A stretch of DNA of 64,000 nt from Pegea sp. RAD2-039 (lineage: Eukaryota > Chordata > Thaliacea > Salpida > Salpidae), in contig JAQGEQ010000186.1 in assembly GCA_034620365.1 (NCBI GenBank), positions 620,001 through 684,000 of the forward strand. The letters run 5' to 3'. The notes beneath the pieces are model-generated. The model was not told where the DNA came from, made no database searches, and saw only the letters and a program-made list of their open reading frames with translations. The translations under genes were made by a program, and so were the position numbers. Positions within the stretch are counted from its first letter, which is position 1. Every line of letters starts with the position of its first letter. Shown piece after piece: positions 1-64,000 of the stretch.

Positions 1-2141
1 AAAAATTTAGAAGTTTCCTTAGTTGAGTTACTTCGTAAGATTTGTGAAGATTCTAATCTTTCAACCAAAGAACGAAGAAAACGAATTAAACAAGTTTGTT
101 CATTAATCACTTTCTACATCTACCAACAACCTCTTTGTAGTTTGAAAGATCGTATCCTGATCTTTATGAGAAATACGCAGCTGAAATTATACCCCAGGGA
201 ATACTTGACCGAAAAACTGGATTGTCTCTTGCAATCCAGAAAATCCGTCAGCTGAGGTTAGATTAATTTCAATTAAAAAAAAGTCATCAACTTAATCGGA
301 AAATATTTTCAGGTTTTGAGTGAACTAGAAGATTGCTTCAAATAAAAATCAGTTTATTTCTTATGTAGGAGAGTACATCACTGTTTTTAATACAACTTTT
401 AAATTGTGATTGGATTTGGTTTTTAATTTTGTTAAATGTATATACAAAAGACATCATATAAGCATTTGTACGTGAGGATGTAGAGGATGTTTAGCTTAAC
501 ATATATCTCGTACTTTTGCTTAATAATTATATTTTTCAGATAGAAGTTTTATGTTAACAATTTAATCATGTATTTTATTGTTTTTATCAAAAAAAAAATC
601 GTTAATTTTATCATTACATAATTTATTATTGAAATTTGCAATAAACCTAATAAATAAACATCAAATTTGTACTTAAATTAGATCGAATTCTGTAAAAAGC
701 TTTTGATAAAATAGTTTTAAACAAATATTAATCTTTTTGAGTATCATAAGGATGTAGAATAAAGCGGGAAAAACTCCCGCAATTTTATAATTTATCAAAG
801 CTGTTAACACAAGAAGAGAAATGTTTTGAAAAAAGAAACAAAACTGAAAAAAGTTTTAATTTATGTTTACTTTTTGCATATAAGATTAAAAGTAGTCAAA
901 AAAGAAAAATGTTTATTAGTTATAAGCTGTAAGTGATTTAGTTAGTAAAAATATAAATAAAAAACCTTTTAAAGCAACTTTTTAGATATTTTTAAAACGT
1001 TTTTTTTTTTGAAAAACTAGTTTTTACAGCTTATTAGAGTTTGTATCAATAAAGCTTACATGAGATTTACAGATCAATTAAATTTGCTCTAAATTGATGA
1101 TGTTGTAACTTGATAAGAGCTTAAATTTTTCAAACTTGATAAATATAAGTTGGTAGTTTTAGGCTCAATATTTTGACTTCAGCTTTTCAACAGTTTTATT
1201 TATTTTTTACATAAGTTGTTCCTTTTAGTTGTTATTGATATCAAAAACTGAAATTAAATCACTTTATATCTTTTAATTCTTAAAACTTTTTGCTTTTAAA
1301 ATTTATTTTACTGTTATATTTTTCATATTTTCTTTATCATAAGCCACTATCTTCAAAATATTAGAGAATTGTGAAATAAAACCACCAGACAAAGCATGTT
1401 ATCAATAAAACAACTTTGAAAAACAATTTATGAAAACCTTACTTTAAAAAAAGATTTTTTTCTTTGACATATGCAGTATAAAAGCACAAATTAAGATTAT
1501 TGATTTAAACTGTGATACTTAAACTTTTAAGAATATGCATTTGGTAATTTCATGATGAAACTAACCTAACAGCAATTGTGCTGTAAAATTTAAGGCAAAT
1601 ATTTACTTTTTTGATTATAACCAAAATTTAAATTAAATATTTTTTTTATAAGTTTTACGGAAGCATAAATTTGATTTAAAGTGCATAAAATGTAGTTTTT
1701 TATATAAAAAAGAATAAAGTAATATTTGCTCAGCTATTTTGTTAATTTCTTCCTGAATCTGCTGAAGTTTCAAGTTTACATCACCTTATAAAAATAAAAG
1801 TTATTTGAAAGAAGTTAGAAAAAAAAATATTTTGAATCAAAAGAAGTCGACTGATTGAAATAGCGAAAGATTTTTTAAGTTATCTTCCGGTGGTTCAAAG
1901 CCTAAATTTTATTGAAGATCTACAAATATCTACGAGATTAAAAAAATTCTTCATATTTTGATGGAAACTTAATTAAAAAAAAAAGAAAGAAAGAGACAGA
2001 GGTGGACGTCTCAATTCCGCTGATCGGCAGTTCAGAAGTATGGGTCGTTTTACCACTGATACAGAAAGATCAGCATCCAATAGCTCCTTGAACGACGAGG
2101 CAGCTCTGTTGAAGAGAGGACTACTTGATTCACCTATTTAA
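1..2141 (+). CDS. 3' end of an unrecognised protein-coding gene (partial)
   Basis: The window opens inside an open frame at 1-93, followed by a 47-bp GT...AG intron (94-140). The frame resumes at 141 and gives a helical, charged C-terminal region with segments such as STKERRKRIKQFERSYPDLY and GILDRKTGLSLAIQKIRQL. Two endings are possible. Read-through reaches a stop at 264-266. Alternatively, a donor after 256 (CTGAG|GTTAG) is phase-compatible with an exon at 2000-2141, whose acceptor is poor in pyrimidines. That exon encodes a serine-rich tail ending LLKRGLLDSPI and stands out by its higher GC. I do not recognise the family. The 5' part lies outside the window. The internal exon is well supported by frame and intron; the distal terminal exon is less certain. 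Confidence 0.5.
764..780. other. Short perfect GC-rich hairpin
   Basis: GCGGGA at 764-769 pairs with TCCCGC at 775-780 across a 5-base A-rich loop, in surroundings of almost pure A/T. It lies in the long intron or 3' region of the first gene. It does not match the histone 3' stem-loop consensus. Function unknown; chance is possible. Confidence 0.4.
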
Positions 2142-2289
2142 GAATCAACCTAATCGAGAACAATCTACAAATCTTCTTATATTATTTTTTATGGTTTTAA
2201 TATTCATTTATAGTTTCTCTTCCTTCGTATATAATTTGCATAATCTTCCTATCTTTGGATTTTATAAATTTCAGTGAAAGCTTAGAGAT

Positions 2290-3965
2290 ATGTCAACAAC
2301 AAAATTTTCCAAACTTTTCAAGAAAACGAAGAATGTTGTAATTGGAATGTTACATGTCCCAGCTTTACCAGGTTCGAAAAAATTGATCTTCGTCATTCAA
2401 ATAAAATTATTGAACTGGTTTAAACAGGGTGCCCAAAAAATACTCTATCGGTTGAAAAGATTTCTCAACATGTTTTAAAAGAAGCTGATAAATATGCTAA
2501 TGGAAATGTGGTAAAATATCAAATAATTTTATTTGGGAAAGTTTATTTAGTTTTTAAATGTACCAAGACTTTGCTCTTAAAATCTTCATGGCAACTCTTC
2601 TAAAAATAATCATTTATTAACAAAATAAAAACCAAATATATAATATTTATTCAAAAAGAATAATTTAAATATTATTATCAATTGATCTTATTGATTTTAG
2701 GATTCGATGATGATAGAAAATATGCATGATGTCCCATATATAAAATCCCCTAACTTAGGACCAGAAATTGTAGCTGCTATGACAACAGTGGCAACTTTAC
2801 TACGAGAAAACTTCCCAGAAGTACCTCTAGGTATACAAATATTAACTGGAGGAAGTAAAGAAGCAGTAGCAGTTGCAAAGTGTAGTGGTGAGTTACTTGT
2901 TACATACTGTGGTTTTTAAAAAGTAAAAGTCTTTTAAAGATTGTTTATTGAGTAAATATAAAAACTAGTTTTATGAATAATTGAAAACTTTGATGTCACT
3001 GAGGTGTGTTACCAAACACGTGTTTAGCACACGCTTCTATCTAATATAATTAAAGTCAATGCGCAGGACGAAATGACATATATTTGTCAACTTTCATCCA
3101 TCTCCGGCTTGTGAAACTGAGATAAAAAATTAAAGAATCTAAATTTCAATACAATGAAATTGATTTCCAATTTATAAGTAAATGAAGTTCAAATTTCTAG
3201 GTTTAAACTACATTCGTAGCGAAGGTTTTGTGTATTCACATATTGGAGATGAAGGTTGGATTGACTCCTGTGCAGGAGACTTACTTAGATACCGTAAAAT
3301 GATTGATGCTGAAGATATTCTTATCTTCACAGACATAAAAAAGAAACATAGGTATGTAGATGGCAAGTATTTTAATAGAAATTTACATACGAAGTTGCTG
3401 ACTAAAAAATTCAACTTTATGTTTTGAAGTCAATTTTTAAATTAAATTTTTCTTTCTTTATAATAACTGATTGTGTCATTTAAAAATCAACAATTTATCT
3501 TCTCAGTACCTTAAACTATTTGAATTTGTCCTAAAATTATAAGATAAGCCTCAATTAACATAACTTTTGGTTTTAGTTCTCATGCAATCACTTCAGATGT
3601 TGATCTTATTGAAGCAACTAGGTCGGCTGAGTTTTTCCTAACAGATGGAATAATCATCACTGGAAATGAAACTGGAGATCCAGCAGTTCCTTGCGATGTA
3701 AAAAGTGAGATAAAGCATTCAAATTATGCAACTTTCAGCTACAAAAAAGTTTTAACAAATTTGTATTTAATTAGAGGTATTTGAAGATACAAATCTTCCT
3801 ATTTTACTTGGCTCAGGAGTAACAATTGATAATGTTGAAGATTACAGCCAATCATCTTCAGGTTATATTATAGGGACACATTTTAAAGAGAAATCTAAAT
3901 GGTTCAATCCAGTCGATTTGGAAAAAGTGAAAATGTTTGTGGAAAAAGTTAACAAATTAAAATAA
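2290..3965 (+). CDS. BtpA-family TIM-barrel protein
   Basis: Six exons (2290-2371, 2428-2510, 2701-2887, 3201-3351, 3577-3704, 3775-3965) join in frame into a 273-residue protein. It shows the full run of BtpA-family signatures: VIGMLHVPALPG near the N-terminus, then IENMHDVPY, GPEIVAAMT, PLGIQILTGG, IRSEGFVYSHIGDEGW, CAGDLLRYRK, LIFTDIKKKHSSHAIT, TGNETGDPA, PILLGSGVTIDN and a C-terminal GTHFKE. The family is named for a cyanobacterial protein that stabilises photosystem I reaction-centre proteins. Homologues occur in bacteria, archaea and some animals such as nematodes, where the function is unknown. There is no signal peptide, so a cytosolic or mitochondrial location is likely. The first intron is only 56 bp. 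A polyadenylation signal AATAAA lies at 4041-4046. Confidence 0.9.
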
Positions 3966-4349
3966 AGATATTCTTTTAATTCGGTTATATTTAATTTTGA
4001 ATATAAAAAACAGAGCAAAGTTTTTGCAAATGTCTTCTTTAATAAACAGTTTTATTTGCAGTGATTAGTTTTCAGGTTTTATTACAAACTTATATTACTT
4101 TTATTTCATAAATATTTATTTTTTAGTTTGTAAAAATTATAACAAAATTTCTTCAAACAAAAATTTATTGCTTTTTAGCACTTCGTATTTAAAACATTTA
4201 AAAAAAATTCGGATTTTAAATTAACTCCTGATGCTTGTAAAGAATCAAGTGAGTGGAAGGTTGACACTTTACAACCAGCTTTTCATCCTTATAACATTTT
4301 CATCAAATATTTTTATTTAAAAACAAATAACAATAAGAGAAAAATAAAA

Positions 4350-4783
4350 CTATTCCATTCGAACTTTTTCATGGTTTCTTTTTTCATAATCTTTTTGCCA
4401 ATTTTCACCAAAAACCAACTTCAATTTTTCGTTAATCAAATCAGCAGCATTCATGACATCATGCCAACAAAGTCTAGAAAGAGCAAATGCTCTTCTGATG
4501 ATGTGATCTATTTCAGTTGTATCTCCTGTTCAAAAATAATCTTCAAATTTTTTTGCAATAAGATAATACAGTTAAATACTTTGTTTAAATAAAATTACTT
4601 TAAATGAAAAATTTTATAATAATAATATAGATAACTTTTAATTATTTTATTCCCCTAAATTGAAACTAAATTAAATTTTAAGTATGATTGATATAAACCT
4701 CCAGTAACAGAAGTAACTTTGGATTGGAGGAAAAGTTTAAACCCTTCTGGAACGCTTGAAGATGCTTCACTTTTATTGTACAT
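4350..4783 (-). CDS. Uncharacterised 86-residue helical protein
   Basis: Two exons on the minus strand (4783-4699, then 4525-4350) join with matching phase (GGAG|GTTTAT donor, TTGAACAG|GAGAT acceptor) into an 86-residue protein. The start is the first ATG of exon 1, with an in-frame stop upstream. Exon 1 gives SVPEGFKLFLQSKVTSVTGG. Exon 2 gives a strongly helical run including HIIRRAFALSRLCWHDVMNA and a basic end (NHEKVRME). No signal peptide or membrane segment is seen. I do not recognise the family. Balanced codon use and clean splice sites argue for a real gene. It is convergent with the BtpA gene, about 385 bp from its stop. Confidence 0.6.
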
Positions 4784-6776
4784 ATTTTTATAGATAAATT
4801 ATTAGATTTAACCTGAAAATCCAAATCATTTTCTATTTAAAATGAGTTTGTAGATGACTATAAAATTTCTAAGTTTATAACTTATGTAGCAAATTTTTTT
4901 TTGATGTAATAGTTTAATTTAGTCATTACAAAAAAAAATAAAAATAATTTCGACGTAGTTAAAAAGATACAAGTTTTATTGAAATAAAAGTATACCAAGT
5001 ATAAAAAATCCCATTTAAACTTAGCACAATAAAAAGTTTGTTTTTAACTTTTATGTAATTCTATTGTGATGACATTATAGAAGTTATCTTTTACGAAGGT
5101 TGAATTTAAGTAAACAATAAATTGGATTTTCTGCTTTAAAATAATATTCGTTTTGTTGGTTACTTATAACAACAGTTTTAAAATTATTGACACAATGTCA
5201 TAGAAATTTGTGGTTTGGTAACTTATGTATCTTTTTATGTGGCTTTCATAAAACTTTAGATTATTTACTTATTTTATCATTTTTATGACTAAAATATTGA
5301 TTATATTTCTAGAAACTTTTGAAAAAAAGAAGTTAAAATTTTTTTTTATGAAAATATTACATTTGATCTATTAATAATAATATTTTAAACAAATTATATA
5401 GTTAACAAGTAAGAAATAACTTCTAAACGTCAGAAAGTACTTTAGATATCTACAAATAAATTAAACTTTCGTTTCTACCTAAATAAGTGAAAAAATATCA
5501 ATAAAATAAAATCATCTGAAGTCTGCAAAAATAATAATAAAAAAAATTTAAAAAAAAATTCATTTGAAGACTAAAGCCTTTTACACAAAACAACTTTTTC
5601 TTCAGTCATAGTTACTATAAGCTTTTCGATTTATGTTTGTTTGAAATAGCTTTATGTTTCAACGTCTTCGATATAAAATGTTGTTTTTGGGCGTAGTACG
5701 CTTTTTAAAACTCACAAAGACACAAACTTACAAGTTGAAACTAAATATTTTCTCACTAGCAAAACTTTGTCAACAGCTCTATAACAAAAGATATATTTCA
5801 ATTATTTACTGATAAACATTTAGCAAACTTGTTTTCAGTTTGTTGAGCATTTTAGTATCTTATTCCAAAGAAATATGTATGTCAGTAGTATTCGTACTTA
5901 AACTAAATTAGATTAAGTTTGTAAAACTTATCTAGTTTGTTATGGTTAATTCAACAATTTTGTGAATTTTAAGAACTTTTAATAAAAATTGATATTTCAT
6001 AAAACATGCTTAGTTGTTTTTTAACTCTTCTAAAAACTTAAGAAACATTTAAATGTTTGTATTCAAGTATAATCTTTATCAAATACTAGATAGTAAAATG
6101 ACATTTTTATTCTATTTAATCTTATTAAAAAGTTGTTAGTGTCAATTTTGAAATAGTTCAAAATTAGTCTAGTATTTTTGAAACTAAATACTTTATGCCA
6201 ACTTACAGTTTTCAAAAAATAATTGTTTTCTGTTTGATGCATTTTCTAAAAATTAGTTTGTATTTTTAGAACTAAATTTTTCCAGATAAACTGATAGTAA
6301 CTTTTTTACATTTTATTTCTTTTTGAAGTCTGAATGTAGTTGCGTTTACATAATGTTGAAATAAGCTTAAAGTTTCTTTAAACAAGTAATAATTTTAGAT
6401 ATTAATTCAAAAACTTTAACCTTGTTTTCCATTTTAGTACTATTGTAATTAAACTACATATTGAAATTATTATATGAGATAATAGATTGATTTTGAATGT
6501 TAAAAAATCAAGACATATAAATAGCATTAATACTTTTACTAAATGTAAAAACAATTTCCCCTTTTTATCTAAATCCAATTTTCAGACAAACATTTACAAC
6601 AAGCTTTTCATTTATTTGTCATTTACTCAAAAAACACCTATCTTAATTAAAACTGAAATATAACCAGTAAAGTATTCAAATACAAAAGCACTATTAAAAA
6701 ATATTAGTTGTTACAAGTTAGATTATAAAAGATATAAATATATTTTCTTGATGATATCATTCAATTTTTGAGTTAA
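4784..6776. other. AT-rich intergenic spacer, nothing recognised
   Basis: Strongly A/T-biased sequence with stops in all frames at short intervals. No exon-like GC rise, repeat or RNA gene was recognised. It should contain the promoter of the 86-residue gene at its left end and the 3' UTR of the intermediate-filament gene at its right end; TTTATT at 6611-6616 could be the latter's minus-strand AATAAA. Confidence 0.6.
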
Positions 6777-9700
6777 TTATCCGTTTAATTCTCTCACATC
6801 TTCAGTCTCACTAATAACCTAAAAAATAAAAGTGTTTAACAGAAGTAAAACCAAAACTATTGTAATCTATAAAAAATATTCATTTATGACTTATAACATT
6901 TGCCAGATAATTAAAAAGATTGTTTACTTTTCCATCTTTAGTTTCGATAGTGGTAACAACCAATTTCTTTTTAGTAATAGTTTCTAGCTCATCTACATCA
7001 CTCTTATCCATTTTGGATGAACCAGCTGACATCACAATCGAATCTGAAGAAAAATAAATCTAATTTGTCAGTTCCTAGCAATATTTTCAACTTACTAGAG
7101 GATCCTTCACCCATAGTGTATTTAAACTGAGCATTTTTCATCTTTTCAACACTTTCTGTCAATCTGTAAGGTTCAAATTTCAGATTTAATCTTCTTATCT
7201 TTGATTAATTAAATATTTTTCAAAACTTTAAATGACCAATTAAAATAAGCTTGATATGAACCTTGTATCTTCCCCATCAAGTAGCTTTCTGTACATCGAA
7301 ATCTCCATATCAAGTGCAACTTTAACCCCCATCAAGTCTTGGTATTGTCGTAGATGATCAGCCATCTTCTTCTTTAACTCATCACCTTCGTTCTGTGTCA
7401 TCATTAAATGTTAAAGTTTTTCACAAATTTCATGAACCACAAGTTTACAAAAGATTATAAAGTCTTTAAAGATTTCAAAGATTTGAAGAAGATTTAGCTC
7501 CAAAATTTTCAGTAAAAACTTTAAGTTGAAAAAGAACTATTTTCTTTTAATCATTATTTAAAAACTAAAATTAATTTTGATATTTCTGTATTGGATTATT
7601 TTATCTTTAACGATTCACCATCAACTAACTATAATGATGAAATTAAATCGTTAAGTTTGAAAACTTTTCGTACAGAAGCATCCTCTAAACATTACTGCTT
7701 CAACATTAATTAAAAAATTAATTATCTACTACCTAGGGATAAATGAGATCACCTATATTTAAAAGTTTTTATAAGCCACGGGACTCTGGGGACCTTTATG
7801 TAGTTGAAACGTTTATCAAGAAAAGGTTACATCTATAAGTCTACCAATTACTTCTAAAATATATTTTATTTTGTATGATTCAATGAAATGTAAGTTTAAG
7901 TTGGAAAGTAATTGGGAATTTACCTGCATGGATAGAATAGTTTCTTGGTAGTCAGCAACATCTCGATTATAACGATCTTCAAGCTCACTTATATTTCGTC
8001 TTAGAGCATCATTCTGTTAAAAAATAGGAATCAGATTCACAAAATTGATTAAAAAGTTAGTGAAGTGAGTTAATTGTAAATACTTACAGTTCCTCTTAAG
8101 GCTTCCATCTCAAAAGTCAAACTTTGCATTTCCTTACGGATCTCATTGACTTCATGACGAGCTCCACGGAGAGCTTGATCGTTTCGATTAGCATTTTCTT
8201 GAAGACTAACAACCTGAAGATAATTTTTATAAAATTTCTTTTAAAACTCTAATTTTTTCCAAACCTTTTCTTGGAACATTTTTTCAGTGTTTGCATGGTT
8301 TCGTTTGTTCATGTTCTCGTATTGGAGTCTCATCTCTTCTAAGAGAGCTTCCAGATCAGGTCCAGGAGCCATTTCAATTCTAACTTCTGTGTTTTGGAGA
8401 CGGCTGTGAAGCTCAGCAACTTCCTGAACAAGTTAAAACCCAAAAATAATTTCATTTAGAATCCAAACCAGAATTTGGAATCGTAGAAGATACTCAAGAA
8501 CAAGTTAAAGTAATTTTTAAACAAAAAATTGATCTAAACTTAACTGATAACTGATCATAGAAAATTATGAATCAATTATTTGATTGACTATTTCAAGATG
8601 ATCCAATATATTTTACCTCGTTGTGAACTTTATTAAGAAATTCAATTTCTTCTTGAAGAGCTTTGATTTTGCTTTCAAGATCCATTCTTCCTAATGTTGC
8701 ATCATCACAATCTTTGCGAGCATTATTTAAGTCTTCCTCAATCTCACGTCTAGCCATAATTTCTTCTTCAAGTCTGAAAAGTTTATTGATAAATTGTTGT
8801 TAAAATTGGACAACTTTAAACAAATTAAATAATTATCATTTAGTTTTAATCCTAAAAACATCAAAAATTCTTCTGATCTCGAAAAATGAATAGATTTACT
8901 TTGTGTTGATCTTCTCAACTTCAAGATAAGCATTATCAAGTTGAAGGCGTAGAGTAGCTTTCTCGTGTTGGAGTTCTTCAATTTGGCATCGTAGTCTACG
9001 ATTTAAAAATATTTGATTGATTTGCTTCTTATAATCTTAAAGTCATTTATTTTTTCTTATTTTTGTTTATTTCTATAAACTTGAAATGCTTCAAACCTAG
9101 CAAGTTCATCCTCATACATAGCACCAATTCTTTCTGGATTAATTGATTGAAGTTGTTCCAGTTTTATTTCAAGTGCTTTATTGGCTTGTTCAAGAGCACG
9201 TACCTAAAAATAATCGTTTTTTTTTCAACAAACTTTTACAAATCACAAAATTGTAAAAAAATCATTTCAACAGAAATATTTGTAAATAATCAAAACTTTA
9301 TTATTCCTTTTCACATCCTATTTAGTTTATTGCTTTTATGAAGGAACTAATGAGAAATTTAGATTTTTGAAATAAAATTATATAAAATATATATTAATTC
9401 TAAGCATATTTGTTTACTTTTTCAAAAGTTCAAATTACAAACTTTAAAATTTATTCTATTTTTAGATTATTTTCTATATTTTTAAAACTTTGCTGCCAGA
9501 TGACTATTCAGAGATCTTCAATGATTTATCACCTTTTGAAGGAAGCCAGCCAATCTAGTGTTGAGAGTTTGCATTTCAGTCTTCTCATTCATCCTCATGT
9601 GCTGAAACTCAGACCCCATAGAGCCAGCCATCTGATTGATTTCATTCATTGATACAGCCGCAGTCACAGGAAAAGCTCTTGTTGAAGAGATTCGCTCTTC

Positions 9701-10005
9701 CGTTAATCCTGATCCTCTTCCACCACTATAACCTGCTCCTCCGCTAAATCCAACTCCACCAGAGTATCCTGCTCCTGAAGCTCCACTTGTTTGGACTTCA
9801 CTTCTAAATACATCAATAAAAAATAAGATTATCGAAATTTTGTCGAAAATCTTCTTTGCTACCTGTAAGTAGTTCTTGTGTAGCTGTTGTTCCCGTTTGC
9901 CATCATCGGGGGAGGAGTTTGGGGTGTTGGGGTCCCAAAGTTTCGTTTATAGCTTGAAGCTCTTTGCTGGTAACTACGTTTGCTGACGGATGATTGCTTT
10001 GACAT
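6777..10005 (-). CDS. Cytoplasmic intermediate filament protein, chordate type
   Basis: Twelve exons in transcript order: 10005-9863, 9803-9533, 9203-9097, 8995-8900, 8773-8617, 8423-8265, 8213-8088, 8013-7924, 7392-7262, 7163-7096, 7043-6928, 6818-6777. They give 501 residues. The head (about 1-120) is Ser/Gly/Tyr-rich with GYSGG-type repeats. The rod (about 121-425) starts with [20 protein letters not shown] and ends with the helix-termination motif [12 protein letters not shown]. The tail contains [15 protein letters not shown], close to the type III tail motif of vimentin and desmin. Coil 1B aligns with vimentin without the 42-residue insertion typical of protostome filaments and lamins, and there is no nuclear localisation signal or lamin tail domain. 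It should assemble into cytoplasmic 10-nm filaments. I cannot place it in a specific tunicate IF class. Confidence 0.95.
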
Positions 10006-10144
10006 TTTTTTATTATTTTTATGTTAATGAAGGAGGTAAAGTTAGCGGTTGGCGCAACGACTAGTATCTCTGTCACAAAATAAAAGATTAAATCTCTAGA
10101 TTAATAAGAATTAATAAATTCTTGTTTATTTATTCGACCCCTCA

Positions 10145-10153
10145 CTTTTATAG
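10145..10153 (-). promoter_or_regulatory. TATA box of the intermediate filament gene
   Basis: Minus-strand CTATAAAAG lies about 140 bp upstream of the filament start codon and is flanked by a GC-richer patch (GTGAGGGGTCG). This spacing leaves a 5' UTR of roughly 110 bases. A strong TATA box fits a highly expressed structural gene. Confidence 0.6.
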
Positions 10154-13100
10154 TTGTAAAAGCGCTTCGTTTAAAATCTAAATTGAAACATTTTTATTTG
10201 TTTAAGAAAAAAACTCTGAAACTCTAACTTCAGTTTGAAGCATAAAATATCCAAAAATAAATATATAAAAAACTTATAAGTTCATTAAATACTTTTCAAA
10301 GTCTCCTCAAATTAATGGTTTCAATTTTATCTAAATTTTTTGGATATTTCACTTCTTTCATTAAATTATTAATTCTTTTACTCACTAATTAATTTACTTT
10401 CTAATAATTCTAAGAATATTTTTACTCAAGAAATCTATAAGCTATTTTCAAACTAGACACACAATTATAAAGCTACAAACATTTCTAACTTTTTAGTCCT
10501 TGATGGCTTGCAATCTAATTTCAAGTAATAACAAACTAATCAATTTATATATGAACACCAAGAAGTGTTCCTTCGAGCAGTTGCTTCTATTCTTTGTTTG
10601 CCTAATAAAGAAAATGTCTGATTCGTTTATTTTGAGATGATGATGTTAGTGATGATGGTTTCTTTTCTCTTGCATTACGTCTCTAAGTATTACATCATTT
10701 GCCAAACTGCAGATGATACGTCATACTGAATTATAATGTCTAATGTTTTTTGGTTTCAGTAAAAGACTTGAAAAAGTTTCTAGAACCATCTTTATGAGTC
10801 ATTTAATATTAGTAGAAATAACTTTTTAGTAATAACTATTATAAAATTGATGCCTATTTATAAATAATATTGCTTGCAACATCTTAAAGGTTTTTTAATC
10901 ATTTGGTTTACTTTATTGTTGTATAACTAATTCTCCAAAAGTCTAGAAAGAGAATACTCTGTATATATAGAACAGATTAATCTTTAAGTAAAGATTTAAT
11001 TAAGTTCAAGGAGTAAATATCAGTTATATTTTCATAAATAGTTGTTTCAAAAATTGTTCTAAACAATTACAAAAAATAGTTTTGTAATCTTGTACAATAG
11101 TAAGAGTAATAAAAATAAAACTAAGCTCCCAAAGATTAAAACATTTAAGTAAATGTCACGAAATATGTCAACTAATATTATTTGGTATGTATAAAGTGTA
11201 TAAGAGAGTTTGTGATAACTACCATCAGAATGAACCGTTGATTAATTCAATATTTTGGTTTTATATTTAACTTTTAAAAGAAATATAAAAGTTTTCTAAT
11301 TCAAGTAAGTAGTCACACAGTTTAATTTGCCTTTTAATTAAAAAACATATCGATAATCCAAGCTATTTATACAATTAAATTAGGAGAGAGACGCTCTAAT
11401 ATTTATAAATGAAAAACATGTATATGAAGGTTATGAAGTCTCTAAAGTTATTATACAATTTAGAGATCATTCTTAATGTCGAAACATCAGAAATAAACTT
11501 TATAAAAATTGATCTTCTGCAGAAGAATTAAAAGCTTTCTTCCAATTTTAAATACTTTGGTTATTTTTATTTTTTTCGTTGATATAACTCTTGTAATTTA
11601 AATCCTACATGGCATACTTTAGTGTGATAAATGAGCCTGCAGTAGTCATCAGATGATGAATAAATGTGCTCTAACTGTTTTAAAATCAGAGTTTTTATTT
11701 TGTTACATTTACAATCATTTGTAAATAATAAATTCTAAGCAAGCCATAAGTGTTATACTTTTTTTCTAAGTCTTGCTTTTTAATGTAATTCAAATAAATA
11801 TATTTGAAATCATTTGAAGAGAAAAATTAATATCGAATTATTTGGTAATATGAAAGCATCTAAATTAAGTTATAATTTATTAAAAACAGAAAAATTTAAC
11901 ACTTTGAAACTGTTCTTTTATAAGTTTTGCTATCTCTGGTTACATTTCTACTAAGTACACCACATCAGATACAGCATTCTGTTTTTATCTTTAGATAAGA
12001 ACATTGAAAATTTACCCAGATATTCATTTGCAATTACATTATGGCGGTTAAAGCTATTGATATCTTTCAAAAAAAAAATCATTTTGAAAAACTAAAAAAT
12101 ATTCTAACGAACAATTAAGTGTATAATTAGGGTGAATTATTAAATGAGTTTACTTATTAAACGAAAATTAGAATTGCTTTTTAAAACAAACATTTTATAT
12201 AATTTCTTCATCTATGCATTTGGAAATTAACACTCAAACATATCTTTGATGATATTATAGATAAGTTACGTTTATATTTGAAACCTTATAATGACATGAC
12301 TTTAAAAACTATACTCTCTCAAGAGAGTTAGCACATGTGTTAGCAACTCACAAAATTGATTAATGTCAATATACGAACCACTTACCAACAAACAAAAATT
12401 ACTTCAACAGTTTTCAAACTACTTTAGTTTTTATTTATTTTTAGATTTGTAGAAAATTGCGTTTACCTTTTTACTGCAATTGCAGTAAAAGTCAAAATAG
12501 CAAGATTATCAGAATTGAAAAATTATTTTAAATAAACAACTGTAATCATGATTTTGTAAATCTATAAGAGTTGCCTTTATCATACATCTTCAACTGATTA
12601 CTTTGACGTTTTAATTAATTTTGATTATAAAATTTTATAAAATATTTGTTTATAAAACTTGGTTATCAATGTTAGAGATTATAGATAAGATTATTCAAAT
12701 AATTTTAATCCATGTCTAACTTATTATAAATGGTTTAAAAATTATAAACATTAGTTTATTTTTTATACAAATAGTTATTTTTTATAACTTATCTCTGATA
12801 AATTTCTAATTTGAATAAGGCTTGGTCGAACTTCAAGATAATAAAATAGATTGAACTGAAAATATTGAAAAAAATTTAAAATAAAATCAACATTAATTAG
12901 TTGTTTAAATAATGATAGATTTTGTATAATTATTTATTAAGATTCTGAATGTATTGATTTATTAATTAATATTTAATTTTATTTAAATAATAATGAAACT
13001 CTATAATAATAATTCAATAAAAAAATTATTTATATTTATTATTTAATGTCAAATTATTAATTTAATGATGTTAAAATATTTTATAAACTTTTGAAAAATA

Positions 13101-13600
13101 CGGAACCATAAATTTTCCGACTCTTAATAACTTTTAAATTAATAACTCTTCAACAATTTTATTAATCAGATCAAAGTTATATCTTTTAATCAATAACAGC
13201 TGTTCAAAGTCAACAAACGCATAGAGCTTTGTGTGTTCAAACACAAATGATTTCATGATCTAGCAATCTTATAAAGTCTTGATTAATTATATCAGCAAAT
13301 AATTCTGTTTATTATTCACAATCGATATATCTTCTTATCAGGTTTTCTGTAAAATATTGAAAAAACTTATGAAAATTTGGCATTAGCAGTTTGACTTCTT
13401 CAGTAAACTATTGCTATCATTAGTAAGTATATTCTGTAAGTTTCTAATTTCAAACTCAACTGTTTAAACTCAAACAAAAACTGTGTGGAGAAAATTTACT
13501 CTTGTTGATAATTAGAAAACCTTTTCTTGATTTTTTAACCAGATTTTACATATTATCAATTCATTACCTAGTATTACCTATACGAGATTAAACTCAGAAA
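10154..13600. other. AT-rich intergenic region, no gene seen
   Basis: No convincing exon on either strand. A moderately GC-richer stretch at about 10560-10720, upstream of the filament promoter, could be regulatory. A perfect palindrome is listed separately at 12469-12490. The rest is A/T-rich sequence with frequent stops. Confidence 0.55.
12469..12490. repeat. Perfect 22-bp palindrome
   Basis: TTTTACTGCAATTGCAGTAA plus two more A residues reads identically on both strands with no loop. Flanking bases (T before, G after) end the symmetry. It lies in an otherwise featureless spacer. It could be a dimer-binding site or chance. Confidence 0.5.
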
Positions 13601-14060
13601 GAAAATCCTCAATCGATTGACCTGGTATAACTGTCCCATATCACTGAGCCTTACCACCGAACAGTGGACCTATTGAATAGGACAGTTCTGTGCCCGCTAA
13701 TAAAGTCACTGATGAAGGAATGTGAAACAGCTTCAACAGTCTCTTAGTGATGGTGTCTGAAGATGACATCTAGAATCGCGATCTGCTTATATGAGGTCCA
13801 CTATTTTCTGTATGATTCTTCTTTCCTGTTGAAGTGGACCACCAGCAACTCCTGGATGTACAACTAGAAGAAGATTGTAAGGGTAAAGTTTAAAGAACTT
13901 ATGTGTTTACATGATGTCCTGGTAATTTCTTGGTCGTAATCTAGAAAACTTGATGCCAATGACACAATTACCTTTTAATTCAATTATTTGATATTTCAAG
14001 TTATTTTTAGAATAGAGATACAGAGGCAATGCTTGAGATGAGTTCAAGACTCTCTGGTAG
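13600..14060. other. GC-richer island with ambiguous coding potential
   Basis: This stretch is clearly GC-richer than its surroundings. On the minus strand it can be read as phase-compatible exons: a segment with YQIIELKGNCVIGIKFSRLR (about 14050-13910), a short middle exon, then a 45-bp intron and a segment with ITKRLLKLFHIPSSVTLLAG ending in a stop near 13640. Other frames on both strands are also partly open, so the coding interpretation is weak. The flanks CTGTCC...GGACAG form an inverted pair near 13630-13690. It could be a small gene, a decayed mobile element or a structured RNA. No homology was recognised. Confidence 0.25.
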
Positions 14061-17000
14061 TAGGCGTTGAGTTGATAGTTAGTGAGAATATGTGAACCTT
14101 AATATAAACTATTATGGATTTTTGTTTACTAACCAACTGTTTAAAAGTAAATATATTTGTTGAATTTGCATTTGAATATAAAAATACTTTAACAGATCTA
14201 TATACCTCATAAGCAGAAGTATAGTTTTTACAATTTCTAATTATTTTGTAAACGTATTTCAAAGAGCTAATGATAACAGTTAGAGTTTTCTTTAATTGAC
14301 TATTTTGTTAATTAAGTTAATTGCAAAGATTATAAAAAATATTAAAATTACAATTTTTCTAATTAAAATTTTTAATTATGTATTAGAAAATATATATAAT
14401 ATATCTTAATAATTAGCAATGAGCTTCTATTCTAAAAATCAATTTATAAGTTACTATTGTATTTTTTAGCAAGAATGGTTTGTAAGTAGTTTTTTCAGAC
14501 TATTATTATGTTTATATCTCGTAAAAATTACAAATACATTTTACTGCAAAAAGCATGATATTCATCTCACGTATATATCCTTTTAAATTATCTTATTCAT
14601 TGTAACAAATAACTGAAGATGGGCATAAATAAATTAATTTGCCAAAATATTGACATTAAAAAACTGGTCTTGACAGTGAGAAAATTTTTAACATTATTAT
14701 TTAGCAAGCTTGAAAGTCAATCCAAAAAATTAACCTTGGTTTCGAGTTTCAATTTGAGTGCAAAATATAGAGTGTCTTACACGAGCTATAACTTTCGTTA
14801 TAATTTCAGTTTGACGCCTTCAGAAATGTTGAAACTGTTTTTTAAATTAATAAGTAAATGCCTAAGAAAAAAGATTTTAAAAATTTTGACAGTTTTATGT
14901 AGTTAGTATGAAATATAAACATGTAGAAGAAGTTCATAAAATGTTCTGAAGTATTTTGTTACTGATTTTGTGATTATGAAGATGTTTAAAACTTTTATTC
15001 AGTTTTTAATTTTTTGGTAGCCATTGGTATCAACAAATAAAACCAAAAATTAAAGTTTTAGTAAAAAAGCTTGTTCTTATCGTTTTTATTTTGGGAATTA
15101 TTCGAAATATATATCATAAATAACAAAATCAAGCAATTTTTTCGGGTAGTTTTTAAAACATTTATAACTTCTATAACTTTATAAGAACTTAAAGAACGCT
15201 GTAAGATATTTTAGAAATACCTACCTGTATACTTTAAATATTCAAGTCGATGTAATTAGAAAAACTAGTAAATAACCCAAAATTAATTCAAATTGTCTCT
15301 TTATAATTAAGCCGTTTATTTCCATTGGCAAAAAAACACTATCGTAATTACATATAGGTCATAAAATTACGTATTTAAAATGTTTCAGCCAACTTTTAAT
15401 GAAGTTAGTAAACATTTAATCATTTTTAACGCTAACTCTGTTAGTTTCGAATATAGATGCTTTAAATCTATTTTTAATTGAGTGAAGTTTTAAAAAGTAA
15501 AATAACGTAAGCTAGAAAATAATTTTTTGTAAATTTGTAAATTGTAAAAAGTAGGCTCTTTAATAATGTGTATTTGAAGCATTTGAAATATATAATAAAC
15601 AATTCATTGCAGAAATTTTTCTTTTTTAAACTTTTAGCGAAAGACTAATAAATACAAGACTATATTTTTTTAAACATCAAAAAGTTTAAGCGTTCTTTTT
15701 TAACCTTAGAGTTATCAAAATTTATTTTAAAAACTGGTTATTGTTTTATGAAGTTTTCATTCTAGCTTGAGTCACTTTTACTTAAACTAATTTTTGATAA
15801 ATTTCTTGATTGACAGCAATTGTTACTAATTTTCGTCATATAAGTCCAGTTTACAGTTAAATTAATTTAATTCAGTAGTTTTTCATTATTTGTTTGATTG
15901 ATAACTTTTAAAATAAATCCAACCTTAGAAGGTAAGGTAATAAATAATTTAGTAAAATTCACTTAATATAATATGACGCATTTTACGTCAAAATAAAATT
16001 GATTTTAATTTAAATCTAACCTTTAAAATAAATCATCTTATTATTTTTAGGTATGCTTACTACTGAAAAGACTAATCAATTTATTTTATTCTTAGTGTTT
16101 GGTATTAAACATTTATTTCTAAAAGAATTAAAGCGTTTATTTTTATCTCTTTGGTTTTGATCCTGTTTTTGGAATCAAATAAGGTATTTCTGTTTATTTA
16201 AAATACTTTTCTGAAAATGAACAATTTTCTTAAAGTTTTTTTTCATTGATTTTTTTATCATTGAAAAATATAGTTGATTATTATTATAATTTTTTGACTT
16301 TATTGAAAAAGATTATACTAAAATATATAAATTAGTAATTATAAACTGTTGTAGCTTTAAAATTAAATTAGATTTAGCAAGTAAAATTATTTACATATAT
16401 CATATTAAATAGCAGAAATATCTGCAATTACTGTTTTATTTCAACAGATAATATTTACTTTTTAATTAGAAATATATTTTAAAAATTGTCTTTGAAATGT
16501 GTAATTATTTGTTTTTACATTTGCATATACACAGAAGTATTTTTAATGAGTTACTCTTTAAACAAATTACAGTTTTACTTTCTACAAACAAAAAACTGCT
16601 TTTGAAAGTTTGCTATAGTTTTCTCGAATCAAATTTTTTACCGTCAAACTCAGAAAATCTTACTAAGAAATGTAATTTCTTAATAAATTAGTTTTATTTT
16701 AATTCTTAAATGCGGTTTTAAACCAAAATTTATTTACTATTTCAACTCCTTAAGTTTCAAGTTTAGAGGATCTAATGTTTCATAGACCTGTCAATAATAT
16801 CCTACAATAGAATCCTATTTGAGCGGGAAGCATCAGTCTGTTAAGACTAATTGCTTTAAAGCATTTTCTTTGAAATTTACTTTTGCTGAAATTGGACGAC
16901 TTAATTTTTTAATATTTGTTTTTTTGTTTTATTATGGCTTTTAATTAATTGATAATAACTAAAATTATCAAAGCTGGTAACGATTAATTATTGGCAAAAC

Positions 17001-17096
17001 ATAAATTTGTTTTTATATTTTAGTGAACAGTGTATTTGTTGAACGTTTTGTATGAATAGCATCACGTTCAGTTAGCATCAATAAAAACTCAAAATA
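14061..17096. other. AT-rich intergenic region, nothing recognised
   Basis: Open frames at 14619-14906 and 16497-16691 are dominated by Lys, Leu, Phe and Ser as expected from A/T-rich chance frames, have no splice context and match no family I know. I treat the interval as non-coding. Confidence 0.55.
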
Positions 17097-18715
17097 ATGA
17101 ATCAATCAATAAACGGTTAGTATTTCATCTGATTTAAATAAAAAAATTAACTAAAATTATTTAAAACTGCTAATAGATTTAACAAAACAAAATCGATACA
17201 CTTATATTTCAAGTTAAAGTTATAACTTCGTATCTAGCTTATATTTAGTAAAGAAATATTTAATAAAAAACGTTTTATTTGTTCAGATTCTTGCTGGCAA
17301 AACGCAACATATGAACCAGTTGATAATGTTGTCTTAAGTATTTCTTCTATCCTTATATTTTGTAGCATATTTGGAAATATTCTTCTTCTTTTTATTTACT
17401 ATACTGATAAGAACCTTCGAACGATTGTGGATTGTATAATTGGAAGTTTATGTTGTTCAAACTTGCTATCAACATTTACTGCTCCTATCTCAGCATACTT
17501 GATGTATTTTAACTTTCACAGATGGGACCTCCCTCACCAAATATGTGAGATTGTTATTTTAGTATAAGAGATTATTGAAATACTAAAAGAGTTCATTTTC
17601 TCCCATTTACTTCATTTAATTTTATTACTAAACTTAATTTTTCAATAAACTTATTGATGATTAATATTTTTAGATTTTATTAATATCTGCAGTCTATTAT
17701 TATTATATATATTAATATATATCATATAACATAGGTAAAGTTTATTGGCTTATAAAGATGGCGACAGTCTTTCTAACAGCTCTACACATCTTTATCCTTG
17801 CTGTTTATAGACTGAAAGTTATACTCAGCCCTTATAAGGTTATGGATATTTCATTCAAAAAAACTATTATGTATATGATTTTAGTCTGGATTTTATCAGC
17901 TTGTTCAGGTGTACCTCTATTTCAAACAACTAAAATAATAAAAGGTACTTCATTGCTTTTTAAGGCATCTAAACTAAAAATTTTACATTGATTATTTCAG
18001 AAAGCTCTTGCAAAGAAACATGTCTTTTAAACTCAACTAAAGACAAAAATGTTGCTTCAGTCAAAATTGTTTTTCTGGTTTTGTTTAGTGTCGTTTACCT
18101 CTCTATTAGCGTCATTTCCATTCTATATATAATATTCACTCTTCGCTTTAGAAAGTAAATCTGTTTGGTGTTTTATAAAATAATTTTTAATATAGGAAAT
18201 TAAGATTAATGCTAATAAATGTTTAACTAATGAATAAGTTATTTATATTAAGTTATTAAATTAAATAAGTGTTCAATGATGATTAACAACCATAAAAACT
18301 TCTGCATTCATAACATCAATTTTATATTTTTCTTTCAAGACGTCATCGACAATTAAGTAGTGTCATTGGTCTTTCAAAGGTGGCAGAAAAGTCTCTAGAT
18401 GCAGAAGCAATCATGACAATGAAAAGAAGCAGAAGTAAAGGATCATTCCGAGTAGCAACTGGAAGAAATGTTTTTGGCACTAACCAACAAAAAAAACAGT
18501 TTAAGCAATTTTTTTTGCTGTGTATATCTTTTATATTAGGTTACACACCAACATTATATTATTTAGCCTACCGAACGCTCCACCAGCAACTTATGAGTAG
18601 CTTTTGGATCGAGAAATTAGTTTTTATATTTCAACAATTTTATGAATTCTTGACTCCAATAATGGTAATATTAGGATCAAAAAGAATTTATCAAAGAGTT
18701 AAAAACATATTTTGA
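17097..18715 (+). CDS. Orphan rhodopsin-class G-protein-coupled receptor
   Basis: Five exons (17097-17115, 17287-17544, 17735-17944, 18001-18154, 18340-18715) give 338 residues. A short N-terminus with a potential glycosylation site (NAT) leads into seven hydrophobic segments. TM1 carries the conserved GN (CSIFGNILLLF). TM2 is followed by an extracellular Trp (RWDLP) and the TM3 cysteine (QICKVYW), and the second extracellular loop has cysteines (ESSCKETC). Intracellular loop 3 is long and basic (MKRSRSK). TM6 has the conserved proline region (ILGYTPTLYY). The TM3 end reads AVYRLKV rather than DRY, and TM7 has LTPIMVILG instead of NPxxY. These changes are seen in divergent peptide or orphan receptors. 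The ligand cannot be predicted. The exon 2 donor was chosen at T|GTGAG because only it restores frame and the TM3 cysteine. Confidence 0.85.
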
Positions 18716-19584
18716 ATATATACTTCTAATCAACATTCTTGAAGAAAATAACTGAAAGAATGGTTTAGTTTTGTCTGAATTTGTATTTTACAAAATTATT
18801 GTTTTAAATGAATTTATTTTATTTCAAAAGTGTGTATCTTACTCTCATCATTTTTCATTGGTAGTTTTTAGAAGTTTTTTTAATAGACATGTAGATTTAA
18901 GATTAATTTGGTTACAAATAGAAAAAGTATTTTTTTAATTTAAAAAATTACTTTGAAGCAGATTTAAACTATTTTGTCAAATATATTTCTTGTTCAGTCT
19001 TTTAGTTTATTCAAAGTATTTATTCGATGGAATGTAAATATATAAAAAGCAATTTTTTTAATGTAATTACAAAACATCCTTGAGTTACCACAATTTTTTT
19101 ATCTAAAATCATCCAAGAAAGAAGATTTATGATTAAAAACATTATTCAGGTCTGATTTAAAAATATTCGAGAAAATTTTTACAAAGATGTATAATCTTTT
19201 TCCATACAAACCATTTTTAACGATATCTAGATCATTTTTACCAACTTTATTCGGTGCATTTATTAAAAAAATTGAAAATATAAATCACAGCTAAAATCCC
19301 ATTAGAAACTCTAATTTATAATAAATTTTCTAAAAAATAAGTTACTACTTTTTAAAGTGTTGAAATAATTTTACAAACTTTAAAATAAGCTGTGCTTATT
19401 AGCTGCCTAGATATTTAATGACATTAAACCATACAATTATATGTTATCAATATTATCATATTATTGCAAACCTTTAGGTTAGCCATAATTTCTACGTTAG
19501 TTGTGTAGGAGATATTTTCACAAATACCTCAAGTATGTGGGTGTTCATAAACAATAATAAAAAGGGCTAAAAGTTAGAATTATC
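18716..19584. other. Intergenic region between GPCR and UNC-93-like genes
   Basis: A/T-rich, with no exon or repeat recognised. It must hold the 3' UTR of the receptor gene and the promoter of the transporter gene; no clear TATA box was identified. Confidence 0.5.
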
Positions 19585-22246
19585 ATGAAGTACATGTCAC
19601 AAAGACAGTCTACTGAGCCTACTGCAGACCTTCTAAAACAGCTTTCAAAGAGTATGTCTTCTTTTCAAAAGTACAAAAGTATTGTAGCCTTTGGTGTAGG
19701 GGGACTATTATGCTGTTCTTCTTATTTTGGTTGGTACTTTTTCTTTAGGTTTAAGATTTGCTATAAAATATTTTTTATAGGTATTTTAAACCTCCAAAGT
19801 AGTATGAACATATCTGACAATATAGGAACGCTGTCTTCAACCATAATCTATGCTTCAAGTATCTTTCAAGGGATTTTTTTAAATAGACTTCTTTTGCATC
19901 GTTATGACCCAAAATGGGTTTTAGTGATGAGTGAAATTTCGTATGCAGCTTTTTGCATTGGCAATTTTTATCCGAGTAACTTTATATTTTTGAAAATTTG
20001 TTGTTGTAAAACATCAAAGAATTTAAATTAAAAATTTTGTAAAAAATAAGATTTTATATTAATAAACATTTACAAACTGTTAAAGATTAATACACCTAAA
20101 ATTATCACAACAATTTGTAATTTGATCTTATTTGTTTAAAATTTTAAAGCTCTTTACATTATGATCCCGGCTGCCTTGATCTCGTCATTTGGGGCAACGA
20201 TGTTCTGGTCAACTGCTCCTTGCTGCATCCATTACATATTTCTCGATTATTGGGAAAAATTAGATGAAAAAAGTAAATGTAATAAACAATTGGATACTGA
20301 AAAAAGAGTATGGATTGGAAATGTTTATGGAGTTTTGAAATCCTGTCAGGTGACAATAAACTTACATTTAATTTCAAGGATGAAATGTTTCCAACTAAAA
20401 ACTTAGCAATTAGTTTATTATCCTTATATGTCTTACAGGTTTTTGGAAATCTTTTATCATTCATTGCTTTATTTGGAACCAAAAATCTGGACAGTAGTTT
20501 GACCACTAACTCGAGTCTTTTTCAAGATATTAGTGGTTGTGGAAGCAATTACATTCAGGTAAAATGAGAAATGTTTAGCAGATAAACAGCTCGTGTTGTT
20601 CAAGCAGAAGTTGAACCGTTATAATATTGCCAATATTGCCATTTCTAAACTGTGATTTTTTCCTTGTTTATATTATTAACAATCTATGTAATTGTTCACT
20701 GTTATATGCTTTGGGGACTACTGAAATGCCATATGTTACATCTTTTGCTTTCTATATTTCTGACTAAATAGATGTTATTTGTGAGAATGTGTGTTAGCGA
20801 GAGGTGCTCTCTTCAGGCACCCTCTTTTGCATTTATTGTAATAAATCAATAAAATAAATAAGTGACTTATAATATCGACCAATTTATATTTAAATAAAAA
20901 TTTTTATTTGTTTGTTTTTACAGAATTCAAGTAATATTGAGAACTATAGACGGTACGTACCCAGTAAAACATCTATCTACACGTTAACGTTTACTTTACT
21001 TGGAATACTATTAATCGGAATTTATATTCATATAGCATGTCTGCCAGAGTTAAAACCAAAAGGTGAAAATTATTTGATAAACAAATAGTAAATTACTGAC
21101 AAGATGTATTCTCATTATTTTTACTATATATTAGTCAAAACTTGAATTTATACTTTTAAATATATAATGAAATTGTTGTTATCATTTAACTTTCAAATCA
21201 TTAGTGAAATATCTGTAACTTTACAAATATTAGTTTGATCTTATTGTTTCTAAAATAAAATAAACATCTTTACAGATAAAGAAGAGAATGAAATGGGTAT
21301 GTTAGGGTACTTTGCAGAATCCTTGTCAAAAATTTGTTATGGTTACTCAAATATAAACAATTTATTGCTTGCTCCAGCAGCTTTTTATTATGGAGTTTTT
21401 ATTTCATACAGTTATGCAACGTTTACTCAATCATTTGTATCTTGTGCAATCGGAATTCATCAAGTTAGAAATTCTTTAATTCGCTTACATTAAATTTAAT
21501 ATTTATGTTTTAAGTAGTAATTATTATAAACAAAGCTTTGAGCTTATTAACGTCATTTAATTCTACTAAAACTATAGAATACAAAAGGAATTAATATTTC
21601 TACTTTTTTTTTTGATTTTGTATAATGTGATAATGAATATAAGTTTCTAAAAGTAATGAGATAAATGATAGGATCTTCTTTTCAGGTTGGACTTAGTATG
21701 ACTATCAGAGGAATCACTGGTTGTATTTTTTCTCCTTTATCTGGCAAAATTATGCACAAACTTGGTATCTTGTCTCTTCTTGTCTTATGTCTCATGATAG
21801 ACTGCACTACTTTTGCTGTTCACCTTTTTTGGCATTTAAATCCATCAAATTCTTTTTGGGTTTTTATGTTAGCTGCCGCTTTAGGAGCAATGGGTGGTTT
21901 GTGGGGTCCTTTAATAACTGGTTAGTTTGAAGTTATCTATTTAAAAAGAAAATAACCAAAATAATTTTTGTTGCTAATTGATTTCAGATAGTTTAAAAAG
22001 TCATTTTTTATAGCTATGTATTTGGAGTCTTTTAAAGAGGATACAGAAACTGCGGTGGTCTTAGGAAATTTAGCCACAAATACTGGAATGGCTCTAGGAT
22101 TTCTTCTACAGCAAACTTCAACAGTTCGACAATTTCTCTACTTTTTAATTTCTCTATCTGTTGTTTCATCTTTAAGTTGTATCGTTGCAGAACAACTAAT
22201 CAAACGAGAAAGATCTCGAATAGAAAAAGAATCACTTCTCAAATAA
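19585..22246 (+). CDS. UNC-93-like major facilitator superfamily protein
   Basis: Eight exons (19585-19729, 19781-19975, 20150-20349, 20439-20558, 20924-21062, 21276-21463, 21686-21920, 22014-22246) give 484 residues. UNC-93 family signatures include ILNLQSSMN and IGTLSSTIIYASSIFQGIFL after TM1, NFYPTLYIMIPAALISSFGA, VFGNLLSFIALFG, LLLAPAAFYYGVFISYSYAT, and FVSCAIGIHQVGLSMTIRG. The exon arrangement yields about 11-12 membrane segments, with a cytosolic basic C-terminus (IKRERSRIEKE). Family members act as regulatory subunits of K+ channels in nematodes or as trafficking chaperones (UNC93B1); others, such as UNC93A, are poorly understood. This protein looks closest to the UNC93A/UNC-93 type. 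The first intron is 51 bp. Intron 4 (20559-20923) contains a truncated SINE. Confidence 0.9.
20781..20860 (+). mobile_element. 5'-truncated SINE, 3' tail only, in an UNC-93-like intron
   Basis: From GTGAGAATGTGTGTTAG onward this closely matches the 3' part of the full SINE at 62300-62496 on the opposite strand, with only scattered substitutions over about 50 bases through GGCACCCTC and GCATTTAT. It includes a GAGAG...CTCTC stem and ends in an A/T-rich tail with AATAAA-like repeats. No tRNA-like head is present upstream, so the copy is truncated. Confidence 0.75.
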
Positions 22247-23995
22247 AAACTTGAAAACAAATTTAGTTTACTAAACATCATAAACAGTTTGAGTTTAGAA
22301 TGATTTTCTCAAGTATTTCTCTAATTGAAATTGTAAAGAGTGGGTTGTACTAATTAATGTTGAATTACATTAAAATGAAAAAAGATATGATAAAGTAGAT
22401 TGTGTTTTTAGTCAGCGAGTTATTGAAATAAAAAGGATAGTTTTCAAACAAAGTAATTAGTAAATTGTAAAAAACTAAAAACTCTATAAAAAAACTTTTT
22501 TTATTGTATTTATCACAAACCTTTAACCAAGACTATCTAAGACTAAGGAATTCAAGCAATTGTCATTATATAAAATTTTTCTTTGCTGTAAACTCTTTTC
22601 ATACCATTAAAATAGTTTTCTATAACCCAGTTTAAATCTATTACAAATAGGAAAATAATTTCAATCTAAAGATTATTCAATGTTTTAGTCATAAAGTATA
22701 ATCAATAGAAAATTGGTTATATAATATATGTAATGCTATTGGCTGCATAATATCAATTATAAATATGTTGGTTATAAAACATCATTATATAACAAATCAC
22801 TTTATTTGTGTTATTACAACCGCCTACTGAGGGGTATTCTGGGTTTGATTCCAGATGGACACATATTAGCGACAAAGAAAAGACCATTTAAAATCCCGGG
22901 TAGAAGGGCCTTGTAAATCAGGTTAATGACAACACTTCTGGGAGACTCAAAGCTCCAAATTTAAAGTATGAGTTAGAGCCTCATAGACAGCTCGTCACTG
23001 TACTCAGTCTAATTGTATAAGCGTGGAAATTGGATGCCTGCTGCATGAGCAACAACTAAATCTCCATATTTTCTACCCTAGCTCACAGCATAGACGAAGC
23101 GGGCCATTTCTTTTTCTTCCATGCAATCAAATACTATTTTTAATAGATACTTAAAACCTTATTATGCATCCAAGTTTAAATTTAAAATCAATTTTTCTAT
23201 CAAGCCAACAATAGCTTTATATATAGCTTATTAATTTATAACAATTGTTTATGAAGCGTTAATCGTTATATTTACGTAAGCCTGTCAACTTGAGTTACTC
23301 GGGTGGTGACTAGCACGCAAGTTCTCTAATTCTGAGAAACAAATAAAGCAACTATAAATAGTCTATACGAGTCATCAAATTTTTAATCACCTAATTCTAA
23401 ATTATTATAGTTTTTACTTATTGCAACAATTATGTAATCATATACTTTTATGTTAGGGTATTTTCATTTATAGCAAAACAACTTTTATTATCTTTTGTTT
23501 TTGATTCGATTTTGACATTTATTAAAATCAAATTTTAATGTCTTTAAGAATGGATAAATATATATTTAAAAATATGTTTAAAATAAAAATAAATAAACAT
23601 AAAACTAAGTAATTCACAATATTTTCAAATTAATTTATAACATTTACTGCATCATATAAAATTAGGAAAACGATTTTTTAAAATTTTTATTAGGTTTTTC
23701 CTGAGAAATTTTTATTGATCTTAATTATTATAAGTTTTTATGGGGAAGTTTTTGATTTATTGTAATCTCTATTAAATTTTTTAGACTAAAATTATGAATA
23801 ATTAATGGAGTTTTTTCCCATAAGTAAGCCTTAAGTTAAATAAACTCAAAGTTGTTTTTTCTTTTGTTTTTTTTTACTACAATATGAACTAAAACTAATA
23901 ATTAATATTACTATATACAACTAAATTTTCATAGTATTTTATTACATGACACTTTTGTTTTAAGAAATGTAGAAATATTGATTTAGATCTTAAAA
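22247..23995. other. Intergenic region with a SINE
   Basis: A/T-rich apart from the tRNA-like SINE at about 22812-23120 and a small GC patch at 23275-23340 (GTTACTCGGGTGGTGACTAG), which I cannot assign. No exons were recognised. Confidence 0.5.
22812..23120 (+). mobile_element. tRNA-derived SINE-like element, decayed
   Basis: A GC-rich block of about 300 bp in A/T-rich DNA. It contains a clear T-arm: TCTGG, the B-box-like GGTTTGATTCC (22842-22852), then CCAGA, so the T stem is intact. A matching A box is not evident, so the head is partly decayed or truncated. The body has no long open frame. Its tail does not obviously match the SINE at 62.3 kb, so it is probably a second family. Boundaries are approximate. 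Confidence 0.6.
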
Positions 23996-25166
23996 ATGGA
24001 GTTAAGATATGCTGTTAAAAATCTTTATAAAACTGTAAGTAATATCAAGTTATACTCACAAAATCATATTTTGATAACATTTTATCAAATACAACTATTT
24101 ATTTTTGAAAAGTATCAGATGAAGGGTTTTCTTTAATCAATTTTTCTTCAATAGTTGTTAAGTTTATAGTGTCTGAATCATCCAAGGGAACTAAAGATTT
24201 AACTCTTTGGAGTAAAACAATAATTTAAATAGAATTATTTATATAAAAGATTTCTTTCATATTTCAATATATAATCTAATATTTTTTATAGTAAATTAAA
24301 ATGGCAAAAAAGATCAAGGTGGCTATTTTTGTTGAAGCTGGATTTATGTCATCAATTTTTTTAACTTGTTACTCTTTTCTTGTCTCTATTTGGGACCCTT
24401 AAAAATTCTGGGCCATTTTAAACATTGTCTATGCTTCTTTATGGTTGTCTTTATACTCAAATAAATAAGTAAAAAAATAATCATTTTTAAGTAAGTTTTC
24501 ATTTTTAAATTTTGAGTATTTTTTTTTCTTATTTTTCCAAATATTGCTTTAAAGGTCACTTTAATTTTCGATTTTTACAATAAGTTTTTATCTTTCATAA
24601 GACTTTTCTTCAATTTTTATAGCTTTTAATGGGTTAGTCATTATAATACTTATTTAGTTGGCTATATTGACTTAGACAATTTAGGTAAACAATTTTTTAA
24701 TGGTCTACTTTATTTAATGTATAAAATATTTGAAAATTATAATTAAAAAATACTTTTTTAAGTATGAAGCAACAATTAATAGATTCTAAAACTTTGCGTT
24801 AAATGACAAAATATTCGTTGAAATAGTTATAAATTTTCAAATAACAATTATCACTAAATTAATATGAATTTATCAAAATGAAACTTGAAAACAAAAATCT
24901 TTTTTCAGTTAATATTTATGGGAAAAGAATACCCCAAAGGAGGAAGATACTTTAGAGATCGATGTCATGCTGCTTTCATGAAGAACAAAAACGTGTCCGA
25001 TGCTGACGAGATACAAAAGCTGATAGATCGAGGAAACTTTGTGGTTAAGGAGCTGGAAGCACTTTATCATCTACGAAAATATAGAGCGATGAAAAAACGA
25101 TATAATAACTCTGAAAGCTTTGAAGAAATCCTCATTAAAAATATGAAAAAGTTTGATAAAGATTAA
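23996..25166 (+). CDS. ETFRF1: LYR-motif protein ETFRF1 (LYRM5)
   Basis: Two exons (23996-24034 and 24909-25166) give 98 residues. Exon 1 supplies the LYR-type start [14 protein letters not shown], and exon 2 the diagnostic [15 protein letters not shown] and [20 protein letters not shown], which align closely with human LYRM5/ETFRF1. This mitochondrial matrix protein of the LYR family binds the electron-transfer flavoprotein and can displace its FAD. The first residue of the LYR motif region is altered (LRYAV...NLYK) but the helical pattern is retained. The start in exon 1 rather than the in-frame ATG upstream of exon 2 is preferred because it completes the LYR helix and the splice sites are consensus (GTAAGT, TTTTTCAG). 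The 874-bp intron is long for this region. AATAAA follows at 25181. Confidence 0.9.
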
Positions 25167-26684
25167 ATTAAAATATATTCAATAAAATGAATTATTTATT
25201 ATTGTTTGTTTTTATCTAAGTGTTGAATGAAATTTCAATTAAAATTTTCATAAAAGCTTCTATCATGTTTTTTTTATTTCAATAAATGTCAAAGCAATAT
25301 ATCTAACTGAATTTTCAAAAACGATTAAATCTTTCGATGTAAATTGTTCAGAGAATTTAAGTCTTATAGTAAAAACATTTAAATTTTATAAATTTCTGCA
25401 AATTCCAGGTTATTAAATTTCTATCGAACGTTTGAACTTTTGTTGATTGAAGTAAAGTTGAATTTACTAAAAAAAATTTATTTTCATCATAAACATCATG
25501 AAATATCTTCCCTTAAAAATGAGTTTAAATTATTAGCTTGACTTATCTAAATTATAAGTTGAAAGCTCACTAAGTACGGAGTTCAACTTATTTATCTAGA
25601 CTATATTCTATATTTAGTCACTCTGTTTAAATAGAAGAATTATATTTTGCCATAACCATCTGTTGCTCCTAAAAAGAAAAAAGTTCAATAATCAAATAAC
25701 TAATTATGTCTTCTACTATTGATTTTACCTTTAGGAGGAAAAGTATTTCAGAGCTGTGGTAAATTGCTCAAGTTTAAATCCTAATAAATTTGTTTTGAAA
25801 ATCAGTCGTAGTACATCAATTGAGTAATTTGCAGTCTTTAGAAGTCATTAAGAAAATCAGAAAAAAGTTTTTAAAAGTACTTTGAGCAGTTTTCCAAATT
25901 GAAATTCAAAAAACTCATTTAGAGCTTGTCGAATAACAAGCTGTTTTATCAATTGACACTAAGCTAGTCTTCGAAGTAATATTCGCGTATGAAATTAGTT
26001 TAAACAGGTCAAAATGAAGATTTTTTCACATTCTTGCAAAGGAGTGCCTTACACTTTGCAAAAATCGATTCATTTGTAAATAGAATTTAAAAATTCTTCA
26101 TTTTAAATATTCATTTCAGTAAATAATTATTTTAAATGGTTTTGTTATAAATGATAATCTAACCCATTGAAAACGAAAATTCAAATTAATCATTTTGTTT
26201 AAGAGTTTCAAATTTCATGATTAAACAGGCTTCTGAAAAACCGAACACATCTTTAAACGTTTTATTTATTATTTAAAATAAAAATGTCTTTGATTGAAAT
26301 ACTTCTAGTAAATAAATTGTGGATCAAAACTGGGGTTTTGTTCTGATTTAAAATCTAAATGAACAAAAAGTAGTTTGATAAAAAAGAGTTTTTCAAATCT
26401 CTAAAGAGATTTATCTTATAATATATTTTAAAGCTGCATTTCACTTAATCTTAATTCTAAAAATCCATTCTTGAAATAAATATCTGATTTGATATCTTAA
26501 GAAAAGAAAGCTAAAGTGTTTGCAAACAATTTTATTGTGAAATTTTAAAGTGACGACAAAACATCTAAACATTACATAACTTCAATTATTTTTCTTAGAT
26601 ATGACATAAATACAAAAAATAAAAAACACAAGATATTATTTTTATTAGAACCTTATCTGATTCACAAACATGGTTTATAACAAA
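25167..26684. other. Intergenic region, nothing recognised
   Basis: A/T-rich, with frequent stops in all frames. It contains the 3' ends of the two convergent neighbouring genes. Confidence 0.55.
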
Positions 26685-27376
26685 TTATTCAAATACTTTC
26701 AACCTTTGAGTATTAGAGCAGTAACCCATAAATACACGACACACCATACAAGAAACTAAAAATAAAATGTATAGTTTGTTAAATAAAAGTTGTGTTCACT
26801 ACAGAAATAAATTATAAAATTAGTTGATATTCAGTTAACTAAAAAGTCTTATCAGGAAAATAGTTTTTTAATAATGTAAAAGTAGCATAAAATAAAATGA
26901 TTTATTTATAAATATTTTTCAATATATTCTTTTCTATTAATCTAAACCTTCGTTATCAAAATCTTATAATTAAATAATATTCAATTCTATATTTGGTTAC
27001 AAAATGTGATTTCAATTAAAATTATATCTAAAAGTTTTTTTAATAACTTCTAATACGTGATGATAACATTAAAAGTCACAAAATATTTACCTTCTTTATT
27101 CATATATGCTCGACATGGTATCTGAAACATACCCAGCCGGTTTTTTACACAAGAGTATAGTCCACATTTTCCTTGATAAAACCTTCGACTATTTTCAATA
27201 AAGTCTTCATTTAGATTCTCAAAAATACCTGATTTAATAAAAAGAAACAATCAAATCTTGTTAAGTATGTTACTAAATTGATACAAACCATTCCAATCTT
27301 CATCATTATCCAAATATTTTGAAGATGTTTTGCTAGCAAATAATGCAATAACAAAAAATAATAAAGTTAGATTCAT
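26685..27376 (-). CDS. Small secreted cysteine-rich protein, family unknown
   Basis: Three exons (27376-27289, 27228-27091, 26755-26685) give 98 residues. The N-terminus is a textbook signal peptide (MNLTLLFFVIALFASKTSS). The mature part is acidic at first (DNDEDWNGIFENLNED), then has six cysteines: KCGLYSC, IPCRAY, SCMVC, YCSN. The even number suggests three disulfide bonds. The first intron is 60 bp and phases are consistent (1,1). It could be a peptide hormone, growth factor-like ligand or protease-inhibitor-like protein, but the spacing does not match any family I recognise confidently. The last exon is assigned on phase and cysteine content and is the least certain part. Confidence 0.65.
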
Positions 27377-30300
27377 CGTTAGAAATTAATCTGTAATTTA
27401 AAAAATAATTACAAATCAACATTTTTGTTACCAAAGCAAATAATTTATGGAATATTTTATAAGAACAAAGTTGATTACACTTTTCCAAAAATAATTATTT
27501 TGACTTTGCTCCAAAAAGGTTATTCTATACAAAAGTTAATAAATCAATAATTAAAATTATCCATTTTTACTTCGAAATAGATTAATAAAAGGTATTTAGT
27601 TTATTATTACTTTATAAACAAAGTTCATATACAGAAATATTAATATTCTGTGTAAATGTTATATATAAACACAACACTCTTAATATTCTAACTACTTCTA
27701 CTGCTTTGTCGAAACATATATTTATATACACTTGGAAAACTTTAGAGAAAAAGGCGTTTACTTCATGTGATTATGGCTAAGAGCGTACGCCATAAGTGCC
27801 CAAAAATAGTATGTTTCAAACAAACTACGTATTCAATCATCACCAAGTAACTATTGATCTGTTTCATTTAGAGACTTAGTAAACTTTTTCTATCGATCCA
27901 TAAAGTTAAAAATAATTGTGTATAACTACCCCCAAAAATAAAATCTTTTCAAAATAGCTGCTTCTAAAGATTATTATGATGTTTTTGTTTTAATACAAAG
28001 CAAAGTATAATTTGAAAGTTTGTGTTTGGTATTTGTACTTACATTCGGTTAATGTTTTAGAAAATGTTGTTTAGGATTTTTCAATGTTTACCAATATCAT
28101 AAAAAATATATCAAAAAATAATAATTTAATTAAATGATTTTCCAAAAAAATGTTCCTAATATGATCATACTAATCCAGAATACTTTGATTTACAATTTTT
28201 CACTAAGGTAGCTGCTAAGATTAAAAAGATTTAATACTTGAAAGAAAAAGTAGTTATTCGATGAGTTCTACAATAAACATAAATTAATTAAGTACCTTTT
28301 GTTTTATAATGAACCCAAAAAATAATCATAAGCTGTCAGTTGTAGTAGATACTTATCGATTTTTAGTTTTCAAAGGTTTTTTTTTGTAAAAAAATGTTTA
28401 TTAGAATTATATATATATTAGATTTTGACAAAGGGTTTTTTTATTATTTATGTAGATGACAGTTGAAATAGGCAAAGGTTAGGAATATTTCAGTGACTAT
28501 AAAACATTATTTAGAGAATATTTGATTACACTGTAAATGATTTCATGAGAATGCATTTCTTGCAAGAATTTTTTTCAATTATTAGTAGACAAAAACTATC
28601 TGTTTGTTTTGGAATGTTTTTATGCTAAATATATTTTCTAAATATATCGTTCGATCTTCCGAAAAATTTAAAAAAATCAAACTTTTGAGTTGCTTTAAAT
28701 AACATCAAATTTGAAGACAGTAATACAATAACCAGTGATTAGGAGACCAGAAAAGCAAAAACTTTTGTTTAATGCAAACGCTTTCGTTTGTAAGACTAAT
28801 TTAATGTGATGTTTGATTAGTTAATTATAGAAAATGCTTTTAAAATGTCTCTATTACTATTTAATGATGAGCTAAAAAAAGAAATGACCCTTTTAACTCA
28901 TTTTGTTCATTTAAAAATCTTTATTTTTACTTAAATCTTTTTTTTTCACAAATAAAAGATAACCCTGGAGTAGTCCAGCATTTTATTTTACATGTTTTAA
29001 ATTGTTCTTAATTCAAACACATTCTTTTTATAGACTGAAGTCATGTTTTATGCTTAGAGTAATTTAAATAAAGTTTGTGAGGTCTATTACCTTGTAAAAT
29101 TTAATTGTTTGCTTTGTAAATAATTAACGAAACATATACAGAAGATTGAATTAAACGTTAAAGTTTAGTTCATGGCATTGTTGAACCTTTATAAAACAAA
29201 GGGCCAATATTATAAATTTTTAATGTATTTATGCTTAAAAACATTTGTAAGATGTTGTTTTCAGGATGCTTATCATCACGAGTTTGAGAATCATATCTAA
29301 ATAAATACTTCTTATCAAATCCTTTTATCTTTTATACAAGTTCATTTGCCCAGAAACTTTCATAAGCCTCCAGTGTAATAATATACAAGTTATAAAATCA
29401 ATAGTTTATTTCTTGAATCATCTGTAAGACCACAAGTATTTTTTTACGATTACTTACATATATTATATATCTTTAAATAATAACCACTTAATTATAGGTT
29501 TTACATCACAAGAATAACAATTTATTTTCGATAATATGTACCTGATAAGTTACTCAAGAGGTTTTAAAGACCTTAACCATCATTATCCGATGAGTTCAAC
29601 ATCAATTTTATGATCAAAAGATATTTACGAGCCAAAATTTCAATTAAAATTCAACTAAATTTCTACAAGTTGAGTCCTATGGGACTATCAGTTTACATAA
29701 AGTAACGATAGGAAGAAATTAAATAGTTCCAGAAGATTAAATACTAACTTTTCGACATAAAATTGTATGCTTTAAAAGTAAATAAATTGATTTAAAGAAA
29801 ATTTAATATAATTATATCTGTTTTTAAGCAATCAATTACAAGCTTTACTTTCATCAAACTCAATTTTATGGATAGTTTGAATTTTCTGCTACATAATATT
29901 TAAGATCTAGCAATATCCTAATTAATTAGGAACAAATCAATTAGAATACTCATTTAAAAATAAGATGTACATACTGTACCGTTACAGTATAAATGATAAG
30001 TTTGCGTTTCAGAAATTAATTTAAGGGCTATAGGGACACATAAAATAAATTTAACTCAAAAAAAATTTGTCTTTTTTGTGTAAAAAAATCTACGTAGTAA
30101 ACCTAAAATTAATTACGTATAAAAGTGTATACCTTATCCATAGTCTTATAACCAGTGCTACAAACGAAACTTTTGTATGTAATATATGTATAAAGCATAT
30201 ACTTTTCAACATCTGCAGATCTACATCTTAAAATTTAAGTATAACCCACAAATGATGATAACATCGTTTCCTGAAAACGTTTGGATTGATTCAAAAATTT

Positions 30301-32798
30301 TGATTGATTTACTAAATTTGTGTTGCTCTTATCTTTAATCTTTAAATCAATAACTATGATTTTGTAATTTTGTTTGAATTAAGTATACTTTAAATTTCAT
30401 TTTAAACTACTTAGAAGTAATATCTTGTAATTTATATTTGTTTATTTTATATAAATATGAATGACACTATATATAAATCATATTTCTAGTTATTAGTAAC
30501 TCAAGATTTAAAAAAATCGAAACGAACAAATAGTGCAATGTTGAATTTGAAAGTAATCTAAAATTTATTTTCCCTTCTTATCTGCAAACAGTTTATTATC
30601 TGCAAATAAATAATAAAAATACTTTTGCGTAGAAATTTATACTACTAGAAGAATATTTATCTAATCTTGTAGTAGGAGGTAACAGAATTTATTTTAGTTT
30701 TAATCTTACTTATGTTAAACAGTGCGAAATCGATACTTTTACAATTTGGCTCCTTTCAAGTCAAAACCACCCAATTCCATAAGGCCCTTCATTAAAAGTC
30801 ATTAAAATAAATCAATTTCACCAACTCAAAGTCTTGCTATAATTTTTAAGACATTAAGATAGGATCGAAAAATTTTTTCTAAAAATGATATCTTCATTAC
30901 AAATTTTATAGTCTTATTAATCAACTCTAACGATATGTAATTATTTTTTATGATTTGAGTTTTAATCCACAAGATATTTATACTTATCATATAAAGTTAA
31001 TTAAATTCAAAAGCATAAAACAATTTTTTATACTAACTTTAATTTTACAATTATAATTTTATTCATATTTCCAACCAAACAAAAATCAACCAAAGATTAG
31101 AAAAACAATTTTGAAAGTCTTGTAAGCAATTGTTATGAGCATAATATATTTTAAGTAAAAAACTAAATCATAAATTTCAGAAATAAAAAAGTTAAAGAAT
31201 AAGAAAACAAAGTTTTTGGTTGCAAGATTTTATAGTTAACCCTTGATTCAAATCCAGGATATATTTTTGTACTATCCTAAAGTTATGTTACAGTCTGGAC
31301 CATAAATATTGTCGCGTTCCTATAATGAATGGCTTTATTCTTATTAATGATGTTTTTACTAAGGAGAATATGAAATTCATCTTTACCTGTTTTTATTCAG
31401 TTTCAAACTTTCATTAAAGTAATTTTTCTTGGCCAATTTTGAATATTTAATACAAACTAGTTGTGTGACATCATCTTTTGTTATTGACAATAATTTTGCT
31501 TATCTTAATATTGACATGTATAGTTTGAACTAATTTTTTAAATATTTAGTTCCTTAGCAAACATTTTATGTAAGCTGTTTAAACATTGATGCATCTTCTA
31601 GAGTATTTACTTTTCATAAAAGAGTTCTTCAATAATTATTTTAATAGTGATATTTTTTTGTCTTTTTATTCATCTTTCAAAACAGAAGTATATGACATAA
31701 AAGACCTGATTTCTAATTTAATGGTTTCTAATTTATTCTTTAAAATTTAAAAAGTTATAGTTGTTTGAGGTCAGTATGTTTGAAAGTAGCAGAAAACAGA
31801 CTATAAATCTTACATTATACCTCTTAAGTAACTACACTTATCATATTTCATTCAACATTTTCTAAGGTATTTCAAAAAATTAATCAAAAATAAATTATTA
31901 AAGCTGTATACTTTATCTCCAAAACAAAACACACTTTATTTAAAAACATTAAAACTACTTTAGGTAATTAACAAACAAAAATGTTGCAATTTATATCTGT
32001 GTACATCACTGTTTGTGGTTTCTTAAAAATCGAAATCTTTTTTGATGAGTATTGAAAATTGTTTAATTGGTATTGTTTCAACGGAAACAGAAATTGAGAA
32101 AAGATCTTTTAAAGGTTATTCTGTTGTAAACTTTGATAACAAATAAATTATTCAAAAGCTATAAGCGCTTTTACAAAAATATCATCGATTTTGAGTAAAA
32201 CTCATGTAATTTAATGACTAAGATTTCACAAAGATTTAATTAAGTTTGAATCAACACTACTTTTACTTATTAATAATTTATAAATATTTAAATAACATTG
32301 TCAAAAATAGAGATGTCATTTTTTAGTTTTATTAAAAGTAATTCAATTTAATTAAAGAAAATCTGACATGTGCGTATTTGGAATAAAGTATTTCGACTTT
32401 AATACAATCTTCATAACTATATCTCAAATAATTTTATTGATTTTTCATAAAAAGTTGGATCTGTTTTGAATTGATTATCATTTAATGAATTAGTTACAGC
32501 AGTAGATGCTGAAATAACAAATTTAGATTAAGAAATAAATGTGAATATAAAAGAAGCAAAAAAGAACTAAATGTAAAGGCAAGTCTAAACAATTAATTAA
32601 TTAATCTAAATACTTGACATCCAATTTTGGAAAATGAAGTTAAGAAGAAAAAGCGATAAATTTCAGCTTTTATAGAAATGTAATAAATATTGATGTAATG
32701 TTAATTGCAGTAATGGCAACTTTATCTAAGATATGTGTGAAAATACAATTTGGTAGATAGCACTATAGATTGAATATATATCTAAGAATAATTAGAAA
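27377..32798. other. Large AT-rich intergenic region, nothing recognised
   Basis: About 5.4 kb with no convincing exon, RNA gene or GC-rich SINE. Minor GC patches (for example 27755-27800) have no identifiable frame. Short AT microsatellite runs occur, such as TATATATATA near 28410. Confidence 0.5.
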
Positions 32799-34268
32799 TC
32801 AATCACGGAAGCGTAATTGCAGGAAGTGTTCAGGATCTTTTTTGTAACCAAACTTTTCATAAAAAGGAAGGTTGTCAGTTTTACATTCTAAAGTTGTTTT
32901 GTAGCACCCAAGTTTTTTACTTAATTTTGTAATAACTCCCAAAATTCTGTAAATAATAAAATAAGATATTAATTTGTATACTAAAAATCCAATTAACATC
33001 TTCTACTCCTATAAAATAAAAAAGAAGTAGTTAGTTTAAATTTAAAAAAAGATAATTGGTAATAAAATTTTAGGAATAAAATGAAAATGTAGACTAACAA
33101 CTTTCCGAGCCTTTTTCCTCTGTATTCATGATCAACTACAACTTCTTCAACTCTTCCTCTCTAGATTTTACATCAAAGTTAAATACAAACGAATTTCAGT
33201 TTAAAAACCTCACCAGCGCACATGAATGGATAAACTTTTGTTCGATTTCTAACATACCAGTGGCTACAATTTTTTTAGATGCAACATCTTCAACCACGAT
33301 AATATAGTAACTTCCATCTTTTTTCATAGAATTAAAGCGATCTAAAAACATATTTAGCCACTTAACCTTTTAGAATTATAATAATTGCACACAGTTTAGA
33401 TTTAAAATGTTCTATGAATATTACAACTTAAATAGTAATAATAAATCTATATATGTTAAAAATGCAAGAGATACTGACTTAGGAAATCTGAATTTGATAT
33501 AGAGCCAACACTTGTCAATTGTTGTAACAATTCAATAAAGCCTGTGATAAAAATATTTTTATTGTAGACAATAAAAACAACAAAAATGAATATTTATATA
33601 CATATAGAATAATTTGTTTTATAAACTAAGTTAATGTAATTAAAAGCTATTTGATTAGCTACTAAATTAGAAAGAAATTATTAGATTCATTTTTTTATAG
33701 AATTTAAACTTTTAAAAGTTTTACAATGACTAAGTAGAAACACATATCCATTTCAAATGAAAAATACTATAATAAATTTTATCATTTATTCAAGTTTTTA
33801 TATAAGAACTATCTATATATTACTTAAATAGTAACTAAAAAATGGTAAAAAAATAAGTACTATTTAAATATTAAACAAGTTGTGGCGTTGTAATCTTGCT
33901 ACTAGGAAACTTATGATGATAGCACAAAGTTGGAAGCTTTGCATACTGTGGTTGAGTTTTTGTGCAAAAAATTAGATCTTTATAATTCTATCACTACTTA
34001 CTGTGTTTGCCAGTTTCAATAAAATTTATGTAAATAAATTAGTAATAAAACTAGTAAACTCAGTCTGATGATAACTTATATATACAACTTTATTAAATGA
34101 TAAAATGAAAATCAAACCATTTTGGAAATCTTGATCATTCAAAGATCTTGTTATCAGCCCTTCTTCAGGTTTTAAATGTGAAAAGTCATCTTTATAATCA
34201 CAACCATATTCAGATAAATCAAGATCATTTAATATACTTGTATCAAAAAGGTAGTTGATGTCTGACAT
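32799..34268 (-). CDS. GNPNAT1: Glucosamine-6-phosphate N-acetyltransferase
   Basis: Five exons (34268-34118, 33541-33479, 33341-33214, 33160-33102, 32946-32799) give 182 residues, against 184 in human GNPNAT1. The N-terminus has [10 protein letters not shown] and [10 protein letters not shown]. The centre has [20 protein letters not shown] and QKFIHSCA. The acetyl-CoA-binding GNAT core reads [20 protein letters not shown] (consensus R/Q-x-x-G-x-G/A present as RGKRLG). The end has [13 protein letters not shown] and [12 protein letters not shown]. The enzyme transfers acetyl from acetyl-CoA to glucosamine-6-phosphate in UDP-GlcNAc synthesis, feeding glycosylation, chitin or cellulose-associated glycans. 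The start was chosen at MSDINYLFD because it matches the family N-terminus; an upstream in-frame ATG would add an unlikely hydrophobic stretch. Confidence 0.95.
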
Positions 34269-36854
34269 GGTTATAAAACTTTTTACTAAAATCTGAAAAA
34301 ATATATCTTGTTTTAGAGTATATACTACTTTTTGATAAAATATAATATTATTATTTATAATATAAAACATAGAAGAATATTAAATAATTTTAATTTAAAA
34401 CAGTTTTATTAAATATAATAAATACAACTATATAACTACTTTTATATAAGCTCACATTTTTTACTTATAGATAAGTTTCTATAGAAATATATTTATATAT
34501 GATATGACTATTGATAAAAAAATAAATAAATGAAACTTTATTAATGTAATGAACAAAAAAATAAAGAGTTTTCCAAACATAGAATTTACATAAATAAATT
34601 TATAGATATATTATAACGTTTGTGTATGAAGTTAAAAAAAAAGTTTTCAAAGTTTAAGTTGATCCATAGAAATACTTGACATTATATTGTTACGCAGAAT
34701 ACGTGGCAAAATGTTGTTTTTACAACAAAATTTCAAAAAATAAATACAATGATAAATTAGGAATAGCAATTTGAAAACATACAATTACTATATTATAAGA
34801 TTTTAAATGTTTTGTTATAACTTGCTGATATAATTGGTCTTTTAGTAATTTGATCGTTGTTTGGATTTACATACCTGAAAATGGTCACGTGACAAAATTT
34901 TTAAAATAAAAACAGATAATTAACTGTATTTGAAACTTGAAACTACACATAATTTATTAACTAACTTTACAGACAATGAAATAACTTGGAAATAATACTC
35001 TAGTCTCTTAAAGTAACTAATTATGAATGATTTTTGCCAAAACAATTCTATAAAATCATTTGCAAATAAAAAGTTTTATATTTGTACAGCAGTAATTTCA
35101 ACTACAAATGCATCTAATCTTAAAATTATAGAATAGTTATCTTTTCTCAGTAGTATCAAATACTCGAGTGTTTATTCTCATCATTTTATAGTTTTCATTT
35201 TTAGATAAGCGCAAATGATTTTAACATAACTTTGCAAATTGTTTGGTAAACTTTATATTCTTTGGATTATCCTGAAATTACAAAAAGTATAAACCTTTGG
35301 GCGACAAAAATTATTATTCATTTCGATATAAACTTAGAAAATTAGTTTGTTATGTACTGATTCAAAAATATGAAGAGTTTTAAGTCCTGCCACATTATTT
35401 AATCATTTTTCTCTTTTGTATTTCATTCGCTCTATACTTAGAATACACATTAAAAAGGCAGCAAAATTTCGTTTACTTTAATATGATATTGTAATAGTCC
35501 AACAGTTATTTATGACGAAATTTATGGCTAATCTGATTCATAAATTAATTTCGTTTAGTACTATAAAAATTGAAAAAAAAACGGTAGAACTGCTAAATAT
35601 ATTGCTAAATATATACCTTTTAAAGTCAAAAATCTATTGAAAATTCTAATTGAATAAATCTTACAGTTTCCAAATAGTAATTTTTGCATTTATATCAAAT
35701 TTTCTTGTGATATTGGTTCTTTAAAAATTCAAATCGAAATTTGTTGGTTAATCAAACTTCTCCGATAGAAAATAAGATAAAGGTATAATCTTCAATAATA
35801 ATTTCAACTATGAAGTTCAAGGCTGAAATTTCCTCCGAAAACTTTTAATCACTCAACAAATATTTCTAAGAAATAAACAAAATTTTCATTCACGAATGCT
35901 ATATAATAAAATCAATAGTATAAAAAATAAAGTAAAACATATTTCTGAAAAAACTGTTCTTCCTGAGTAACCAATAATTTTATCACTAATTTTGAAAAAT
36001 AAATATCTAAACTTTATTAACGACTAAGTTGTGTTGAATTTTCTTATCAATTTTTAAATTTAAAACAATTAATTTACCCTATAATTAATAAAGTAATTAT
36101 TTTACGCAAACTAGAATATTACCAGTTTTGCTTAACTATCGGTTTTGATGACTTAATACGCGGGAGACCGTTTTGTTTTTACCTAGATGTTAGACTATAG
36201 CTTTGGAGAAACAAACATTTCAATGAGCATTTTCTGCTGTTGATTAATGTATTTTTTTATTATAAAATTATTAATTTATAATTATTATTTCGTTTATTAC
36301 TTCGTCCATTTTATTATATGATAAAAATTTCCTAGTTTGCGAAATAAGTTTGATGCAAGTAATATTATGATACGGGGTTAAAGATATATGTATGTCAGGT
36401 TTAAGTTGTGCTAAATTTTTTTTACCTTTTTAAAGTTTTAATATTTTCACTTTTATTTGATCTAAAAATAGTTTATAATTACTGTCATACCATATAAAAT
36501 TGTATCATTTTTGAAGTTGAATAAGTTGTAAATATTACTCCTTACAACATTAATTTTTAAAGTTGGTTTGAATATTTTTATTATCAAGCTTTTTTTGTTC
36601 TGTTTTATGTTTTGAATTAAATATTTTAATATTACTATAATATTATGTTTATATTATTTATCAATAAGATTTCAAACTAAAATAAGTCTTGAATAAATTT
36701 TGGAACTATTTTTTCTTCAATAAGAAACTTGTCTAATTTCTTAATGTTTATATTTATAATTTTTTTCAGTTTTTATAATTTGTAAACATTTCTATGTTTT
36801 GTAAATAAGTTTTTTTTATGATTTTTGTATTTTAGATTTTAAAGTGATTTGATT
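34269..36854. other. Intergenic region between divergent genes, nothing recognised
   Basis: The acetyltransferase and STAG A genes diverge from this 2.6-kb A/T-rich interval, so it holds both promoters. No exon, repeat or clear TATA element could be assigned. Confidence 0.5.
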
Positions 36855-39800
36855 ATGTCAAGTGATAGTGAAGAGAATAGTTTTTCGGTTCTTCCTCTAA
36901 AAAGCCCTCGAAAAAGAGGAGAAGTCCCTAAAAATACAGTAAGTTGAAAAGATCTTTTTAATGCTGTTCTTGAATTACATAATAAATTTTGAAGTCTCTT
37001 GAATCTAATTTTAAAATGATATCATTTATTGATAAATCTTTTAATCTTATGTATATTGCAAAGTTTAAGGTTAGAAAATATAGAAAAACTGTTTTCATAA
37101 TCTTATGAGAATTTTGTTTACTATTTTCATTTTCAATAAACTTTGTGAACATATTTGTAACTTGTGATATTAGCTACATCATAGTTCAACTTTCTAACTA
37201 ATCACTTATATACTTTTTAATTTATGCTTATCTTATTGATTGTAAATTTTAGCTTACTTTATTTAAACTATTATTGATCTATAAAAACTTCTTGATAAGC
37301 AATACTAAGTCATCATGATAAATCTTGTGTTAAGGACTTACTTGGTTATTTATTTGCACAACAAAGCCCATAACATTTTTAAAAACTTCTAAAAATTGTT
37401 ATTTATTTTTTCTTATTTTTGTATTCCTTGGGAGATTAAAACAACTACAAAAAAATAAGGAAATTATAACACTTCAAATGTAAAGTTAGGGATATAAAAA
37501 TATGAAATTAAAGAAATTAGTTCCTCAAATCATACTCTTAATTTCATTTTAATTAATTTTATTTGGAAATATTTTGAACTTTATAAATTTCTTTTCCTTA
37601 TATATGATTTTTCTAATGCAGTATTGCAATAAATTTATTTTTATAATTTTACAAATCAGCTTATATAAAATATTTGTTTAAATTACTTCCAATTGCAAAA
37701 TTTTCTAGATTTAAATTAATAAAGATTGATTAAAAATTTATTTTCTTTTTATCTGACTTTTTAGTACTATCTCTAAAACTACATTTACTATTAAAGTAAC
37801 AAATTCTATCAAAGCTTATTATTTATTGGTTTATAGTTAAGATCAATCTTCTATAACTGAAATGTGATTATTAATTAACATACTTATGAGTTTTGATACT
37901 AAAGATAGACTTTTTTATAGCAGTCCAAAAGAGTACGTAAGAAACTGGTTTCTGATGGTAGTTCTACTTTTTTTGATTTAGTATTTGAAGGAAAAATTGC
38001 TAGCTCAACACTTGTTGATGATTGGATAGATACTTACCAGGTTTATTTATATTTGCTTATTTGGTTATCATTTTATCATACTCTTGTCCCCCAGAAAAGT
38101 TGTAATGAAGGTCTTTTAGAACTGATTCAGTTCTTCATCAATGCTTCTGGATGTAAAGGAACAGTAACCGCTGAAATGCTAGAGGAAGCTACAGATGGAT
38201 TTCAAGACATTATTAAAAAGATGACTGAAGAATTTGATGAGGTGGTTATAACTGTTTAAATTGATTGGTGATAATTAAAATTTTCAATAATTTGCAGGAT
38301 AGCGGGGATTACCCTTTAGTCGCCTCTGGTTTGCAATATAAACGTTTTAAAAGTAGCCTGGTGGATTTTATAGAGGTCAATAGTCATTTATTATTTCATT
38401 TTTATCTAAACCATATCTTCCATAGACTTTAATCAAACATTGCCAATATGAAATAGTGTTTGATGAGTATCTCATGGATAATTTCATTGGTTTTCTGACT
38501 GAATTGTCAACTTCACAAGTTAGAGCTTTCAGGCACACAGTTACATTTTCATGTATGTCTACCTCTTTCTTTTTCAATCAATTTCTTCAATTTCTTTTTT
38601 ATTTTCAGCAATGAAACTTATGACGAGTCTTGTTACAGTTTTTAAGCAACTAAATAATAATACAAATAACTTCCAAAAACAGTTTGATGCAGAAAATAAA
38701 AAGTCCTCACCTAATCGTGCCCTTGAAAAACTAGATATATTAAAAAACAAATTACAAGAAGTGAGAATGAATCTTTCAAAGTTCTTTCTTCTAAAACTAA
38801 ATCTTTTGTAGCTTGAAACTCAAATGGAACGTATCCTGAGTATGCTCGATATGATATACAAGGTTTGTAATTGTGTTTTGTACGCGTTGGTTCGAAGCCC
38901 ACATCGTCGAAGGTAAGGCAGGTCTCGATGTATTACGCCACCTATCGAGCGCGAATCCTGCCACTACCGTGTGGTTGCTTCTGAAGAAGCAAGATTATGA
39001 GAGTAAACTCAAACGTAAAATCTACAATCTGTTGACCTCAGTGTGACTGTCCAAGGTCTTTAAACATTAGTCCACTTGAATCAAAGCGCATGCGTAGACA
39101 GGACTACTGCTTCAACTTACAAGGCCAAAGAAAATTAAATTATTTTATCATTTTTTAGGGGATTTTTGTCAATAGATACCGGGACGTGATCCCTAATATA
39201 AGGGCACTCTGTCTTGAGGAACTTGGACACTGGATAAAAATATTACCTGAAGTATTTTTTACTGATAGCTATTTAAAATATATTGGTTGGTCACTTCATG
39301 ATAAGGTTACTAATTCTTCTCATTATCTCGTAAATGTTTCATCAATTATTGACTTTTTAGATCAAAGAGGTCCGTCTGAAATGTTTGCAAAGTTTACTAA
39401 ACTTATTTGATAGTGATGAAGATATATTAAATAAGCTGAGGATATTTTTATATCGATTCAAAACCAGATTAGTTTCTTTGGTTAACGACAAAGAACCTGA
39501 AATTGCTTCAATTGCTGTTAAAATACTCACAAATGTCAGGTTAGTTTGTAAAGAAGTTTTTAGAGAGACTGTTATTGATACGGATTTTGTAGTAAAGCTG
39601 AATATCAGTTATTGACTGATGAAGACACAGATAAAGTCTTCCGTCTTGTTTATGCAAGTAACCGATCAGTAGCTTCTGCTGCAGCAACATTTCTAAACAA
39701 CGAACTGTTTCTAAATAAGGTGAAGGTTTGAAGTTTACACTTTTCAATTTCGATTTACAAGTTATTAACAGGATCATACACCTGTTTATACGAAAAGTGG

Positions 39801-42800
39801 AAAACGAAGAAGCTCTAACGCCCCGTTGCTCGCAGATTTAGTTTTTTTCTTTATTGAGAGTGAAGTGAGTTGAAATTATTTGAATAATTTCAAATTATTT
39901 TCAAATAACTTCGTTTATAGCTCCATGAACACGCGACCTATTTAGTTGACTCTTTATGGGATGTAGCTTCTGGAATATTAAAAGATTTTGAATGTATGTC
40001 TGATATGCTACTAGAAGAACCATATGATAATGATAAGATGGATGACAAACAAGAAACTGCACTTGTGGATATCATGGTGAGCGCAGTGAAGCAAGCAGCA
40101 GAAGGAGTCCCTCCATCTGGAAGACACAGAGTAAATCTGTTTCAAGTTTGACAATTCTCTTATTTTGTTCACTTATATAGAAATCGACTACAAAAGAAAA
40201 ACGTCAAGCTATCGAAGATAAGGTTACTCTAACAGAACATTTTATTATTCAACTTCCGAAACTGTTGAATAAATTTCAAGTTGATGAAGCTAAGGTTGAA
40301 AATTTGTTGCAAATAGCAAGATGTTTTGATCTTGAGTTTTATACAACTGGAAGGTATATTTCGATGAATTCCAGCTTCTATCAACTTCATATTTTCTTTT
40401 TAGATTTGAAAAGTATCTAGATGATCTTCTAGAAGAGTTGAGATTAATTATGGAAAAGCATACAAGCGAAAAAGTAAAGATACAAATTAATTCAATAAAG
40501 ATGATGTTTGTTTACACTTTTAAATATCTTTTAAGGTGCTTCTGCAAGTTTCTAGAACTTTAAAATATCTTTCGAATGTCGAATATTCTATTTCAAGCAC
40601 TGTTTTACATAAGAAGAATATTCTGGTCGATTCCTGGGTAGAAAAGTTTCTGGTCAATTTCGGCATCTTTCAAGAAGCTGTAATATTTCCTGATCTATGT
40701 TTGTTAAAAATAAACAAATTGTTGCCCAGGGAGAAGAGGCAGACACAGAAGAGATTTACAACGTGGTTCATCCTCTTAAAAAAATCGTCATCTTGTATTC
40801 TTTCAATGATTTATCATCTTTGGATCTATATAAACATGTAAGCAATTAGATTTTGAAATCTATGATTTTGTTATTTGATTTTCATCTATTTCAGATGGTC
40901 AAGATACTTACTTTGTACAATGAAAATCCAGATTTTATGCCAGAAGTTGTAAGTTTATCTTTAATAATTTGATAAATAATAGTTTCAACTTCATCAAAAT
41001 CATCATAAAAAATTGAATTTTTATAGATACTCCGATTGGCATACAAGTTTCTTTATCATGATTTCATATATGGCTTATTATGCCTCAAAAGACAGACTCA
41101 AGATCCTAATCTTACACAAGAAAACAAGATCAGTGTCTCTGAGTTCCGCGTAAGACTAAGAGATTACTTCATAAACTGCAAAACAATCCTGGCATCTTGT
41201 TCCCTGGAATCGGTAAATACTTCATCAATTTATTTCCCTCAAATTCAATTAAATCACTTTTAAGGTTCGAATCGAATGTTATTTGTCTGTTTGTGACATG
41301 TTGGTGTACTTCTCACCTCAGCTTGCTCATTCATATCCTACATTAAAGTCTTTAGTGTTAAAAGCATCTGATCAATTAGTAGTTGATCTGTTGGACTTTG
41401 TTCGAGACTACGTGTTTGTTGTTGAAGAAGAGAGTAAGTTGTTTAGGATCTGTTTGTTTTGATCATTTTCTATTTATATATCCAGAAGTAGATGAGGCAA
41501 CATCATTTGATTCATCTCACTTTCGAAGATCGTATCTTGCTGCTATTTGCAAATTATTTGTTTATAATATGATCAATCTAACTTATGCATCGTTCATCTT
41601 TCAACATTATATCAGGTTCAAATCAATTCTTTCATCATCCACGGTTTTGTTCTTATTAATTTATGTTCTAAGATTTTATACTGATTATGGGGATATTATA
41701 AAAGAGACAATTAGTCGATCAAGACATCATAACAAACTCCGGTGTGCTCAGACACTAGCATTAAGTCTGATGACGGTTTGTTTTTAATTTTACAACTAGT
41801 AGTTTGTCAAGTGTGATAAATAATGTTTGTCAAATACAGCTGTTTCGTGAAACTGTTAGAGAACAAGGAGGTGTCTTAGATCATAGCTCACAAGAATATG
41901 TTCACATGAAAGAGTTAGCTCGCAGATTTGCTCTGACCTTTGGACTTGACCAAGTTAAAACTCGAGATGCTGTTGCTGAATTACACAAGTAACGTTTTGT
42001 ACGAAGCAGTATTGTTATAATATTTAATATTTGTGTAATAGAGAAGGAATTTTATTTGCTTTGAAACGTGAAGATGGCGAAGAAGATAGTGAGACAATTG
42101 TACCTCCTAATCTCAGCTTTCTCGGAATTCTTGTAGAGTTTTCTGCAAAACTTATGCGTCAAGATAAGAAAACTGTGTATGTATAAAACTTGAGTTTCTG
42201 TATGAGTTTATCTAAGTTCTATTTTTACTGATTTAAAAAACTAAATTTCAGAGTTCAATATCTCGATAAGCATATCAAAAGCTCGATGTTATCTGATCAA
42301 GATCAAGATTGGATTCCTTTAGTAACTTACAGAAATTCTCTCTTACAAGGTGTTAGTAATGATGATGTAATGAAAGCCCCAGCCCCACCAAAGGTAGTTG
42401 AGATGATTTCTTTCATTCCTCTGAATTTGTTTGTAAAATATTTCATCTTTATTTTCATTTAAAGGGTCGTCGTGGAAGAAAAAAGAAAGTTCCAACTGAT
42501 AATGACACTAGTGTCCAAGCTACTCGTCCTATGACACCACAAACAGACCGTCCAATGACTCCACAAAGATCTGAACAAACGAATCCACAATCTCCAAGAT
42601 TTTCGCCCCAACAGTTATTCCAAGAAGAAAATTTTTTGAACCAACCCTACCAGGTTCTTCAATTCATCTTTAAGACACAAATTGAGCAACTCTAAAAATA
42701 TTTCCAGATCTCCCAACAGGTCATTGGTCAACCAAAACTTCAATCAACTGTTACCAGATCTGGTCAGGACCGCACTGCCTTCTATCCACAGTAAGTCAAA

Positions 42801-44084
42801 GGTGTAGTGACCACCTTGTGGTTCACTTAGTTTTATGTTTTATCAGTAACGAAACGATAGATGAGCTTGAGCATCTTAGACCAAAAAAAGCGCAAAAAAC
42901 GCCGATTAAGACACCAGTTAAGCGAAAGAAAAGATCTAGCGAGAAGTCTGGGACACCTCGAAAGATTCGATCGAATTTGAATGATAGATTTGAAAGTTCT
43001 AAGAAGCGGGAACAACCTTCTCGTATCACAAAGAAGTCCATCCGATATAATATGTCTTCTGATTCAGATTTTGAAGATGAAGATGTATCAGATGGTAGTC
43101 ATGAGAAAGTTGTAAGATCAGAAGATTTGATTGAGGAGTTTGAGGATAGTGGGTCTCGCCGGGAGGATGTTGATGAGTTTAGTGAAGATAGTGGATCCGA
43201 AAAAAGAAAATCTGATCAGATAGAAGATTATGAAAATATTGTTTCTGATTTGATTGATAATATACAAGTAGATAAGTCTAATAAGAAAGATGAAGGAGAG
43301 AAAGATGAGGATAAGAAAGATAAAGAGTCCTCGGAGAACCCATTTAAGAAGATTTTAGATCAGGTTTATTCGGACAGCCAATCTAACAGTTTATTTGGTG
43401 GTAATTCTGAAAGGTTAGTTGATGTTTAAAGATTATCAAATGAAGTTTAGACAAGTCAGACTACAGATAACTTGTTCATCTTCAAACTTGTGTAACTTTC
43501 ATTTGACAAAAAACTAACTTTTGCAGCTTTCAACAATCACCTGGTTCTGGTTATCAACTACCAGTACAATCACCTGGTTCTGGTTACCAACTACCAGCAC
43601 AATCACCTGGTTCTGGTTACCAACTACCAGTACAATCACCTGGTTCTGGTTACCAACTACCAGTACAATCACCTGGTTCTGGTTACCAACTACCAGTACA
43701 ATCACCTGGTTCTGGTTACCAACTACCAGTACAATCACCTGGTTCTGGTTACCAACTACCAGTACAATCACCTGGTTCTGGTTATCAACTACCAGTACAA
43801 TCACCTGGTTCTGGTTACCAACTACCAGTACAATCACCTGGTTATCAGCAAGTTGTTAGTCCTTACAGCGTCACTTCATCGCAATCGGCTCGAGATATCG
43901 AATCTCCGTTGCTAGGAACAGATGATCCGTTTCTTTCATTCACAGCAAATATACAAAAAACGCCCCGCCCCTCTCAGGTAAGTCCCATCAGCAAGTTGCC
44001 AGTGATATAATCGAATAGTTTTAAACTTTGTAATTTTAAGTCATTATTAATCGTTTTTTCTATTTTCAGTATTATGGACGTTAA
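36855..44084 (+). CDS. Cohesin subunit STAG/SA, divergent paralogue (copy A)
   Basis: Twenty-nine exons give 1460 residues: 36855-36938, 37921-38040, 38095-38241, 38298-38375, 38426-38552, 38609-38760, 38812-38862, 39159-39305, 39361-39539, 39593-39719, 39772-39864, 39921-40130, 40181-40353, 40404-40473, 40536-40679, 40730-40837, 40895-40948, 41027-41212, 41265-41433, 41486-41615, 41673-41775, 41840-41988, 42042-42176, 42252-42393, 42465-42653, 42708-42790, 42847-43413, 43527-43977, 44070-44084. STAG signatures: [45 protein letters not shown], the stromalin-conservative domain from about residue 254 ([30 protein letters not shown]), and [19 protein letters not shown]. It binds the cohesin ring (RAD21-SMC1-SMC3) in the nucleus. 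The middle is strongly diverged from STAG1/2. The tail (1027-1460) is P/Q-, then K/R-, then D/E-rich, followed by an 11-residue tandem repeat, ending YYGR. Divergence suggests a specialised, perhaps meiotic, role. Confidence 0.93.
38112..38240 (+). repeat. Identical tract 1, STAG copy A member
   Basis: 129 bp within exon 3 are identical, base for base, to 47719-47847 in copy B. The flanking intron sequences and the first codons of the exon are unrelated between the copies. Partner of the tract in copy B. Confidence 0.85.
38871..39130 (+). mobile_element. tRNA-derived SINE-like insertion in STAG A intron 7
   Basis: Intron 7 is nearly 300 bp, while neighbouring introns are 50-56 bp. The extra sequence is GC-rich and starts near a perfect RNA polymerase III B box, GGTTCGAAGCC (38889-38899, consensus GGTTCGANNCC). 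No A box precedes it, so the head is truncated. The body contains a perfect hairpin TTGCTTCTGAAGAAGCAA (about 38973-38992). The equivalent copy B intron lacks it. Boundaries are approximate; it has no clear similarity to the SINE at 62.3 kb. Confidence 0.65.
39853..40126 (+). repeat. Near-identical tract 2, STAG copy A member
   Basis: 274 bp covering the end of exon 11, all of the 56-bp intron 11 (39865-39920) and almost all of exon 12. It matches 49784-50057 in copy B with only two substitutions, both third-position and synonymous (GAA/GAG, GCA/GCT). The intron is identical. Confidence 0.9.
41670..42489 (+). repeat. Near-identical tract 3, STAG copy A member
   Basis: About 820 bp from the acceptor of exon 21 into exon 25 match copy B 53236-54051, including introns 21-24. 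Intron 22 is identical; introns 21, 23 and 24 differ by one to three changes each. The only cluster of differences is the end of exon 24. Left of exon 21 similarity stops abruptly. Confidence 0.9.
43533..43829 (+). repeat. Coding 33-bp minisatellite, nine units
   Basis: Nine tandem 33-bp units in exon 28 of STAG A encode the 11-residue repeat [11 protein letters not shown] (one unit with A instead of V; TAT/TAC varies in some units), followed by a partial unit. Units are nearly identical, implying recent expansion. Both strands stay open across the array, so antisense frames here are artefacts. Copy B has no counterpart. Confidence 0.95.
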
Positions 44085-47033
44085 ATTTTGAGAAGATTCC
44101 GGTTGAAAGTTTATTTTAAATCCATTTTGTTGTAATTCTTTCATCTGTTGTTACAGTTTCTTTTCAAAATTGAAGATTATCTCTTAACTTAGTTCTTATT
44201 AAAATTCTTTCAAATAAATAGAAAATAAATATCTTCTTGTATAAATTACAACTTTTATCTTTAGTTTCAATTTGTTGATTGTAAACTTAGGGAATAGATT
44301 AGTTTAAATAAAAACAATTAAGTGAAACTAAAATGATATTTTCCTCTAAACTATTTTATTCTAGCAATTGCATGAATGAAGCGATGCGGAATTATTCACA
44401 AAAAAGTCAAATAATAAAATAGAAACAACTGAAGTAAGTGCTGCTAGCAAAAGGGTGGTCTGCGGTGGTTTTAATGGCTTTTTTTTTGTTTCACTTAAAA
44501 AGTGTCTTAAAGAACGCTGATACAAAGTACTTAAATGAAAAGTGAACTTTTGGTGGATGCATAAATAATTTTAATCTTTCAACAACTAATCTAATAACTT
44601 TTTTTTTCTTCTTCATGGCATTTTATAATTTGATTTAGTTAAATTGTTTTAACGAAAAAGCCTGCTTTTATTTAGTTTTCTTAATTTTTAGGAAGACATC
44701 TGCTACCATATAAGTAGGTATTTTGCTAGAAAAAGGATTTATTTGTAGGATTATTATTGAGTCAGAATCTTATTAGTTTCATGTTTTATTTGAAAACATT
44801 TTAACTTTTGCGGAATTGAGACAAATTTATTCAGAACTAAACCACTTGGTCTTTCATCATTAGGCAGATATTTAGATTAGGTTTGACCTGAATTGAACTT
44901 AAATGTAAATTTCCTTCCTAACAAAACTGTATTTTTCTCTGGGATAACTTTTAATGAGACGTAGACGATCATGTATTGTTTTGTAGGCCGTAGATATCAA
45001 TATAAATATTTACATAAATGATATACACAACTTTGTTCATTTTCAATTACGAGAAAGATTTTATTTATAAAGACTAAACATAGCTTCACTTTTGTTTTAA
45101 ACAGAAACAGAACCTAATTTTTAATAACTTAGTTTCTGGAGCTTTAATCAACTTAGAAAAGTGCAAATATTTGATTATTTGTTGTAAATTTTGAGGACCA
45201 TTCATTTCGAAGCTTTATATGATTTTAAAGGCAGAAAATATATTTTTAGAAAGATGTAGATTTATTTGAAAATATTTTTAAAAACTACGAAGAACGTCTG
45301 TGTACAATAGAATAGTTTTTTTTGTGAGAGGCAGTGACAAGTAAATAGACTTTGAGAAAAAGGCACCATCAAAGCGCGAAAAACTGCCTATACTACAAAT
45401 TTCTCTCACAAGTTGGGTCATAGTAGTTTTACAAATCAACTTAGCTGGCTTTTAAACTTAATTTCTGCGGCTATATGAGCTTCTAACTGCTTTCATTGAT
45501 ACTTGGCATTAATTTTTTTTACTTATAGAAAGAGGCACAGCAACACTTAAGTAAACTATATCAGTAAGCGGTTTTTAAATGCTTTAGAACTTGTCTCAAA
45601 TTGTTCTTAATGAATTATTTAACTATTGTTTATTTATTATTATTTAACACAAAGTTTCAGCTTATGTTAACAGGCTTTTCATTCATTGAAAATAGTTTAT
45701 AAGTTGTAACCTCATTAAACTCAAAACTTTAGACTAATGCTGTGTCAGCATTTTTTCAATGATTTGATTAATGATGTTCATGCGGTTGTTTCACAGTGGA
45801 AAGTAAATTGCTAAGTAGTTTGTTCCAGCAGTTATTTGAAGTATATTTTTTGCAGCTTTCAAAGTATTTTTGTAATAGTATCAGCTCTGATATTTTAAGA
45901 TTGGGTGATAACAGTTATCAAATAAGACAAGTCATATTTTTTATTATCAGTCTAAAATTAGGATCAGTTTTTTCGATCTACTTAGAAATTTTTGTCGTGA
46001 GCTAACTGAAAAAAATTTGAATTAAAAAACTTGTATTTGACACAAAATTGTGTTTAGTTTGTTATTTGAAATAAATCATTCTATAAGAGCTGTATAATTT
46101 GTCAGTCGTAGCCATGTGTTGAATGAAGTAAATAAATAGCCAAACTTCTATTTTTGGAATAAATTGTTGGTTTGATCTGATTATAAAATTGTTTTTACTT
46201 GTGAAACAAACTATAAGAAATGTTTATCAAAAATGTTGAAAAGTAATTGAAAATATTTCATCATTTATATATCTTTTACACTTTGTGAAAGTTTTATATT
46301 TCAACATTGTGTATATAATACTTGTATAATTCTTTTACTGAGTTTTTTACTTCAAAAAATATTCAAGTGATGTATCAATTATTTTTGTCTATTCAGTACA
46401 AATTCGTACAAAATCTAAACGATGAAAAATATTTTTAACTATAAACTGTAACGTGTAAATATTTGTAAATATTATAAAAGTTTCTAGAAGCTAATAACTG
46501 ATCTTTAGCTAGTGAATTAGCTAATAAAATTATATTATCTTTTTATACAGATCTAAGAGTAATTTGAAAGTTCTTTGCATAATATTTATTATTACTTAAT
46601 CTCTTATCAGTCATTTATTTGAATAACATATCAAAACTTATGAGTTAAATGAAAGATATATGTAAACTTATTTTTATTTTTGAAAGTTTTTTTTCTAATG
46701 TTTCGAGCTGTTTACGTTTTAATCTTAAGTGTTCTCCAAAATATCATGCAATAGAAATTGTAAGGTATATATTAAGGTACTTATGACTATTAATTTATTC
46801 TAGTAATACTTTTTAGTTTTTATTTCTTATTATTTCATTACTATTGAATATTTTTAGATTATTTAAGTTTGAAAATAAAGCTTTAAGAACCCTTAATACT
46901 GCTAAAGTTGTTGTTATGAACTATACTTTGTAAATATTATGATGGAAATCTAAAACTAATTCATCAATTTTTTTAACAGTTATTTTAAGTTTCTTAAAAA
47001 ATATCTTATACTTTGAGTTTTGTTCTTTTGAAA
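44085..47033. other. Spacer between the two STAG genes
   Basis: About 2.9 kb, A/T-rich. AATAAA at 44213-44218 is the likely polyadenylation signal of copy A. No exons were found. GC patches near 44440-44480 and 45340-45420 could not be assigned. The promoter of copy B should lie near the right end. Confidence 0.5.
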
Positions 47034-50000
47034 ATGGCATCTTTTCCGGAAGGAAGTGGGAGTGAATATGAAGATGAAACAGATTTCGCAGCTAGAAACT
47101 CCAGAAAAAGAGCACGATTCCAAAAACCAACAGTAAAATCAAACTTTTTTTTATGACATTTTTCAGTTAAATTGATTATCAAATATTAAGTTTTAGGATA
47201 CATCTTCGTATAAAGTCGTTTTTAAATAGTTGATGTGAAAATTATTTCTACCTTAAATAAATTTTGCTAAAAAATAATCAAAAAAAACTTTATTAGCTCG
47301 ATTTTTTGGTAATAGGCAAAATTTAAGAAGATATAATTATTATTATTTTACAAATGTTTTCCTAAACTTTGCCATAATATAAAGTTAAAAATACTTAGAA
47401 ATAAGATTTGTAAAACAATGAGTTGTATATGTACATAAGAAGCTTGCATAAATTCCTCAGTTGACAAAAGCAATCATCTTTTAAAGTAAAAACTAGCTTT
47501 GAGTGATTAAATTTCTGTTTATAGACTTCAAAGCGAGCTCGTCAACAATTGATACAATCTGAAAGCAATGTTTTGTTGTTTGATATTGTTCGTCAAGGAA
47601 AAACAACTATCTCAAGTGTAGTAGATGATTGGATAGATGCTTACCAAGTATGAATGTAATCGTTTGAACTTAAAATATTAAAAGTAATTTAATTGTAATA
47701 GTCAGATAGAAGTACAGCTCTTTTAGAACTGATTCAGTTCTTCATCAATGCTTCTGGATGTAAAGGAACAGTAACCGCTGAAATGCTAGAGGAAGCTACA
47801 GATGGATTTCAAGACATTATTAAAAAGATGACTGAAGAATTTGATGAAGTGATTATAAATTTTGGAGTTTGATTAGTTTAGTTGAAACTGTTAATGTTTT
47901 GCAGGATAGCGGGGATTACCCTTTGATAACATCTGGAATTCTCTACAAGCGTTTCAAAACTAACTTTTGTGAATTTGTTCAGGTTTCTTATAATCTTATT
48001 AACATCTAATCTAATCCGAGGTTCTTAAAACTAAATATGTAAAGCTCAGGTTATTTTGAGCGAAGTAACACTTATCGGAGACCTTGGTCATAACCAATCA
48101 CTTACAACATAAGTTAAAATATAAGTTGTTCTATTTCATCAAACTGAAATAGTTTGAAGCATAAATACCCAAAATGAAAACTTCTAAAGCTCTCTTTGTT
48201 ATTATCAACATCAAATAATTGAATTAACAAAATTAAAGCAATTGTTACTCATTCAGAAAACCAATAAGAAATTTTGGGTCTTTTTAACTTATTAAAGTTT
48301 TTTTCGAGATAGTAGGTTGTTCACAAAGACTCGCATATGTTTGAGAATCACTAGATCATGTTATATTAGAAATTTATTTTATTTTTTTCAGACTTGTTGA
48401 CATCTAACTTTGATATATTATAAACAGGTCTTAGTACGTCAATGCCAATATCAAATTATATATGATCAGTATATGATGGAGAATGTGTTGACTTTATTAA
48501 CTGAACTCAGCAATTCACAAGTTCGTGCTTTTAGGCACACTTCAACCCTTGCAGGTAACTTTAATCAAGTTTTTTGACAAACTACTTTTCATATTTTCAT
48601 TTTCAGCTATGAAGTTGATGACCGGACTTGTAAATGTGGCTCTTCAGATTAGCGTGAGTCTTGATAATACTCAAAGACAATACGACGCTGAAAGAAATAA
48701 AGATATAAATAAAAGAGCTTCTGGAAAATTGGATATTTTATTAGAAAAGCGAAAAGAGGTTATTGATTACCTGATACTAATTGATATTGTCATTAATTTC
48801 AATTTTATTTTTGATGTAAAGTTGTTTGAATGTAAAAAATTTCTAAGATAAACTTTTAAAGATAAATTTGTCATTTGTAGCTTGAAGAACAACAAAACGA
48901 TATTGAAACGATGTTGAACGGAATTTTCAAAGTTAGTTTTGAAATATAGAGTTACCTGTTCAACTTGTTCACTTGCTAAATTAAAACCTTTCTTTCAGGG
49001 GATCTATGTCCACAGATACAGAGATTACATCGCTGATATTCGAGCAATCTGTATGGAAGAGATTGGATGCTGGATGAAAATGTTCCCCAAGGTCTTTCTT
49101 ACTGATAGTTATCTGAAGTATGTTGGTTGGACTTTACATGACAAGGTAACTGTTGTTGAAGATTACGAACTTTGTAATAAAAACTGATAATTCAATTTAG
49201 CAAAAAGAAGTTAGAATGAAATGCTTACAATCACTGATTGGATTATACAGCAACACAGAGTTGATGAGTGACTTGAAACTATTTACGAGCCGCTTTAAGG
49301 ACAGAATTGTGTCAATGATATTAGATAAAGAATATGATGTAGCTGTACACGCGATTAAATTACTTGTACTCATCAACAAGTATGTAACATTCTAGAAAAT
49401 TTATTTTCTTTATTTTACTATCTTTAAAGTTTTATCCAAAAATTGATTCCATTTTAGTTTTACAGTATATAAATATAAGGTTATAAAAGTTGTAAGTTAA
49501 TTAAAGTCTTATTTTTCAGCAATTGTAATTATAAGGTGCTATCAGATCAAGATTCTGATAGTATTTTTCAACTTGTCTACTCCTGTCATCGCCCTGTGGC
49601 TGTAGCAGCCGCTGAGTTTTTGAATATTCAGTTATTTCTTAACAAGGTAAGCTTCAAATATCACTGAAAAGTTGAACTCTTGACACAGAACTATGACTTT
49701 AGGATTATACACCTGTTTATACAAAAAGAGGAAGACGAAGAAGCTCTAACGCCCCTTTGCTCGCCGATTTGGTTTTGTTTTACATTGAGAGTGAAGTGAG
49801 TTGAAATTATTTGAATAATTTCAAATTATTTTCAAATAACTTCGTTTATAGCTCCATGAGCACGCGACCTATTTAGTTGACTCTTTATGGGATGTAGCTT
49901 CTGGAATATTAAAAGATTTTGAATGTATGTCTGATATGCTACTAGAAGAACCATATGATAATGATAAGATGGATGACAAACAAGAAACTGCACTTGTGGA

Positions 50001-53000
50001 TATCATGGTGAGCGCAGTGAAGCAAGCAGCTGAAGGAGTCCCTCCATCTGGAAGACAGGGATATCATAAGGTTCTTTCTGAGTTTTCACGTTGATTAAAA
50101 CTTCTTAAAACAAAAACAAAACAGAAAGCTGGCAATAGAGAAAAGAGATTGGCTATTGAAGATAAAATAAGACTCACTGAACACTTTATTCTGCAAATTC
50201 CTAAACTTTTGTCGAAGTTTCAAATGGATAAGGATAAGGTTGTTGGTCTTTTACAAATACCAAGATACTTTGATCTTGAGTACTACACAACAGGAAGGTA
50301 TGTTGAAAGTAGTTTTAACATTTATTTACAAAAATCTGGCTGCTAATTAGTTCTGTTTTGATGCAAGATACATTTGTGATCATAAATAAATTTTAGAATA
50401 ATTTTTTTGGTGAATTAGAAGTTGTATTTTGAATTAATAAATAATTTCACGATTGATGAATTACAGACGTGAAAAGCACCTGGAAGATCTTCTGGAACAA
50501 ATGATAACTATTGTAGAAAAGCATTCGCATCCTGAAGTACTTTTTCGTTATTTTATTTAAAAATCTAAAAAAATAAAGTATTTTTTCAATTTGTCAAATT
50601 TCATTAGAGATTTTTTTTAGGTTCTCGAGCAAGCTTCTAGAACATTTAAATATCTATGTGATGAAGAGTATTCAATCTATAGCACAGTCTCTCATAAGAG
50701 GCGGACATTGATTGATTTATGGGCAGAACGCTTTCAGTTGTACTTTGGAATTTTTCAAGAAGCGGTGAATATTAATAAATTTTAAGTTTTATAATTTCAT
50801 CTTCAACTGATTCATTTGAAATCTAACAGGGTGATGAACCTGATGATGAAGAGATTTATAACACTGTACAAGCTATCAAGAAGTTGACTTATCTCTATAC
50901 ATTCAATGATCTAACATCTTGGAAACTCTACCAACCAGTAAGTATTCATGATAGTTACTAAAAATTAACTGGTTGAAAATCAACATAGAATATTTTAACA
51001 ATGTTTATAAATATGTTTTTAACTTTAATCTAAAAATATTTTGATTTAAAACTTACATTAAATTTACGTAAAACCTTTAAATAAACATTTAAAAGAATTC
51101 TTTTATACGAAATTTTATTTTATATTACATTTTTGTAAATTATCAACAGCATCAAATTTCTTGATAAAATCTTTATTAAAAATTTTTTATTCTTTCATCA
51201 AATTCTCATTTGATGTTTTCACCGATTTTTATTCGTAGCAAAATGCTGGATAAGCTTTCTCAAACTTTTCCAACATACAAATTCATTAGAAATAAAATAA
51301 TTTTAATTGTCGTTAGAGGGCGCAAGCGAGTATTTTTTAAAGCTTTTATTTGAACATGTGCTGCAAATTGAACCTACAGTAAAGCGCTCAGTTAAACTAA
51401 ACATCGATTTTGTGAATTTGAATATTTTCAAAGTCAATAGAATTCTAACTCTGTCATTTTAGTAATGTTATGTTAGAAGTCATTAGATTCACTGGTTGCA
51501 AATAAAACTTTTAAATTTTCTAACAAAACTAAATCAGAGTTTAACATAAATTTGTTTCTCTGTTGAGCAATTAATATTTTTGTAAGTTATGATATTAATA
51601 ATTTTTTGATAAGATCTTTTTAAGTTTGTTTTTAATTTGAATAATTTAAAATGATTTAAAAGCTACAATTTTTTTTTACATTTTAAAAATTGAAAATAGA
51701 AAAATAATTTTTGCAAAGAGATTTATAAAATATTTTCAAATAAATTAATCAAATTTTTAGCTTGAGATTCTTTTATTTAATTTATTCTTTATAAAGGTGA
51801 ACGAAATTTTAAAGATATATAATGAACGTGCCGACTCCGTTCCAGAGACAGTAAGACAATTTATTGGATATAATAAATAATAATTTAATTTTAAATATAT
51901 TAATACTTGTTAATATTAATCCATAAAAAACTATTTCACTTTAGTATTACCTGACAAAAATAAACATTTATCTGATTTAAACGTTATTTCCTATAAAAGG
52001 TGAATTATAAACTTTTAATCATTTAAAAAAATGTTTTGTTAAAAAGCAGTGCTTCCAAATATAAAAAAATAAATGGTTTTAAAAAATTTACAATCAGAAA
52101 CACTAAAATAATTTTTATTTAAAATAAGTTATTTTTCAATTAAAATATTTTTCCAGTTACTCCGTGAAGCCTGCAAATTTATCTACTATGACCTTGTATA
52201 CGGACTAGTAAAAGCAAAAAAGCAATCTGAAAACAATGGCTTAGATGCCTCTCAACAAGATTATATAATTAACATCTCTGATCTGCGTCAACGAGTATCA
52301 GAATACATCCGAAATTGTGAATCACTGCTAAACTATTGTCCTCATAAATCGGTATGAAACTTTCATGCTGTCTTTTAAAGGTTCATTGGTTTGCTTTTAG
52401 GTTCAGGAAGAATGTTACATGGCAACGACAGATATTTTGGTCATTTTCTCTATTCAGTTAGCCTACTCAAACCCAACCTTAAAACCTCTGGTCCAAAAAG
52501 CATCTGACCAATTACAACATGCCCTGTTGGATTTCGTTCGCGATTTTGTGTTCATCGTTATCGATGAAGAAGAAGGTAAGTTCCCAGCCAAAACTAGCTA
52601 CATCTTAACCAGTGTTTATAGATGAAGATGACACTGCAAAGATTGATGCACTGCACAAGAGAAGATCACTTCTTGCAGCAGTTTGTAAACTTTTTGTTTT
52701 CAATATGATTGATCTTACTCTTGCTTCTTCAATCTTTCAACAGTACATCAGGTATAAATCACAGTTTTGATCTTAATGTAGAAAATATATTTTAATTGAA
52801 ATTTAAAAAGTGATTATTTATTGGTTACCAAATCAATTATTAAAAAAAAAATTACTAAATTAGACTGATTACTAAATAAAATTCAGTTTCATAATTTGTG
52901 TACTTTGATTCAAAATATTTTGAGAGTATCTACTTTTTATTTATCATAAATTTTGTATTAATTTTGTCAAAAATTCCTAAAATTATAAAAGTTGTTTAAA

Positions 53001-56000
53001 TAGAAGCTTTATACCGTGACTATTTTATATCATTATATAGTTGACTAACTCAGTAAAAATGTTATGCAATCACTTTTTAAATATTAAAATATTGAGCTAC
53101 ACCCTCTACTGCAATCACAAAATTATCTTAGATTAAATACTTTTATAAACAAATAAATAAATTACAGAACTAATGGTTTACTAAATCATTTAATTACTTC
53201 AGATTTATTAAACAAGTTTTCACTAAAATTGTTTAAAGATTTTATACTGATTATGGGGATATTATAAAAGAGACAATTAGTCGATCAAGACATCATAACA
53301 AACTCCGGTGTGCTCAGACACTAGCATTAAGTCTGATGACGGTTCGTTTTTAATTTACAACTAGTAGTTTGTCAAGTGTGATAAATAATGTTTGTCAAAT
53401 ACAGCTGTTTCGTGAAACTGTTAGAGAACAAGGAGGTGTCTTAGATCATAGTTCACAAGAATATGCTCACATGAAAGAGTTAGCTCGCAGATTTGCTCTG
53501 ACCTTTGGACTTGACCAAGTTAAAACTCGAGATGCTGTTGCTGAATTACACAAGTAACGTTTTGTACGAAGCAGTATTGTTATAATATTTAATATTTGTG
53601 TAATAGAGAAGGAATTTTATTTGCTTTGAAACGTGAAGATGGCGAAGAAGATAGTGAGACAATCGTACCTCCTAATCTCAGCTTTCTCGGAATTCTTGTA
53701 GAGTTTTCTGCAAAACTTATGCGTCAAGATAAGAAAACTGTGTATGTATAAAACTTGAGTTTCTGTATGAGTTTATCTGAGTTCTATTTTTACTGATTTA
53801 AAAAACTAAATTTCAGAGTTCAATATCTCGATAAGCATATCAAAAGCTCGATGTTATCTAATCAAGATCAAGATTGGATTCCTTTAGTTACTTACAGAAA
53901 TTCTCTCTTACAAGGTGCTGACGATGATAGTATTAAAGCTCCAGCCCCACCAAAGGTAGTTGAGATGATTTCTTTCATTACTCTGAATTTGTTGGCAAAA
54001 TATTTCATCTTTATTTTCATTTAAAGGGTCGTCGTGGAAGAAAAAAGAAAGGTCCAACTGACACTGATAATGACAATAATGTCCAAGCTACTCGTCCTAT
54101 GACACCACAAACACACCGTCCAATGACCCCACAAACACATCGTCCAATGACACCACAACACGTTCACAATTCAATGTCAAATCGACAGATGCAAGGTTCG
54201 ATAAACCAACAACAGGCAGCAACTACTTCTTTAACACCACAACAAATACATTCACCACTGCCTCAAAGTCCCATGACCCCCCAACCTCAACCTCATCATG
54301 GACGAATGACCCCACAACAAAGTCAGACTTCTCAACCTCATCACACTATCAATCCCCAATCACTTCTGGCACCTCAGCATCAAATCACAATGCAAGTGGT
54401 GAGCTTTTTTCTTTAATATTTTAAGATTGAAGTTTCGCAAATATTGAATGATTATATCTTTCACAAAGATGACTCCTCAAGAAGGTATTTCATCAACTCA
54501 ATTACAACCAACAGTAATTAGAACAAGCAACAACATCCGTCAGATTTATGAAGATCATACAATGTCTTATCATGAGCAGTTAGTATCAATTTATTAATCA
54601 CTTTTTACAATTGGAATTTTTATGTAAAAAAAAACTTACTCTAAAACGAACGTTGCGCTTAGTTGTAGAGAGCACTTACTAATGGCAGTGTTGTTACTTT
54701 AATGATATGCTTATCAAAACAACTCATCCAATAATCATATACTCATGCGGCAATCCAATAGACTTTCAATTTTTCTTAGCTTAGAATTCTTTTATAAAGT
54801 AAATATAAAATTGATAAATTATTTAAATTCTGATATTTCAAGAATTTCATTCTTATCTTACTTTTAAAATATTTAGAAAAGAAAGTATATGTAGTTTTAA
54901 AAATTCTTGGTTACATAACAAATTATAGATTTGATAATTAATTGACTATCTAAGACTAATTATTGATTACTAAAAGGTATCAACCGGTTAATTTTTTGCA
55001 TTTGTCAAATCATTTGCTAACTAAATAAAGATGAAAATAATATTTTTATTATAAACTGTTTATACAATTATAACAGTTTGTTTTTACATTATTAAAATTA
55101 TCAAACATGTTTTTATCTGAGATAAGTAACAAGTAAATTAAAAATGCTTTTTTAAGCATATCTTTTAAGAAAGTATGGTATAAAGAAATCAAAAGATTAA
55201 ATATAATTGAAAAAAGATTAAATCTATTGTCATAAGATTTTAAAGATTAGAATGATGGTAGTAAATTTGCTGAGAGCTAGTATCAGGACTAAAAGATGAT
55301 TTCACATTAGATTATTTTTAAATTATTCATACTTTTTACAATTCAATCCTAGTTATCAGTATCATATACAAAAGTATTTTTACTCCAGCAAGTAAACATT
55401 TATTTGAATTAAATAAATATATTTAAGATATCCTATTTTTGTTCGCTACAATAACAAGAAAATTTACTTAATGTCAAAATATTTACTGGCAAATTACTTT
55501 CTGATTTGTAAACAGATATAAATTTTTTTAGTTTTCATAAACGGAGTATTTACTATAAACATTGAAGTATTTTCATCACTTCGAACCTTTTTTCATCACA
55601 TTACAAGTCTGTTTATACAAGCATATGAAACAAAACTTTACATTCCTAAGGTTTCCACATCGTCAATTATATCTCATAAAAACAATATGTTACAAAGGAT
55701 ATTTCTTCTTGTCGCTTTGTTTTTATCAAAAAAGCTGAAACGTCGGGTTAAAAGTTCTTTTATTTGTAAATTAACTCAATAATATTTTTATTGAATTATT
55801 TAGCAGCTAAAAATGTTCACGACTGTCTACTCTGTTTGATATTTTAAGCTTTTCAAAGCATAGTTGGTATCTTAATGAATAAGCTTTTAGTACTTTGTAG
55901 ATCCATCAGCGACACTTGGCTCTTAATACTTGACCATCAACCTATTTATGAGTGTAGAATATATCTTGACCTTAGGGTCAACTTAATTAATAATTTAAAT

Positions 56001-56444
56001 TATTTTATGAAAAGAAGAATTGAATTAATAGACCAAAAATGATAATTAATTCAATTTTTCTCACAATGTTTTAGACAACAAAGAAATATGATGAAAGTTC
56101 AGCAAGCAATGGTTCAACAGCAAGCTAATCTAGTGAACCCTAGATATACAGGCGAATATCAACAACAAGCCCAACACCCTCAACACCAAGTCAACATGCA
56201 ATATAACATTACATCTTCCCAAGCAGCAAGCCCAATGCCAGCCAATGCTCAATATATCCACTCAACAATTCCTAACAACATTGTGTATGATCCAAATAGT
56301 CCGTTTCAAACAGCAACAGCTAGCATTCAACAAACACCTCAGCAGTCACCTGTAAGTATATTCTATTTCTAGCTGTTATTGATTAGTTACTTTATGGCGT
56401 TTTTTTTATTCAAAATATCATTTTTTTAGTTTTATGGAAATTAG
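47034..56444 (+). CDS. Cohesin subunit STAG/SA, canonical-type (copy B)
   Basis: Twenty-eight exons give 1296 residues: 47034-47132, 47525-47647, 47702-47848, 47905-47982, 48428-48554, 48607-48758, 48881-48931, 48999-49145, 49201-49379, 49520-49646, 49703-49795, 49852-50070, 50125-50297, 50467-50536, 50621-50764, 50830-50937, 51797-51850, 52157-52351, 52401-52575, 52622-52751, 53239-53341, 53405-53553, 53607-53741, 53817-53955, 54027-54398, 54469-54578, 56075-56351, 56430-56444. It follows human STAG1/2 closely: [84 protein letters not shown]. The W in GWTLHDK and the R in SRFKDR, implicated in STAG2 binding to CTCF-type F/YxF motifs, are kept. The tail (1040-1296) is Q/P/M/T/H-rich with MTPQ repeats. 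It is the likely mitotic cohesin subunit. The penultimate intron is about 1.5 kb. Confidence 0.95.
47719..47847 (+). repeat. Identical tract 1, STAG copy B member
   Basis: Counterpart of 38112-38240 in copy A; 129 bp identical, within exon 3. The next 21 coding bases at the start of exon 4 are also identical in both copies, but the intervening intron is not. Confidence 0.85.
49784..50057 (+). repeat. Near-identical tract 2, STAG copy B member
   Basis: Counterpart of 39853-40126 in copy A, including the identical 56-bp intron 49796-49851. Confidence 0.9.
53236..54051 (+). repeat. Near-identical tract 3, STAG copy B member
   Basis: Counterpart of 41670-42489 in copy A, spanning exons 21-24, their introns and the start of exon 25. 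The preceding intron 20 is about 490 bp here and unrelated to the 57-bp intron in copy A. Confidence 0.9.
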
Positions 56445-56644
56445 AAGCAAGGATGTTTTGAGAAAAATCATCAAATCAAGTCTTCAACTTAGTATCATTT
56501 TATTTAGTTTTTTCTTTCAGTTTGTATCTGATATCATTGTATATAAGCCGCAATATTTTCATTTTTTTGTATGTTTAGTGGTAATATCAATTGTACAGTT
56601 GTGTAGAAAGCCGTTGATATTTTTTAGATTGTATCGAATTCAGA

Positions 56645-56650
56645 AATAAA
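56645..56650 (+). terminator. Polyadenylation signal of STAG copy B
   Basis: AATAAA about 200 bp after the stop codon of STAG copy B, in the 436-bp gap before the convergent CCDC78-like gene. Confidence 0.5.
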
Positions 56651-56880
56651 ATATTTACAAAAAAATGAATTTGATTTTTTATTACGATTCTTTCAAACAC
56701 TCTTATCATAAAACAAGTATTAGGTAGGTAAGTTGGAATAGGTAGAAGTTTATGAATGAAAAGATCTTAAAACTGATTGTCTTGAATGAAAGAGCATAGA
56801 TGTAATTAGGGATTGGACGGAGATACAAGGACATAATATCTACAAACAAGAAATAGATTAAAAGATAAAAATTAAAAAAG

Positions 56881-59800
56881 TTAATATCTAAAACTAATGT
56901 TCCTTTTAAACTCTGGTGACAAAGGTGGAAGATCAACACGGACTCCTTTGTCTGAAATGATCCTACGCAGTCTTACTATCTCCATTTTGTACCTTTGAAA
57001 AAAACTCAGATGAAATCTGGATCATCAAGAAGTTGATCAACAAACTTTGCTAGATGCGAATCAATATATTCTTGTTGTTCTTTAGCTCTTTGTTCAGCGA
57101 TATTAACTCTCGTAAGAAGATCGGCTCTTTCTCTTTCTATTTCTCCAATATTTTGAAGATTTTGAGACTTTCTAAGAGGATTATCTTTAGGAATTGTCCG
57201 AGGAGGAGCTCTGTTGAAGAAAGATTGAAATTGAGACCTTCAAATGTTCTTACTGACAATTTGTCGCTGGCTTTTCGACTTTCTAACTCATTTTCTTTTG
57301 ATTTCAGTTCATTTTTCACTTTTTCAACTTCTGATCTCAGTTTGTTCAATTCAGCCAAACTGTCCGTGGCCAGGTCTGATTCAGAAAGGGACAGTTTGGA
57401 CGGTTCAGGACCAATATCAAATACTGGTAACGAGCTTTGCATTTCAGAAGCTAGTCGAAGCTGGTCACGTTGATGTCTTTATAACAAACATCAGTTAAAT
57501 GCAGATAAAATTGAAAATCAGAATCACCTGTAATGAATCAACAAAGACTCATGTTTTGTTGATATTTTTTTAGATTGTTTTTTGAAATTGTGGGCCGCTT
57601 TTGTCAATTGTTCTTCTCTACTTCTAAAAGCGTTTTTCATTTCCTGTGATTATCACAAATGTTACGCGGCTAATTTGCATATAGTCACGTGTTTACTTTA
57701 AACATTTCATCTACTTGTTGCTTCATTGTGTTACGAACAGATTGGTTGATCTGAGAGTTTTTATCACGTGACAGTTTCCCGTTTTCTACTTTCTTTGGAC
57801 CATTGTCAACAAAATCCTAAAAATATTAAAATCAGATTAACAAGATTAGTTTATTTGTGTTTCTACCGCAATGTCTTGAACATATCTCCATAATCTTCGG
57901 CGGTATTCCTCATTTGCTTCTTTCAATTCAGTTTGTAATCTTGTATTATCCTCTTTAAACAGCTTGTGTTCTTCTTTGACTTTTTCAATTTTCTTTTTTT
58001 AATTGATACAAATGAAATATTAAAAGTGAAACTATTTCAAAACAAATATTAGATTTTTATTCAAGTTAAATATTTGATTTCGTTCAAATACAAACAAAGA
58101 AACACAATTTTGGAGATCTTACTGTTTGATCTTCTGCGTTCCTCTGACTTGATGCTTGGATTCCAGTGTAAGCTGTTTGCAGCTGAAGCTTCAACTCATT
58201 TAAACGAGTTTCTAGATCTCGAGTTTGTTCATCAAAGACTCGACGGACGCGAGCAAGAGCTTCAGTCTTCATCTCATCTTCCGGAGCAGCTACATCTCCA
58301 TGTGAGCTCCGGAGAATCTACATCAACATCCAATTTCATCTAGAGATCATAAAAGAGCTGAAAATCTTACTGATCTTTGTCTATCAAGAGTCTGGCGATG
58401 AATTTCAGCTCTTCTAGCTCTTAAAGCTTCAAGGACTTCATGTCCATCAGCAGCTTTAGAAGAGTGAAGATTCGGTAGCGGAAGACTCGCATCTCGAAGG
58501 ACTTTTCGAGCTTCTTCTAACTCTCTTCCTGCTTCATCATGAATCTGTCGTCTCTTCTCGACGTTATCACGAAGATCTAGAAGAGCTGCTTCCGTTTCTA
58601 TCAATTTTGCGAGCTCTGTTCTCATCTCGTTGTTCAACTTCCTCTACCAAGTAACAAATTTGAGATTGCGAGGACACCTAGTGGACATTTACTTGAGAAT
58701 CTAACTCCTTTTCTTGATCTTGGGCTTTTTTTTTCAATGAAACAAAGTCTTCTGCGATCTTTCTTCGATTTTCTTCTAGATGTCGCGCGTTTTCTGCCGA
58801 AATGTCGTGATTTCTTGCAAACTTGTTTTTTTCTAGCTCGAATTCAACCAGTTGATTTTCTAAAGTTAAAATCTGCAGAAGATCAGAAAGAGTTACTCCG
58901 AGAAGAAAGATCAAATCTCTCATTTTATTACTTTGTTTTTAAGATCAAAATTTTCTGCTTCAAACTCTTCAGCCAAGCGATTATTTTGTAATTGTAATTC
59001 AATCATCCCCTTAGAAACCTAAAAACAAAAAAATCTTCAAAAATATCGAAATATTTATTTCAATAAACTCCAATTATTACTCGAAGTTTTTCTTCTTCAC
59101 TTGCAACTAGTTTAGCTGATAAATCTGCTTTCGACTTTGCCACATCCGTCATTTTATCTTGGGACTGCTCCATCCGTTGAAAGAGTCGATCGTTTCTCTC
59201 TCTAAGCTGAGTCTAGGAACAAATTTTTTAGAAATATTAGAATTTTTCAAATTTTAGTTGAGGTCAGATATTAATTTAACGCGTGACTGCAGATGACACA
59301 AGACTGCAGAGAATAATTTCATTTACATTATCAGCTGTCAGCTTCAATAGTTGATCTTGTAGCTCAGTACGAGACATAGCTCCTCCACCTAATCCTTCAG
59401 AAGCTCCATGATTAACAGAAGATGAACCTCTTGTTCGATATTGGGTCATTAAATCCTGAAATATTCAAAGATTTTAAATGATTTTTCTCAATTAGTAAAT
59501 GTTTTGAGACCTGCGCTAAACAATCGTTGATAATTGGATAGTTTTTCACTTGAGATAAAAGACCGCATCCGTTTAAAACTATTGATAATGATTCAGGTTT
59601 GTTAGATGCAGCAGAAGATAAGCAACATATGATCCTTGTTTTGCAGTTACCTCCTAGAATATCTTCCAAGATACTTGTCAATTTCGAATCACTTTGAATC
59701 AAATTTAGAAAATTGATGATGAAAATAGAAATCATAAAAATTAAAAGAAAATATTTCAGTCAAGGTCTGAGAAAATTTAATTATCTTGATGTGAATGTTT

Positions 59801-61329
59801 CAAAAATTTTAAAAATCTTTCTAGCCATCAAAATAATCGAAATTTTTTTGTTAAAAGAAAAAATTGTTGAAGTAAAAAGCGTGAAAGATTTGAGATTGAT
59901 GTAGACCTGTAGTTGATGACTCGACTAGGTTGAGGTTGCCTCGCCAAATCAGCTGTTAACTTGTTAAATGATATGATAGATCTTGTAAGATTTGATCCCT
60001 CTCGTAATCTTGCTCTTGTTAAATCTTCACCTAACTTTTCAGCTCCTGGAAGACGTATTACAGAGAAAACAGAGCGATTAGGGAGCGGGTTCTCATCAGT
60101 CATCTGAAGATCACAATAAATTGATGAAGATTAGTAAATGAAGTTTTCTATTTTCATTAATTTCTTGAAAATATTTTGGATCTGATTTTTAAGCAAATCT
60201 GGCAATTCAATTACATTCGATTATCAACTCATGTAAACAATTACTATTCACAATAAACCAAGGATTTAAAATACTTGAAAAGAGAATGTAACTAACCATA
60301 TAAAGTTCAAGTTGCATAATATAAGTAGAAAAATTTTTAGCTGAACCCAATTCATTTGTAGAGTTGTTTCTCGATGACCATGCTTGCCAGTAAGCTTTAA
60401 AAAAGCACAAAACGTTGTTTGGTGAAGCTAATCTTTAAGACTTTCTCACCTGTAACTGCTTCACTTGTATCTCGACATAGGACATATTGTAAATTTTTCA
60501 CAAATGTTCCTTTTTCAGCAGAGCTTTTTAGTTCAAGTGGACCGTTGTAACCTCTTGCTAAACAAACAAAATTGCAAAGTTTAAATTGAAACTTAAGAAG
60601 TTAGTTGTTACTTGTCATCGCTCCTCTGTTAGCAAGCAAATCTTTGATGTTCTCGTTGTATATCTCATAATGATAAAGAAGAAGTCTTGCTCTTTCTTCA
60701 AATGGTCGAGCTGATACATGAGGAAACGAATTCGATCTTTCTGTTGAAGTAGAAAACAGTTAAAACTAATAATTGATGTAAAGTAAAAACTTACGTGAAG
60801 GATTATTCTCATTTTGTTTTTGAATATTATTTGTTACATATCCAATAGCTTGCGGAACAATACCAGGTTCGGAATTACCTGTTTGTTCTCCTGTCATAGT
60901 AAAAGATTTTCCACTACCTAAAAGAAAATAATTCTGACATTTAGAAATCAATTTGTAAGTTAATTTGTAAACTAAATGATCATCAACAAGACTTTACAAA
61001 CCACTTTCTCCATAGAGAATGACACAAGTATTGAAACCGGCGATAAATAGGTCTAAGAGAGGCTGAACTGTTTTAGTGAATATTTCTGTAGTGCTGGAGT
61101 CTTGTTGAAATAATATATTAAAGCTGAAGAAAAAAAAAGCTTTATGTAAAAATTTTGAAGAAGTTTTTATATCAATTTCAATTTAAAACAAAATATCAAA
61201 TCAAATCAGAAATTACTTGTGAGAAGCTCCTCCTCTTTGAGATTGAACTCTATTTCCATCAATAATAAAACTACCAACCAGTTCACCAGCAACTGTTGGT
61301 CGTATGCGACCAACTATATCAAGATTCAT
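56881..61329 (-). CDS. CCDC78: CCDC78-like protein with degenerate kinesin motor domain
   Basis: Twenty exons give 974 residues: 61329-61217, 61123-61002, 60917-60795, 60740-60612, 60557-60450, 60394-60297, 60103-59907, 59691-59511, 59455-59327, 59212-59081, 59018-58932, 58872-58693, 58643-58371, 58317-58123, 57992-57867, 57816-57697, 57643-57528, 57476-57258, 57210-57046, 56992-56881. Residues 1-357 are kinesin-like: P-loop GESGSGKS (76-83), YEIYNENIKDLL, DSKLTSILEDILGGNCKT. Switch I (NExSSRSH) reads NELGSAKN, and switch II (DLAGSE) reads RLPGAE (248-253), so ATP hydrolysis is probably lost. The rest is coiled coil. The C-terminal third matches human CCDC78, a deuterosome/centriole-amplification protein: FRSREEQLTKAAHNFKKQ, KHESLLIHYR, FDIGPEP, ERERADLLTRVNIAEQ, YIDSHLAKYKMEIVRLRR. 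The 47-bp intron 57211-57257 and the last intron (56993-57045) were chosen by phase and by this match. A role in ciliogenesis is inferred. Confidence 0.88.
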
Positions 61330-62299
61330 GATTTTGTTTCTTTGGGTTTACTATCATCAGAGATTTGAAAAAAGGATTTCTTGATTCATAAATATTCTAG
61401 TAAAAAAGTTTAAACATAATTCCAGTTTCTTAGCACTTTAATTCATAAGATGTAATATCTAAAAGCAAAATTAGATTATTATTTATTAAAACTTATCTTT
61501 AAATCTGGTTTTAGAAAAATAGTTTATGAAAACAGTTCTCTTCAGAAGTTTTTTTTAATTAGTTAGGTCAATACATTTTTTAGAATAACATTTTAATTGA
61601 AGGTTCATTAAAACTTATTCATAAGACCTTTTTAGCAATAAGAATTATAGTGGTACAGCCTCAAAATTTTAATTTATCAAAATAAAGTAGATGAATTATT
61701 AAACTTATTCTATCATTTAAGTCATATAAATGACCACAGAAAATATTGTTAACAAATTATGATAGATTTAGTTAAAATATAAGCTTTATCAGAATAAAAA
61801 AGGAAAAAAATAAATCATTGACATAAGAAAGCAGAATAGTGTTTTAAATTTTTTAATTTTCTGATAAAAAATTTGATAATATCAATTTGATTCTTATAAA
61901 AGTATCAAAAAGGTTAAGAAACTTTAATTTGTAGAGAAAATTAAAACTAATGTAATAATGAAGTAAGTAGAATTAAACATTTAGTTATTGGCTTTTTAGT
62001 AAGTATTTGTAATCAATAAATCAATAAATTAAGTATTATAAACATAAAAAACTATTTTAACAACTTGAATGCTAACATAATTACTCCTTTACAAGTTTAA
62101 ATCATTTTATTGCCTCATTTTATTTGTTTAAAATCATAAAAATCAGTCATAAAACTTTCAGCTATTTATAAATAGAACTTTAGGGTTACACTTTTAATAA
62201 TAATAAAAAAATTATGTAAAGAAATTACAATAAAATAATAATTTTTATTTACTTTTAATAACAAGATTAATTTTATTCTTCATTTATATTTTTTTTTTT
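61330..62299. other. Upstream region of the CCDC78-like gene, no other gene seen
   Basis: Very A/T-rich with stops in all frames. It contains the CCDC78-like promoter; no distinct element could be assigned. Confidence 0.5.
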
Positions 62300-62496
62300 T
62301 TTTTTTTTTTTTATATATATAAATGCGAAGGAGGGTGCCTAAAGAGAGCACATCTCTCTAACACACATTCTCAGGAGTTTTTTATGGTTTTTCTCAGGAG
62401 TTTTATATGTCTCCACCTGGGGCCGAACCCGGTACTTCCTAGCTAGATGTACCTTGTAGCTAGGTGTAGTAACCGCTTCGCCACCAAGCAGGACGT
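62300..62496 (-). mobile_element. Full-length tRNA-derived SINE with poly(A) tail
   Basis: Read on the minus strand, the element starts with GTCCTGCTTGGTGGCGAAGC. It has a perfect A box TGGCGAAGCGG (62483-62473) and a B box GGTTCGGCCCC (62429-62419, one mismatch to GGTTCGANNCC) within a tRNA-like head. A body with a duplicated ACTCCTGAGAA follows, then a 3' domain containing AGAGAGATGTGCTCTCT (6-bp stem) and GGCACCCTCCTTCGCATTTAT. It finishes with TATATATA and a run of about 23 A (T on the plus strand, from about 62288). The 3' domain is shared with the truncated copy at 20781-20860. Confidence 0.85.
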
Positions 62497-64000
62497 ATTA
62501 TGATATTCAATACTTTAAATACTCCACAACTAATTCAATTAATTGAAAATAGCTTTAAAAAACAGTTTTCAAAAATTCACAAACAAAATATAAGCTAACT
62601 GAAATCAAGTTAAAAAAACAACAAATTCTTAACAAACAGTTTTTAAATAGTATTTATTTAGTATCTTAAACGTTTGTTTAGATTGCTTACAGAATCACCG
62701 AGGCAACAATTAGCGACATCTTGTGAGCAAAAGTATGTTCTGAAGCTAATCATTTAATGAAGAAAACTATTATTTTGTAAAAAGTTAGTTTAAATGTATT
62801 GTATGTGTTTCATATCTCGATTTTCAACTATTCTAAACTTATTAATCACCTATAAATGGAAATAGATGATAATTAACAGCTACGAGTTTATACTAGCGTA
62901 AGATAATTCAATATTAGATGGTGTTCCACTCACCATTAAAAAAGCTCCACAAACAAATGTAGCTCATAAAAATATCTAGGACCTTGAATAAAAAAAGAAA
63001 AGTTTATAAACAAAGATCGATTTAAAATTATAACCAGTTGAAATAACCCTAAACATGCTTCATTTTTAAATTAGATTTAGACAACTTTTTATAAATAATA
63101 TACAAGCCGCTACCGAAGTAGGTGCAAATACGAATCTTATTATCATTATCGACTGTCAAGTGAAAGATCTATCTGTTGATAAGATAGGTTTTGTTCCCGG
63201 TCAGGTTCACTTTGTATAATTCCATAGTATAATAGGAAATATAATTTTAAGTTTTATTTGTCGACCATGAGTATAAGAACTATTAAAAGGTGTTTCTAAA
63301 CTATTTCGATATTTGTAGTAAGTAATCTAACTAAGACAAGATATTTGAATACGATGATTACAGCAAAAGTAAAATAAATGAGAGACAATTAACTTTTCCT
63401 AAAAGAATATAAGACTGAAACCACAAGATTTTTATCTTAATCTATTTCAAGCCTATGTAATGATAAATTAAACATCTTAACTGTTTTTGAACTATCTTTA
63501 GTTATGACTCACATTATATAATTTAGTGACATATATTTTATATAATGTTGTTTTTGTTAACTTTAGTTAGTTTATCAATATCGATTTATTAGATATTAAA
63601 AAATGATATGATTTTTATGCTTAGATAATATAATTATTGATAATAACTGCAAGAAACCTTTAATACTTTTAAACTTTTAAGAACATCAACTATAGATACT
63701 TATTATTTTATATTTTTTGACTAGGAACTTAATACGATGAGTAACCTCACATTAAATTCTTTTTCTCTTCTTTATATTGTTACTTGATTTCCTCCTATTT
63801 TTAATGAACAGTAAAATATTTTAAAAGCAAATGACGGACGCATTAAAAATATTTTCAGTAAGTCCGTGGCCATGTAACAACAAATTCTTTTCTTTTGTTG
63901 ATTTCTATTGTTGAAAAATCCAAATCAGTTGAAAAAGTAATAGAGGCTTGTTTAAAAGGTTTTGTTTTTAGTGAAAACTTTTTCAGTTAATCAGGTGACT
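62497..64000. other. Right end of window, mostly unassigned
   Basis: A/T-rich. Two GC-richer open stretches on the plus strand, about 62918-62978 (LDGVPLTIKKAPQTNV) and about 63104-63219 (ending VDKIGFVPGQVHFV), read like possible exons but have no supported splice partners or recognised family. I leave them unannotated as genes. Confidence 0.4.
63831..63857 (+). CDS. Candidate first coding exon of a gene running off the window
   Basis: ATG at 63831 opens a 9-codon frame (MTDALKIFS) ending in a consensus donor TCA|GTAAGT. The sequence before the ATG (AAAGCAA) is purine-rich, as expected of a start context. No further exon can be assigned in the remaining 140 bases. Weak evidence; the rest of the gene, if real, is outside the window. 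Confidence 0.25.

Follow-up and report, generated by a model that had tools for sequence, protein, structure and literature searches.

Recurrent interlocus (non-allelic) gene conversion between two old tandem STAG paralogues is, very probably, the best explanation for the pattern of identity within this gene pair. The window (the whole 64,000-nt stretch of DNA that was analysed) carries two STAG genes, A and B, which follow one another head to tail on the + strand and have the same 24 aligned coding exons. Three tracts, together about 1.4 kb, stand out from an otherwise diverged pair as blocks of silent-site and intron identity beyond chance, T1 by its silent sites only, and their partners are 9.6, 9.9 and 11.6 kb apart (Table 1). 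Near-identical introns and silent sites in a pair that is saturated elsewhere cannot have their source in protein constraint, whereas nonreciprocal transfer fits them. T3 contains the block that had been picked out in a sequence-only reading; T1 and T2 are further tracts beyond it.

Table 1. Positions, in window coordinates, of the STAG genes, the near-identical tracts and other features of the window.
Feature	Position	Strand	Content or basis	Differing columns
STAG gene A	37924-42542	+	24 coding exons alignable to B; spliced alignment, open frame	
STAG gene B	47525-54110	+	same 24 coding exons; closer to human SA-2	
T1, gene A	38112-38240	+	exon 2	0/129
T1 partner, gene B	47719-47847	+	window self-comparison, silent codon runs	
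T2 middle part, gene A	39770-39852	+	exon 10; partner start 49701	11/83
T2 recent part, gene A	39853-40126	+	end of exon 10, intron 10, most of exon 11; partner end 50057	2/274
T2 partner, gene B	49701-50057	+	window self-comparison	
T3 recent part, gene A	41670-42352	+	exons 20-22, introns 20-22, most of exon 23	8/683
T3 3' part, gene A	42353-42567	+	end of exon 23, intron 23, exon 24, start of TPQ-rich tail	23/222
T3 partner, gene B	53236-54135	+	window self-comparison	
24-bp TPQ-coding repeat	54093-54158		tail of B; the matching stretch of A (about 42530-42570) contains the end of T3	
33-bp tandem repeat	43533-43843		downstream of gene A; 9.4 copies, 98% match; open frame encodes an 11-residue repeat	
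Probable intermediate-filament gene	7261-9946	-	weak match, below cut-off, at 9521-9946	
Scanned open frame	17238-17564	+		
Scanned open frame	18314-18712	+	weak SCAMP match only; may be the end of the 7tm_1 GPCR gene	
Scanned open frame	21665-21922	+		
Scanned open frame	24882-25163	+		
Scanned open frame	59831-60130	-		

The models of A and B were built by spliced alignment with the gene B protein, which pairs their exons one to one, and they comprise the exons that align between the copies, numbered from the first such exon. All 23 internal introns are GT-AG in A and in B, as placed by an aligner that admits only GT-AG or GC-AG. To judge from open frames, gene B probably starts with a further exon near 47034 and may run on through Q-rich exons to about 56369. 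The STAG, SCD (stromalin conservative domain) and HEAT_SCC3-SA domains occur in order and above the Pfam cut-off in both proteins, and about 960 residues of protein B align with human SA-1/SA-2. A search of the 105.7 Mb assembly (387 contigs) for the STAG family gave at least four exon matches, all in A or B (6 candidates, 6 scored), and a search with the tract DNA gave at least two places (2 candidates, 2 scored). A third copy as donor was rejected on these lower bounds.

Both proteins look like working cohesin STAG subunits. SA2 Y297, R298, L329, K330, W334, D338, L366, F367 and F371, which we take to be conserved essential surface positions, are identical in A and B, as is D793, with the single exception of L366, which is L in B and I in A. 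Since nine of these ten positions are unchanged in A, this copy probably still joins cohesin. D793 is the kleisin-contact aspartate, equivalent to STAG1 D797 (PMC7266993). Kleisin N-terminal matches (Rad21_Rec8_N, three in all) are found at two loci of the assembly. The stronger, C8:728814-729175, is on the contig of the STAG pair, about 45 kb past the end of the window; the other, C19:321373-321489, is weak (E 8.5e-4) but over the cut-off.

Further genes in the window were sought by a domain scan of ten open frames, including those given in Table 1. A rhodopsin-type GPCR (7tm_1) and a LYR-motif protein matched over the cut-off, and an MFS protein and a kinesin motor below it. The probable filament gene has Filament matches at C8:627261-629015. 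Filament matches occur on five contigs, a hint that the animal (its genes suggest that it is one) does not belong to the arthropods; weak coiled-coil matches were also found in 5 of 14 control genomes, none of them over the cut-off. The window has a GC content of 26.9%, and this low value, the short introns, the 105.7 Mb of sequence and the filament genes would suit a monogonont rotifer such as Brachionus (gene GC 26.4-29.2%; PMC6555955), although only as a guess. The assembly yielded no match to COX1, to two parkin zinc-finger families, which were equally absent from the control genomes, or to a bdelloid rotifer spliced leader with up to 2 mismatches allowed. On contig C1, an inverted pair of intermediate-filament-like sequences (3452000-3458000 and 3472500-3478000, about 20 kb apart) has about 98% identity in matches of 3.8 kb and 1.0 kb, and is either the product of an inverted duplication of recent date or a further case of conversion.

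Outside the tracts, A and B are far apart. Over 673 codons ps is 0.744, pn 0.277 and amino-acid identity 55%. Relative to human SA-2, A has 113 lineage-specific changes in these regions and B has 44 (chi-square 30.3), and the excess change of A is concentrated mainly in exons 4-8 (63 A-specific against 11 B-specific changes, compared with 34 against 23 in exons 12-19). As to a possible meiosis-specific role of A (STAG3/SNM type, defined by germline-restricted expression and function), what was seen is this faster evolution only. Uniformly low intron divergence, which would have undermined the idea of sequence transfer, is not what is found, since 5 of the 23 introns are near-identical between A and B and the other 18 are not. 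Measured against 20 shuffles each, 11 of these 18 fall below the shuffle maximum, introns 15 and 16 tie with it, and introns 2, 4, 5, 9 and 17 exceed it. The clearest excess is that of intron 2, adjoining T1 (70.7% against a maximum of 58.7%); intron 4 reaches 64.4% against 59.0%, and intron 1 is at shuffle level. These five introns may hold a trace of older exchange or of retained homology. The non-tract introns are short, so that shared splice signals also weigh in.

T3 is the longest tract. The sequence-only reading had described a near-identical block of 820 bp containing four introns, flanked on the left by moderately similar exons and an unrelated intron, and each part of this description holds. 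By blastn, 41670-42489 and 53236-54051 are identical in 801 of 821 columns, with 6 gap columns. With all columns counted, introns 20, 21, 22 and 23 have identities of 96.9, 100, 98.7 and 95.8%; their shuffle maxima (20 shuffles each) are 57-63%. To the left, exon 19 has an identity of 73% without gap columns or 71% with them, and intron 19 (numbered 20 in that reading) is 57 bp long in A and 487 bp in B and aligns no better than shuffles. The exons then numbered 21-24 are probably our exons 20-23 and the start of exon 24. Its argument that such intron identity goes beyond protein constraint is borne out by the silent sites, Ks being only 0.024 in exons 20-22 against the ps outside the tracts. 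Ks rises to 0.085 in exons 23-24, where A and B also differ in length, by 3 coding bases in exon 23 and 6 in exon 24. On the left, T3 begins at 41670, which falls on the 3' splice site, 3 bases ahead of where the modelled exon starts. Its right edge can be given only roughly, as lower similarity (about 90%) continues to about 42567 in A and 54135 in B, ending 25 bases past the modelled part of exon 24 within the repeat-like TPQ tail.

The other two tracts are shorter. T2 contains intron 10, which is identical at 56 of 56 positions, so that the five tract introns together range from 95.8 to 100% identity, with 63.3% as the highest value reached by any of their shuffles; Ks is 0.37 in exon 10 and 0.05 in exon 11. 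T1 lies within exon 2, its left edge being 17 bases inside the exon. It has no intron, and its Ks is 0.04.

To delimit the tracts, the aligned exons and introns were segmented into three states, whose rates were set by hand; very unequal introns were compared at their ends only. The old state holds from the start of the alignment to 38111 (83 of 202 columns differing), between T1 and T2 up to 39769 (567/1383), between T2 and T3 up to 41669 (666/1605), and over 42568-42700 (65/146); the recent and middle states make up the tracts as listed in Table 1. Silent sites give the same picture. Among 679 degenerate codons that specify the same residue in A and B, the codon itself is identical in 304 of 316 inside the tracts, but in 184 of 363 elsewhere. 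Runs as long as the six longest (51, 50, 50, 45, 40 and 27 identical codons) were reached in 0, 0, 0, 3, 26 and 2,104 of 100,000 permutations, a null that is conservative because tract and non-tract codons were shuffled together. Of the six outer tract edges, four are no more than 4 bases from the end of a modelled exon. The five introns inside T2 and T3, the abrupt edges and the shared gene structure are all seen directly in the one assembly used.

These features suggest how the exchange may have proceeded. An old tandem duplication would have given rise to the two STAG genes, which later exchanged short stretches. A double-strand break in one copy could have been repaired from its same-strand neighbour 9.6-11.6 kb away, with homologous exons serving as the sites of invasion and capture and the introns between them being copied along, and the tracts would have ended where introns cease to match. 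Edges near exon ends would be expected from such a process because exons are the islands of homology that remain for recombination.

A recent conversion had been proposed for T3 alone. Transfer between the paralogues stands, but a single tract does not: the three tracts show two or more levels of divergence, which makes several events more probable than one. Divergence also steps within tracts. The two parts of T2 are unequal (11/83 against 2/274; Fisher p 3e-6), as are those of T3 (23/222 against 8/683, p 4e-9; 14/273 against 5/625 for substitutions only, p 1e-4, with a hand-set border), all these tests using borders drawn from the same data as were tested. The middle part of T2 is thus either older or patchily converted, and the steps in T2 and T3 suggest events of different age, with patchy heteroduplex repair as the alternative. 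The intermediate divergence of 10-13% in exon 10 and the 3' part of T3 is also what would be seen if the tract segments had never diverged, having been converted frequently and continuously since the duplication instead of being re-homogenised after divergence. The matching introns within the tracts would sustain the high homology needed for this. T1, however, is flanked by the poorly matching introns 1 and 2, and at least the T1 event must therefore have acted on a nearly isolated exon. Continuous conversion thus seems the less likely course, although a substantial chance is left to it.

Transfer from the slowly evolving B to the faster-evolving A is the somewhat favoured direction. Where human SA-1 and SA-2 have the same residue, gene A matches it at 148 of 219 sites in the tracts and at 246 of 520 outside (p 5e-7), while the corresponding figures for gene B are 147/219 and 319/520 (p 0.16). 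The tracts thus resemble the slow copy, since their rate of human matches is like that of B outside the tracts and unlike that of A. This protein evidence comes mainly from the N-terminal half, because in the C-terminal half outside the tracts the two copies match human nearly equally (A 101/235, B 116/235). Base composition counts against B as donor and leans towards A: GC3 in the tracts (87/344) is nearer to A outside them (192/673, p 0.30) than to B (219/673, p 0.017). The lengths of the tract introns favour neither direction (p 0.08 in comparison with A, 0.46 with B).

It is possible, but unlikely, that selection shapes the mosaic, with conversion tolerated or favoured in some modules and purged in exons 4-8, where A would be gaining a function of its own. 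The concentration of A-specific changes in these exons is in keeping with this. The same pattern would follow, however, from relaxed constraint or from missing DNA homology, and exons 12-19 are also unconverted yet show no such excess. Moreover, Y297, W334, F371 and D793 of SA2 are unchanged in A.

An assembly artefact, in which one tract was built from the reads of the other copy and the second block does not exist, is very unlikely. Assemblers do err at near-identical tandem paralogues, and the assembly alone was examined. But pasted copies would be identical, and A and B show scattered differences inside T2 and T3, among them the length differences in exons 23 and 24; T1, with no difference, lacks this protection. 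The frame is open in both copies, the window contains no N, and the searches, whose counts are lower bounds, revealed no extra or haplotype copy elsewhere in the assembly.

Strong purifying or codon-level selection on the tract exons, to be considered in view of the conserved cohesin subunits that they encode, has a negligible chance of being the explanation, and purifying selection alone was rejected: the introns of T2 and T3 are as identical as the exons; in B, exons 4, 5, 7 and 8 have a higher similarity to human SA-2 (0.70-0.81) than the tract exons have (0.33-0.64, the lowest value being drawn from just 9 residues of exon 23), and nevertheless these four are unconverted and only 47-67% identical between A and B; and in locally conserved stretches outside the tracts silent codons are identical in only 21 of 32 cases. 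Nor are the tracts simply the most conserved exons, as the identity of B to SA2 shows no difference between the 7 tract exons and the 16 others (Mann-Whitney p 0.69). The C-terminal core that the sequence-only reading saw in T3 is thus not a uniquely conserved one.

Interlocus conversion is a known process, of which the STAG pair is a clear new example. Among the best matches in the open-licence literature on STAG and cohesin, no report of conversion between STAG genes was found. A mosaic of divergence under gene conversion is described for GOT1p1 and GOT1p2 of the copepod Tigriopus californicus (PMC3728101). That account concerns transaminase genes compared across populations, whereas here a cohesin subunit is involved, in one assembly, and introns have been copied in two of the three tracts. 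The Dlx pair of Capitella teleta also consists of linked paralogues, in which Geneconv picked out one tract of 150 bp, taking in part of an intron, and another of 31 bp (PMC3199776); as described there, those genes are inverted tail-to-tail and the tracts are short, unlike the same-strand STAG pair with its about 1.4 kb of tract. Duplication of STAG/SA genes is itself familiar. The cited survey lists vertebrate STAG1-3, Drosophila SA and SNM, and, in Daphnia pulex, five SA genes that include two tandem pairs (PMC2680839), and these are likewise independent and lineage-specific, with tandem cases included. The difference is that the cohesin section of that survey presents the SA genes without gene conversion, a term that occurs 0 times in its main text.

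In most of its exons the STAG pair is ancient, in the rest it is recent; trees or dates drawn from different exons would thus disagree strongly. In an alignment to human SA2, T1 corresponds to residues 114-154, T2 to 441-549 and T3 to 892 to at least 1027, the end of the human sequence shown. It is conceivable, though rather improbable, that repeated conversion holds these three modules (114-154, 441-549 and 892 onwards) identical to the housekeeping copy, while a region at about 181-399 is shielded and carries a new, perhaps germline-specific, cohesin function. Which regions of STAG are free to specialise is a question otherwise tackled by mutagenesis. If the mosaic is indeed selected, it points to the part of STAG that may specialise and the part that has to stay common to both copies.
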